A stretch of 64,000 nucleotides of DNA from Strobilurus pachycystidiatus. Lineage: Eukaryota > Basidiomycota > Agaricomycetes > Agaricales > Physalacriaceae. The notes beneath the pieces are model-generated. The model searched no databases. It was not told the DNA's origin and saw only the letters and a program-made list of their open reading frames with translations. Shown in pieces: positions 1 to 64,000 of the stretch. Numbering within the stretch: the first letter of the stretch is position 1; each line of letters begins with the position of its first letter. The position numbers and the translations under genes are program-made. Where the stretch lies: assembly GCA_019915135.1 (NCBI GenBank), contig JAHLMK010000007.1:2108001-2172000 (forward strand), in the 5' to 3' direction.

Positions 1-30
1 CCTTCCGCTAGATATTGGCCTATACCCACT

Positions 31-2390
31 ATGTCTAGCTCCTCGACTAGTGTCACCTCGCCTAACCGCCCCGCAGTCGGTCCAGCGCGCGTGAAGTACG
101 CTCCTCTCAAATCATATGAGGGCAAAGTCGGCTACTATGATGAGGCAGAGCGCATGGTCATCACGTCTCCCAATTGCGACCACATCGAGCTCCCGCCCTA
201 TCCTCGCGAGAACCACGTCACATCCATGCTTGCAGACAGACACTTTGGCCACGACGACCCTCTCTACCACCCGCAACCATTTGACTACTCCGTCGCTCAT
301 CTAGCACTCATTCGCCACCCTTCTAAACTTCAACACACTGATCAACTGCTTTGGTGGCTGCCTACCCCATCACATTTTGAAGGTGTCAAGATGGGAGATG
401 CATCGGGCGGCCTTGGCGTTATCGACGTCCAGTTTTGCGATATCCTGAAGGACCATTGGCGGCGGGTCAGGAAACATCTTGGCGAGGAGAACATGAAGTT
501 ATCGGGTACGGACGATGTTCACAAGCTCAACCGCGACCCCTACCTCCACGATGTTTTCCCTCGCATGAAGTATCTTGCTGGGCGTCTCGACATACCTTCA
601 AGCTTTGACGAGGCAGTGATGGTATGGTCCATGCTTCAGCGTCTCATTCTCGAAGTCGAGGCGCGCATCACTTGGCTGCTTGAAGTGCGAGCCCTTTTCC
701 GCGACGTTACTGCGAAACGAGTTGGCGTGCGGAATGTTGTCGGTGCAGTGACCGACCAGAAGGATGTCGCCGAGAATCTCTATCGAGTACGTGTCTAGTT
801 GCTTATGCTTGCGATTAGCACTGATTTAACTGCTAGGCTGGTGTTCCTGTCTGGCTCTGCCGTCCAATGGGTGCTGAAGAGGGTGTCTGGGTCGACGACT
901 GGGTTAATCATCCGCCGATGATGCGCCCGAAAGACTTCGTTGTCTCATACGCCCACGCCACGCCTCCCCACCCTATCGTTTTCGAAGGGAGCATCGCCTC
1001 TCTGGAGCGTTATCGTGGAATGGCTCACTATATCAAAAAACTTGCTTCTCCGCCGGATTTCTTCTCCAACAAGACAGGCGTTGCCATTACTCCCTCTGCA
1101 TCCACATCCTCTGCTGTCACCGCCGTCATTCCATCGTCTGCTTCTGTACCTTCCGCGTCGGGACCATCACGCCGCAAGACCCCAGGAACCATGGCCCATA
1201 GCCAAAGACCTTGTAAGATCTTTCAATATACATATGTTATCAACGTCAGTCCTGACTAACAAATTATAGATCCACTTCCTGCCCGCCCAACCACCAACAA
1301 GCCCAAAGGTCCGACTCAGATGCCACGCGACAAGTTCGTGGATGTGGATTCGCCACTGGTGCCGCGTTCAGTTGGGAGTTGGACGAAAGCCCTTACCCGC
1401 GTCAAGGCAGATACGACCAATACGCCGCGATTCGTTCCTGCCGCGAGCATCAATGCTGGCTACGCCCTCCCTGATCCAAATGTCATCGCTGGGGTTGAGT
1501 CGGACACAACTCGTGGATACATGTTCACCGCCTACGTCCGCCTCCGCCACGTCCTCCACTATCGGCTACAGTCATTCGCCATGGAGCCACTCAAGGCCAA
1601 CGCTTGGAGGCGAATTCTAGGGATCGAGCTCCATCCAAGCGAGGGAGAAGGGTACTCAAAGGTGCAGCATCAAGAGATGAAGAAGGATCTGGTTGACTGT
1701 ATCGAAAAGGGTGGCCTTCAGGTGCGTAATTTATTAACTTACATATGCATACTTATCCCTCATCAGGGTACGGTGGATGTCTCCAACCTCAAGCACTCTT
1801 CCGTCAATTGGCGCGGCACCGAACTAGAGGAATACCAAGTCCCACCCCCTCGAATCGCCAAAGAGATCCTCTGGGAACTCTTCGAAGTCAACTTCCGGTT
1901 TGAGCTCCTCGCCCTCGACCGCCAGTGCTACAAACTGAAACCAGAAGGCTTTGCCGAGGCTGCCATGGACGTTGATGTTGAGGAGTCGGAAGCTGAAGAA
2001 GGAGAGGAGACGGAGGACCGTAGCTTTGATGACCTCGACGCCTCATCTCACGCGGATCGCCAGCTTCGAGTACTCGGTGCCATCAGCTACTGGGAGAGCA
2101 GTCTCATCCCCGGCAATTTCAAGGACATGGATGACCAGGGATTTGGCTCACAATTCCATCCAGAGCGGCGTCGGGCCTTTGGCGAGTTATTCCGTGTGAT
2201 GCGCAGGTGGTGTGGCGTTCCCGAGATGGACAGAGCCACGGTCCGGGCAGCGACCAAGTGTCTCGGCGAGGGGACTCTGGACCTCGGGGAGCAACTCATT
2301 GCCGAGGATCGTGTCGCCTATCATTATGTTAGGTGTTTTCATCAAGTATTTGGACGCCCGCCTCTCGTACCTCACGGACTTCGCAGTTGA
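31..2390 (+). CDS. Gene X, unknown spliced protein, copy 1
   Basis: Four exons join in frame: 31-786, 837-1212, 1270-1721 and 1767-2390, with GT-AG introns of 45-57 nt. The last intron is a multiple of three and stop-free, so it could be retained. The start is the ATG opening MSSSSTSV. The product is about 735 residues. It has a conserved-looking N-terminal region rich in aromatic and His residues, a Ser/Ala-rich linker near residues 340-375, and an acidic stretch (DVDVEESEAEEGEE) in the C-terminal third. I see no signal peptide, membrane segment or known catalytic motif. I recall similar proteins of unknown function in Agaricomycete genomes but cannot name a family. It lies upstream of a KDZ transposase in the same orientation, so it may be KDZ cargo. 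Copy 2 differs here by two synonymous changes. Confidence 0.8.
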
Positions 2391-3511
2391 GTTATAGACT
2401 ATACATATGCATACGGACATTTTAGCCACAACTTCTTGACATTGTACCGCATCCCCCACCGAACGTTAAAAATTTTTACCCGCCTCACAAAATGTACTAT
2501 ATCTTGTAGTCATATTTAGATGACTTTTTTTTTGGCAGTGGTAGACAAGAAACGGCGTGATATAATGTGTGAATTAGTAAGGCATTCATCGCCGTTTGGC
2601 CCAGTGGTAAAGGTCCGTGTCACTTAAATCTCGATTTTCGTGAATCTGGCTGAGAGCTCCGTGGGTTCAATACTCACGGGGTTCATTTTGCACGATGAAA
2701 CTGAGAAATATTCGCAGATATTTGCCACGAATATTCGGATCCTCGGACACCATAATCTATAATCGTGGAATACTCGTTAATTGTATATACTCGTGATATT
2801 CGTGTAATCATATTCATGAGTGAGACTAAGATTATAGTTGAATATACTCTGTTTTACTCTATATTCGTGGTCAAGTCTAAGCCTTGTGGATATTAAAAAA
2901 AGCCCGCTCATAGGCTAGGGCTTGGGGCTGTGGGTAGTGTTACATGGTTCCCAGTGGTTATAACCTCCCATCTGGAAACGGCGCCTGTGGCTATAACCAC
3001 TACATTACCCCAGGAATTACAGCTTGGCCTGCCTCTCTTCCGGATACATCAGAAACCACTGGCAAAAAACTCCCAACAAATAATCATCCCGATCCCAACC
3101 CTCCTGCCCAGCAAGCACGCGAATCAAGAGGTCGACTTCTTCCTTCAAGTCATTGTACTGCCCCCGGTGGAATTTTATCACCGACCTATCCCCATGTCGT
3201 CAGTGAATTCCGATGTCTACAGCAGCGTATGTCGACTTACCCAATAAATTTACTAGGCGGGTCTTCTGGGGCGGCCAGTGGCGAGGAGCTCGTCGCCTCA
3301 CGGACGTATTGCGAGACGATGGGTGTCATGGTGGAAGAGAGCGATATCGAAGAGTCTGCCCTTTGCGACGTTTGAATCGTTCGTACGTCAACTCTTCTCG
3401 ATGCGGTTTCGGGGGTCCTCGGTGCGAAACTGACCCAAATGCTCTGATTCTCTAAGGCCCCCCCCTTTGGACATTTGAAGATTCGACGTGTTCGCCATTT
3501 CCTCGCCACCA
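2391..3511. other. Spacer with tRNA-like sequence and ATATTCG-rich tract
   Basis: No convincing gene is seen between gene X and the KDZ transposase. It holds a T-run (near 2525), a tRNA-like sequence (2590-2690), and an AT-rich tract (about 2705-2885) with repeated ATATTCG/CGAATAT-like words ending near an A-run at 2895. Short open frames at 2944-3375 and 3213-3455 have no recognisable content. One could be a 5' exon of the transposase, but I cannot show it. Confidence 0.5.
2590..2690 (+). other. tRNA-like (possible SINE head), copy 1
   Basis: TGGCCCAGTGGT resembles a pol III A box. GGGTTCAATACTC, about 65 bases further on, resembles a B box and forms a T-arm-like hairpin (GTGGG/CTCAC). The 5' flank does not pair with the 3' acceptor-like sequence, and the spacing is long. 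It is therefore a degenerate tRNA, an intron-containing relic, or the head of a SINE whose body is the ATATTCG-rich tract. Confidence 0.3.
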
Positions 3512-6500
3512 ATGACAAAAGATCGCAGCGCCAGGCAACATAGGCTCACCAACTCGAACAGTGTCAGTGTGCGCTCTTACTACGTCTCCAAAAAGGGCAA
3601 GCTCTCTGTACGCGGGGCTGGTCCTTTGTCTATATCTTGCCGTGACTGCGTACGCGACGACCCTGTCGCGCCGCCTTCGTGGGATGACTTTGACATGGGT
3701 GGTAGTAGCCTGGACAATTTTGATACAATCGAGTCCTCCCCCCAGGTGCAGCAAGTCTTTGAGATGGTGCGCCGTGGTCGGGAAGGACGCGCTGGGATGC
3801 GGCGGGCCGCGACGAAGAAGGTGAAGGCCCAACCTCCTTCATCGCCCGACTTGTATTCTGATGTTTCTTTGTAGCTTCGAGAATTACATCGTTGGACAGG
3901 ATTTGGAGGAGGGTCTGATTATCGAGTGGAGTATTGCAACGAGCTCATACGGAAGAAGGGTCGCGGCGGTTTTCGATCCGCCCTCTGCGCGTGCGCGCAA
4001 GATAGCCTGGACCGTTTTGTTGACGCTGATGGGGACATCTCAATGGAGAGACGCGAGGCAGCTCTGGCTGAACGTTTCGCCGGGCTGGTCGAGGCGCACC
4101 CCGCCATCTATCGGTGCACTCAATGTCACCCGTCTCGTCTAGACTGTGAGGCGTGCTCTCTAGAGAGACACCGCTTCTCTCCGTTACACAACGTCAAGGT
4201 GCGACCACTTGTCTCTTCTGCTCACATAGGCAATGGTTGTTCATGATTTACCTGCAGCGCTGGACAGGTGATCGCTTCGTAAAGCAACCGCTGCGCGATC
4301 TTGGACTCCGCCTACAGCTGGGTCATGAGGACGTATTGTCTTGTCTCGTCCCCGTGGCGCAGGATCGCTTTACCATCGTGCATGATAACGGTCTTCACGA
4401 GGTCTTGGTCGATTTCTGTGGCTGTCCGGACAAGCAGCCTCGGCGAGTCCAGCTTCTTCGAGCAGGACTCTTTCCCTCCACCATTCGCCACCCGCGTACT
4501 GCCGTCTCCCTGGAATGTCTCGACGACTTTGACGCCCTTACTCTTACTGGGAAGGTCTCCGCATACGATTATTACAAGCATCTGACGGATCCTACGGGCT
4601 TGGCAGTGCCAAAGGTGAGCTATACACCAGTTTCCAATTGTTTGTCGGCTGATAAGATATAACAGGATCGATACAAGCCCTTCCTGCGTGTTGTGCGCTG
4701 ATGTGCAAGTTCGGAATAGACCTCTGAAAAGAAGCTATCGTCTAACCACACTATCAATCCTTATCACAACTAGTACTCCTTGTAAGGGAGCTGGGGTGCA
4801 CAAAGGTTCGAGAGAACAAGGTGCTTTTGGGTAATGGAGAAATAGAGATGTATTCCGAATCGCTGTAGTTAAACTACGAGTTGTTTTTGGGGGTGTAGGG
4901 ATTCTGATCGAAATGACACAAGAAAACCTTGAAGTCGTAGGCCGAACCTCTTGACGTATGAAGACCTTAAACAGCGCGAGGCAATGTAGCTTCTACCTAT
5001 CAAGTGCTCTGGTGTACAAGGACTTTGTCTTGGAATCGTCAGGCCGCTACCGCAGGTTTTACGCCACTGGACTGCTAACGATAAGGACTCCTTCTTGCAC
5101 TTAAACCAAACTTCTAGTGTCTTGCACCGGGACCAAAGGTTCCGAAAGGTGTCTCAGACGTTGACAACACTCGTTCAAACTCGACTTATTCCTCAAAGGG
5201 AAGTACTTCACGAAAGAGCGTGAGTGCAGGGCAGAACCACTTGCAAACCGGCCTTCTTGCGAATACAAGGTTCTAACACCAAGTAGATTCGTTGGTACTT
5301 GACTTGGTACGTCGGAATAAGGTTCTTTCGAGTCTTTCAAGGAGCTTGGCAACACCTGATGTCTTTAAATCTTGGAAAGGTCTTTGGGGTCTTTGGGTAC
5401 TTTGCAGAAATGAGTCGAAACTCGAGATAGATTCACTACAACGGCTGCGTCTGACTAGCGGCTACTGGAGGGGGCTCTAAGCTACCGAAATATGGGTCCT
5501 TTGGGCCCTTTTATACTACTGGTGGGTTCCTACTGAGTAAGCATCTATTCTAGGATCGGATACATCGGACTTTCGAGTCATACAAGTGCTGGATTCTTAT
5601 TGGCTATCCCTGGTCGAAACAACTGCGGACAGGCCGCTTGGTCCTTTAGCCATATACGCCACCTTGGCGGTATGGTACAATCCTTGTGCCCAGGAGATCA
5701 AGGTCCGATAAGGACTTCGATCCTTAGGTATCTTTATGTTGCAAGGTCCTACGGACACCTGCTTTCTTGTGGATAGGTTGGATGGAGATCGTTAAGAACG
5801 TCCTTTCGAGCGCAGACACTACAGGGGAGTGCTTTCTTAAAGTGGTAATACACCCTGCTTTCGGGGTGGTCCTTGATCGTGGATCATGATCGATCGGCAT
5901 AGCGGAAGGCGTCGGTTCGGAGTCCTTGACAGCTCCGAAGATTGTTTCCCCAAAAGGGTTGTGACGTCCTTGAACTATTTCGGGACCTTCCAGGTCTTTG
6001 GGTTGAGGTGCGCCGGTCTTGGGTCGCTCTAACTGAACCGCCTGGAGACCTTTGGACCCTCCTTGGGTGCGAATGGTTATAGCACATCGTCTGTAGTACC
6101 AGGTACACGCAAAGGTACGGGATCTTAAACGGGATCCAACGCGCGGATAAGGATATTCGGATGAAGGTGATCGAAGGTTTCGATCGCGCCTGTCCTAAAG
6201 GACTTGTTAAGGCGCCTAGACCTTGTCCTGGAGGCTTGCCCGCGTCAAGGCAGTAACTCCTGCGTGCTCTATCCTAAGTACTTGACTGGAGGTTCCTAAG
6301 GTCTTTGGGCTGTTCAGGAATCGCAAAATTCCCCGTTTCTAGTACTGGAATAGTACCCTGCGTATCAGCGCCAGTTCCGACATTTGACGCTCATGATGCG
6401 CGGCGGCAAAGGCTGCGAGGATGACGGCGTTCATAATATTGGAGTTGGCGAACTGGCGCTGGCGTGTCCAGCCTGCCCTAGACCGGGAATCAACCTGCCC

Positions 6501-6645
6501 TCTAATTGGAAAGAGGCTCCGCCGGAAGACGAGTGCGCTCTCCTTTTTTTCAGATAATTTGCTATACTGATGCACACCGTAGATTTCTCTATCAGAAGAT
6601 ACAGGCCTCCGACGCCAATTTCCGTCTGGAGAATTTCTCACCTGT
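3512..6645 (+). pseudogene. KDZ transposase, split by LTR and truncated (KDZ1 copy 1)
   Basis: Exons 3512-3820, 3875-4198, 4258-4614 and 4666-4698 join in phase 0. They encode a basic N-terminus, a Cys/His cluster (YRCTQC, CEAC, then a PLH motif), the LGL-QLGH segment, the DFCGC motif and an ALFP-like region. These are typical of the cysteine-cluster N-terminal half of KDZ transposases. The frame is cut at 4698 by a solo LTR. It resumes at 6372 (QFRHLTLMMRGGKG, CPACPRPGINLP, SDANFRL) after removal of the LTR and one copy of the 4-bp target repeat. An intron at about 6532-6579 restores the frame to the DANFRL motif. Homology ends near 6645, so most of the catalytic core (YDIACQ, DGEGIER) is missing. 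The 3512 start is the first in-frame ATG. It cannot make an active transposase. Confidence 0.88.
4699..6367 (+). mobile_element. Solo LTR, Ty3 family A
   Basis: It begins TGATGTGCAAG and ends GCGTATCA (TG...CA), 1669 bp. It is flanked by GCGC at 4695-4698 and 6368-6371. The 4-bp target repeat is independently supported because removing one copy plus the LTR restores the KDZ reading frame. It matches the two LTRs of the full element at 48099-64000. A single LTR with intact target repeats indicates LTR-LTR recombination. Confidence 0.95.
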
Positions 6646-7376
6646 AGCAGGCAGACTGATGTATGAGCTGTGCCAAATGGCACATGTACCTCATGCATGA
6701 GGGGTGCCATATAGCACACAGCCAAAATCAGAGGCGGGAAATAGCTGGGGGCGGGGCTGATGGCTGGGAGCGGATGGGGAGCTCACTGTGCGGCGGGTTG
6801 AGCCCACTGTGTGTCGGAGACATGGCTTATGTGATCCTAGATGGGCGGGAGAGGCTACCAAATTGGGATAGCTAGGGGATGGGGGGAAAAGGCGGGTAAG
6901 CGGGGATGGGTGGGATTGGGGGGTCGGCTGAATGGGGTGGGGTAATGTGTGAGGTGATGGGTAGCTCCCGTTGGGTATTAGGGTGGGGTGGGGTCAGTCA
7001 GTGTGGCGCAATTGAGGCAGGAGGAGCATGGATATTGGGCTGGGGTCGGGCATGGTCCGGGCATAGGGTAGGGGTTCTAGGGTGGGTTCTGGGTGGTATA
7101 TAGCTTTGTTGTGTGGCGTACCAATAAGGATAGGGGATTTTGCTGGGGGTATTCAGCAAATGATGGGGGGTGATCAGGATATGATCGGGCCTTCCTCTCT
7201 TGGGTTTCCGGCCTTGATCACACCTCAAATGAGCTGGGGGATTCAGGAGCACCCCCACATTCAAGTGTGGCGCCTTTTTAAAAAAGTTTTTTTTGTGTGC
7301 GCCTCACTCACTGTCACTCATTCTGGTGAAAAAAAAAATTATGCAAAAAATTCACAAAACATTGTACATGAAATGT
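6646..7376. other. Non-coding, G-run-rich tract
   Basis: An imperfect hairpin at about 6665-6722 (GCTGTGCCA paired with a later TGGCAC/GTGCTA segment) marks where KDZ1 homology stops. From 6720 to about 7110 the plus strand is dense in runs of three to six G. A/T homopolymers follow at 7277-7340. No gene is supported. Confidence 0.5.
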
Positions 7377-9976
7377 CTACAATTGTCCTAAAACAAAGAG
7401 AATATCCACTACTGCTCTGGTCCAGCTGGTCATCTGATGCTTGTACCTCTCCTGCGCCCGCTTGTCCCCTGTTTTTGTCACCATCACATCAATCAAAAAC
7501 CTCCAGAAAAAAAGTGTTGCAAGGACGTTTACGAATCCATTGATACCCTTTATACGCAGTCGCCCCCACTCCTCATCCTGCACTCCGTCCAGCTTTTGCA
7601 GAAACCACTGCAAACCCTCTGCTTGCCTCATCAGAATGGTTACCCCGTCCCAATCTCCCCTCGCTCGGTTTGCTGGCTGCAAAAAGGTCCACCATCCCAA
7701 GAAATCCTTTTCCAGAGCAGGAGTATTCTGCGTCGGTGGTGTCCACGGCCAGCGCCTAGCTCTAGCAATCCAGTCGCCCACAACGGGAGGTTGACCAGTC
7801 TTCGCCTTGATGTTGCCGGTCTCTAGCTTCCCCCCCTATGCGAGAACTGTCCTCCGTCTCAAACTTTATCCAACGCCACACAAGACGCCCCCACTGCTCC
7901 CCATAATCTCCTGATTGAAACATCTTCAGACAATGCTGCAACTTGGCATCCACACCCACCCCCATGCTCAGCTTATGCAGGGGTAGATGCCCCTCAGAAA
8001 CGTCAGAGCCAGAGGTGTCATCTGTCCGGGCGCGTTTAGAGGGAGTAACAGCACCCCCGTCTTCCATTGAACGCTTTGATGCCAGAGGGGGGGATATGCG
8101 TGATAATGGGCTAGGCGGGCTAGGCGACATCCGGGGTGGTGCAGCAGCGGGAGGTTCAAGTGATCGCTCATATGAAGGAGCCGGCGACGGTTGTGGAGAG
8201 GGAGCAGGAGATGCGCGTGGCGAAGGAGCCGGCGACGGTTGTGGAGAGGGAGCAGGAGATGTGCGTGGCGAAGGAGCCGGCAACGGTTGTGGAGAGGGAG
8301 CAGGAGATGTGCGTGGCGAAGGAGCCGGCAACGGTTGTGGAGAGGGAGCTAAAGACAGACGCGGCAGAGGCGCAAGCGGGGAGCAAGGCGAAAGAGCCGG
8401 AGATGCACGCGGCAAAGGAGCCAGCGAAGGGTGGAGCGACGCAGCAGGAGACGGACGTGGGGAAAGAGCAGGCGACGGTTGACGTGAAGGAGCCAGAGAG
8501 GGAACGAGAGGCGACTGCGTTGGGGCGGCGTCCTTGTTCAAAGATGGAGGGGGATCTCCTCCAACGGCGGAGAGGCTGTGCATACGTTCATCGCTTGAGT
8601 CAGAGAATCGGGAGATGGTGACGTTTCCCTCCTCTGCGCTCAAGTCATCCTCGGCCACATCTCGGCTGTCCGAATTCTTCAAACCGAGAGATTGACAGTG
8701 CTCGACACCTAGAACAGAGTTCTGATTTTGATTCAATTTGACGAAAAAAGGTGCTTACTGTAGCATTGCTTCAGAAATTTCCCCCAGGCAGGCTTTAAAA
8801 CCTTGCTATGAAAGGTTGGATCAGCTTGCACAAAGTTCAAGCTGACACCACCCTTCGTCATACCCGAACACACCCTTACAAAAGCATAAGTCACTTGTCG
8901 ATGGAAGGAGATAGCACGTACGTCAACATTGTGAGCCGACCTCCATTGACGGGCTCGGGTCCACCTCCTACACTCATGAAGGACCATCCTGTCTCCAACC
9001 GCAGGTCGTCCAGAAAATTTTGCAATCGTTCTGCGACCGTCTCCAAAGCCCTGATTCCAAGTGATGTCAGCTAAAATCTTTTCAACCTGAATGAGAACGT
9101 ACTCTTGAATCTCCTGAGGATTGGTACAGGGCCCCTCATCCCTTCGTGCCGCCAACTCCTTCACCTTCCCCGCGTAGAGCGTCTGCGCCACCTCCAGGTT
9201 TGACTTGGACTTCATCTCCCAACCCTCCTGCACGGCTTTTGGCAACGCCTCAAACGCCGTCTTCTTGTACTTGGTCATTCTCCCTGCGCGCGAGCCTTTC
9301 AGTTTCTCCTTGACCTCCGCCGTGTACGCCTTTGGATCCCCAAACTCTTCCTCCAGTGATTTGCGAAAGCCCTCCATCACGACCACCTTTTCCTCTTCAT
9401 ACCACAGCTCCAACGCCGATATTTTGCGAGGTTTCCTCAACTGCTTCTGAGCCCCCCTCTCCTTCTCGCGTGTCTTCTTGGCCCTATCCCGAGCTTTGGT
9501 TGTGTCGCTGTGGCGCTCGATGTACTCAATGCGCCTTTGCAGCTTCTATATGGTTCGGCGAGGGGGTCAGGAACGCTTCAGCTCAAGTCAAAATGAGGAC
9601 GCACGGCTACCAGGTCCTTCTCCCTGGCCTTAGCCTCCTCAAAGGCAGCCAGCGCAGCCAGGTATCTTCCCTCATCCCCTTCCCTCCTCTTCGCCAACTC
9701 CTCTTGCCCCTCCCCCTCTCCCGGCGGAGAATCAAAGTCTTCACGCCTTGGCTCGATTCTTTCCTCCACGATAGCTTCGTCGTCAACGCTCGCCAAGAAA
9801 TCATCCGTGGGCTCCCATGAGTTAGGGTACTCTGGTGGAAAACGCTTGAAGAAGCTGCGGATGATATTACGAGCTGCGTCGGAGCCTTTATTCTCTTTTA
9901 CGGCGTCCTTGTAAAATTGGGCCTGGGACAGAAGGTATGCGCCGCGCTTTCCCCGAAAGGTACCAGAATTAGGCAT
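7377..9976 (-). pseudogene. Cargo gene a2, probably frameshifted
   Basis: Exons 9976-9605, 9545-8759 and 8708 onward join in frame, starting at the ATG of MPNSGTFRGKRG. The N-terminal domain (FRGKR...FFKRFP...EP...VDDEA) is a paralogue of the a1 N-terminus. A long basic helical middle and a Ser/Pro repeat region follow. The C-terminus is Trp-rich (GDWIARARRWPW, GWWTFLQP) and resembles the end of K2 gene a (KAWWLWWDTMQPAWR). Near 7830 the frame changes at a run of six C/G, so a one-base frameshift probably separates the C-terminal 150 codons (stop at 7377). An unrecognised intron is an alternative. It probably acts in the nucleus, judging from its basic character. Function unknown. Confidence 0.65.
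8173..8345 (-). repeat. 48-bp coding minisatellite in gene a2
   Basis: About 3.5 near-identical 48-bp units, starting GAAGGAGCCGGC on the plus strand. On the minus strand they encode alternating SPAPSPQP and SPAPSPRT blocks. The flanking 8346-8520 has weaker relatives of the unit. The length keeps the reading frame. Confidence 0.85.
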
Positions 9977-10196
9977 AGTTACTGAACCAAAAAAATCAGT
10001 CAATCTGGTACCAGGGCTTGGCTAGGCCACTTACCTTGCAAGAAACAGGAAATGTAAGACCGAGGGAGTGGTGCAAGAGCAAGGCAGACGCGGTTTCCTA
10101 TTTGGGTATCTGGTGCACTCCGGGCCCGCTTATTAGTCCTAGACATGAGCACGAGTATCAGCCCCTATCTGTATAAATCGGCGCATAGCCACTGCA

Positions 10197-10463
10197 ATTC
10201 TGATCAGAATGAGATCAAACATGAAGCAATTTGGTGGAGAATTGAGTGAGTTATGTGGAAATCAAGTTTTCATTGCGATCTGATCATTCTACCGGGGCCC
10301 AGAGCTAAAATACTGATTTAGGACGGATATATTCGGATATCTCGCTTGTTATGCCCCTGGAACCAGGTAGAATGATCAGAGAGTGTTGAAATCTTGTTTT
10401 TCACATAACTCACCCAATTCTCCACCAAATTGCTTCATGTTTGGTATCATTCTGACCAGAATT
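10197..10463. mobile_element. Foldback/MITE-like element
   Basis: Two arms of about 105 bp, both starting AATTCTG and reading inward through AACATGAAGCAATTTGGTGG to TCTGATCATTCTACC, face each other around a loop of about 55 bp. The arms match well over most of their length. I could not define a target duplication. It lies between genes a2 and a1 and may have cut gene a1. Confidence 0.75.
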
Positions 10464-10474
10464 TCAGCGGCTAT

Positions 10475-10979
10475 TCAACAAAAGGTGAAACATCCGTCTT
10501 TGGGATCGCGGATCGTCAGGCGTTTAACGTGCTTGCGAAATTTTCCGGCTCGATAAATGAACCAGCGGCGAAGACGCTGACAACCGCATGTCAGTCAATA
10601 TTCTCGTCCATGACATTACATGCAGACTCACCTCATTCATTCTCAGGATATGCTGTCGCTTAGCGGCGTACTCCTCCTCTGTCAAATCCGTGTTGTCCGC
10701 CGGCAAAGCCTTCAACGCGTCGTAGGGCACGATAGTCTCCGGCTCCTCGCAATCTTGTAGCGGCCACGGGAATTGGGCGTGAAACTGACTCTGCAACTCC
10801 TTCAGCTTTTTCTCGACTGCCTGCCAGCCGTGCTGTACGGCGTCTACGAAGTCAGCCACCTGAGGCTCAAACACTTCCGCGCGTTTACCCTCCATCCATC
10901 CCTTCGCATTGCGTCGGTTTTTCTTTGCGATGGGAACATAAGCTCTCTTTCGCCCCGGGGCCGTTGTTTTCACCACCAT
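10475..10979 (-). pseudogene. Cargo gene a1, N-terminal fragment
   Basis: Exon 1 (10979-10632) starts at ATG (MVVKTTAPG) and encodes NAKGWMEGKR, QFPWPLQD and LTEEEYAAKR motifs. These align with the start of K2 gene a (NAKGWMSGSR, LFPWPMED, LTAEQVALK). The intron (10631-10577) is at the same place as in K2. Exon 2 begins RLRRWFIYRAGKFRKH, again like K2 (RIADWCAYRFRKER), but stops after about 33 codons. The foldback element begins just beyond, and the rest of the gene is absent. Confidence 0.7.
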
Positions 10980-11105
10980 GACGGTGTGGCTGGCGGTCTG
11001 TCACTCGATGGAAGCAGCGTATCTTTCGGACCGGCCGGGAGGAAACCACACAAGTGGTCATTTGCAATCGTCGATCTTAGGCACTTGACTTAGTCTTTCA
11101 CCATC
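10980..11105. promoter_or_regulatory. Divergent promoter region a1/b
   Basis: Only 126 bp separate the start codons of a1 (minus) and b (plus). The homologous pair in K2 is separated by 124 bp. The conserved divergent spacing suggests a shared bidirectional promoter. No clear TATA box was seen. Confidence 0.45.
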
Positions 11106-11825
11106 ATGTCTCTATCCACAACCTCTCGTGCTGCCGATGCTAAAGCCTCAGCAGCGCCTGCGGATTCGGATTCGACTGTCGCTGGCCAGCCAGGTCCGTA
11201 TGGTCTCGGTTACATGGCTAATTTTATGCTCAACGCCTTTTTTTCAGACTCGGTTGTCAAGCCACCCGCCTATGACATTCCCTCCTCCTTCCCGGCTCGT
11301 TTTATCTACGATCCGCTCATTCCTCTCGACGCTTACGTTGACGAAAGCGTTCCCTTGCGCGCGGGTGTCCTCTTCAACAAGGTCCCAGATCAGCCGCTCC
11401 AGCCTGCCTACATCTGCGGCGAGGCTGATGGCTCCAAGACGTTTTTCTATGTCATCACTGTCGGCTTGAAAGTCGGTATTGTCACCAGCTCGTATGTAAT
11501 TTCTTATTCCAATTGTTGTCATGGCACTATTTGACAATAAATATCAGTGCTGAAGCGTCCGCCATGATCAATGGGGTCTCTGAGGGCTTCCGCAAGAAGC
11601 GCCACAGTCAACACGCTGCCCTCCAGTTCTTTAACGAAGAACTGGCTGCAAACAAGGTGCGGATTGGCAAGTATCGCAAGTCTTCTCGCGACAGGTTAGT
11701 GTCATTATTTTGCGCCGCCCACCTCGTCCTCACCGGTCGTTCTTACAGGTTACTCTGCTGTGTTCTGATGTAGTCTCAAGTTCCTCGCGGGAGTGGATCG
11801 GACCCTGGTCATCAAAGCCCGTTAA
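11106..11825 (+). CDS. Cargo gene b (K1), unknown
   Basis: Exons 11106-11491, 11548-11694 and 11774-11825 join in frame to give 194 residues. The core (SYVDES/AYVDES...GVLFN-VPDQPLQP...ADGSKTFF) and the segment GVSEGFRKKRHSQHAAL...KVRIGK align with K2 gene b, and the two central introns sit at matching places. The N-terminus is Ala/Ser-rich. K1 b ends FLAGVDRTLVIKAR and lacks the membrane helix at the end of K2 b. No catalytic motif is recognised. Confidence 0.75.
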
Positions 11826-11878
11826 ATAGTGTGCCTGTCGTTTACAATGCTATCTATGTGCCCTTTCCATCTGCCCTC

Positions 11879-12861
11879 ATGAGTCCTCGTCTTCCCAACG
11901 CTGGCTCGCGATCAGCTCGCCCACCTCCAATTGTGATAGATCTGAGCTCCGATGAGGAGGACGGTCTGGCCATCCCTTCATTACCGCCATCGCCCCTACG
12001 TTCTGAGACTCCGCCGCCAGCCTATGGTAACATAGCCAATGACGCGGACGACCTCGTTGCTGCTCTAGACAATATTCGCCTTGGTCCACCCGATGGGTCG
12101 GCTGTATACGTCATTCGCAGAGGAGCCAACACGCGTATCACCACGCAATGGTGGGCACAACTTTTCCTTGGCTATGGAAAATCTGATTCAGAATTGCAGG
12201 TCGGATGCCGGGAATGCTCAGCACCGCCAAGGCGCACAAGTTGAACGTCTGACTCCCACAAAACCGCGCTCGTCGGGCCGATGCAAAGCATACGTCGTTT
12301 TCGTAGGACACCATCCAGGTGTCTACAGCAGCTGGTGCGCATGTTTAATATCCTTCCTTCACAATCCATGCTGAAGATCGTTTTGACCATTTTCATCATC
12401 AGGGATGATACGAAACGCCAGACGGATGGGGTTTCGGGCGCCGTTCACCAAGGGTATCGACTGCTAGCCCAAGCACATGCTGCCTTTTCCTTTGCGCAGG
12501 AGCATGACTTAATCGCCGAGTTCCTCCCGACTGCGGACCGACAGTTCCGTGAGATCCGCCCTCAAGATCCACAGGTAAAGGTTTGGACTCGCGACGGCCC
12601 GCTCAGCGCTGGTGCTCGCACCGACTCTTGGCATGTTGTATTCGCTGGGACGCAGCCGGGCATTTACCGCACATAGTAAGCACCTTATTTACTCCTGTCC
12701 TGGAGATAACTCATGAATTGGCTAGTGTTGAATCCGCTTACCATCACATTGGCGTCCCAGGCGCTGTGTATCGCGGATTTCCTACCTACGAGGCAGCCGT
12801 GACCGCATACACACTCGCCTGCGACGCAGGCAACATTGTGGTTATGGAGGCTGTCACATAG
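11879..12861 (+). CDS. Cargo gene c (K1), double viroplasmin/RNase H1 N-domain protein
   Basis: Four exons (11879-12150, 12200-12334, 12403-12675, 12726-12861) total 816 nt, 271 residues. The start is the first in-frame ATG (MSPRLPNAG). Near residues 20-30 lies PPIVIDLSSDEED, a textbook SUMO-interaction-like motif. Two copies of the caulimovirus viroplasmin / RNase H1 N-terminal type of domain follow: YVVFVGHHPGVYSSW...GVSGAVHQGY, and HVVFAGTQPGIYRT...GVPGAVYRGF. Introns fall at the same points within both repeats, as expected from an internal duplication. No RNase H catalytic domain is attached. The related domain of RNase H1 binds RNA-DNA hybrids or dsRNA; that activity here is inference. 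Confidence 0.85.
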
Positions 12862-12932
12862 TTCTCTCGCTAGTTCATACTTCACAAACGCCCATGTTAA
12901 AATACATCGTCGTGTCATTGCTGCTACTCTGA

Positions 12933-13670
12933 TTAGACCAAGTCCGAAACTGGCTCTTCAGCGACAGTCTGGTACCAAAAGCCCTTTTCCGCCATGTGCG
13001 CTTGAAATTTTCCCTGCACTAACGAGATTGCTATGTCGCCGATGGAAGTGACGAGATAGTGAGAACGCTCGCGAAGGGCTGTCGCCGCCGTCAAGAGCCG
13101 GCCATCTCCCACGCGCTCCGTAACCTCTGTAATCAAACAATTCGACTTGTGAAGCCATCGCTGAGGTCCAGCCATAGCCTCTATCAAAGTCTTCTGTTGG
13201 CGCTCATCGTCGCCGGCGTGATCTGCGAGCAAGACACATAACTTGTCAAGCCAAGCAGGCAAGTCGTCACCGATAGTTTCCTGTATTCGGCCCTCTAGAC
13301 GGCCCAGTTTGCGCGACAGGTTTCGAGAAATGACCGCGTCCGGAAGTCTATTAGTATATGTGACCTTGTCAGAAAGGCTAGTCAATAGATTGGAGAGATA
13401 GATACACACGATGCTTCATAGTCCTCTGCTCCTTCAAATTTACTAGCTCTTCCCGCCTTTGTGCGCCCGTCGATGGCGCCTGGAAGCTTCTGGCGACGAT
13501 ATTTCTGTCTAGCCTTTTCGTTGAGGCGGCCCTTGTTGCTAGTGGCAATTGAATAGGGTACCAATTATCTATAGATATCCGTGCGCGTACCGTTCCCAGT
13601 AGTCACTCTTGGCCTTTTGAACGGCCCATTCACGGTCCTCGTCAGATATATATAGCTTCTTGCCAGCCAT
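12933..13670 (-). CDS. Cargo gene d (K1), small basic/coiled protein
   Basis: It starts at the ATG of MAGKKLYISDEDREWA (13670). It continues through a short exon ending YWER, a basic segment RLNEKARQKYRR, and a helical C-terminal half (RNLSRKLGRLEGR...LPAWLDKLCVLLADHAGDD). At least two introns are needed; one would be only about 32 nt, so the exact structure is uncertain. The order EDR-A-K-YW, then NE+AR-YR, then SRK...W...C is shared with K2 gene d. It resembles a basic-region plus coiled-coil protein, possibly DNA-binding. It is convergent with gene c. Confidence 0.55.
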
Positions 13671-14034
13671 TGTGAGAATGTCCGGGGATTTCAGTGTCGC
13701 GAGAGGGAATGGTAGTGGCAATAGTGCTCCGGCGGATGGAGATCGAAAACAAGTGTCGACGATCTAATTGTAGTAACACGATCGCCTTCGGAATGACATT
13801 TTCCCTAGATAAGTTTGACTTTTCTCGTCTGCCTCCCCGTTTCTCCGACATTTTGCGTGGGAGCTTATTGCGAAAACCTCGTGCTATAGTAAACATACGC
13901 TTTCATTGCTGACAGGTAAGGTCGCCGACCTGGAGGCTTGCCATGGTCGACCTAATTTTCCCTAGATAGAATGAATCTGACTTCTTGTGATGGAGGGCGA
14001 GACCACAGTAACACCAGAGTGGCAGTGCTTTCGA
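13671..14034. other. Spacer with repeated TTTCCCTAGA motif
   Basis: TTTTCCCTAGATA occurs at about 13799 and again at about 13957. The same word (TTTCCCTAGACA) occurs twice downstream of gene d in K2 (about 40229 and 40409). No gene is supported. GACCACAG near 14001 is the inverse of CTGTGGTC at the end of the tRNA-like sequence. Confidence 0.5.
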
Positions 14035-14135
14035 GCCACGGTGGTGTAGCGGTAAAGCACGCCATGGTCTTCCATGGAGACCCGAGGTTCGATTCCCGGT
14101 CTGTGGTCATAAGATTGTGCACTTGTTTTTTTTTT
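14035..14135 (+). ncRNA. tRNA-like gene (K1), Gly-like with 6-nt anticodon loop
   Basis: A 7-bp acceptor (GCCACGG with CTGTGGT), a D-arm (GTGT...GCAC) and the conserved GGTTCGATTCC B box are present. A T-run at about 14126-14135 would stop RNA polymerase III. The anticodon stem is CCATG/CATGG with a six-base loop (GTCTTC) instead of seven, and the T-stem has mismatches. It looks like a tRNA-Gly derivative that cannot decode normally. It could be transcribed without being a working tRNA. Confidence 0.5.
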
Positions 14136-14214
14136 ATCTACCCAGATCTAACTCCACGTGGCCTCTCCAATAGAGTAACTTGGCGGTCACACAACTTTCC
14201 TCTTGCCCGCACCA

Positions 14215-14911
14215 ATGCAAGAACAACTGAGCCGTCCTCCCCTTGTCCCACCTCCGCCCGATTTCGATTTGCGCGACCGTGAATTTACACCTGTGGTCAG
14301 GTTCCAGGATCCGTACGCCTCATTCTCATGATGCGGGGCACGGCATTAATGTTACTGGTCAGATCCTCGTGGTTGCGACGCCCTCGTCCATCTTCTCCAA
14401 CGGTACAGCTCACCATGCTTGGTTCTACTCCGTAAGCAGTTCAGCTTATCTTCAATTTACCATGAATCAGCTGACAAATGGTAGTGGTGAACGCGAAGAT
14501 TATTTTTGTTTCCTCGAGCGCAATATCTTGCGCATCCACGACATATACGGCCAAGAAGCCCACGGCGAAGTCCCTCGTATCTGCATACGGGCTCTCGTCG
14601 ATCGCGTCATTGCATCTGGGCCTGACGCGAAGTATATCCTCTGCCAGGAGCGCGAGAAATTCATCATCGCGCATTCCAGGATGCAGCTCCCTCTTCGTCG
14701 CATGCGTGCACTCTCCATCGAAAATCCCGCTTTGAGCGATCGACTGGACGACTGCGAAATGAAGGCCGGAGACCTCAACTACGCCGTGATTTTGATTGAG
14801 GATATCATTACACAGACAAACGCGTATGGTTTGGGCGTGGATACGCAGACGGTTTCCTGGTCTCAACAGCTGGAAGGTGCCATTCGGACGGGACTTATCG
14901 AGTACCTCTAG
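14215..14911 (+). CDS. Cargo gene e (K1), unknown
   Basis: The candidate start is the ATG at 14215 (MQEQLSRPP). The first part changes frame near 14300, so an intron or frameshift is needed. From about 14330 the frame stays open to the stop at 14911. A clean segment at 14470-14908 encodes ERNILRIHDIYGQ, RICIRALVDRVIASG, a Cys/His pair and a mostly helical, acidic end. I find no counterpart in K2 and recognise no family. Confidence 0.45.
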
Positions 14912-15046
14912 GCGTAGATATTTTGGCCGAAGGCTCGGTGCTCACCACATGCTTCCCAGGCTCTTCCAGGGCGCATCTTTCAATTTCAATATCCGTACAT
15001 ATACCATTTCAGTCTTCGCCCGCAATTTGCAGCCTTGACTTGTACC

Positions 15047-15720
15047 ATGACAGGTGTACCGCGCTCCCCGCCGGGGACGACCAAAATCCTTAATCTCGTC
15101 GGCTCTACTCGCCCAGCTCGGGGCCATATCTCGGCGAGGTCCTGCAAGTCCCTTGGAAAGGCGCGTGCACCTACCAAGGCTGCCCCAGTAGGCCAGCGCA
15201 CCATTCAATGGCCTCTCTCTGCCTGGAGCTGCCGAAAGTGAGCGCCATCTTCCACTACTTTCTTACCGCTCACCTTTGGATGTTAGACGCATTTCGAAGC
15301 ATATTCGCACTCTCCGGCCCATTCGCGACGATTATCTGCTCGGTAATGGCGCCTTGAACCTTAGTGCGTATTCTCCATCCCAGCTGGACCTCTATCTCAC
15401 CGTTGATTCAAGGACGTCGTGGAGAAGAACCACTTGCGCCGCATGATGAGCCTCAATTTGCCCAACCTCCGGATGTCAAGCACGTTCACGATGAAGTCGG
15501 TCGCTTTCTTTCGGCCTATGATTTGACAGCATTGGAGGCTCGCTTCGAGGAGATGGGTATATACACTCATGAGGACTTGGTCATCATTGCAGTTGACATT
15601 CGACGGAACCAGACGTTGCGACAGGAGTTCAAATCGGGCGTCATGGCGAACGCGGAGGTGTGGCATGTTCTGAAGAAAGCCCTCTACCGCTATGCGCGGC
15701 CCGCCCGTAGTGCAACGTAG
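15047..15720 (+). CDS. Cargo gene f (K1), unknown helical protein
   Basis: Exons 15047-15237, 15287-15363 and 15413-15720 total 576 nt, 191 residues. Exons 2 and 3 have exactly the lengths (77 and 308 nt) of K2 gene f, with the same phases. Shared motifs are LRPIRDDYLLG and a C-terminal helical domain (RFLSAYDL...FEEMGIYTHEDLVIIA...VWHVLKKALYRYA). The N-terminus is basic and disordered. The C-terminal domain resembles that of gene g and may be a small SAM- or death-like helical bundle; this is inference only. Confidence 0.75.
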
Positions 15721-15918
15721 ATTTACCGTCGCGGACCCGCGGTTCCTCTCTAATTTCATTTTTAAACCAGGTGGTACAGTTTCATTTATGTATCAGGTGG
15801 TACTGAAGTCTTGGCATGTTATCGAGATAAACCGGTTATTGTCATTGGAAATAATATATACTCTTGTGGCGACGGATATCTGGTCTTTGCATCTGACCCA
15901 TTTCGATCCCCAACCATC

Positions 15919-16442
15919 ATGTTCTTGACTCGCGTGCAAAACTCTCGGGCCTCCTTCAGTGCAATGCATGATCCTCTCGGTCCTCGCGGTGCTTTCCCGA
16001 CACAGAATGTTTATCAATGGTAGGTCTTGCTGCACGGCTTTTGCGTGGTCGTGTTTGACCTTTTCTTAGGAAGATTCAGCTTTTCCTAGAGGCGCGCGGT
16101 CGGCCTTCGCGAGATGTCTATGTGCTTTCAATGGATGACGAGATTGTTGAGGCATTCGCGACCGACGGCGCCTTCTTGATACCCCGCCTCCTGCTTTGTG
16201 GCATTTCGACCGCCACTGATCTCGAGGTGGTTCAGAGTGCTATGCACGATGACGATCATCGCTATGATCTGCGGAAGGCGCTCACTTTGTCGGCCCGTGG
16301 GCCAAATTGGATTCTCTTCCGCAGTGTACTAGGTAAACTCACTCCGTCTTGGAACGCCGATAGAGACAATCGCCAGTCTACAGATTCCAATGATCGTGCT
16401 GTCCGGTGCGTGTATCTCCATATTCGACTCCCATTGGCCTGA
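15919..16442 (+). CDS. Cargo gene g (K1), diverged relative of gene f
   Basis: Exons 15919-16019 and 16070-16442 give 157 residues starting MFLTRVQNS. The segment AFLIPRLLLCGISTATDLEVV...RYDLRKAL...PNWILFRSVLG follows the same spacing as the end of gene f (FEEMGIYTHEDLVIIA...VWHVLKKAL), so it is probably a paralogue. The C-terminal 45 residues after VLG look unstructured, and another intron may replace them. There is no K2 counterpart. Confidence 0.5.
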
Positions 16443-16453
16443 CTTTGAGTAAG

Positions 16454-16701
16454 TACTGTAGTGTTTTGACCATAGGTTCGCGGCATGTGACGCGATATGC
16501 TGCGAACTTACAGCGAACAGGTTCGTGAACCCTTAAATTGCCTTATTTGGACGGTTCCGCCGCAGGCGGGACCTGAAATTACCACTTTTGGCCGCTTGTG
16601 CCTGATTGAGAAGCACCGTGACGCGATATGCAATATGTATAGGTTCAGTTCACAGAGCTGCGTGACCCAATATGCGAATATGCGGTCGAAACACTACAGT
16701 A
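16454..16701. mobile_element. MITE with TA-flanked inverted ends
   Basis: CTGTAGTGTTTTGACC at the left faces GGTCGAAACACTACAG at the right, with one mismatch. Each is bordered by TA (16454 and 16700), as for Tc1/mariner-type insertions. The inside has a near-palindrome (GTTCGCGGCAT...ATGCTGCGAAC) and a repeated GTGACGCGATATGC. There is no coding capacity in its 248 bp. Confidence 0.6.
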
Positions 16702-17704
16702 TCCTGCATCGCCAGATGCTGACCGTTGATACGCAGGGTACTATTCCAGTACTAGAAACGGGGAATTTTGCGATTCCTGAATAGCCCAAAGACCTTAGGA
16801 ACCTCCAGTCAAGTACTTAGGATAGAGCACGCAGGAGTGACTGCCTTGACGCGGGCAAGCCTCCAGGACAAGGTCCAGGCGCCTTAACAAGTCCATTAGG
16901 ACAGGCGCGATCGAAACCTTCGATCACCTTCATCCGAATATCCTTATCCGCGCGTTGGATCTCTCTCAAGATCCCGTACCTTTGCGTGTACCTTGTACTA
17001 CAGACGATGTGCTATAACCATTCGCACCCAAGGAGGGTCCAAGGTCTCCAGGCGGTTCAGTTAGAGCGACCCAAGACCGGCGCACCTCAACCCAAAGACC
17101 TGGAAGGTCCCGAAATAGTTCAAGGACGTCACAACCCTTTTGGGGAAACAATCTTCGGAGCTGTCAAGGACTCCGAACCGACGCCTTCCGCTATGCCGAT
17201 CGATCATGATCCACGATCAAGGACCACCCCAAAGGCAGGGTGTATTACCACTTTAAGGAAGCACTCCCCTGTAGTGTCTGCGCTCGAAAGGACGTTCTTA
17301 ACGATCTCCATCCAACCTCTCCACAAGAAAGCAGGTGTCCGTAGGACCTTGCATCATAAAGATACCTAAGGATCAAAGTCCTTATCGGACCTCGATCTCC
17401 TGGGCCCAAGGATTATACCATACCGCCAAGGTGGCGTATATGGCTAAAGGACCAAGCGGCCTGTCCGCAGTTGTTTCGACCAGGGATAGCCAATAAGAAC
17501 CCAGCATTTGTATGACTCGAATGTCCGATGTATCCAATCCTAGAATAGATGCTTACTCAGTAGGAGACCACCAGTAGTATAAAAGGGCCCAAAGGACCCA
17601 TATTTCGGGAGCTTAGAGCCCCCTCCAGTAGCCGCTAGTCAGACGCAGCCATTGTAGTGAATCTATCTCGAGTTTCGACTCATTTCTGCAAAGAACCCAA
17701 AGAC

Positions 17705-18175
17705 TGTCAAGACCGGTGCCCGAATACTAAGGCAACCACCCAAGTCACAAACAAGACAGAGAAGAGGGATAGAGATTGAAGTATAAGATGTGGAGGAGTG
17801 TGTTGAGCTACAACAGTACTAGGAGCGACCAAGCAGTGAGTAGACGAAGAGAACAGACTGAGGAAACTAAAGGGAAGGGAGCTACTATATATATACAAAG
17901 TCCGTGGCTGTGTAGTAAGGAGGAGAACAATAAGACAATAGGAAGTCCTAATGTGGCGAGACAATAGGCGGGCCGGAGTAGAGACAATAGGCGGTCCGGA
18001 GTGGATCCAGGTGGTCATCAGACCACTGATGGACAGGTCTAGGCAATGCCAAGACGATGGATGCCAAGTGAATGTGGGCTAGGTCCAGGCCGAGGTGAAT
18101 GTAGAGATGGGAGAATGTGGCGATGTCGGGAGTGGGGACGTGATGGAGGAAGCAGAATAGAGGCGATTCGTGACA
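17705..18175 (-). repeat. 3' LTR of element B
   Basis: TGTCAAGACC...GATTCGTGACA on the plus strand. The complement of TATATATA near 17890-17897 would serve as the promoter in the 5' copy. The pol reading frame continues 137 bp into this LTR. Confidence 0.95.
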
Positions 18176-21100
18176 ATACCCCCTCTTTAGGATGCGCTTG
18201 CGCCTGGAGCGCAGTAGTCCCCGTCCAGATGTCGTTAACGGTGACACCGAGAGTGCGAAGGTGGGGAAGGGGTTTGGAGTAAGCCGTGGGATGCGTACGA
18301 TGGAATTCCTTGATCAAAGGGAGTGCCTTTGTGAGGTTGGAACTGGGTTCCCAGGTGTTCTCTGATGACGGGTAGTCCAACCACTTCACCAAGTACTGAA
18401 TGCCGCGCTTGTTACGAGTTGGGCGAGAGTCGAGTATGGCTTCAACATCAAACTCTTCCTTGTCGTCGATGAGGTCGGGCGGATTAGATGGGAAATTAGG
18501 CCCATGAGCCTCGGTCTCCACAAAAGGAAGGAGGAGGGCGGCGTGGAAGACAGGGTGTATACGCCATGTGGGAGGAAGTTTGAGACGATAGTTGACTGGT
18601 CCAAGTACGTCAGTGACTTCAAAAGGCCCATGATGCTTGTCTGAGAGCTTAGCTTTGGGTCGCGTTGTCTTGAGATTCTTTCCGTCAAGCAACACCTTGT
18701 CACCAACTTTGAACGTAATGCCCTTCTTGGTGACATCTCCGTTGTTCCGCTTCATGATCTCTGCGGCGGTGGTAAGGCTAGCCTTGACTTCCTCGCGAAG
18801 CCGTTCTAGGTTGGTCAACCGTTCTTCAACAGTGGGAATGTTGGACGTGGGGTTCAAAGAGGGGTATAAGCGGGGTTTGAAACCGTGAAGAAGTTCAAAG
18901 GGGGACTTGCCCGTGGCGGAGTGAATGCGACTGTTGTGAGAGAATTCCGCAAAGGGAAGGTATTTGACCCAGTCGTCTTGTCGGTAGTTACAGAAAACGC
19001 GGAGGTATTGTTCAAGTTCTTGATTATAACGCTCGGTCTCGCCATCTGTTTGAGGATGGTAAGCCGTACTAAGCGCAGAGGTAATTCCTAGCTTAGCGTG
19101 AACGGCTTGCATGACCTTGCTTGCAAACTGGGGACCACGATCAGAGATCATCTTGTCCCAGAGACCATAGCGTCGATAAACACCATCCACCAAGATATCA
19201 ACCGTACCATCCGCATCAATGGTCTTGCGGCATGGAGATACAATTACCGTCTTGGTGAAGCGGTCAACAACACAATGGATAGCGTTATACCCTTCGCACT
19301 CGGGTAGATCTGTAATGAAGTCGGTGGTGATAGTCCCAAAAGGGCGCTCGGGGATCTCGTTGGGTATAAGGGGAACATGTGCCGGATGATTCCTAGGTTT
19401 CGTCATCTGACAGGTAGCACAGCCATCGACATAGTCGCGAACAAAGACAGACATGCCTGGCCACCAGAATTCTCGACTGAGAAGTTCGTAGGTCTTGAAG
19501 CGTCCAGGGTGTCCAGGACCAAGAGAGTCGTGGTGCATCTTGACAATGTCTCGGCGTAGTTGCAGGTCATCGGGAACATAGACCTTGCCACGGAAGAGAA
19601 CTAGTCCGTCTTCGTAGTTCCATTCCTGTAGATTTTTGACCAGCGAACGAGGACCATTGCGAAGAATGACTTCTAACGCACCACGGACCTCAGCGTCCTT
19701 GTTTGGACATTCCCGAATACGTCGTCGCAGCTCAGCGTCTCCGACGGCTACAACTTCTCCGGGTCTGGTAGCGCGAATTCGGAAAAACTTTGGATCAAGG
19801 AGGATCCTGTCGGTGTTGTCGTCATCGACCCCCTCTTTGTGATCCGCACGGCGGGAGAGTGGGTCACTACGGTTCTGAGTACCAGGTTTATGAGTGAGAG
19901 TGAAGTCAAAGCGAGTGAGGAATAGTGCCCAGCGAGCCTGTCGCCGGCTGAGTTTCTGCGAGTTGGCAAAATATTCAAGGTTCTTGTGGTCGGTGAGAAT
20001 ATCAACTTGGTGTGCTGAACCTTCGAGGTACTGGCGCCAGGCTTCCAGAGCACGGATAATAGCGAGAAGTTCCTTGTCATGAATGTCATAATTGCGTTGA
20101 GGTTCAGAAAGGGACTTAGAGATGTAGGCGACAGGATGCCATTGGTCGTCGTTGCCTGTCTGGGATAGAATTCCGCCTGTGGCATAGTCTGAAGCATCTA
20201 CTTCCACACGATAGGGCTTGTCGGGGTTAGGCATGATAAGAACGGGTGACGATGTGAACGCATCTTTAAGTGCCTCGAAGGCCTCTTGACACTCCAGTTT
20301 CCAGACCCATGGTTCGTCTTTCTTGGTGAGATCAAACAGGGGGCGCGCAATCCGAGAGAAACCTTCAATGAAACGACGGTAGAAATTCCCAAAGCCAAGG
20401 AATGATTGGACGTCCTTGACATTCCGAGGTAGCGGCCATTTGGCGACACCGTCTACCTTGACCGGGTCCATGCGAAGTTCATTGTGAGAGATGATGAGTC
20501 CGAGGAATTCAATAGACTCAGCTTCAAAGGTGCACTTCTCGGGCTTAGCATAGAGATCGTGCTCCTTTAGGCGCTGGAGAACCTGCAAGACGACCTTGCG
20601 GTGTTCTTCTAAGGTCTTGGTGAAGATCAAGATGTCGTCCATGTATACGACAACTTTGCCGGAGTCGATCAGGTCCTTGAGAATGGTATTCATCATTGCT
20701 TGAAATGTGGCAGGAGAATTCATAAGACCAAAGAACATCACCAAGGGTTCAAACAGACCGCGGTTTGTCTTGAATGCGCCTTTCCACTCGTCTCCTTCCT
20801 TGATTCGGCAGTTGTTGTAGCCTTGACGAAGGTCTACCTTTGAAAAGTAACGAGCACCCTTGAGTTTATCGATCAATTCTCCAATGAGCGGGAGTGGGTA
20901 CTCGTTCTTGATGGTGCCTTTGTTAAGTTCGCGATAATCCTGGACGGGGCGTAGTTTTCCGTCTTTCTTTTTAACAAAGAAGAAGGGACTTGCCATGGGG
21001 GACTTGGAAGGACGTATGTATCCTTTTGCCAGGTTTTCGTCGAGAAACGCGTCAAGTTCAGCTTGTTCAGTTGGAGACAATGGGTAGGTTTTGCATGGTT

Positions 21101-22124
21101 TTGGCTCGAAACCGGGTTTGAGATCAATGGCATGATCCCAGGGGCTGTGCTGGGGAAGCCGGTCCGATGTGTGCTTGTCAAAGACAGTGAGATAGGCATG
21201 ATATTGGGAAGGAATACGCTCAGCGAGAGGGCGGGTGTCCTTGGGCATTTGACTAGCTTCAGCAAGTTCCTGCGCCTTGCTAAATCCAGCACGTATTTGA
21301 ATAGAGGGACCATCAGGAGTTTGTGGATCTCGCACCGGGCGGGGATAATCATCCCGAAACACTTGAGTATACATCTGCTCTTCCCATTCTCTTGGGACCT
21401 CCACTTCTTCTTCATCGTCCTCGGTGAACAAGACGACAGGGATTTGAACCCGATTGTAAACGCGGGGTCGGATGCTTCGACGTTGTCCGGCTGTACGCTG
21501 GACTGGGACAGGCCGGAGGTTGCCTTCGCGATCCTTCCATTGAACTTGGTAGTCTCGATGGTGAAGACGAGGGTCGTGAGGAGAGCGTTTAGTGGGGATG
21601 GGAATGCGTTTGGCGTGAGCACGTACGTCAGTCACCGGGGGGTTGTTGAGGGTACAAGAGTTGGGACAGCGAGTGAAATCTATCTGGACACCAGCCCAGT
21701 CTATTTCTGGGTTGTGTTCGTCGAGCCAGTCAGTGCCAAGGATAACGTCGTGATCACCAATGTCAGTGACGTAGAGCTCGATTAGCTCTTCGTGATAGGA
21801 ATGACCGTCTCGGCTATAGATCCGGATGCGCTGGGTAGTATAGTGTCGGACCCAGCCCATAACGTTTTCGGTGCCGTCAACGTTGCGAACAGGGAAAGGG
21901 GAGGAAAGGGGCATGAGGGTGAAATGATGCTGGTTTGCATAGCGGGCGTTGATAATAATACCTTCAGCGCCGCTATCAATTAGAGCTTGTGCGACGATTT
22001 TTCTGCCAGTGATTTTGCCAATGAATTCAAGTTCCAGTGTGATCAAGGGTGTCTGTCGGTTCTGGGTGACTGCTGACATTCGAAGTTCTTTGGGATGGGT
22101 ACGCTCACAAAGGGTTGATAACAC
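18039..22124 (-). CDS. pol: Pol polyprotein of element B (PR-RT-RNaseH-IN-chromodomain)
   Basis: 1361 codons. In order: aspartic protease (LIDSGAEG, about residue 50), reverse transcriptase (YMDDILIF near residue 500), RNase H (VEVDASD, DKELLAI, TDHKN), integrase zinc finger (HHDSLGPGHPG...CATCQ), integrase core (DFITDLP, DRGPQF, GETERYNQ) and a chromodomain near residues 1225-1285 (YLVKWLDYPSSENTWEP). A chromodomain places it among chromoviruses, where it can direct integration to heterochromatin. The frame opens with GTG; the first ATG is at about 22079 (MSAVTQN). The frame is also open upstream across the gag stop and lies -1 to gag, so frameshifting is possible. The last ~45 codons lie in the LTR. 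No internal stop. Confidence 0.95.
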   Translation of the reverse strand: MLSTLCERTHPKELRMSAVTQNRQTPLITLELEFIGKITGRKIVAQALIDSGAEGIIINARYANQHHFTLMPLSSPFPVRNVDGTENVMGWVRHYTTQRIRIYSRDGHSYHEELIELYVTDIGDHDVILGTDWLDEHNPEIDWAGVQIDFTRCPNSCTLNNPPVTDVRAHAKRIPIPTKRSPHDPRLHHRDYQVQWKDREGNLRPVPVQRTAGQRRSIRPRVYNRVQIPVVLFTEDDEEEVEVPREWEEQMYTQVFRDDYPRPVRDPQTPDGPSIQIRAGFSKAQELAEASQMPKDTRPLAERIPSQYHAYLTVFDKHTSDRLPQHSPWDHAIDLKPGFEPKPCKTYPLSPTEQAELDAFLDENLAKGYIRPSKSPMASPFFFVKKKDGKLRPVQDYRELNKGTIKNEYPLPLIGELIDKLKGARYFSKVDLRQGYNNCRIKEGDEWKGAFKTNRGLFEPLVMFFGLMNSPATFQAMMNTILKDLIDSGKVVVYMDDILIFTKTLEEHRKVVLQVLQRLKEHDLYAKPEKCTFEAESIEFLGLIISHNELRMDPVKVDGVAKWPLPRNVKDVQSFLGFGNFYRRFIEGFSRIARPLFDLTKKDEPWVWKLECQEAFEALKDAFTSSPVLIMPNPDKPYRVEVDASDYATGGILSQTGNDDQWHPVAYISKSLSEPQRNYDIHDKELLAIIRALEAWRQYLEGSAHQVDILTDHKNLEYFANSQKLSRRQARWALFLTRFDFTLTHKPGTQNRSDPLSRRADHKEGVDDDNTDRILLDPKFFRIRATRPGEVVAVGDAELRRRIRECPNKDAEVRGALEVILRNGPRSLVKNLQEWNYEDGLVLFRGKVYVPDDLQLRRDIVKMHHDSLGPGHPGRFKTYELLSREFWWPGMSVFVRDYVDGCATCQMTKPRNHPAHVPLIPNEIPERPFGTITTDFITDLPECEGYNAIHCVVDRFTKTVIVSPCRKTIDADGTVDILVDGVYRRYGLWDKMISDRGPQFASKVMQAVHAKLGITSALSTAYHPQTDGETERYNQELEQYLRVFCNYRQDDWVKYLPFAEFSHNSRIHSATGKSPFELLHGFKPRLYPSLNPTSNIPTVEERLTNLERLREEVKASLTTAAEIMKRNNGDVTKKGITFKVGDKVLLDGKNLKTTRPKAKLSDKHHGPFEVTDVLGPVNYRLKLPPTWRIHPVFHAALLLPFVETEAHGPNFPSNPPDLIDDKEEFDVEAILDSRPTRNKRGIQYLVKWLDYPSSENTWEPSSNLTKALPLIKEFHRTHPTAYSKPLPHLRTLGVTVNDIWTGTTALQAQAHPKEGVLSRIASILLPPSRPHSRHRHILPSLHSPRPGPSPHSLGIHRLGIA
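18176..18187 (-). promoter_or_regulatory. Polypurine tract of element B
   Basis: On the minus strand AAAGAGGGGGTAT abuts the 3' LTR, the expected position of the plus-strand primer. Confidence 0.8.
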
Positions 22125-22195
22125 AGAGAATCGATTGGTAAAATTTGTGACAGAATTGCGTACAGCTCCTCCTAACGTCGGGGTAGGGGAGCGCT

Positions 22196-24010
22196 CTAAA
22201 AATCCAGGCCAGCGACATCCTTCAAGAAAGCCAAGGCCTGCGCCTTCTCATCTCCCTGTAGGCCACGGAGCAAGTTGGCCGCGTTGCTAATCTGTTGAAT
22301 TGCATCGGCAGACGATGCGGGAGCAGTGTCGGAGGAAGTGGGAACAGCCGTGACAGCGGCAGACGTGTCAGCGGCGCGAATGGTGCGGTTTGCGGCCGGA
22401 GCAGAGGCGCTGGTACCAAAGCGAGTAGGACAGTCCTTGGACATGTGGTTGGGGCCGCGGCATCTAAAGCAAGCACCCTTCCTGCGAAGGATTTCGCGCT
22501 CCTCGGGGGTCAGCCTAGTCAAAGGAGAGGACGAGGTAGCACCTGTGTTACGGGATGCATCTACATCCATAGGTACTCCCATATCTTGAGCGGGAGCCGG
22601 GGCGCGCTGGGGCGGGGCACGAGGAGCGTAAATGCCGGGAGAGGAATGGGAGCGCTGTGTCCAATTAGCCTTTTCAGCCTTGCGGGCTTCATAGGCATGC
22701 TGCATCTCAACAGCGCGGGTCTTGAACTTGTCAAGGGTATCGGGAATGGGGTAGGACATGCAGATTCGGTCCAAGAGACTGGGGTTCAAGCCGCGTTTGA
22801 AGAAGTAGAGTAACGAGCTTTCGTCAAACTGGGAGTCATCAGCGTAGCCATCAAAGGCAGTGATGAACTTATCAATTGAAGATAAGTCCTTTTCCTGGCG
22901 GATGGTCTCGATGGCGGTACGCGCAGCGGTGATTGGGTCGATGGCCGCATAGTCGGCTTTGAACTTCTCGATGATAGATGCCTGTGTGGTCCAGCGTTTG
23001 CTGGCAGCTGGGATGGTATTATCGTCCTGATCGGCATCGTACTCTTTCATGCGGCGTTCTGCCCATTTACCGGCGAGAGGTCCCTTGAAATATGAAAGGA
23101 AGACCGAGACCTTCTCGATCTCAGTAGAATAGCGGGCGGTGTTCAGCCGCATGTGGTTGCGGTATTGGGCCAGCCATGTAGTGGATGTGGCGCGGTCGCC
23201 GACGAAGTCGTCAAGCTTAGCTCCACGCTCGCTGGGAATAGTAGTCATGATAGGAGGGACTGGGTGAACTGGAAAAGATGGAGACGATGACCGAGAGGGA
23301 TTGGAGGAGGAAGAAGAAGATGACGATGAAGACGGGGGAGTCGATGGTTCAGAGGGTTCGGGGTCTAAAGCAAGAGGTTGGGATTCAGGTGGTGAATTGT
23401 CCTGGACCGGGGATGGAACTGGGGAGGTAGGAGCGGAGTTGAAGGTTGGTTCCGATCGGACAGGAGACGGTGGAGCAGAGGGGACTGGGGTACGATGTGC
23501 AGGTGAGCCTGGGGTCTGGGTGGATGATTGTAACTCAGCTCGAGTGCGCTCTTCTAAACGCCTTTTAGCCTCCTGATGCTCTTCTGATTCAAGGTAGTAC
23601 TTGTCTCCGTTTGGTTCAAGGTAATGCCAAGATTCGGGGTAGTCTTCGTCTTCTGGCTCGTAGAAGATCTCCTGGGGGTGATACTCTTCGTCGAGTTGGA
23701 AGTACTTGCCCTGATGAAGGTAGGCGCCGGGAGGTGGTGTGGGAGGCGCTTCTTCTGCAGAGAAGCGGGCGATGGTGGGAGGATAGGAGTGCGTGGACCG
23801 GTATCGGTGTCACGCCAGAAACTGCGGTGATCTCCGCGATGACGAGCCCTAATAGCAGCCGGTAGAGTGTGAAAAAGGACTTCGCGGTGGGTTAACGTAC
23901 GGGGAGTGGTAGCTGCAGTCTTCTTGAATACAAGGCGTGTGGGACGAGGTTGAGAGGCAGGTGTGGGGTCTGAGGTTGTGCGGTCGGCGGGCATGCGCCG
24001 AGCAAGGGTG
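22196..24010 (-). pseudogene. gag: Gag of element B, probable frameshift
   Basis: The 3' part (22196-23248) holds the capsid-like region (FLSYFKGPLAGKWAERR) and a zinc knuckle CFRCRGPNHMSKDC. Upstream the same frame stays open to about 23809, through a Ser/Pro-rich region and a segment GKYFQLDEEYHPQEIF that is clearly protein-like. There the frame meets a stop. The preceding coding-like sequence (MPADRTTSDP...HREVLFHTLP) continues in another frame, so a one-base frameshift near 23805-23815 is likely. An intron or initiation further downstream is the alternative. Confidence 0.75.
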
Positions 24011-24039
24011 TGAGGTGGGTGTAGAAGAGTCTGTTCTAG

Positions 24040-24510
24040 TGTCAAGACCGGTGCCCGAATACTAAGGCAACCACCCAAGTCACAAACAAGACAGAGAAGA
24101 GGGATAGAGATTGAAGTATAAGATGTGGAGGAGTGTGTTGAGCTACAACAGTACTAGGAGCGACCAAGCAGTGAGTAGACGAAGAGAACAGACTGAGGAA
24201 ACTAAAGGGAAGGGAGCTACTATATATATACAAAGTCCGTGGCTGTGTAGTAAGGAGGAGAACAATAAGACAATAGGAAGTCCTAATGTGGCGAGACAAT
24301 AGGCGGGCCGGAGTAGAGACAATAGGCGGTCCGGAGTGGATCCAGGTGGTCATCAGACCACTGATGGACAGGTCTAGGCAATGCCAAGACGATGGATGCC
24401 AAGTGAATGTGGGCTAGGCCCAGGCCGAGGTGAATGTAGAGATGGGAGAATGTGGCGATGTCGGGAGTGGGGACGTGATGGAGGAAGCAGAATAGAGGCG
24501 ATTCGTGACA
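24040..24510 (-). repeat. 5' LTR of element B
   Basis: 471 bp, matching 17705-18175 except for one C/T difference seen by eye near 24420. The sequence just inside it on the minus strand starts CTAGAACAGAC, not TGG, so no standard tRNA primer site is visible. Self-priming as in Tf1-type elements is possible but not shown. Confidence 0.95.
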
Positions 24511-25410
24511 AAGACCCCAAAGACCCCAAAGACCTTTCCAAGATTTAAAGACATCAGGTGTTGCCAAGCTCCTTGAAAGACTCAAAAGAAGAACCTTATT
24601 CCGACGTACCAAGTCGAGTACCAACGAATCTACTTGGTGTTAGAACCTTGTATTCGCAAGAAGGCCGGTTTGCAAGTGGTTCTGCCCTGCATTCACGCTA
24701 TTTCATGAAGTACTTTCCTTTGAGGAATAAGTTGAGTTTGAACGAGTGTTGTCAACGTCTGAGACACCTTTCGGAACCTTTGGTCCCGGTGCAAGACACT
24801 AGAAGTTTGGTTTAAGTGCAAGAAGGAGTCCTTATCGTTAGCAGTCCAGTGGCGTAAAACCTGCGGTAGCGGCCTGACGATTCCAAGACAAAGTCCTTGT
24901 ACACCAGAGCACTTGATAGGTAGAAGCTACATTGCCTCGCGCTGTTTAAGGTCTTCATACGTCAAGAGGTTCGGCCTACGACTTCAAGGTTTTCTTGTGT
25001 CATTTCGATCAGAATCCCTACACCCCCAAAAACAACTCGTAGTTTAACTACAGCGATTCGGAATACATCTCTATTTCTCCATTACCCAAAAGCACCTTGT
25101 TCTCTCGAACCTTTGTGCACCCCATCTCCCTTACAAGGAGTGTTAGTTGTGATAAGGATTGATAGTGTGGTTAGACAATAGCATCTTTTTCAGAGGTCTA
25201 TTCCGAACTTGCACATCACCGTGATGCCGGGGGATACGCTAAGACCTTATGTCGGCATATACGGCAGAGAGACATAATCACCCCAGCCGAGGAGCCGGTA
25301 CAACTTCCAAAGACCCCCATAATATATTACAAGTCCCTTCGATACATGTCGTGATATAATACAATGAGGGGGGTGACAGGTTATCATCCTAATATATATT
25401 ATCAGTACAG

Positions 25411-27022
25411 CTATGGCTGGTCGTCGTCAGCAGCGGGCTTGGCCTTCTTCTTCTTCAAGGGTTCGAATTGCGAGCAGACAGCCTATGAAACTCAGTGAGA
25501 ATTAGATAGATAATAAGCCACGAATGCTTACCTGGTAGACGAGATTAAGAATATGTCCGAAGCAACGAACCTGTGTATCCCACTTCCCGGCAATACTGTT
25601 CTCGAACGCACTGTACAGCATGGATAGCTGGTCAAGCATGGTGTCGTTGTTGGAAGCGTTATCACCAGTGTGACCAAGAGTTTGTTCGGCGATCCCGAAG
25701 TCTTGGAAGAGTTGGAAGGCCTCTTTGGCAAGGTTCTCGCCAGTGTGGGAGACAAGCATCCTATCGATGTTTGAGCAAGAATGTAACGAGAGATAAATAA
25801 TGAGCAGACATACTCGATCATGTCAAGGCAAGTAACCCAGAGCTTTCCTTTGTAGATGAAGGAAACGAGGACGCCTAGGAACTCGTGGCCGTTGCCTGCA
25901 GTCCAGCAATCAAAGATGGGATTGAAACGACCTTCGTAGTCCTGGAGGATGGCCTTCAACTCGACGCGCGTCATGACAAAAGCGTCGTGGATGTCGCGGC
26001 GGATAGTCTGGCGGGAAGGGGGGATCGCCTCGGGGTTCAGGTATTTGAAGATATCCACCAGCTCCTCATCGCCGATAATGGCATCGGGGCGGTGACGGCG
26101 CGTCAGCCAGGATAGTAGTTTCACGCAAAAAAGGCCGCGGCGGAATTTTCGGGGAACCTTCTGAGTGATTTTGAGTTGTTTTGGTTGCTTTGACTGGACG
26201 GCGTGCTTCAAGTCGCATGGTTTTTGGTGGGTGATGAGGTTACTTGTGGTGGCGACACCAATGGGACGAGAAGTGAGATGACCAGTACTAGCAGAACGTC
26301 AACATGAGAGAAGGAGAGGAGTCGGGTGGATGAACGTACATCTTGCAGATGAATTTGTGAAACCACTTGCCCTTCTTCTCATCCCACTCGACGAGCGGAA
26401 CCTTCTTATAATGCGCAAAGACTGCCGCGCCCCACCCCTTGATTTGATTCGCTGCGAGAAAATAAGCACATTGACAATGAGTGTGAGCAAGACAGCACTT
26501 ACGAAGGTCCCACTCATAATATTCCTGCGTCCCTTTGGGCGGACGCGTACCGACAGGCTCCGGGACCTCCTCATCAACCCACTCCGCCTGCGCTTCAGCG
26601 ATCTCACGCTCCAGCGCCTGTTCCTCTGGTGTCAAGACCTTCGGCGTTCTCTTCTTAGCTGCTGCAGCCTTCTTCTTGGGCGGCTGGGCCTTCGCCTTCG
26701 CCGTCGCCGTCTTTGCGCGCTTACTCGGAGGCTCCTCCTCCTCCTCCTGAGACTCAATCCCATCGTCACCCCCCACCTTGGCTTTGCGCTTGCGGACTTT
26801 GTGCGCAGTACCTTTGGGAGGATCGGCCTCGCCACGTCGTGGAATATGTTTTTTGGCGGCCATCTTGCGGGTGGGTTGGGCGGCGGCGCCGGCGGCAGCG
26901 GATGGAGCCTTGGCTTTGGCTTTGGACGAGGCCGATGCAGTGGACGCGGACGTTTTGGTTGCCGGCTTGCGAGATTTCTCCGTGGGCGGTACAGTTTTCG
27001 CCATTATTCTAGATGGGAACAT
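25411..27022 (-). pseudogene. hAT transposase gene, C-terminally short
   Basis: Five exons (27022-26503, 26451-26340, 26242-25814, 25760-25532, 25482-25411) with GT-AG introns. The N-terminus is Lys/Ala-rich with NLS-like stretches. A BED-finger-like region (HKFICK...NLITHQKPC) is followed by the DCWTAGNGHEFLGV and GDNASNNDTM...VRCFGHILNLV motifs typical of Agaricomycete hAT proteins. The frame ends 20-odd residues after LNLV (KKKKAKPAADDDQP). The rest of the catalytic domain and the hATC dimerisation region are absent, so it should not transpose by itself. It could be a domesticated short form. Confidence 0.8.
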
Positions 27023-27445
27023 TAGTGATAGTTAGTAGAGCGACGGCGGGAAACGTACCAGAATGTATAGTAGACAGATGAGTTAACGAGTGTGCGGTCA
27101 AGGAATGTGCAGAGCTGAGGGGAAATTGAGTGATGCAGGTGGCGGAGATATGTGCGCCACATACCGATTCTATGAAGCGTAGTCTTGTTCTAGGTGGGCG
27201 CGCGGCGTGTCCTGTGGCTCTGTCTCCCCTACGGCACACTCTGGAGGAATCTGAGCCAAGTGGCGGAAACGGATAAGTAGAAGCGCACCACTATTCCCGT
27301 AAACGTCCCGGCAGATGGTTGAGCTCGGGGTCCACGCGCTGGAAGTCCTGGAGTTCGGACTGTCAGTGAGAGAAAGCTGAGGCACAATAAGATGGCCTAC
27401 TCAGCAAAGACAAGCAAGCCTATCCGATAGAGACTCCGAGAGAGC

Positions 27446-27968
27446 GAGCGCAGTGTCAGACGATAAGTCTGCACTGGGAATGGACAGAACTGGGCAATAA
27501 GCCGAATTCTGGAGCAGCAGCAAATATAATTTGCGCTGCAGTGAGGATACACGCTCCCGGAAATAATCCGGTAGCGGGGCAGAGGTGGCAGAGGGAGCGA
27601 AGGCGGGGCGGCGGCGGGGTTGGTGGGAAAGAACCCAAGTCGGACTTTGCGAAAATTCATCAGCAAGGTGCCGAGATCCCGCGCCACCAGCCACAAATTT
27701 GTTTGTGGCTGGTGGCGCGGGATGTCGGCAGCAGGTTCACACACGCCAATTAAGGCGACGATCCCCCACGCTCTTGACTCCTGTTTCCCACTGCCCACTG
27801 CCGCCCTCCCGCCTTCGCTCCTTCTGCCTCCACCGCCCCGCTGCTGGATCATCACCAGCAGCGTGTATCCTCACTACAGCGCAAATCATCTTTGCTGCTG
27901 CTCCAGAATTTGGCTTATTGCCCATTCTGTCCATTCCCAGTGCAGACTTATTGTCTGACACTGCGCTC
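27446..27968. repeat. 523-bp imperfect inverted repeat
   Basis: Left arm 27446-27697 and right arm 27702-27968 face each other. The inner 22 bp (GATCCCGCGCCACCAGCCAC and beyond) are perfect around a 4-base loop. The outer ~150 bp match closely, including ACTGGGAATGGACAGA and GAGCAGCAGCAAA. The section between, next to the inner stem, has diverged. It may be a foldback transposon, a MITE pair inserted head to head, or a source of hairpin RNA. Confidence 0.85.
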
Positions 27969-28486
27969 TTGAGAGGGTTGTTGGTCGGCTCATCGGGATC
28001 CAGGCGCCTAGCCAATCGGGATCAGTGACGAGGAGTGCGGCTTCAGTGACGATCAAGGTACGCCCCTCGTCAATTTGTCCTGGGCAGCGCATACTGATGC
28101 CCATCGCTCCGCCAGTTCACGTAGTCGACAGCGCGGCGGGCCCCCACACAAGCGGCGTCAACGTCTCTAGTGCGTATGCTCCATCCGACAAATCTATGAA
28201 TCTAACATCTGGACTCTAGGCATTTTACCGCCTCCCCCCGACGCATTCAAAGCGGGCACAACCTCTATCGTTCTTCTGTGGTGAGTTCCCCATCGTTGAT
28301 TAGTGGACGATGGGCTGAATCTCATTTGTGTTAGTCGACATCTGCCCTCCTTCCCCGGACAATACCCCGCACGATTTGGAGGCGTACTCTTCGCAGTGTT
28401 TGTTTCCTGGTGCGTATTCAAACACGTCTCTTCCAGTGCAACACTGGACTTACTATCCTTCCGCTAGATATTGGCCTATACCCACT
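27969..28486 (+). other. Region upstream of gene X copy 2, possible exon remnants
   Basis: Exon-like pieces with consensus splice sites occur (for example ILPPPPDAFKAGTTS at about 28220-28280 and VDICPPSPDNTPHDLEAY at about 28335-28390). I could not join them in one frame to each other or to gene X. They may be a decayed gene or unrecognised 5' exons. Confidence 0.35.
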
Positions 28487-30846
28487 ATGTCTAGCTCCTC
28501 GACTAGTGTCACCTCGCCTAACCGCCCCGCAGTCGGTCCAGCGCGCGTGAAGTACGCTCCTCTCAAATCATATGAGGGCAAAGTCGGCTACTATGATGAG
28601 GCAGAGCGCATGGTCATCACGTCTCCCAATTGCGATCACATCGAGCTCCCGCCCTATCCTCGCGAGAACCATGTCACATCCATGCTTGCAGACAGACACT
28701 TTGGCCACGACGACCCTCTCTACCACCCGCAACCATTTGACTACTCCGTCGCTCATCTAGCACTCATTCGCCACCCTTCTAAACTTCAACACACTGATCA
28801 ACTGCTTTGGTGGCTGCCTACCCCATCACATTTTGAAGGTGTCAAGATGGGAGATGCATCGGGCGGCCTTGGCGTTATCGACGTCCAGTTTTGCGATATC
28901 CTGAAGGACCATTGGCGGCGGGTCAGGAAACATCTTGGCGAGGAGAACATGAAGTTATCGGGTACGGACGATGTTCACAAGCTCAACCGCGACCCCTACC
29001 TCCACGATGTTTTCCCTCGCATGAAGTATCTTGCTGGGCGTCTCGACATACCTTCAAGCTTTGACGAGGCAGTGATGGTATGGTCCATGCTTCAGCGTCT
29101 CATTCTCGAAGTCGAGGCGCGCATCACTTGGCTGCTTGAAGTGCGAGCCCTTTTCCGCGACGTTACTGCGAAACGAGTTGGCGTGCGGAATGTTGTCGGT
29201 GCAGTGACCGACCAGAAGGATGTCGCCGAGAATCTCTATCGAGTACGTGTCTAGTTGCTTATGCTTGCGATTAGCACTGATTTAACTGCTAGGCTGGTGT
29301 TCCTGTCTGGCTCTGCCGTCCAATGGGTGCTGAAGAGGGTGTCTGGGTCGACGACTGGGTTAATCATCCGCCGATGATGCGCCCGAAAGACTTCGTTGTC
29401 TCATACGCCCACGCCACGCCTCCCCACCCTATCGTTTTCGAAGGGAGCATCGCCTCTCTGGAGCGTTATCGTGGAATGGCTCACTATATCAAAAAACTTG
29501 CTTCTCCGCCGGATTTCTTCTCCAACAAGACAGGCGTTGCCATTACTCCCTCTGCATCCACATCCTCTGCTGTCACCGCCGTCATTCCATCGTCTGCTTC
29601 TGTACCTTCCGCGTCGGGACCATCACGCCGCAAGACCCCAGGAACCATGGCCCATAGCCAAAGACCTTGTAAGATCTTTCAATATACATATGTTATCAAC
29701 GTCAGTCCTGACTAACAAATTATAGATCCACTTCCTGCCCGCCCAACCACCAACAAGCCCAAAGGTCCGACTCAGATGCCACGCGACAAGTTCGTGGATG
29801 TGGATTCGCCACTGGTGCCGCGTTCAGTTGGGAGTTGGACGAAAGCCCTTACCCGCGTCAAGGCAGATACGACCAATACGCCGCGATTCGTTCCTGCCGC
29901 GAGCATCAATGCTGGCTACGCCCTCCCTGATCCAAATGTCATCGCTGGGGTTGAGTCGGACACAACTCGTGGATACATGTTCACCGCCTACGTCCGCCTC
30001 CGCCACGTCCTCCACTATCGGCTACAGTCATTCGCCATGGAGCCACTCAAGGCCAACGCTTGGAGGCGAATTCTAGGGATCGAGCTCCATCCAAGCGAGG
30101 GAGAAGGGTACTCAAAGGTGCAGCATCAAGAGATGAAGAAGGATCTGGTTGACTGTATCGAAAAGGGTGGCCTTCAGGTGCGTAATTTATTAACTTACAT
30201 ATGCATACTTATCCCTCATCAGGGTACGGTGGATGTCTCCAACCTCAAGCACTCTTCCGTCAATTGGCGCGGCACCGAACTAGAGGAATACCAAGTCCCA
30301 CCCCCTCGAATCGCCAAAGAGATCCTCTGGGAACTCTTCGAAGTCAACTTCCGGTTTGAGCTCCTCGCCCTCGACCGCCAGTGCTACAAACTGAAACCAG
30401 AAGGCTTTGCCGAGGCTGCCATGGACGTTGATGTTGAGGAGTCGGAAGCTGAAGAAGGAGAGGAGACGGAGGACCGTAGCTTTGATGACCTCGACGCCTC
30501 ATCTCACGCGGATCGCCAGCTTCGAGTACTCGGTGCCATCAGCTACTGGGAGAGCAGTCTCATCCCCGGCAATTTCAAGGACATGGATGACCAGGGATTT
30601 GGCTCACAATTCCATCCAGAGCGGCGTCGGGCCTTTGGCGAGTTATTCCGTGTGATGCGCAGGTGGTGTGGCGTTCCCGAGATGGACAGAGCCACGGTCC
30701 GGGCAGCGACCAAGTGTCTCGGCGAGGGGACTCTGGACCTCGGGGAGCAACTCATTGCCGAGGATCGTGTCGCCTATCATTATGTTAGGTGTTTTCATCA
30801 AGTATTTGGACGCCCGCCTCTCGTACCTCACGGACTTCGCAGTTGA
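28487..30846 (+). CDS. Gene X, copy 2
   Basis: Identical exon structure to copy 1 shifted by 28456: 28487-29242, 29293-29668, 29726-30177 and 30223-30846. Two changes relative to copy 1 (28636 and 28672, C to T) are both synonymous, in Asp and His codons. The gene therefore remains intact in both copies while the neighbouring transposase decays. Confidence 0.8.
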
Positions 30847-31045
30847 GTTATAGACTATACATATGCATACGGACATTTTAGCCACAACTTCTTGACATTG
30901 TACCGCATCCCCCACCGAACGTTAAAAATTTTTACCCGCCTCACAAAATGTACTATATCTTGTAGTCATATTTAGATGACTTTTTTTTGGCAGTGGTAGA
31001 CAAGAAACGGCGTGATATAATGTGTGAATTAGTAAGGCATTCATC

Positions 31046-31145
31046 GCCGTTTGGCCCAGTGGTAAAGGTCCGTGTCACTTAAATCTCGATTTTCGTGAAT
31101 CTGGCTGAGAGCTCTGTGGGTTCAATACTCACGGGGTTCATTTTG
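31046..31145 (+). other. tRNA-like (possible SINE head), copy 2
   Basis: The same sequence as 2590-2690 with one C to T change at a CpG just before the B-box-like GGGTTCAATACTC. Confidence 0.3.
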
Positions 31146-31966
31146 CACGATGAAACTGAGAAATATTCGCAGATATTTGCCACGAATATTCGGATCCTCG
31201 GACACCATAATCTATAATCGTGGAATACTCGTTAATTGTATATACTCGTGATATTCGTGTAATCATATTCATGAGTGAGACTAAGATTATAGTTGAATAT
31301 ACTCTGTTTTACTCTATATTCGTGGTCAAGTCTAAGCCTTGTGGATATTAAAAAAAGCCCGCTCATAGGCTAGGGCTTGGGGCTGTGGGTAGTGTTACAT
31401 GGTTCCCAGTGGTTATAACCTCCCATCTGGAAACGGCGCCTGTGGCTATAACCACTACATTACCCCAGGAATTACAGCTTGGCCTGCCTCTCTTCCGGAT
31501 ACATCAGAAACCACTGGCAAAAAACTCCCAACAAATAATCATCCCGATCCCAACCCTCCTGCCCAGCAAGCACGCGAATCAAGAGGTCGACTTCTTCCTT
31601 CAAGTCATTGTACTGCCCCCGGTGGAATTTTATCACCGACCTATCCCCATGTCGTCAGTGAATTCCGATGTCTACAGCAGCGTATGTCGACTTACCCAAT
31701 AAATTTACTAGGCGGGTCTTCTGGGGCGGCCAGTGGCGAGGAGCTCGTCGCCTCACGGACGTATTGCGAGACGATGGGTGTCATGGTGGAAGAGAGCGAT
31801 ATCGAAGAGTCTGCCCTTTGCGACATTTGAATCGTTCGTACGTCAACTCTTCTCGATGCGGTTTCGGGGGTCCTCGGTGCGAAACTGACCCAAATGCTCT
31901 GATTCTCTAAGGCCCCCCCCTTTGGACATTTGAAGATTCGACGTGTTCGCCATTTCCTCGCCACCA

Positions 31967-33153
31967 ATGACAAAAGATCGCAGCGCCAGGCAACATAGGC
32001 TCACCAACTCGAACAGTGTCAGTGTGCGCTCTTACTACGTCTCCAAAAAGGGCAAGCTCTCTGTACGCGGGGCTGGTCCTTTGTCTATATCTCGCCGTGA
32101 CTGCGTACGCGACGACCCTGTCGCGCCGCCTTCGTGGGATGACTTTGACATGGGTGGTAGTAGCCTGGACAATTTTGATACAATCGAGTCCTCCCCCCAG
32201 GTGCAGCAAGTCTTTGAGATGGTGCGCCGTGGTCGGGAAGGACGCGCTGGGATGCGGCGGGCCGCGACGAAGAAGGTGAAGGCCCAACCTCCTTCATCGC
32301 CCGACTTGTATTCTGATGTTTCTTTGTAGCTTCGAGAATTACATCGTTGGACAGGATTTGGAGGAGGGTCTGATTATCGAGTGGAGTATTGCAACGAGCT
32401 CATACGGAAGAAGGGTCGCGGCGGTTTTCGATCCGCCCTCTGCGCGTGCGCGCAAGATAGCCTGGACCGTTTTGTTGACGCTGATGGGGACATCTCAATG
32501 GAGAGACGCGAGGCAGCTCTGGCTGAACGTTTCGCCGGGCTGGTCGAGGCGCACCCCGCCATCTATCGGTGCACTCAATGTCACCCGTCTCGTCTAGACT
32601 GTGAGGCGTGCTCTCTAGAGAGACACCGCTTCTCTCCGTTACACAACGTCAAGGTGCGACCACTTGTCTCTTCTGCTCACATAGGCAATGGTTGTTCATG
32701 ATTTACCTGCAGCGCTGGACAGGTGATCGCTTCGTAAAGCAACCGCTGCGCGATCTTGGACTCCGCCTACAGCTGGGTCATGAGGACGTATTGTCTTGTC
32801 TCGTCCCCGTGGCACAGGATCGCTTTACCATCGTGCATGATAACGGTCTTCACGAGGTCTTGGTCGATTTCTGTGGCTGTCCGGACAAGCAGCCTCGGCG
32901 AGTCCAGCTTCTTTGAGCAGGACTCTTTCCCTCCACCATTCGCCACCCGCATACTGCCGTCTCCCTGGAATGTCTCGACGACTTTGACGCCCTTACTCTT
33001 ACTGGGAAGGTCTCCGCATACGATTATTACAAGCATCTGACGGATCCTACGGGCTTGGCAGTGCCAAAGGTGAGCTATACACCAGTTTCCAATTGTTTGT
33101 CGGCTGATAAGATATAACAGGATCGATACAAGCCCTTCCTGCGTGTTGTGCGC
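31967..33153 (+). pseudogene. KDZ transposase fragment (KDZ1 copy 2), nonsense mutation
   Basis: The 5' half of the KDZ1 gene with the same exon borders as copy 1. CGA at 4459 in copy 1 is TGA at 32914 here, ending the frame inside the DFCGC...LLRAGLFP region. The gene is cut at 33153 by the solo LTR. A further 63 bp of it reappear at 48036-48098 before element A. It is non-functional. Confidence 0.9.
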
Positions 33154-33644
33154 TGATGTGCAAGTTCGGAATAGACCTCTGAAAAGAAGCTATCGTCTAA
33201 CCACACTATCAATCCTTATCACAACTAGTACTCCTTGTAAGGGAGCTGGGGTGCACAAAGGTTCGAGAGAACAAGGTGCTTTTGGGTAATGGAGAAATAG
33301 AGATGTATTCCGAATTGCTGTAGTTAAACTACGAGTTGTTTTTGGGGGTGTAGGGATTCTGATCGAAATGACACAAGAAAACCTTGAAGTCGTAGGCCGA
33401 ACCTCTTGACGTATGAAGACCTTAAACAGCGCGAGGCAATGTAGCTTCTACCTATCAAGTGCTCTGGTGTACAAGGACTTTGTCTTGGAATCGTCAGGCC
33501 GCTACCGCAGGTTTTACGCCACTGGACTGCTAACGATAAGGACTCCTTCTTGCACTTAAACCAAACTTCTAGTGTCTTGCACCGGGACCAAAGGTTCCGA
33601 AAGGTGTCTCAGAGCCATAGCTGTAATCCCTTGAAAAAGAAGCC

Positions 33645-33691
33645 CCCGTTATAACGGGTGGAAAAGATGTCAGCGGTCCCGTTATAACGGG
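33645..33691. repeat. Left subterminal palindromes of K2
   Basis: CCCGTTATAACGGG occurs at 33645-33658 and 33678-33691. The same palindrome is found three times near the other end, so it is a candidate transposase-binding site. Confidence 0.9.
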
Positions 33692-34423
33692 GAAGGGACT
33701 CGCTTACCTAATTGACCCACCTGCACCCCGCGTGCTGCCAGCCGGGTACCAGCACCGCCCTCCGCCGCTCCGGATGCGCTCCTCCTAGAATGGCATTAGC
33801 ATGCCGGGCATACACCAGCCGCTCCGGGATGGGATAGAAATGGGTGCAGCGGGTAGCGCTTCCGAATTGGGATGCCGATCCTCGCCTTCCCAATATGGCT
33901 GCCCGATATGCACCCCAATATGAATCCCCCTTCCCGCTGGTTGGGCCACACTGCAATCCAGCAGGGTGACACTACAGCTCTTCATCCAGTTCATAACCCT
34001 GACCTGTTATCTTACCTTTCTCCTGATTGGGTCCTTTTGCTCGCTCCCTCCCTGGCTACAGCACTCGAGCAGGATTTTTACAATATTTTCTACTAAATAT
34101 ACCCTAATGACCTCCTTCCCCGCATTCAACACGAAACCAACCATACAACACGGCAGTCGCGAACGCCAAACCCAAATGGACGCCAATCAACATGTATACA
34201 CGTGATCGAGGGACTTGACAAAATCTACAAGTCCTCGCCTCGGTTAGCTCGGCCCGGTCCATAATTACGCCTCAAGTCAAGCTCACACGCCTTGAGCTAA
34301 AACAAGAGCGTTAACGCGGATGAAGAAGCCAGCAAGTCTATTGCATGTGGCCTACCACATGAAATACACGCGCTAGCTACCCTATCAATCGAGAATACGA
34401 TGCCGTTAACAATTATGTACGTC
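33692..34423. other. K2 left spacer
   Basis: No supported gene in 732 bp; open frames here are short and lack conserved content. It is the sequence between the end palindromes and the 3' end of gene a. Confidence 0.5.
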
Positions 34424-37327
34424 TTACTTCTGCACTTCCATCAGGATGCCCTCCATTACCCATGTCACCTCCTCCAGCGCTGTCTGACGGTCGCCATCGT
34501 TTTCTCCAACATCCGCCTCGAACCACCAGGATAGCGTCGCCACCACCGACAACAAACCATTTTGGCCCGGTAGCGTCAGACAGCCCCAATCGCTTTCACG
34601 CTCCCCTCGCCTCCATCCACCGTCGTCATTTTTTGTGCGCCACGCAGGCTGCATAGTATCCCACCACAACCACCACGCCTTCGCAAAGGCTTCCGTACGT
34701 CCATTCGCCATGCGTATGCGTGGTCCACGCGTACGTCCCTGACCCAACCACTTCGACAGCTCGGCTGGACGAAACTTTGTGGGCAGGCCCTTCATTCTTT
34801 TCGTAGTGGACTCCCCGGCGTGTTGCTCCTCTATTGCGACCAAAAGCTTCAACAGCTTTACCAAATTATCTCCTCCTCCAGCCGCACAGAACTCCTCTAC
34901 AGGGCCCTTGAGCCAGTCCTGTTCAATTCCCTGCATCAGGTGCGACAGGGCCATCTCACTGCTCTCGATGGCGGGCAGCGGCGGCGGCGGCGATGATGCG
35001 AGGACTGGCGATGGCGGCGGTGACGCGATGCCGGGCGACGGCGGCGATGATGGAGGCAAAGAAGGACTGGTTGCGGTGACTGCTTGTGTTGGTGGCGTCG
35101 TGATTGGAGAGATGGCGGGACTCGGTGGTGTATTCATCAGGTGCGTCTGTTCCTGCATGTCTAGGGTGACCAAAAACTCATCCATGCTATTCAGGAAGCT
35201 CTCGTCAAACTCCAGAGGCGGCGCGTCGGTTCCAGCGCTTGCCGTTTCGTCCGCCATAGTAACGTCGTCGCCCAAATACCCGCGTACTGGTGATGTCGGG
35301 ATCAACGGTGCCGGAGGAGGTGGAATGGTCCAGTCAGGCGTGCCGAATGTAGGCGCCTGGCTAGCAGATCTCCCATCTCCTTCCGTCTGCATATCTTCAC
35401 CCTCGGTCGGCCTCGGCGTACCCTCACCAGACTCGGTAACCTTTCCGAGCCTTTTGGGGCGAGGACGAGGCTTCGCCGTTGGGAGCGCGTCTTCGGTCGC
35501 TGGGAGCGTGTCTCCCTTCATCTCCTCGACGTCGCTGACCAGTCCGGAATCCACCATCCGTATAGCCTCCTTGTTTGCGGCTTGGCCCGTTAGATTCGGA
35601 TCGACGCGCTTCAGCGCCTTGACGAACAGGGCGGTCCTCGATGCCTTCGTCTTCCTCGGTCTCTTCACACTCTTCGTACCCCTTGCTTCGTCCATCTCCC
35701 CCACGTCATCGTCCCTGCGTCTCTTCCGGTTCTCCTTGCCTACTTTCTTGGCCTGTGTCTCGTCCTCGTCAGCACTCATATCGTCGTCTTCGTCCTCTTC
35801 AGAGTCCTCGTCTTCGTCCTCCGAACTGTCGAGCGAGTCATCATCCACGCGCGATTGCAGCGGATTCAGCATCTCCTTCCGGAGTTCCTCTTGACCGTCG
35901 GCCAGGTCGTGTTCGCCTTCTTTGCCCATCGAAGCAAACTTTACCGCATCCTTTTCCGCCTCGGTGAAGCAGAGGCCGGAGAAGGTCTTATAAGCCTCGA
36001 TGAGCTCGTTCATCTTGGCTGCTCCCCACCACTCTGGAAAGGTACGAGGTGATGCCTCCAATGTCTTCTTAGTCGAGACGCTAATTCCTTGTCAGTGACT
36101 GACGACACCTACTTAGGACAGAATCGACTCACATTATGCTTCCTTCCTTGCCGTCGTATTTAGCCATCGGCCCCGCAATTACTGTCAAGCAGACGTTTCG
36201 TGTACGATCCTCCACGCCCTGATTTATACGGCTCACAAAGTGAATCGCATTATCGACGGCCCTATGACACTAGTGAGCTGTTATCATAACGTCAAAATTG
36301 ACCCGCACTAACCTAGCGATGTCTTCAGGATCCCTCGACGGCCCTTCCTTCAACCGTTCTTCATAAGCTCTCTTATCCTCTGCGGCCTTCGCCTTCGCTC
36401 GCTTGCCAAATTCCTGCTTCTCATCGGCCGACAGTTGGTTGAACATTGCCCTCGCCCTGGCCTCCCTCGTGTTGATACACCCACCGCCGTTGACGACCTT
36501 GCGCCGTGCGCCAACGACGGCCTTCTCTTCGGCAGCGATATTATCAAAAGTTGGGGCGGCGGGGGCGTGGGATTGGTCATTGGAAGGAGCTGATGTGTCT
36601 GCTGGAGGTGCGAATCCAGGAGGCGGTTCGAGGGCGACGGAAGGAGGCGGTTCGAGGGCGACGGTGGGAGGTGCTTCGGGTTCGGGAGGTAGAGAGATCA
36701 ATCCTTCCATGTCGGCTGGCGTGATAGTCGCAGATGGAACAGGGTTGGGCGCGACGCTACCAAGAAGGTGGCCTCGCTCCGCCATGAACTGTTGGACGGC
36801 AGAGCGCGCGCGTACGGGCCTCTTCTTCCCTACCAGCGAAGCCATCAGCTCCTCGTACGTGTCGGCTGTGGACAGAACGTTCATCTTCTTTCGCTGCCGG
36901 CGCTCCTTCCGGAATCGGTACGCGCACCAGTCGGCAATTCGCTATAACGCCATTAATACCATATCCCTCTCGTTCACAGAGCACGTACCTTGTTCTGCCG
37001 CATGATATGTGCGCCCTTGAGCGCCACCTGCTCCGCCGTCAAATTGGAATCGTCGGACGGCGGCGCTTTGGGATCGTACGCCGTCAACTCCGCCGGCTCG
37101 ACCCAATCCTCCATAGGCCATGGGAAGAGCTGGTGAAAACGATTCTGTATGTCCTTCATCACTCTAGCGGCATCCTGCCAACTTCTCTCGACAGCGTCAT
37201 AGTATGCTGGGAGCTGCGCGGTAACGAGCGCCTCCCTTGAACCTGACATCCATCCTTTAGCATTACGCTTGTCCTTCTTCGCGACCTTCGCCTTTTTTTT
37301 CTTTGCTGGTTTGCCGTTGCGCGGCAT
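34424..37327 (-). CDS. Cargo gene a (K2), large nuclear-type protein
   Basis: Four exons (37327-36989, 36941-36313, 36261-36133, 36080-34424) join in frame to 2754 nt, 917 residues. The start is the ATG of MPRNGKPAKKKK. The N-terminal domain (residues 20-110) has NAKGWMSGSR, LFPWPMED and LTAEQVALK. Next come a basic WCAYRFRKERRQRKK segment, a Pro-rich region and a second helical domain (AVDNAIHFVSRINQG). Then come a long acidic block (DSSEDEDEDSEEDEDDD) with basic NLS-like motifs and a Trp-rich C-terminus (KAWWLWWDTMQPAWR). It resembles a chromatin- or DNA-associated protein. No enzyme motif is seen. Function unknown; it is homologous to a1/a2 of K1. Confidence 0.8.
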
Positions 37328-37451
37328 CGGGGGACGTGGAGGGTGGATATGTACACAGGAGGACAGAGAACCAGAAACGCATGCCATGCCGAACGGTCCG
37401 GGTACAGTATATATTTCATATTTTCATATCTCATCCTTCTCCCAAACGCTC
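37328..37451. promoter_or_regulatory. Divergent promoter region a/b in K2
   Basis: 124 bp between the start codons of gene a (minus) and gene b (plus). A TATATT sequence near 37408 could serve gene b. The same head-to-head spacing occurs in K1. Confidence 0.5.
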
Positions 37452-38290
37452 ATGGCAGAGACTGGTGGACCCGTCGCCGCCGTTGTTGCGACTGCTCCAA
37501 CCAGCCGCCTGTCGCCATCCGCGCCGCCTTTCACGCCTCTAGCACCAACCAAAATGGTCATTGAATTGGACGAAAGCGATGATGACGATGCCTCGTCGCC
37601 TCCTCGGTCGTGGGCGGATGACATTCGTAAGTTCTGGCGCTTCCTCACTTTTCTTTCCCCTCTGATAGTCTCTCTTCTCCCTCTCACTAGCTCCCGCCCT
37701 CGCCGCGATGCAAGTATCCAACCATCCGGTTCACTATCCCCAGGCATATGTCCAGGACAGCCACATCGATCCCGCATCTTACGTCGACGACACCCACCCC
37801 TTCCGTGTAGGCATCGCGTTCGACACGGTTCCGACTCAGCCGCTGCAACCTACACTCATTCCAGTTCGGGCCGATGGTAAAAAGGTAATCTTTTACCCGA
37901 CCATCATCGGGCGCCGCGTCGGAATCTTGCTTGATCAGTAGGTTCATATTCAAAGCTTTGTGTCATCCCGCTCATCGACACATTTTAGTGAGGAAGCTCG
38001 CCAAGCCATCAGCGGGATCAGCGAAGGTAGTCTCGCCAAGAGAGGCGAGCAACATCTAGCCCTCGAGTACTTCAACGCCAAGCTTGCGGAAGGAAGTGTA
38101 CGCATTGGCAAACCTCGCCCGCATCGTCCGTAAGTCTTTCTTTTACTTTTTGTCCAGTCAATCGCTCATTCTTTCCTATCGTAGCGACTTGATGGTCACT
38201 GCGCGCGGGACTGTCATGCTTATAGGAGGTGTGGCGCTGGTGATTGTACCTGTGATAGTGGCAGGAATTGTAGGGTACATACGTCGGTAA
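37452..38290 (+). CDS. Cargo gene b (K2), with C-terminal membrane helix
   Basis: Four exons (37452-37626, 37691-37937, 37989-38129, 38185-38290) total 669 nt, 222 residues. Residues ~35-50 hold MVIELDESDDDD, a SUMO-interaction-like motif with an acidic tail. The core (SYVDDTHPFRVGIAFD-VP, QPLQP, RADGKK) and ISGISEGSLAKRGEQH...VRIGKPR align with K1 gene b. The C-terminus is a single hydrophobic helix (MLIGGVALVIVPVIVAGIVG) followed by RR, like a tail anchor. K1 b lacks this. Function unknown. Confidence 0.75.
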
Positions 38291-38330
38291 ATACATCATC
38301 CTTTCGTTTCCAACCTTCCACCATCTGCGT

Positions 38331-39256
38331 ATGGCTGAGCGTCCGCCTCCCCCCATCATTTGGCTGTCCTCCGACGATGAAGGAGACTCCATCGTTATAG
38401 AGCCCCAGCAGGCTGATGAGGTTGACGACCTCGTCGCGGCGTTGTGTAAGATGTCGACGCGTGATGCGGTCGACCGCACATTTTATCGCGTGCGATCGGC
38501 ACAAGGGGTTTCCTTTACATCTCAATGGTTTGTAACTCCCGCTCCAATCCTTGTTGTGCTCCGCTGACGAGAAAGGGCTACGCCTCAGGTCTGAGGCTGG
38601 CTCCCAACAGAGCACCCAGGGCGCTGAGGTCAAACTCATCCAAGCCCGCCAGCGACGTCCTAAGGCCCGATCGGAGGCTTACACGGTTTTCATTGGTCGG
38701 ATAACAGGGCCCACTTCTACATGGTGCGTCGTCAATGTACCATGCGTGCGTAATTACAGACCTGTTTGTTTCACACAGGCACACTTGCTCCGCACGCACA
38801 CAGGGTATTCCATTCAACGTCTATCAGGGATTCAAGACGAAGCGCGCTGCCGACGAAGCATACAATTGGGCGGTCGATCATGGATTAGTGGAAACATGCG
38901 AGCAGCGCGCGACCTACATCTACGCTCGTACAGCGACCGCCTACTCTCCAACGCATCCGCCCGAATACCTGGAGATAAACCCAATCACAACTGGGTCATC
39001 GGCGGCCGGATACTATGTTGTCTATGTGGGGATGCATCCTGGGATCTACGCCAATTTGTGAGCTCGCTTTCTACGCCTTGTCATTGAATTAACACTCCCT
39101 TATCGTAGTGCTCAAGCCGGGTTCGAAACCGTTGGCGTTCCCGGTGGCCTTCACGAATCATTCGCAACCAAGTCCGCAGCTATTCAAGGGTGGAGAGATG
39201 CTGTCTTTGCTCGAAGGGTGGCCACCTATATCGTAGTTGCTCGGCGTGTCAATTAG
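38331..39256 (+). CDS. Cargo gene c (K2), double viroplasmin/RNase H1 N-domain protein
   Basis: Four exons (38331-38527, 38589-38723, 38779-39057, 39109-39256), 759 nt, 252 residues. Exon 2 is 135 nt as in K1 gene c, and all intron phases match. An N-terminal PPPIIWLSSDDEGD motif replaces the K1 SUMO-interaction-like motif. Two repeat domains follow: AYTVFIGRITGPTSTW...PFNVYQGFKTKRAADEAY and YYVVYVGMHPGIYANL...GVPGGLHESFATK. In the first, the usual GxxPG turn reads GRITG, a weakened version. No nuclease domain is present. Confidence 0.85.
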
Positions 39257-39299
39257 AAAATGATTTTTTTTTTATCTGTGTTCATTGGGGAACCGCCCG

Positions 39300-39969
39300 C
39301 TACAGCTCGCACGTTTGGTAAAGTAATGTATTAGATTGGCGACACTGATGGAGATCGTCGGCACAGTAGTGATCAAGGACATCCTTAATGCAGTCGCCTA
39401 CCCTCTCGATACGACCCTCTTCCTGGCGGAGCGTCTTTGCAACCTCGCCCAATTCATTCTTTGCATCCACCACAATGTCCGCGGCCCGTTGCCTGAGATC
39501 GCTGACGTCGTTCAATACTTTGATGAGAGTGTCGAGGGTGTTGTCCTCGGCGTCGTCCAGCGCATACTGACACCAATTTTTCACCCATTGCAGGACATGA
39601 TTATTGGTCAAGGCACGGAGCTCGGCTGACACCAACGCCATCTTCCGAGAAAATTGGCGGCGCAATACATCCTCTGGTGTGCTGGACCGGGACTCATGAG
39701 ATCAAGAAACCTATTGCCGGAGCAAACGAACCTGGTCTCGGGGGGGCTAGCTACCACCCTAGTCTTCGAACGGATACTTGGCCCTCGCTGGGAAGCTCTG
39801 ATGTATTGTGCCCGGGCTCGCTCGTTCAGCCTATCCTTTTGCCTTCTACTCGTCAGCGGAAGCTCCGGATGTTAAGCTGGTGATCTCACTTGCTCCAGTA
39901 CCGACGCTTCGATTCCTTCCTCGCGTCTTGCCGGTCTTCGTCAGTCTCGTATTTCGGCGCGCGTCCCAT
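39300..39969 (-). CDS. Cargo gene d (K2), small basic/coiled protein
   Basis: It starts at the ATG of MGRAPKYETDEDRQDA (39969). The first exon ends KRRYWSK at a GTGAGA splice site, and the next carries RLNERARAQYIR. After one further intron whose borders I could not settle, the last exon reads PEDVLRRQFSRKM then a helical region with W...C and D-rich spacing (ALDDAEDNTLDTLIKVL). The order and motifs parallel K1 gene d. Likely a basic-region plus coiled-coil protein. Confidence 0.55.
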
Positions 39970-41329
39970 CTCCCAAGTTGTCGGAGAGCAGTGATCGTCA
40001 AGGAAAGAGTTGGATCGACATGCGTCATTGCAATGCTTTACCGTCCGATCAATGTTAAGCTTGCTTTGTATTGTTCCTACGCCAATCAGGACCTATTCTA
40101 CGTCGATAATAGACGCATTATACACCACATATTGCGTTGTCAATGGTCTGAGTGCCGAATTCATTGGTGAGTTTTGTTGCAAAGGTTTACCCAAGATTAC
40201 ATGCACTAACATTTCCGTAAGACGTTACTTTCCCTAGACACATTTCAGTCGCATTTGTGTTCCCCCGTGTACTGGCCAATTTTGGTGACTTATTCTGGTA
40301 TGCGTCCCATACTCCATTGTCATCCACTTTTGGGGGCAAGACTCGCCGCGGAAGGTGAGATATTCGCATTCCTATCATGAGCAAGGGGATCACCCATCGA
40401 TTTCTTAATTTCCCTAGACACCTAAATTAGGACGGCGCGATCGCCCCGCGAATTAGTCGGTGATTTGTCGTGCAGCCTAAATGAGATCAACTTTTGGCAC
40501 AAACGAGATTCGTCAGTGGTCTGCAAATATTTGGGACAGATTCGAGACTACTATAGGTATGTACGCGACGACGGTCCGCTTCCGGCTATCTTGTACGCCC
40601 GCCCAAGTTCTCTTAGCAGATCCGATGCATAGAACATTAACAATACATTTTTATCCGATTTCGTGAGCCATCTCAGGATTCATACATATCGGAATGAACA
40701 TGGATGGATGTACTTGAGTAAAGGCTACATAACATCCGGCGGCGCGTATCGAAACTAGGCTAGTGGCTACAATTTTGCACTTTCCGGCCGCCCGAGATTA
40801 TACTTGAACTGACACGCGATGTCGTACGACGCTAGGAACGAACAATGAGTGGGTCGTCGGCGTCGGGTCCCAGAAAAAAAAGCGTACGCGGGAGTACAGT
40901 CCACACCCTTTCGATCCCTTCGCCATCGTTGGTAGACGGTCTCGGTAACCCAACGTATCCTTGGCACGGCTTTTCGTGTACCGCCTGATGCCATGTAGTT
41001 CCGGCTGGCGGGTTGGTCAATGACGCGCTGGCTTGGGCCTGTCCAGACAGAATTGTGAGAAGGGCATCTCGCGAGCGCCGAACAACCTACGCACTTGGGA
41101 AGACGACGTGGTGCTCATTGATCCTGGAAGAAATGTCTTGGGGCGATGGTCAAACGACAACATTGCAAATGAGCCGCTTGCCGAGATTTTATCCGCGCAG
41201 TTCTGTGCCCTGTTTCGTCTCCTAACGATTCCACAGAAAGGTCCTAGGAAGGTTACTGGCACCAACATTGGAAATGAACGAGTACGCACGAGGTTTTTGC
41301 TCTGTCGCGCTGTTTTGTCCGCCTCCTCC
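39970..41329. other. K2 inner spacer with KDZ relic and TTTCCCTAGA repeats
   Basis: It holds TTTCCCTAGACA at about 40229 and 40409, a rearranged KDZ fragment (40798-41020) and no complete gene. The corresponding K1 position has gene e, which I could not find here. Confidence 0.5.
40798..41020 (-). pseudogene. Rearranged KDZ transposase relic
   Basis: On the minus strand, TTWHQAVHEKPC...NDGEGIERVW matches the KDZ catalytic region (compare VWHGNVHEVSC...TDGEGIERYW at 44565-44670). SYDIACQFKYN follows it in another frame, although it normally precedes that region. The fragment is therefore scrambled as well as frameshifted, left by an older KDZ insertion. Confidence 0.7.
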
Positions 41330-42066
41330 ATGTCGGCTTCCTCGCCCACTTCCGCGTCTCCGTCGCTCCTAGCGCAGGCCAGGAAGAAGTACCCGGAATC
41401 GGCGTCCGCTCCCAAGCCAACCACCAACTCCGCTGGCAAGAAGGCCACCAGTGTTGGACCCAAGTCGTCCGACAAACCCAGCAGCGTTGGATCCAAGGCG
41501 AAAAAGGTGTGGATAGTCCAAGGAAAAGTCCCGGCTCGGCGTCAACCATATCCTATGATGTGTAAACGGTGAGTTACTCTGTTGACTATTGAGCGTCGAC
41601 GCGACGTGCTCATGTTTTGAAATATAGCTTGATTGAGAGGCGCATGCGTGTGGCGCGCCCCATTCGAAGCGACTTCCTGCTTGGGGCTCACGTCAAAGAC
41701 CATCGTGAGTACCATCGGTGAAACCTACCGGATAACCGTCCTAACCTATACGCATCAGCGTTTGCGTTTCCACTGGCGGCAAAGGAGGCGGCGAGTGGGG
41801 AATACGTGGAGCCCGCGGATCCGGGAGCGCTGTCGGAACACGTCAAAGGGTTTCTGGCGGACTTGAACATGTCGAGCAAAGAGGGCGCCTTCTTGCAGAT
41901 GGGCGTCTACATCCAGGCTGACTTGATCACATTGGCGCTGGAGTCGCATCAGCAGGAAAAGAGACAGCAGATCAAGACTGCATTAGAATTGGAGGGCATT
42001 CCATGGACGACGATGAGGTCGGCGCTTAAGGCGTACGCGTGCCCGGTTCCTCGGGAGGACGAATAG
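41330..42066 (+). CDS. Cargo gene f (K2), unknown helical protein
   Basis: Exons 41330-41568, 41628-41704 and 41759-42066 total 624 nt, 207 residues. Exons 2 and 3 have the same lengths and phases as K1 gene f. The N-terminus (about 75 residues) is Ser/Lys-rich. Conserved motifs are ARPIRSDFLLG and a C-terminal helical domain (GFLADLNM...FLQMGVYIQADLITLAL...TMRSALKAYA). Function unknown. Confidence 0.78.
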
Positions 42067-42278
42067 TTTGCCGGCCACGTGCGGATTATTTAGCAAGTTG
42101 TATCGGGTTCAAGTTACTTACAATTATTGTTTCCATTCCAACTCCTTCAGCTGCACAATTTAGTGTTTGAACTCTGTCTGATATGAGGTTTAACTTTCAA
42201 GAAAGACGAGTAAGTAAAAAAGACAAAAAACTTCGCGCGAGCATTGCCAAAAATATCCGGAGTGGATGTGGTGGTGTA

Positions 42279-42351
42279 GGACCGAGCTGGGAATCGAACC
42301 CGGCACCTCCATGACAATGCATGGCGTGCTCAACCATTACACCACTGGGTC
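42279..42351 (-). ncRNA. tRNA-like gene (K2) with 6-nt anticodon loop
   Basis: Acceptor arms GACCCAG and CTCGGTC pair at six of seven positions. The D-arm is GTGT...GCAC and the T-arm CCGGG TTCGATT CCCAG is good. The anticodon stem is CCATG/CATGG with the six-base loop CATTGT. The same stem and short loop occur in the K1 tRNA-like sequence although the rest differs. It probably does not decode a codon. Confidence 0.5.
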
Positions 42352-42517
42352 GTGCTTAGCTTGTACCGTCTAGCCACAGTATTGGCTCTGAAATGAACTT
42401 TTGTCAAAGGTGCAATGTCATGGCCCCGCTCTGTCTTGGCGACCACCATGTGAAGAAATTTCAAACGTTGCCGGGGCTGCGACGGCACGCTGCGGGCACT
42501 CTTCCTCTCGATCTTCT

Positions 42518-45500
42518 ATGGCCAATCCATCTGGCAGTCGTCCTGCTCAAACGACCTGGGATCTTCGCCGGCACACAGCAGACGACTATCGTCGCCGTCG
42601 CGAGTTCGAGCTAGCCAATTTCGGCTCTAGCGCCATCACCCCGGCGGCGCCGCCACGAAGGAGAGGACGCCCATCGAACCAGAGCGTGCAGGCCGCGGCT
42701 TTTTCTGGACCGTCCCAAGAGCCCGTGCGCGACCGTGCCCACTATGTCTCTAGGACGGGCGAAACGGAAACCGTGGAGTATCTTCCGCCTCCTCGTAAAA
42801 GGAGACGGACTGCGACTCCGCCGCCTTTGGCAGAAGAGGGCAGCTTTGGCGACTTCGAGCCAACCGCCTCTTATGAGGCGATCTACGACGACCTACAGGA
42901 CGACGACCTCCATCAAGATGGTCCCCCTGCCGCTTTCTTAGACGCTGATGGGGACATGAATGACGAGGTGGAGGCGGACTCGTTGAAAAGAAAACGGTAC
43001 ACAAGCTCGGTGCGTCATATTTTTCTCCTATGCGTACATACAGTTTGGTGCTTACATGACACGGTGGTAGGACGACCAAATGAAGGAATGGATTCAATTC
43101 ACCGACCTCATGTTCGAAGAGTCCATGCGCCGACATGGGTTGGGCGACGACATCTACGCTCCAGCCTGTTCCACGTGTCAATCCCAAGCATCTCCCACCA
43201 ATCTCTTGTATCGCTGTCGCAGTTGCGGCGATTTCAAAGAGTGCTCGTCTTGCTGCGTTCTTCGGCATCAGCGGACCCCCCTACACCTGCTCCAGGTAAG
43301 CAGCGACTTGTTTTCCACACCGTTCGAGCTTTGCTCACAGGAACACAGGTCTGGGATGACGAAACTTGGGAGCCAGCTACGCTCACTGAGCTCGGCCTGA
43401 TCTACCAAGTCGGGCACCAAGGCGCTGCATGCGGCTTCCCGGATCCGACAGACCGCTTCCTGACAGTGATACATTATCCCGCCACTCACACCCTTCGCTT
43501 TCGCTATTGCCGTTGCAGTCGTAATCAAGGCACCTTCGACTGGCAGCAGCTCTTCCGAAATGGCTGGTATCCGGCAACGACCCACACGCCCCAAACCTGC
43601 GCCACCATCGAGACGCTAAATTTTTTCCGCCGCTTAAAAGTGACAGCCACCGTTTCCGTTCGTGACTTTGTCACCACGCTGGAATCCACGGGCGATCCTT
43701 ATGGCACGGAATGGACTCCGGATCGGTACAAAGCCTTCGGGCGCATGTCGCGGCAGTGGTCTTACATGCAGAGAGTTCGTCGGTCAGGCGTCGCGCATGA
43801 AGTAGGCGGTGTGAGCAAGGCGGCCTGGGGGTCCGTCGCCGTGGAGTGTTGGGCTTGCCCACGCGTAGGCGTGAATTTACCAAGCAACGTCAGCTCTATA
43901 AGTGCTGGGGAGCAGTGAGTCGTTTCCTTCCTCAGGAAACCAGGATGTTGAGCTGATTCCCGTTCACAGGTACAAATTTCGTCGGATTCTATCGGGTGAC
44001 GCCAACTTCAAAATGCGATGCAAGATGCGCGCGTCGCCACGGGAAGATTTTCCGCTGTATACCGGGCTTGGCGTGCAGGTCCCGATGGAGCAGTACCACG
44101 AATGGCTGCGAAGCTATATTACGGAGGAGGAGGTAAGGATTCGGACAACGTCTTATCTTACATTTCAAGGTAACTAATCACTTCATGTCAGGTATCGTCG
44201 TGCATCGCGTTTGCAGCGCTCATGCACAAGGAAACAAAGTTCTCCACGGGTCTCAGGTGGACGGGCGTCTTGGGCGTTATATGTGCACGTCATGAGCTCA
44301 TGCTCTCGCTCGGCGATTTGGAGAAGGGCGAACGGTGAGCAAACACTGTTTTTATATGTGACATTCTCATTTCTCAACATCTCTCGTCAGGTACAAGAAT
44401 ACGGATTGGATCCTATGCTGGCTCCTCAGTCGTTTGGGACTGAAGGAGGTAACGATAACCTACGACATTGCCTGTCAATACAAGAAGAATTTTCACAAAC
44501 GCGTGGCCGCTCTCCCGGATTGTCTCAAGGGTTTAGGTCTTCCGGCATTGACCTGGGGCTTACCTGTGTGGCACGGAAATGTGCATGAAGTCAGCTGCGA
44601 GACGGAGAACAGTCTGCGCTATCAGACCGGAGTGGGGAAAACCGATGGCGAAGGAATCGAGCGATACTGGTCTCAGCTGAACACGATCTCGTACATGACC
44701 CGCGAGGAGCAGCCCGGTGCACGGCACGACGACCACGAGGACAAGATCAATCACATTAATTTCCAGAAGAATATCGACATCGGTGAGAACTTCGGTCGGT
44801 TGTTGGCTACGAAATCAATACTAATAGCTTTTGGCAGGAAAAACCCTCCTGCGACGTTTGCGGATCGCGACTGAAGAACGCGACATACAGGTGAACGCCT
44901 TCACGCTCATGGACTCGGCATTAAAAGGCGGACTGCGCACGGAATGGATGAAGATGGTCAAGGACTGGCTGGCAGATCGGGAGTCGCCCAACCCTTACGC
45001 GCCGTCCGGCAAGGTTAGCGTTTCCGAGCAGAAGGTTCGCGCCGACCTTCACCGGCAGGAGCAATTGGAAGAAGAGACTTTACGGAAGGATGCAGATGAG
45101 GAACTGGATGACGGGGATCGGGAGGGCGAGGACGAGGCGTGTACGGAGCATGACGAGTGCGGCGAGGACCATGGCGGAGAGGGAAGTGCAGGAAAAAAGA
45201 AGCGAAGGCGCAGACGGGCGGCCAAGCGCAAAGTGGCGCCGAAAACGTCCCGCTTGCCGAGGATGACCCCGACGGCGTTTATTATTCAAGGGCTACAGCT
45301 GGAGGACACCAAGTAAGTATCGGCACGTATCAAACTGTTCTTACTAACGATTTTTGCCAGATCACGGTTGCTCGCAGATCGAAAAGCCAGCGTGAATCTT
45401 ACGCTGGCCCGGGAGAGCAGCATACATCAGCGAAGCAAGGCGTTCAGCAGCAAACTCCGAGCATTCCGTCGCCACCAAGCTGTGCAAATGCCGGGCGTGG

Positions 45501-46530
45501 CAGCATTGCTTCAAGACGAGGAGGATACCCTGGTTGCCGCTCGGTTACCGGAGGAGGCGAAGATATTTCTACCCTCGGAATGTTTATTGGGAGGAAGGCG
45601 GGTAGAGGGGATGTGCTCCGACGCGCTGTATGATGTGGAGATTGCACTGAGGAGAGGGCGATGTAGTGACGCGATCATGCGTCTCCGAGCACGGCTCATG
45701 ACACGGCGGCACTTCATCAACTACCGCAATGCTCACGTCACCGGCCAGAACGCGACGACGCGTGCCGCCAAGTTGATACAATCGCTCAGCGCAAAGGTCG
45801 ACGCCGCCGCACAAAAATATCGGCACGGATGGAGGGCGTTGCGAGCATTGAATGGGGATGAGGACGAGGACGGGTACAGGGAGCTCCTGCCATCAGACAT
45901 CGAGCTGGTACATATGGAGGAGAGCGATTCTGGGGCGATGAAGAAATTGGGACGATTGGGAGGTAGGGATAGTCGGGTGACAGCGACATCACGGAAGCCC
46001 AAAGAAGGCGCACCCTCGGGCGAGTCCAGACGAGTCGTCAGCTGGATCTGGTCCTTCGGAGGCGGGCCAGATGCATCTTCGGAAGGTTACCTACACGAAT
46101 GTGAGTGCTACTTCAACGTTTCGGCTGGTGTTCATGCTTATCGGATGCAGGTGTTCGGATTGAGTGGGCGAAAGCCCTGGCGAGAAAGTGGCGATGGTCT
46201 GAGGAAGTGGAGATACTTCGGGCGGAGATGCGTCGCGTGTTACGAAGCCTGGAGCACGAGGCTGAGCAGTGGACCCGACGCTCTAGCTTGGGGAAGGACA
46301 CCCTAGGGAAGCCGGAGTTTTGCGGACGCAGGGCGTATGCGCGCAGGCAAGCCAAGGACCGCGTACGCATTGCGGAGGGATTCAAGATGCTATGGCTCCA
46401 AGATCAACCAGCACGAGGCCAGAAGGCAGGGCCCAAAGACGGTGAAGTTCTGGCGGACGTTCAGAAGCTTCTCGCCGGCGATCTTGCGCAGGACGTGGGC
46501 GGCGCTCATAGTACAGACATCGGACCGTAA
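42518..46530 (+). CDS. KDZ transposase, apparently complete (K2)
   Basis: Spliced gene of about nine exons, over 1100 residues, starting at the in-frame ATG of MANPSGSRPAQ. Early exons are 42518-43009, 43071-43295 and about 43350-43914. In order: basic N-terminus with PPPRKRRR, Cys cluster (CSTCQ, YRCRSCGDFKECSSC), LGLIYQVGH, the Arg-rich segment before CWACPRVGVNLP, DANFKM, GVICARHELM, TYDIACQYKKNF, VWHGNVHEVSC, TDGEGIERYW, then the C-terminal helical region (ALYDVEIALRRGR) and RIEWAKALARKWRW. These are the conserved blocks of KDZ cut-and-paste transposases, including the acidic residues presumed catalytic. I found no stop or frameshift that splicing could not explain. Confidence 0.88.
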
Positions 46531-46816
46531 TGTATCTACTTTTAATATTCATTTATTTCTTTTCGCGTCAATGCGTGTCCGAATCATGACCGATTCGGAC
46601 TGATGTGTCGGTCCCGCCATAGTCTGCTAGCCACAGGAGCACCGCCCGCGGCGAGCTGCATTAGTAAGCAGAGCAAGCCCGGAGCGTTTGCCTGGGTGCA
46701 GGGGATGTGCTGCACAAGTGCGCCCCGTTATAACGGGGCCCCGTTATAACGGGAGAATTTGAAACATTTTTGGACGGTTATAACGGGGCCCTTGTCAAAT
46801 ATCCACGACCACAGGT
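46531..46816. repeat. Right end of K2 with subterminal palindromes
   Basis: CCCCGTTATAACGGGG at 46723-46738, CCCGTTATAACGGG at 46740-46753 and a half-degenerate CGGTTATAACGGGG at about 46775-46788. Between 46531 and 46722 no gene is seen. Confidence 0.88.
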
Positions 46817-48098
46817 GTGTCTCAGACGTTGACAACACTCGTTCAAACTCGACTTATTCCTCAAAGGGAAGTACTTCACGAAAGAGCGTGAGTGCAGGGC
46901 AGAACCACTTGCAAACCGGCCTTCTTGCGAATACAAGGTTCTAACACCAAGTAGATTCGTTGGTACTTGACTTGGTACGTCGGAATAAGGTTCTTTCGAG
47001 TCTTTCAAGGAGCTTGGCAACACCTGATGTCTTTAAATCTTGGAAAGGTCTTTGGGGTCTTTGGGTACTTTGCAGAAATGAGTCGAAACTCGAGATAGAT
47101 TCACTACAACGGCTGCGTCTGACTAGCGGCTACTGGAGGGGGCTCTAAGCTACCGAAATATGGGTCCTTTGGGCCCTTTTATACTACTGGTGGGTTCCTA
47201 CTGAGTAAGCATCTATTCTAGGATCGGATACATCGGACTTTCGAGTCATACAAGTGCTGGATTCTTATTGGCTATCCCTGGTCGAAACAACTGCGGACAG
47301 GCCGCTTGGTCCTTTAGCCATATACGCCACCTTGGCGGTATGGTACAATCCTTGTGCCCAGGAGATCAAGGTCCGATAAGGACTTCGATCCTTAGGTATC
47401 TTTATGTTGCAAGGTCCTACGGACACCTGCTTTCTTGTGGATAGGTTGGATGGAGATCGTTAAGAACGTCCTTTCGAGCGCAGACACTACAGGGGAGTCC
47501 TTTCTTAAAGTGGTAATACACCCTGCTTTCGGGGTGGTCCTTGATCGTGGATCATGATCGATCGGCATAGCGGAAGGCGTCGGTTCGGAGTCCTTGACAG
47601 CTCCGAAGATTGTTTCCCCAAAAGGGTTGTGACGTCCTTGAACTATTTCGGGACCTTCCAGGTCTTTGGGTTGAGGTGCGCCGGTCTTGGGTCGCTCTAA
47701 CTGAACCGCCTGGAGACCTTTGGACCCTCCTTGGGTGCGAATGGTTATAGCACATCGTCTGTAGTACCAGGTACACGCAAAGGTACGGGATCTTAAACGG
47801 GATCCAACGCGCGGATAAGGATATTCGGATGAAGGTGATCGAAGGTTTCGATCGCGCCTGTCCTAAAGGACTTGTTAAGGCGCCTAGACCTTGTCCTGGA
47901 GGCTTGCCCGCGTCAAGGCAGTAACTCCTGCGTGCTCTATCCTAAGTACTTGACTGGAGGTTCCTAAGGTCTTTGGGCTGTTCAGGAATCGCAAAATTCC
48001 CCGTTTCTAGTACTGGAATAGTACCCTGCGTATCAGCGCCAGTTCCGACATTTGACGCTCATGATGCGCGGCGGCAAAGGCTGCGAGGATGACGGCGT

Positions 48099-49766
48099 TG
48101 ATGTGCAAGTTCGGAATAGACCTCTGAAAAGAAGCTATCGTCTAACCACACTATCAATCCTTATCACAACTAGTACTCCTTGTAAGGGAGCTGGGGTGCA
48201 CAAAGGTTCGAGAGAACAAGGTGCTTTTGGGTAATGGAGAAATAGAGATGTATTCCGAATCGCTGTAGTTAAACTACGAGTTGTTTTTGGGGGTGTAGGG
48301 ATTCTGATCGAAATGACACAAGAAAACCTTGAAGTCGTAGGCCGAACCTCTTGACGTATGAAGACCTTAAACAGCGCGAGGCAATGTAGCTTCTACCTAT
48401 CAAGTGCTCTGGTGTACAAGGACTTTGTCTTGGAATCGTCAGGCCGCTACCGCAGGTTTTACGCCACTGGACTGCTAACGATAAGGACTCCTTCTTGCAC
48501 TTAAACCAAACTTCTAGTGTCTTGCACCGGGACCAAAGGTTCCGAAAGGTGTCTCAGACGTTGACAACACTCGTTCAAACTCGACTTATTCCTCAAAGGG
48601 AAGTACTTCACGAAAGAGCGTGAGTGCAGGGCAGAACCACTTGCAAACCGGCCTTCTTGCGAATACAAGGTTCTAACACCAAGTAGATTCGTTGGTACTT
48701 GACTTGGTACGTCGGAATAAGGTTCTTTCGAGTCTTTCAAGGAGTTTGGCAACACCTGATGTCTTTAAATCTTGGAAAGGTCTTTGGGGTCTTTGTGTAC
48801 TTTGCAGAAATGAGTCGAAACTCGAGATAGATTCACTACAACGGCTGCGTCTGACTAGCGGCTACTGGAGGGGGCTCTAAGCTACCGAAATATGGGTCCT
48901 TTGGGCCCTTTTATACTACTGGTGGGTTCCTACTGAGTAAGCATCTATTCTAGGATCGGATACATCGGACTTTCGAGTCATACAAGTGCTGGATTCTTAT
49001 TGGCTATCCCTGGTCGAAACAACTGCGGCCAGGCCGCTTGGTCCTTTAGCCATATACGCCACCTTGGCGGTATGGTACAATCCTTGTGCCCAGGAGATCA
49101 AGGTCCGATAAGGACTTTGATCCTTAGGTATCTTTATGTTGCAAGGTCCTACGGACACCTGCTTTCTTGTGTATAGGTTGGATGGAGATCGTTAAGAACG
49201 TCCTTTCGAGCGCAGACACTACAGGGGAGTGCTTTCTTAAAGTGGTAATACACCCTGCTTTCGGGGTGGTCCTTGATCGTGGATCATGATCGATCGGCAT
49301 AGCGGAAGGCGTCGGTTCGGAGTCCTTGACAGCTCCGAAGATTGTTTCCCCAAAAGGGTTGTGACGTCCTTGAACTATTTCGGGACCTTCCAGGTCTTTG
49401 GGTTGAGGTGCGCAGGTCTTGGGTCGCTCGAACCGAACCGCCTGGAGACCTTGGACCCTCCTTGGGTGCGAATGGTTATAGCACATCGTCTGTAGTACAA
49501 GGTACACGCAAAGGTACGGGATCTTGAAAGGGATCCAACGCGCGGATAAGGATATTCGGATGAAGGTGATCGAAGGTTTCGATCGCGCCTGTCCAAAAGG
49601 ACTTGTTAAGGCGCCTGGACCTTGTCCTGGAGGCTTGCCCGCGTCAAGGCAGTAACTCCTGCGTGCTCTATCCTAAGTACTTGACTGGAGGTTCCTAAGG
49701 TCTTTGGGCTGTTCAGGAATCGCAAAATTCCCCGTTTCTAGTACTGGAATAGTACCCTGCGTATCA
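48099..49766 (-). repeat. 3' LTR of element A
   Basis: 1668 bp, TGATGTGCAAG...GCGTATCA on the plus strand. The complement of CCTTTTATACTACT near 48906-48919 gives TATAAAAGG on the minus strand, the probable core promoter of the family. Confidence 0.95.
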
Positions 49767-49775
49767 TCTCCCCTT
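49767..49775 (-). promoter_or_regulatory. Polypurine tract of element A
   Basis: AAGGGGAGA on the minus strand directly adjoins the 3' LTR. Confidence 0.8.
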
Positions 49776-49909
49776 GACTTATGAAATGTCGTCCGCGACA
49801 TAGTCCTTGGTGGTTCAGAACCTTTATCCTGGGTACCAGGCCGTCGTGACGAAGTCCCCTTTTGGTTTCTATCGCCCGATGGACCCTCTTTTGCCTAACT
49901 TCGTTCCGT

Positions 49910-49916
49910 TATAAAA
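49910..49916 (+). promoter_or_regulatory. TATA box of antisense gene B1
   Basis: TATAAAA followed by GG lies 55 bp before the B1 start codon, on the strand opposite to gag-pol. It matches the TATAAAAGG of the element's own LTR promoter. Confidence 0.6.
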
Positions 49917-49964
49917 GGTCCTGGGACTTGTCCTCAGACCTTTCATTCCTGCCTTTATTCTATC

Positions 49965-51499
49965 ATGGCTCCCAAAACTTGGACTCCCATCGCAAAACTG
50001 CTTCCCACAACGCCGCACGTTCCGTCCGCGAAGGACCTGATCACTACGCGCGACCTTGGCGCCGGTCTCGTCGCTTATGCGCTCGACTACGACCCTCCAG
50101 CCAACACACCCGACTTCCTTATGTACCTCGGCATGCATCTTACGCTCATCATTCCCAAGGTCCATCGGCTGGACCTCAAGAAGGCGTGTTCGAATCCCGA
50201 CGTGGCACTGGAGATCACCGGCTATGTTGACAAGATCATGGAGAGAGTCCTTGTGTGTACTCCTTCGCTGTGTTCTTTTCCTGATCCTGACTTCATCCTG
50301 TCCTTGTTTTCTTTAGGCCGTCGCCCATGACCTTCGCACCTTTCCGAATGGTTCCAAGGTGTCGACGGACATGGCGGTGTTCTTTTTCAACCTTCGCCTC
50401 TATGTAGGGATGCTGGTACACCTGCTGGGGATTCACCCTCAGACGCCGACGCACCACATCGCTCATATCCTCCAACCTTTGGTGAGCAGCTGCAAGAAGG
50501 CGTCTAACGCCCACTTCCCTGGCCTGTCCCCGGGTCACCCTATGCATCCGGATAACGCTTATTTCAAGCCGGACAAGCTTGAGAAAGGCAAGGTATGTCC
50601 GTTCATTACTCGTCGGTTTCCTACTGTAACCTTTGGATGTCTTCGCTTAGAAGACGAAGAAATCGCCCGAGGTCGTTACCGAGGCCATGGAGAAACGAGC
50701 CGAGGCGGGAGACGGCGACGTCGCGATGGATCCCGACTCTTGTGCGCGCTTCTTTCGTCCGGAGTACTTTAATTGGGCTGACGATGTGGCAGCTGGCGAG
50801 AGCGACGGTGAGGACTCCGTTGTCGTCGTCGGTGATACTGTGCGCTCAATCTCTTTGCCAGTCTCATCTTCCTTTATTGAAGCCTTTCGCCAGCTCCAAC
50901 TCGCCAATTCCTTGTCAAAGGAAGCCGAAGCGGTACGTTCCTTTGAGTCCTATGTTTGTCCCGGACGTCCTTATGACTTCTTTAATAGTCATCTTCCGTC
51001 CGTTACCTTCCTTTCGCAGCTCTTCCCGGTATGGACATTAACGCCCGTGTTTACCAGAAAGCCCTTCAAACCTTGGGCGCGATCAATGGTCAAGAAGCTC
51101 CTCCTAAGCGTAAGCTTAACGATGAGAACGCTCGCCGGGTTGTAAAGGCGGCCCGGCCTTCGACCTTTGGGGTCGAACCCGTCGTTCTTAAACAACTTGA
51201 AGGCGGTAAGGTGCTTCTTCCTCGCTCCTTGGTTTGCCTTGTTGATTCCTGGTTATTTCCCCTTAGCGAACCAGTACATCAATGGTCTGTCTGCTGCCTT
51301 GGCCCAAGTCCACAAGCGTATGTCAAGGTTGTCTGGTCTTGACGATCCCAACATCTCGCCCAACTTGGTCATTTTGGAACGCCAGTACCGGCACGACATT
51401 ATCTCGACCTTCAACGAGATTCGGGGTCGTATCCAAGTCTTGCAGTCGACTCGCGACCTTTATATCTCGGCCTTAGACGCGATAGACCAGGCTCAGTAG
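49965..51499 (+). CDS. Accessory gene B1 of element A (antisense to gag-pol)
   Basis: Five exons fit in frame: 49965-50252, 50317-50592, 50651-50932, 51058-51205 and 51267-51499, about 408 residues, start MAPKTWTPIAK. The third intron's acceptor is uncertain (51019 or 51057); only the latter keeps frame. The N-terminal half is well structured by eye (FLMYLGMHLTLIIPKVHRLD, MAVFFFNLRLYVGMLVHLLG). An acidic centre (ESDGEDSVVVVGD) and a helical C-terminus (LERQYRHDIISTFNEIRGR) follow. No known family recognised. It is transcribed towards pol, opposite to the element's own genes. Confidence 0.7.
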
Positions 51500-51874
51500 A
51501 CTACAAGGTCCTTCTTTAGCTTAGCTTTCGCCAAGTCTTAACCAGTACTACTCATAGTTTTTCTCTACTTCGTCTTTATACTGGTTTCGGATTTCTTCTC
51601 TACTTGTAGGAGCGGTAGTCACTTTGTTTCCTTAGACTACTCTAGGCCCAGTTGGTGCATAATCCAACTCCTTTCGATTTGAACCCTCAAAGTTTCCTGA
51701 CCGCCTCCTGGTAGGCCTAAGATCGAACTTAGTTCGATCGGCTATCGCCGATCGTACCTACCTTTAGATTGGTGGCGCCTAAACTTTGTCCTTTTATCGG
51801 CGTGTTCGGACCTTCTTGATTGGCGGAGGTTTTCTTTTAAGTCGGTCGTGGCGACAGGAATCTCATCTTTGATC
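51500..51874. other. Spacer between B1 and B2
   Basis: No gene seen. A palindromic cluster around 51721-51757 (GATCGAAC...GTTCGATC, GGCTATCGCC) and a CTTTTATCGG sequence near 51790 may belong to the B2 promoter. Confidence 0.4.
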
Positions 51875-53011
51875 ATGCCCGCGCCCGTCCTGCCTTCCTT
51901 TGCAGATACCCGCATTCAAGGCGTTCGACTTCGCTCGCCTTTGACCTCCTTTCAACATGACTTAGTCACAGCGGACCTTGCGCTGAGCTGCGCCATGGAG
52001 ATGTACAACTATACACGCTACTTCGTTGCGGTAGTCCGTCATCCGGAGGGGACCTTAGCTACGGAGGACGACACTCGCCTCCTTCCCCAGCTCAAGCCTC
52101 CGGTTCATGCCTTTGGTCGCGACGAACCTCTAGACGTTCCAACCTTGCGCTACCTTTTGCACGTCCTGGTAGGTCTAGTTGACTTCGCCTCGACACCTTT
52201 CTTGACTAACGGATGGTCCTTAGGTCCGCTTTCGTTATATCTGGGAACCCGCTTTTCACTTCCAGAACGGGGCCATTCCTCACGGCTTCAAGGCGCACTT
52301 CTTTCCTTTGTACTACACCGCCGTCGAACTTTGCAAAGCTTGGTTCGCCGAAGGCAATACCCTTGACGGTGAAGGCGCCCGCTTCCACCTGGGGGACCTT
52401 AACATGGACATCCTTGCGAGTCACCCTTGGTTTACCCAAGAGTTCATCGGACCTTTCATGGTGAGTTAAACCTGGTCTTTTCCTTTCATGTCTTGTGGTC
52501 GGCGCTGACCTTAGACGTAGGTCGAGGCCCACTTTGGTGGTTACTCTGGCTTTTCCACACTCCTTCGCTCGCTTTACATCGGGTCTGACGACCTGAAGGT
52601 CCTTCCTGTCCAGTATGGGGACCTTCCTGCCGACCTTGTCACGGTTATGAAGTGGTGGCCAGAGTTCCAGCGTCAGAACTCTGCTCTTTATGGCTGGGAC
52701 GACGTCTACGCGTTGGATAGACCTCCCAATATGCGTCGGTTGATCCCTGAGATTGACCTTCCCGCCAATCGGGTCCGTGAACAACTACGTAGTTTGAGGT
52801 CCGTTTGTAACTTCTGTGTTTCCAGCGCCCCAACCAGTCGCTGCCTATCATCGATCCACTACTCTGGCTCATCGACTGGTCGGAGGCCACCGAAGTAGAC
52901 TACGAACTCCTTGCTGCTAGTATGTTAGCAATCGACCTTCGCAACGCAGGACCTTTCTATGCGCGCCTCGCGAACCTTGCGGTCCCTCCTGATTGGAGTC
53001 GTTTTGCTTAG
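51875..53011 (+). CDS. Accessory gene B2 of element A (antisense to gag-pol)
   Basis: Four exons (51875-52168, 52224-52460, 52521-52772, 52826-53011), every junction phase 0, giving 322 residues from MPAPVLPSFADTR. The protein is evenly aromatic and globular-looking: AMEMYNYTRYFVAVVRHPEG, RYIWEPAFHFQNG, MDILASHPWFTQEF, LLWLIDWSEA. There is no signal peptide or membrane segment and no family I can name. The in-phase exons with good GT-AG borders argue strongly for a real gene. It converges with gene C. Confidence 0.75.
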
Positions 53012-53400
53012 TCCTTAGTTGACTTCTTTTGACCTAAAGGTCGCCTTTCTTTTCTTCCTTACGAATGTTCCTTATAGTCACATTGCTTTTGCCGGTATTA
53101 CCTTACTCGTAAACGCAGTTCCTTGTGGTCCTTTTTGACTTCCAAGGTCCCTAACCTCTGACCTTTGCGACCCTTGGTATATCAAGGAGAGTCCTGGACT
53201 CTCCCCTTGACTTAAGGTTTTAAACTAAGGTCCTTGTTCTTGTTTCCTTAGTGTTTTTCACACGGTTCTTTGAGTTCAAGAAGTTGTAAATTGTTATATA
53301 AAATACAACGGGGGCGGGCGATGCGTATATGAGAGTGTCCTTTTGGCACTGTGACTAGTATTCTTGTATATAAAAAAAAAGATATGACGGCGGGACGCTA
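53012..53400. other. Convergent 3' region of B2 and gene C
   Basis: 389 bp with no open frame of note; AT-rich near 53290-53390. It presumably holds both polyadenylation regions. Confidence 0.45.
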
Positions 53401-55511
53401 CTAGCGTCCCACCGCGATCTCGGCGACTTTCCTAAACTTCCGGCGGCTCTTCTCACTCAGGGAGAAGTACAACGCCAGGACTTTGTCCACGTCCTCGGCG
53501 GGGTCGACACGGCTGGCGGAGGTGGAGGACGACGCGCCTTGACGGCTGGCTCCTTCACCCTTGTCCTGTTGCTGGGCCGTGCTGATCGAGGTGGTGGCCC
53601 CCTTCGAGGACTTGGTGGAGGCGGGAGGCGGGGCGGCGCTGACCTTTCCCTTCTGGAGGCGGGTACGGGGCGCTTGGATTTCCTCGACGTCGGAGTCGCC
53701 AGTGCCCTCTTCGTCCGACGTCTCCTCCTTCTTCGCCTTGCCCTTCTTTCCTTTCGTGCTCTCGACGCGACGGCGCTTTGCCGGGGGCTCGTCCTTCTTC
53801 CTCTGCTTCTCCTCCTTCCACCGCTGGTCCGCTTCTTTTGCGATAGCTTGCGCGGCGTCGGAGTAGTCCTGGTGGCGCCGGGCCCGGATCTGGGAATCGG
53901 GCTTACTCCTTGCCACGGCCTGTAACTGGGCGCGAACCTTGAGCGCGACCTCCTTCCACGGCGCGGGGACCTGACTTCGCCTCCACGCGACCCAGCACGG
54001 ACCATGTTGTCCGTCCTTCTCTTTGCACTGGTCGCACGTGAAGCTATTGTTCTTCTCGGCGGGCGTGGCGTGGATCCGGAAGTAGGTGCACGTCAACCGC
54101 TGCTTGATGCAGGGGACGCAGACACCGTCGTCGCGGTGGAGGGGGATGCGCGGGTTGGTCTTGTCGCGGACGTCGAGGACGAAGTCGTCCTTCTCCTCGT
54201 CGCTGGCTTCGGCGTCTTCGTCCAACTCGTCCTCCTCCTCTGGTTCCTCCTCGACGAACTTGCGCTTTTGGCTTCCACCGGTGGTGGCGCGCGCGACCGA
54301 GGTCTTCCGGGTGGGGGCGACGTCCTTGTCCTTGTCCTTTGGCTCCACCTTCACGACGACGGCCTTTGGCCTGGTCGAGGCGTCAGCAAGGATTAGCGGC
54401 GCGATGGTTCGGCGGACGTACTTGGTAACCGATTTGGGGCCACCTTTACCCGCCGCGACAACTGGTCGTCGCTGGGGAGGTTCCATCTCGGGCGTGGGTT
54501 CGTGGTGTGACGAGAATGCTGGAGACGGGGCTCGCGAGTCGTGGGGACTGGGCGACGCCTCCTGCGCGAGCTGTTGCATCGTGGGGCGCGGAGTTCCCTC
54601 GTCGTCAACCTTGCTGTCGAGACTCGGCGTCCCTTCGCGCTGGTAGTCCGTGATACCCAGCTCGGCAATCGCGCTCTCGATGAGTTCGTCCATCGTTTTG
54701 AGGAACGACCTGTGGATGGGGAGGTTGTCGCGCTGCTTGCGCATCTCCACTATCAAGGCGCCCCAGAACAGGTTGGCGCGATCCTGATCATTCACGAACA
54801 TCCAGAGATAATCCAACTCCAGAAAACAACGCTGAGCGTCGTCTTCTGAGAGCCGGATGGCGAGCTCTGGGGCTACGCGGTCGTTGTTCAGGAACGTGGT
54901 TGCTCGAGTGGGACGGACCTGCTTTTTGTAGGCGGAGGTGGCGCGCCACGCGGTGCTGAGCGCGGTCTCCACTCGTTCGAGCGGAGTGGCCCTGCTGGCT
55001 GGTTTCGCCGCCAGCGCGTCCTGGAACGTCAGCCAGAAGACCCCATTGTGCAGGTAGTCGTAGTACCCGGCCTTCTGCAAGATCTCCCGTGTCGTCGTTG
55101 GGTTGGCGCACAGCAACTCGGCCAGGTGCAGGCTGATACCTGCGTCTAGTTCCGGCGGCGCGGTCCTGTTCGTCAAGAAACCGCTGTAGTCGAACAGGGG
55201 CCGCGTCATTTTGACATGGTCCGGCCTGGCTTCGCAGGGAATGGACGGGAGCTAGCAGAGGGGGGTGGCAGTGGTGAGTTTCGCCGTTTCTCAACGCGTT
55301 TTTCGTCACTACTCACCTGCTCCTGCCCTTGCACCTCCATTTCCTTCTCCTCCTGGACTGCGGGAGGCTCCTGGTCGCCTTTCGTCGGCGGCTGCGATTG
55401 CGGCGGTGACTGCTCCTTTTGGTAAGTAAGTTCACCGCCTCGTTCTACGCTGTGATCGTGCCAGGCACTTACCTTCGCGTCCACAGTGGGGTCGTTCTCT
55501 TGAGGGAGCAT
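53401..55511 (-). CDS. Accessory gene C of element A, six-cysteine nuclear-type protein
   Basis: Three exons in phase 0 (55511-55473, 55415-55317, 55251-53401; introns 57 and 65 nt with GTAAGT and GTGAGT donors) give 661 residues from MLPQENDPTVDAK. The N-terminal third is globular (LFDYSGFLTNRTAPP...LDYLWMFVNDQDRANLFWGAL). A disordered middle with acidic and basic blocks follows. A cysteine motif CVPCIKQRLTC...CDQCKEKDGQHGPC lies near residues 415-460, with spacing C-x2-C-x6-C-x16-C-x2-C-x8-C. This suggests zinc binding, perhaps related to fungal Zn2Cys6 fingers. The C-terminus is NLS-rich (PPAKRRRVESTKGKKGK). It lies downstream of pol on the same strand; its introns would have to survive in the genomic RNA. 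Confidence 0.8.
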
Positions 55512-55866
55512 GGTCGTGGTGGTTGTTCGGTGAGTGGTGCTTCCTTTTCTGCGCTTACCACATCGCCTACGGGCTTATCACTTTTAAGCTTTTCTTTATT
55601 CGCACCCCGCCACTTCCCTGATGCCTCGTGCCTTGTCTTGCTTCCTTATTCTGTCCTTAGTTCAATGCTACCTTAGCTACCTTTGTAGCCAGCTGGGCAC
55701 AGAATAAGTCTTAAATAAAATTTTTATAGTCTTTGAATAGATGGACCGATGTCCCATGGACCGATGTCCCTCTATTCTCTCTTTACTTTTCTGATGACGT
55801 CCCCGTCATCTGGTATGGTACCTTGGCTTCCTTTTGAAGCTGTAGTCCAGTCCTGGGTGCTCAAGG
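55512..55866. other. Spacer between pol and gene C
   Basis: 355 bp, no gene. It must contain the gene C promoter if the gene has its own. A direct repeat ATGGACCGATGTCCC occurs at about 55741-55770. Confidence 0.4.
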
Positions 55867-58800
55867 TCACGTAGTTCTCGCAAGGACATCTAAGGTCTTT
55901 GTGATCGGCTTACTTATGAAGTGTAGTCGATCAAAGAACTGTTTTCCAAGGTCTATAGGATCTCGTCGCGATACAAAAGGTATTACACGGAACTGAGCTA
56001 TCTTGTCTTTGTAGATCGTCCCGTCCAACTCGCAGACCACATAGTTTCCTGCCGAGGTCCTTGTTACTACCGCGTAAGGTCCCATAAACCTTTCCTTGAA
56101 CTTCGCATTCATTTCTGATTCGATCCTAGTGTTCCTTACTAGCACTAGTTCACCAGTTTTGAATTTGTAGCGAGGGATACTGTTCTGGAAGTCCTCTAGG
56201 AACTTCGCCGCGGCCTTCTGTTTATTTAGAAGGACCTTCGACCTTAACTTGGCAGTATCTTCCTTGTGCTTGATGAGCTGCCTAGCTCGGAAGGCAATAA
56301 GGTCCGAATGGGAGACCAGTCGACCTGGTGCTTCGACTAGCCAAGTCAATTCCTCCAGGTCCATTGGCATGATTGGTTCACAACCGGTTACTGCCTGGAA
56401 CGCTGAAGTACCTAGACTTCTCTTTATGGTAATGCGCTCTGCCCAAAGGACCTCATGTAGGAACTCTGGCCATTGCTCGGGTTTACCCCTGCATACCTTG
56501 AAGAGAGATTGACGGATATCCCAGTGTCCTCGTTCAACCTTTCCGTTGGCTTGCTTATTGTACGCCGTGATCAAGATACCTGTGATACCATATTTCTGTT
56601 CAATATGTACTAAAGCCTTCTTGATTGCTGGCCCATTGTCGGTTACAATTTCCTTGATACAACCCCACCTGCATAGAATGTCCTCGAAGATCCATTCTCC
56701 CAGTGACTCGGCGGTCTCTTCCTTGAGAGCCCTTGCCTCTGGCCAACTTGTTAATCCACACCTTGCTACGGTCACAGCGTTGAAGCCGGCCCATTTTGAA
56801 GGCCGTTTCTTTCGGGTGGATTCCTCTCCTGCCTTAGGCATCCGGAAGGTGTCTATATAAGCCCTTTCGTAGATACCTGGAGTTGAAGTAATCGTTGGTG
56901 CAACCTTTATGTTACGTTTCTGGCGTTTCTGACATAGTACACAGGTCCTTACATACCATCGTATGTCGACCTCCATACCTGGCCACCAGAATCGCTTCAT
57001 GATGAGTTGTAACACGGAATATTGTCCTTTATGTCCTGCCCGGTCGTGTAGAGCTTTACAAACCGGGATTCGTTCATTTGGAAGTAGCACTCGACGGGGG
57101 TGGGAGTCCAAATGGGTTCGGTATAACCTTTCATGCTGGACAAAGAAGTCTTTGCTCCATTTCTCCAAGTCTTCGTCCTCAAGTACATCTTCCGATTGTA
57201 AGTAAGGTTGAAGTTTGGGCAAATAGGTCTCCCACAAACGCTCCCTTTTGCTCTTATTGAGCTCCGGGAACTCCGTGATATGCATCCAACCTTCGATATC
57301 CTTAACGTTGACTAGTCCCGCAGTCCTTACCGCTTTAGAAACCTTTATATGGTCTGGTAAAGGACTCCGTACTATTTCCTGGAAATAGCCTCCCCTACTG
57401 TCGATGTCATTCCTGAAAGTGTCAAAGTCTAACGGCTGCTCCTCTATAGGCAGACCTTTAGGCTCCTGGTACTCAAAGGTATTGACCTCGTCATCCTCTA
57501 TGTTTATGTGAGGTCTGGGTACTACTACATCATGCTCTGAAGCTGGACGGCGACTTAAACCATCCGGGCCATGAACCTTTCCTGGTACGTGTACAAGCGT
57601 GAAGTGATACATCAAGATCTCCTCAGCCCACCTTTGCAGGTTTGCGTTCGCTAAGGAGTCCACGTTGGATAACATGCCCTTGATGTATTTTGCATCCACT
57701 TCAATTTCTAGTTTTCTACACCCTAGAAGGTAGTACTTGCACGCGGACAGAGCTCTGAAGAGCCCGAATAGTTCTCGCTTGGCTTGCGAGTACCTTGCCT
57801 CTCTTTCGTTTAATGTCAGAGACATAAACTTTGCAAAGTATCGTTTCTTGGGGTCCTTGGGATCTACCTGGGACAGATAGAAACCTACTGCCTGGTAAGA
57901 GGTGTCTACCGACAGCGTGATTGGCGTGGACCATTCATAATTCAGTGGTTTCAGCATCGGACAAGTTCGTATGGCTTCCTTTAAGGTATCCATACTTTCC
58001 TGCTCCTCGTCTGTCCATCTGAACTTGGTAATGTCTTTGGTTAACCTGGTCAAAGGTAACGCCTTCTTAGAGTAGTCCTTTACAAATGCTCTGAAGATTC
58101 CAGCTGTTCCTAAGAACGAACGGACTTCCGTGAGCGCTTTACAAGGGGGCCAATCCGAGATCACCTTAACGCGATCTTCAGCTGGCTTTCTACCTTCGTA
58201 GGTACAGACATGTCCCACTACCACAATCTCTTCTGCACAAATGATAGCCTTGTGACCAGAAAAGGTCCCTCCGGCATGTTTCATTCGCTGTATGATCCTG
58301 TTCATGTTCACAAGGTGTTCCCAAACGAAACGCCTTACTTCAGGATGACCTGGAAGCGTTTCGTAGGTGCCATCAGCTTGTTCATATCGCGTAGCGGGTC
58401 CGCGGACGGGCACATCGTCGATATAAGGTCTGGTAAAGGCTGGTATTTCATCCTTGAGAATCGTTGTAACATCGTCATGAAAGATAGGTACTGAATTAGT
58501 CCAGCCCATCGGTAAGGTCTTTAACCTTAACGCTCCGTAAGGTGTCGAGAAGGTTGTCATATCGCGAGACGCGGTGGCAAGGAGCCGTTCGTCATATCCA
58601 ACGAACAGATCCAAGGTTCCTCCACAACTTCGTCCTGCAAAGGACTCCGCTAGTTCCTCCGTGGCTGGAGGTAACCCTGAGTGCGCAATGGTCACCGCAT
58701 TGAGTGGTTCCAGACTATGCACTAGGCGAAGCTTCTTTCCATCCTTCTTAACAACACAAAACCACCTGGAGCGGTATGAGGAGTTCGAAGGCTCATACAC

Positions 58801-59712
58801 GCCCGAGTCTAGTTTGTGTTTGATAATCTTACAGACTTCGTCATAGATTCCTGGTGGAATTGGTATATTCCTTAACACCCAAGGTGTGTGCGGTATTACC
58901 GGGATATCCACTGGTGGAAAGAACTCTGGTTTGAAGTGTCCTTTCTCAGATTCTTCCCAGGCAAAGCCTTCGTTCTGGTTACAGAAGATGGAGTCTATAA
59001 TCCGTCTTTCTGCATCCGTCAGGAAGTCCCCGACGTGGTCGGCTTGTATCTGTTCCCTCCTTTCGTCAGTATACCTACCTGTGGGTACGAAGGGTGGTGG
59101 ATCAGGTACTAATTCCGGCATCCCAGCTAGTGGGTCTCCATGAATGTGGCGCTTGATCCTGAATTCTTCAGGTAAGGTTCCAAGGTGAGCTTTGGTTTTC
59201 AAGGCTACTGGTTTGTACTTCTTTCCTACGAATACACCCCTCTTAGGGATCTGACTTTCCAACCTTAGGAACTCCTGTTGTGCCTCCGCCATGTAATCCC
59301 TTGGTAAGGTTACCGACAAGCCCGTAAAGACTTGTTCTAACTCCTTTGGTACCCCGTAAAAGAGATTCAAAGTCGCCGTGGCGTAGGACTTAAATTCTTC
59401 TTGGTCTTCCGCAATCTGATTGATATTGAATACCTTGCGAAAGCCTTGACTCTTGGTTGGGACCTTTAATAGTCCCGTAGGTGTCACCATATGTTCTGGG
59501 ACAGTCATATGTGTCGATGCTTGATGCATCGATGCATGCATAAAGGCGTGTTGTTTCCTTAGCCGTTTGGCTGCCTGATGAACCCTATTGGGTGACTTCT
59601 TCATGTATAAGGACGTTAAGTCCCCTTCCCCGAAGGTCTCCCTGTTATCCCCAGGTATCCAACTTTGCTTTACTTCGATGTTTCCTTCTGGTGACCTTTC
59701 GAGGATCAACAC
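55867..59712 (-). CDS. pol: Pol of element A (RT-RNaseH-IN)
   Basis: 1281 codons shown from a GTG; the frame is open further upstream into the protease gene and lies -1 to it, so it is probably made by ribosomal frameshifting. Reverse transcriptase spans about residues 290-520 (RWFCVVKKDGKKLR, GTLDLFVGYDE, PMGWTNSVPIF, RPYIDDVPV). RNase H follows (LSVDTSYQAVGF, KRELFGLFRAL, EVDAKYIKGM). Then come the integrase zinc finger (HDRAGHKGQ...CVLCQ), the integrase core (AYIDTF, VTDNGPA, GKVERGH) and a GPY/F-like module (RFMGPYAVV). There is no chromodomain, unlike element B. All key acidic residues are present and there is no internal stop, so it looks functional. Confidence 0.95.
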   Translation of the reverse strand: MLILERSPEGNIEVKQSWIPGDNRETFGEGDLTSLYMKKSPNRVHQAAKRLRKQHAFMHASMHQASTHMTVPEHMVTPTGLLKVPTKSQGFRKVFNINQIAEDQEEFKSYATATLNLFYGVPKELEQVFTGLSVTLPRDYMAEAQQEFLRLESQIPKRGVFVGKKYKPVALKTKAHLGTLPEEFRIKRHIHGDPLAGMPELVPDPPPFVPTGRYTDERREQIQADHVGDFLTDAERRIIDSIFCNQNEGFAWEESEKGHFKPEFFPPVDIPVIPHTPWVLRNIPIPPGIYDEVCKIIKHKLDSGVYEPSNSSYRSRWFCVVKKDGKKLRLVHSLEPLNAVTIAHSGLPPATEELAESFAGRSCGGTLDLFVGYDERLLATASRDMTTFSTPYGALRLKTLPMGWTNSVPIFHDDVTTILKDEIPAFTRPYIDDVPVRGPATRYEQADGTYETLPGHPEVRRFVWEHLVNMNRIIQRMKHAGGTFSGHKAIICAEEIVVVGHVCTYEGRKPAEDRVKVISDWPPCKALTEVRSFLGTAGIFRAFVKDYSKKALPLTRLTKDITKFRWTDEEQESMDTLKEAIRTCPMLKPLNYEWSTPITLSVDTSYQAVGFYLSQVDPKDPKKRYFAKFMSLTLNEREARYSQAKRELFGLFRALSACKYYLLGCRKLEIEVDAKYIKGMLSNVDSLANANLQRWAEEILMYHFTLVHVPGKVHGPDGLSRRPASEHDVVVPRPHINIEDDEVNTFEYQEPKGLPIEEQPLDFDTFRNDIDSRGGYFQEIVRSPLPDHIKVSKAVRTAGLVNVKDIEGWMHITEFPELNKSKRERLWETYLPKLQPYLQSEDVLEDEDLEKWSKDFFVQHERLYRTHLDSHPRRVLLPNERIPVCKALHDRAGHKGQYSVLQLIMKRFWWPGMEVDIRWYVRTCVLCQKRQKRNIKVAPTITSTPGIYERAYIDTFRMPKAGEESTRKKRPSKWAGFNAVTVARCGLTSWPEARALKEETAESLGEWIFEDILCRWGCIKEIVTDNGPAIKKALVHIEQKYGITGILITAYNKQANGKVERGHWDIRQSLFKVCRGKPEQWPEFLHEVLWAERITIKRSLGTSAFQAVTGCEPIMPMDLEELTWLVEAPGRLVSHSDLIAFRARQLIKHKEDTAKLRSKVLLNKQKAAAKFLEDFQNSIPRYKFKTGELVLVRNTRIESEMNAKFKERFMGPYAVVTRTSAGNYVVCELDGTIYKDKIAQFRVIPFVSRRDPIDLGKQFFDRLHFISKPITKTLDVLARTT

Positions 59713-59732
59713 GGCTTCTTCATAGGAGTTTC

Positions 59733-60905
59733 CTACGTCCTTAGGTTCCCGTGAAAACCCGTTTGTCCCCCTGGAATCATATGTCTTGGGATCTGTCCTC
59801 GACGGTAAGAAGGTAGCGATAACTTCTTCCCATTGGTGTTATCCGTAAGGGTTCCGATTGCGTTCCCGTTGGGAAGGTTGGTGATGACCAGGTTTGAAAC
59901 GATCTCGAAAGGTCGTCCCAGTAGGACCTCATAGGCGGGATCCTGCAACACATGCAACTGAAGGTAATAGACAATTCCTTCAAAGTCAAAAGGTATGTTA
60001 CGAGCCAATCCCAAGGTACTGGTTCGTCCCTTGTCCGCACTTTCCATAGTAATGGTGAAAGTGGGATCATAGGCTATTCCTAGTTCCAATGCTGCCTTGA
60101 GCGAAATGGAGGCGATCTGCGACCCACCATCCACTAAACTCTCCTTTTTACCATTCTTGTTGATCAAGGGCCAAAAGGTTCGTAGATCTGCATTTTCCGG
60201 CGCCATATTGCCACTTATCATTTGAAAGGGACCAGTATAGTGACCTCCGGAAAGGTTTACAAACTGTTCTACCGCATCGTGGACTATAATTCCACCAATA
60301 GGTAAATCATCTTGCTCATGAAAGTTGACTGAATATAGCTCGGGTTGGAAGTGATCTTGGACCGTATCGGCCACTACTTCCGTCTTGAATACAGCCACAG
60401 GCGTGTTGCGTTTCCTGATGAAGTCCGAAATGCTCTGCTGCCAAGGGGGGTTGGTAGCTAGTAGGGCTTCGGGTAACAAGAACTTCCAGGCTTCACGCCA
60501 ACTGGGATTCTTGTGCAAGAGTTCTTCTGCCAGGCTACGACGTTGGAAACTCTTGACCTTAGGTTCCTTAGGTTGAACCTTTGGTTGGTTCTTTTCTGGC
60601 AGAGTTGAATCTGCTTTTGATTGCGGCACCGGGTCGGGTTCTTCCATCGCTAGGACTTCGTCAAGAAGGTCCTGGTCAACAGGTTCTACTTCTTGAGTGA
60701 CTTCCGGCTTGGAGAATGATACCTTAGGCGGCGCTGCTTTTGGAATGACCACGGACACCCGGTCCTTAGGCCATGAGATTACCTTGTTTTGTGGAGTTGA
60801 ATCCACAGGTGCACTAGGTGCTTTTGCGCTCTGACGAGTCTGACGAGTTTCTACAGTGAACTGGCTCTCCGGAGGAGTATGTGCTAACTGCACTCCTTCC
60901 TTCAT
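59733..60905 (-). CDS. Protease ORF of element A
   Basis: 390 residues from an ATG overlapping the gag stop as ATGA. The N-terminal ~200 resid ues are Pro/Lys-rich, with a helical part (AEELLHKNPSWREAWKFLLP). The protease lies near residues 255-340, with LVDGGSQIASIS (active-site D-G-G rather than the usual D-S/T-G) and the C-terminal flap motif YEVLLGRPF. It cleaves the polyprotein in the particle. Its frame is -1 to gag. Confidence 0.85.
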   Translation of the reverse strand: MKEGVQLAHTPPESQFTVETRQTRQSAKAPSAPVDSTPQNKVISWPKDRVSVVIPKAAPPKVSFSKPEVTQEVEPVDQDLLDEVLAMEEPDPVPQSKADSTLPEKNQPKVQPKEPKVKSFQRRSLAEELLHKNPSWREAWKFLLPEALLATNPPWQQSISDFIRKRNTPVAVFKTEVVADTVQDHFQPELYSVNFHEQDDLPIGGIIVHDAVEQFVNLSGGHYTGPFQMISGNMAPENADLRTFWPLINKNGKKESLVDGGSQIASISLKAALELGIAYDPTFTITMESADKGRTSTLGLARNIPFDFEGIVYYLQLHVLQDPAYEVLLGRPFEIVSNLVITNLPNGNAIGTLTDNTNGKKLSLPSYRRGQIPRHMIPGGQTGFHGNLRT

Positions 60906-62374
60906 CGAGCCCTGCCGAAACCCTGATAGGCGTCGGGGGCAAACTCTTCTTCTTGGTTTGGGGTTTGAACATACATCGCGACCTCAGGTGCAAACTCATC
61001 TTCTTGAGATTGGAACGCCGATACCTTAGGTGCATTTTCTTGTTGAAACTTCTGGACTTGTTCCCAAGGGCTGAGAGGCTGCTTGGGACTAACCCTTTGA
61101 ATAGGTTGACTAGTAGTTCCATTCGTTACATGATATATGTTGGTACCACCAGGCTTGTAGATATGACCATTGCTTTCGCACATTTCCTTTGTAGGACAAT
61201 TCGCTACAATATGCCCTAGTTCACGACAGAAGTAACACCTTCCATCGTTAACTACGAACTTGTTTCCTGGGAACGCGCCCGGAGGAGCTTTGTAGAGTCC
61301 ATTCGGTAAGTTGGTCGGGACTGAGACACCTTGAGCAGGTGTTTGTAGATAAATCGGCGAGGCTTCTTGTACAAAACCTTGGGTGCGGAGTCCTTGCGGA
61401 CCTCCACGCTGTAAGGTATGGAGAAGTTCTGCCATCATCTTCTGATCAGCCTTGCGAGCCTCTTCGCGTTCCTTTTCTCCTTTCTGGATAATGTCCTGAA
61501 GGCTAGCTACCCTATTCAGGTATTCATCCAACTCCTCTGTCTTGATTCGGGTGGTAGAGGCGGGAATAAGTTCTCTGTTATAAGGACTATCCTTCGCACT
61601 CTTGCTCATCCATTTATCGGTCAAGAAGTAGTTGGAGATCGCTGCCTCGACCTCTGACAATGTGAAGTCATAGGTGGGGGTTGTCCCGGCTGTTGCATTA
61701 GCTTTCGCATCGCGCCTGAGGTCCCCAAGGACATTATGCCAAACTCCCTCTGTGATAGAGGACTTGATATCTTCTATAGCACCCTTATTGGTAAGTTCTC
61801 CCGACGTGATAAGATGTCCCATGATATGGAGCACTTCGCGCTGAAAGCTTTCCCATTTCTGCTTGTTGGCTACGGGCCTAGCCAGGTACGGGTCCAAGGC
61901 ATCCTTTAGGTCGGCCGGGACGTACGTAGGATCGTTCTTTCCCTTTGAGTATGAGGAAAGAACTGATTCTTGGAAGTCCGCCCAGACACCTTTCAGGTAG
62001 TCTGGGTTTTTGTGCCACCTTAGGCGTTGTTCGTGGCCGGCGTATAGCGCCGCTACTTCCAACTTAGTACCTTGTTCGGTGATTCCTGTCTGGTCAAAGA
62101 TCCAGTTGCACATCGTGAAGAATTCCCTCACATCGTCTCCAGAGTGTCCCTTGAACTTTGGGGCATCCCTTGAGAATGGTATCGGGATCTTCTTGCCTTG
62201 GATCTCGCCTCTAGCTTCAGCGCTAAGTTCCTCGGAAGGTACAATTGCTCGTACTGCCATTACTGGAACTGGTATCGTGTTTTGGGTAGACGGGTTAAAG
62301 TCAATGAAGGGGGTAATAGGTTCTGGACTTTCGGGGTCTTCAAGGTCAGTCAAAGGACTTCCGAAAGGTGTCAC
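60902..62374 (-). CDS. gag: Gag of element A
   Basis: 490 codons drawn from a GTG; the frame is open to about 62778 without an in-frame ATG. The first ATG inside is at 62260 (MAVRAIVPSEEL). The upstream ~130 codons (for example AQAQRRFADPTTPKNQKKKR) look like protein, so the start may be spliced in or non-AUG. The capsid-like region carries FSRDAPKFKGHSGDDVREFF; the zinc knuckle CYFCRELGHIVANC is near residues 375-390. The C-terminus has two EFAP repeats. It packages the element's RNA. Confidence 0.9.
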   Translation of the reverse strand: MTPFGSPLTDLEDPESPEPITPFIDFNPSTQNTIPVPVMAVRAIVPSEELSAEARGEIQGKKIPIPFSRDAPKFKGHSGDDVREFFTMCNWIFDQTGITEQGTKLEVAALYAGHEQRLRWHKNPDYLKGVWADFQESVLSSYSKGKNDPTYVPADLKDALDPYLARPVANKQKWESFQREVLHIMGHLITSGELTNKGAIEDIKSSITEGVWHNVLGDLRRDAKANATAGTTPTYDFTLSEVEAAISNYFLTDKWMSKSAKDSPYNRELIPASTTRIKTEELDEYLNRVASLQDIIQKGEKEREEARKADQKMMAELLHTLQRGGPQGLRTQGFVQEASPIYLQTPAQGVSVPTNLPNGLYKAPPGAFPGNKFVVNDGRCYFCRELGHIVANCPTKEMCESNGHIYKPGGTNIYHVTNGTTSQPIQRVSPKQPLSPWEQVQKFQQENAPKVSAFQSQEDEFAPEVAMYVQTPNQEEEFAPDAYQGFGRAR

Positions 62375-62814
62375 AAATGCGGGACTAGGCGAAGTTCTAG
62401 AGTCCGAATGTCTTCGGATACTGGTTGGAGTTCTCGAAGGTGATTCAGGATCTGAAGAAGATCTGATCCTAGAGGCAGTAGGTGTTGAAGGTGGTACTTG
62501 CGTACGTTTCTTCTTTTGGTTCTTGGGAGTAGTCGGGTCTGCAAAACGTCGCTGTGCTTGAGCTACTTCACTAGGTAAACCGTTGTAAAGTGAGCCGGCG
62601 ATTGGGCGATTGCTTCTTAGGCGACTAGTGATACCAGAGGTTGCTGGATTTGAAGATCCGGCAATAACTGGGTCTCCTTTTGGTGGTTGTGGATTTGCGC
62701 GGTTCTGGCTGTTGGTGTAACGACCAGAGTTCCTTGCAGCCAGTGTCTTTTGTTTATGGAGATTCCGATCTCAAGGTCGACTTAGAAGTCTCTTTCGAAA
62801 TCAAAATTTACACC

Positions 62815-62832
62815 CCCTCGCGGTGGGCTCCA
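62815..62832 (-). promoter_or_regulatory. Primer-binding site of element A
   Basis: On the minus strand TGGAGCCCACCGCGAGGG starts 5 nt after the 5' LTR. TGG matches a tRNA 3' CCA, and the complement would be a tRNA ending GGTGGGCTCCA. I cannot name the tRNA. Confidence 0.65.
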
Positions 62833-62837
62833 AAATA

Positions 62838-64000
62838 TGATGTGCAAGTTCGGAATAGACCTCTGAAAAGAAGCTATCGTCTAACCACACTATCAATCCT
62901 TATCACAACTAGTACTCCTTGTAAGGGAGCTGGGGTGCACAAAGGTTCGAGAGAACAAGGTGCTTTTGGGTAATGGAGAAATAGAGATGTATTCCGAATC
63001 GCTGTAGTTAAACTACGAGTTGTTTTTGGGGGTGTAGGGATTCTGATCGAAATGACACAAGAAAACCTTGAAGTCGTAGGCCGAACCTCTTGACGTATGA
63101 AGACCTTAAACAGCGCGAGGCAATGTAGCTTCTACCTATCAAGTGCTCTGGTGTACAAGGACTTTGTCTTGGAATCGTCAGGCCGCTACCGCAGGTTTTA
63201 CGCCACTGGACTGCTAACGATAAGGACTCCTTCTTGCACTTAAACCAAACTTCTAGTGTCTTGCACCGGGACCAAAGGTTCCGAAAGGTGTCTCAGACGT
63301 TGACAACACTCGTTCAAACTCGACTTATTCCTCAAAGGGAAGTACTTCACGAAAGAGCGTGAGTGCAGGGCAGAACCACTTGCAAACCGGCCTTCTTGCG
63401 AATACAAGGTTCTAACACCAAGTAGATTCGTTGGTACTTGACTTGGTACGTCGGAATAAGGTTCTTTCGAGTCTTTCAAGGAGTTTGGCAACACCTGATG
63501 TCTTTAAATCTTGGAAAGGTCTTTGGGGTCTTTGTGTACTTTGCAGAAATGAGTCGAAACTCGAGATAGATTCACTACAACGGCTGCGTCTGACTAGCGG
63601 CTACTGGAGGGGGCTCTAAGCTACCGAAATATGGGTCCTTTGGGCCCTTTTATACTACTGGTGGGTTCCTACTGAGTAAGCATCTATTCTAGGATCGGAT
63701 ACATCGGACTTTCGAGTCATACAAGTGCTGGATTCTTATTGGCTATCCCTGGTCGAAACAACTGCGGCCAGGCCGCTTGGTCCTTTAGCCATATACGCCA
63801 CCTTGGCGGTATGGTACAATCCTTGTGCCCAGGAGATCAAGGTCCGATAAGGACTTCGATCCTTAGGTATCTTTATGTTGCAAGGTCCTACGGACACCTG
63901 CTTTCTTGTGTATAGGTTGGATGGAGATCGTTAAGAACGTCCTTTCGAGCGCAGACACTACAGGGGAGTGCTTTCTTAAAGTGGTAATACACCCTGCTTT
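62838..64000 (-). repeat. 5' LTR of element A, cut by the window end
   Basis: It starts TGATGTGCAAG and shares the private variants of 48099-49766 (GAGTTTGG, TTTGTGTAC, GCGGCCAGG), unlike the solo LTRs. About 505 bp should lie beyond the window. Confidence 0.95.

Follow-up and report, generated by a model that had tools for sequence, protein, structure and literature searches.

The window analysed here, a stretch of 64,000 nucleotides from Strobilurus pachycystidiatus, holds an LTR retrotransposon of Ty3/gypsy order that is present in many copies in the genome. This copy was inserted recently and carries three accessory genes, here called C, B2 and B1, between pol and its 3' LTR. The element reads on the minus strand and comprises the following features:

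48099–64505, minus strand: LTR retrotransposon of Ty3/gypsy order, 16,407 bp, right end 505 bp beyond the window
62838–64000, continuing to 64505 in the genome, minus strand: 5' LTR, 1668 bp, 99.94% identical to 48099–49766
62815–62832, minus strand: primer binding site of 18 nt after the 5' LTR, complementary to CCA-bearing tRNA-like 3' ends
60902–62770, minus strand: gag ORF with a CCHC zinc knuckle (zf-CCHC, E 0.0011, 19.4 bits, just under the Pfam cut-off of 20.8)
59733–60983, minus strand: protease ORF overlapping gag and pol (weak gag-asp_proteas match, E 0.018, below cut-off)
55867–59838, minus strand: pol ORF, 1323 aa, with reverse transcriptase (RT), RNase H and integrase (matches to RT_RNaseH_2, RT_RNaseH and Integrase_H2C2)
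55473–55511, minus strand: gene C exon 1 with the ATG (splice model and copies)
55317–55415, minus strand: gene C exon 2 (splice model and copies)
53401–55251, minus strand: gene C exon 3, with a six-cysteine cluster CX2CX6CX17CX2CX9C and a charged tail; N-terminal part modelled as helices, C-terminal helices (low-confidence model)
51875–53011, plus strand: gene B2, 322 aa, antisense to gag-pol; exons 51875–52168, 52224–52460, 52521–52772 and 52826–53011
49965–51499, plus strand: gene B1, 431 aa, antisense; exons 49965–50252, 50317–50592, 50651–50932, 50989–51205 and 51267–51499
49910–49916, plus strand: TATA-box-like TATAAAA, beginning 55 nt before the B1 ATG
49767–49775, minus strand: polypurine tract AAGGGGAGA, adjoining the 3' LTR
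48099–49766, minus strand: 3' LTR, 1668 bp, from the LTR pair comparison

The two LTRs differ by a single mismatch over 1668 bp each and, read on the minus strand, run from TG to CA. GCGT stands on each flank as a 4-bp target duplication, an agreement expected by chance alone about once in 256 cases. The primer site complements the 3' ends (with CCA) of two tRNA-like genes among four genomic pieces compared (L077 and L079); the other two pieces (L078 and L080) are not tRNA-gene-like. With the anticodon read by eye, L077 and L079 are read as tRNA-Lys, and ARAGORN in its bacterial setting reported a single tRNA, without a name, in L079 and nothing in L077, L078 and L080. In the pol product, a profile search placed RNase H at 608–744 and integrase H2C2 at 922–975, the RT was recognised by eye from its YIDD motif, and neither RVT_1 nor rve gave a match in the pol ORF at E ≤ 1. 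LTR ends, target duplication, primer site, polypurine tract and the order gag, protease (weak match), RT (by eye), RNase H and, last, integrase are those of a Ty3/gypsy element. An earlier note on this DNA had recognised such an element with nearly identical LTRs, and both points are borne out. Its term “giant”, however, was too strong, since the LTRs lie 13,071 bp apart and giant LTR elements are defined by an internal region of more than 20 kb in the available part of the relevant source (PMC6431247). In the neighbourhood of the element, a CxC2/KDZ protein is encoded, and a truncated LTR at 46817–48038, 98.8–98.9% identical, derives from a different insertion.

Gene C (662 aa) lies in sense orientation to gag-pol between pol and the 3' LTR. 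For each of the three genes several GT-AG combinations stay in frame, and the models given above were picked by splice-site form, length and conservation; their introns measure 53–65 nt, a range that, together with the neighbouring CxC2/KDZ protein, suggests a basidiomycete host. Both introns of C and all three introns of B2 are bounded by GT and AG in 30 of 30 copies of the element. For B1, where the counts cover introns 2–4, GT and AG are each found in 26 of 27 copies for intron 2, in 28 and 30 of 30 for intron 3, and in 29 of 30 each for intron 4. The end of B1 intron 3 was placed at 50988 (AG in 30/30 copies); an alternative acceptor at 51019 shows AG in 29/30, and a diverged relative of the element (L070) begins the same B1 peptide at the start of exon 4, supporting 50989. 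Intron lengths in C vary among the copies: intron 1 has 57 nt in 17/30 and 55 nt in 13/30, and intron 2 has 64 nt in 19, 65 nt in 10 and 63 nt in one of the 30. These lengths shift by non-multiples of three and the frame stays open, as true splicing predicts. The C model is open to its stop in 29/30 copies, the stop of the exception (L059) lying outside the reference columns. Position and orientation of the three genes as well as their in-frame GT-AG exons, all proposed in the earlier note, hold up, and almost all tested splice sites are GT/AG in the 27–30 copies compared. A TATA-like box precedes B1 also in L070, at –54; this relative has one before B2 as well, for which a motif scan found none in the present copy. 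Over the internal region, TATAWA occurs four times on one strand and seven times on the other, compared with 3.5 in shuffles of one strand.

Repeat counts in this genome (51.8 Mb in 61 contigs) are lower bounds, and co-occurrence was tallied from the coordinates of the matches listed. C exon 3 is present in full length at at least 32 places, with open frames of 612–617 aa that are 82–100% identical, and partial or broken at at least 11 more; 30 of the 32 listed full-length places were used for the copy alignments. B2 and the B1 site adjoin C at 29 of these 32 places, and three have neither; two of the 29 (contig C11) lack a match to the first B2 exon among the matches listed. At least 37 loci have an intact B1 exon-2 site. 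Two deletion forms stand beside these complete copies. The first lacks C, B2 and the larger part of B1 (at least 14 loci); in all four copies examined, its junction links window position 50521 to 55610 through a short word that both sides share. The second lacks B2 and the larger part of B1 but keeps C (at least three loci), joining 50058 to 52957 (L067, L068). As a control, the reversed patterns of the junction and site searches gave zero matches each time. Among 35 scored pol copies, which are 98–100% identical as protein and of which 34 have no internal stop, 21 are accompanied by C and the B genes, three by C and the second junction, nine by the first junction, one by B only and one by none of these. 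LTR places are 99–100% identical to the present LTR among the matches listed.

The earlier note had asked whether the genes are always present in other copies and had taken copies lacking them as a sign of one-off capture or later nested insertion. Not all copies carry the genes, and at face value this speaks for the latter; both junctions, however, lie inside B1, so that these copies derive by deletion from the full form rather than representing an ancestral form without the genes. The deletion forms very probably multiplied by retrotransposition. Such a spread suggests that C, B1 and B2 are not required in cis and would probably act in trans.

The multiplication of copies without the genes (at least 14 loci with the first junction, nine of them beside a scored pol) could also be expected if the extra genes were passengers, acquired in a single capture from the host or from another transposon and without function for the element. 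The absence of a known element-type domain in B1, B2 and C fits this reading as well, and a search of Pfam with B1, B2 and C exon 3 gave no match above the cut-off. The pattern of substitutions speaks against it. Nei-Gojobori estimates of dN/dS, pooled over the copies, are 0.153 for C exon 3 (30 copies), 0.078 for its six-cysteine region and 0.143 for B2 (30 copies, of which 29 are without premature stop and one carries premature stops), next to 0.045 for the 3' end of pol. In B1, rows with no more than 5% gaps (25–30 copies) gave 0.074 for part of exon 2, 0.047 for exon 4 and 0.098 for exon 5; the value of 0.60 for exon 3 rests on few changes (pS 0.011). Across most of the coding parts tested (0.05–0.15), dN/dS in many copies thus shows C, B2 and B1 to be under purifying selection.

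A second argument against mere passengers comes from diverged relatives. In L070 (contig C31) the order and orientation pol-C-B2-B1 is kept at amino acid identities of 76% for pol (last 83 aa), about 31–32% for C, 43–56% for B2 and 50–54% for B1. A further relative on contig C27 (L075/L076), covered as far as B2, shows pol (79% over 213 aa), then C (35–38%), then B2 (48–56%). Moreover, of ten divergent B1 places (75–77% identical in the last exons), nine have a C match at a distance of no more than about 5 kb, the exception being C27:247299, and there is consequently no sign of a host-gene home. In a public protein collection, two relatives of C were found at 68% and 46% identity among 7997 candidates scored. 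No homologue of B2 was found in this collection, and none of B1 among the best 8000 candidates scored; neither result implies absence, since the collection may hold few fungal proteins. We therefore regard the passenger reading as very unlikely. Co-occurrence, purifying selection and the order kept in a diverged relative support the view, put forward in the earlier note, that C, B1 and B2 belong to the mobile unit.

What C might do has to be read from its composition. The six-cysteine pattern is present in all 30 copies, in both public relatives (P0001 and P0002) and in L070. Fungal Zn2Cys6 regulators have the spacing CX2CX6CX5-12CX2CX6-8C and match the Pfam profile Zn_clus. We considered C as a member of this class and rejected it, as the spacing CX2CX6CX17CX2CX9C is non-canonical and exon 3 gave no Zn_clus match; what remains is a resemblance. 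No relative of C was found among viral contigs and no credible one among solved structures (best E 0.48), and the predicted structure, with a mean pLDDT of 40.8 on a three-row alignment, is too poor to read. In its place between pol and the 3' LTR and in its sense orientation, C also resembles env-like genes of plant elements (PMC7264820), and this intron-bearing gene could accordingly be envelope-like and the element endogenous-retrovirus-like. A transmembrane segment, however, is missing from C exon 3: its highest 19-residue Kyte-Doolittle mean is 1.01, without any hydrophobic stretch, and it is highly charged (101 K+R, 95 D+E) besides holding the cysteine cluster. The one borderline stretch (1.74) is found in B1, which is antisense. 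An envelope function of C is hence extremely improbable. Judged from the conserved cysteine cluster and the charged tail, and by analogy, the likeliest reading of C is that of a nuclear nucleic-acid-binding regulator; for plant TRP28 proteins, too, a nuclear or DNA-binding role has been proposed in the part of the source available (PMC11963269).

C also stands out by its divergence. Mean pairwise divergence among the 30 copies is 1–3% at the pol end and 3–6% from there up to C, rises to 12–18% in the first half of C, falls to 6–10% in the second and is about 12% past the gene. For B2 and B1 it comes to 0–7%, given as medians because of a few badly aligned rows on the B1 side (95% quantiles near 0.5); the two copies without B2 (L067 and L068) inflate the B2 columns of divergence and distance comparisons and were left out of the trees. 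Synonymous divergence follows the same course: it is 0.08 at the pol end, drops along C from 0.36 to 0.20, with 0.29 in the last helix of C, and comes to 0.07 in B2. The high value in C is read as an older history of this gene and not as weaker constraint. Distances at the pol end hardly predict those in the N part of C (rank correlation, rho 0.12). Among 435 copy pairs, 25 combine pol ends that differ by no more than 1% with C parts that differ by at least 10%, and 15 show the reverse, with a difference of at least 2% in pol and of no more than 2% in C. Well-supported splits in the trees of 28 copies conflict in 4/7 cases between pol and C (one shared), in 4/7 between pol and B2 (none shared) and in 11/15 between C and B2 (one shared). 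Comparison of the copies thus shows that the history of C differs from that of the rest of the element and that the copies are mosaics. In this set, C appears to behave as an exchangeable cassette between element copies, a feature that the earlier note does not mention.

A neutral origin of this divergence has to be considered, in which old subfamilies differed and a recent recombinational spread of LTR, gag and pol homogenised everything except C. The low dN/dS of C, similar to that of B2, gives no sign of positive selection and fits such a by-product, the mosaicism is plain, and a sweep would explain the first lineage equally well. In contrast, C is an island of divergence in a second lineage as well, with edges near the gene ends. 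Between L070 and L075/L076, DNA identity is 93.5% over 723 bp that end shortly before C, and 96.7% over a stretch of 1133 bp that begins about 50 bp past C and runs through B2; their C proteins share only 37% of residues in the N part and 35% in the C part. That B2 and B1, beyond C, are far less divergent likewise does not fit easily. Weighing both sides, we hold that the neutral account falls just short of an even chance. Selection for diversity of C is possible. In its strongest form, C would be a polymorphic specificity locus, namely a nucleic-acid-binding protein of which many old allele classes are kept with open frames, the gene being swapped as a whole cassette while its position in the element stays fixed. 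The C type could then serve elements to recognise, regulate or exclude one another, a situation that may be likened to the immunity regions of phages or the compatibility loci of fungi. We consider this proposal unlikely.

These observations could be joined as follows. B1, with its TATA-like box, and perhaps B2 would be driven by an antisense promoter of their own. As the introns of both genes run antisense, they would be invisible to splicing of the genomic RNA, and B1 and B2 would therefore keep them. C would be made from a spliced sense mRNA, and the unspliced RNA would be copied; the introns of C are in sense orientation and yet present in 30/30 copies, so that the copied RNA must escape their splicing. 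Retroviral genomic RNA likewise escapes env splicing. The C protein may then bind nucleic acid in the nucleus and regulate the element, B1 and B2 would be its partners or counter-regulators, and C cassettes might be exchanged by template switching between co-packaged RNAs in reverse transcription. The overall explanation, i.e., a multicopy element with three selected accessory genes and a mosaic C together with these steps of expression, regulation and template switching, appears rather probable to us.

In a wider context, the element shows that genes with introns, including one in sense orientation, survive reverse transcription. Antisense extra genes of plant Ty3/gypsy elements have long been recognised without an assigned function. 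The genome studied here offers dozens of copies with open genes, natural deletion forms and differing C versions in near-identical backgrounds, and these natural forms make the role of extra retrotransposon genes testable via expression and copy gain.

Plant Ty3/gypsy elements and Boty of Botrytis cinerea are partial precedents for this organisation. Among the titles listed by searches of the open-access literature, none concerns a Ty3/gypsy element of a fungus with such a set of three genes. Bdelloid rotifer LTR retrotransposons are also reported to have additional ORFs, but in an animal host (PMC5408684). Ogre elements of plants differ in that their LTRs of 1.9–6.5 kb each make up much of the size, according to the portion at hand (PMC6431247). 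In fungi, the Gypsy element Boty/BcGypsy1 carries an antisense extra gene, brtn (PMC7264820, PMC8365987), and the statement of the earlier note that fungal Ty3 elements usually have gag-pol only is overstated in this respect; judging by title and description, Boty has one extra antisense gene, unlike the element described here. Closest are Retand, Grande and RIRE2: according to the available parts of the reports, pol and the 3' LTR are likewise far apart in them, most copies carry antisense genes in the long stretch between, and there are recently active defective forms comparable to the deletion forms found here (PMC11963269, PMC7264820). For Retand, the same excerpts give an antisense TRP28 domain in 97% of clusters and tandem-repeat arrays in about half (PMC11963269, PMC7264820). 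Compared with these plant elements, the Strobilurus element has three multi-exon genes, two of them antisense and the third, which encodes a cysteine cluster, in sense orientation; it contains a single tandem repeat of 30 bp and carries one gene that appears to act as an exchangeable cassette.

The element contains three overlapping open frames, gag (60902-62770), protease (59733-60983) and pol (55867-59838), with neighbouring frames overlapping, when measured from stop to stop, by 82 nt in one case and 106 nt in the other. This arrangement suggests that Gag-Pol is made via frameshifts or splicing.

Immediately left of the element, an extra truncated LTR (46817-48038; 98.8–98.9% identical) represents a separate insertion. 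Two further features were found in the window:

18042-23809, minus strand, a second, ordinary Ty3/gypsy chromovirus with RVT_1, rve and Chromo domains
42395-43915, near the element, a KDZ transposase-associated protein with a CxC2 cysteine cluster

Moreover, the ORFs at 1263-2387 and 29719-30843, spaced 28 kb apart, have identical 375-aa translations and form another repeat within the window.

Gene C carries two introns:

55252-55316, sense orientation relative to the element, intron of C
55416-55472, sense orientation relative to the element, intron of C

Despite this orientation, both were kept in all 30 copies compared, and the intron loss expected from retrotransposed spliced RNA was seen in none of these C copies. 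In a further copy on contig C1 of the same genome (G000:C1:4005008-4012464), pol, B2 and B1 are present and C is absent among the matches listed, with about 450 bp between the end of pol and the first B2 match, apparently reflecting a deletion of C alone. Two diverged relatives of the element in this genome, L070 (contig C31) and L075/L076 (contig C27), are almost identical to each other in both flanks of C, while their C proteins share 35–37% identity.
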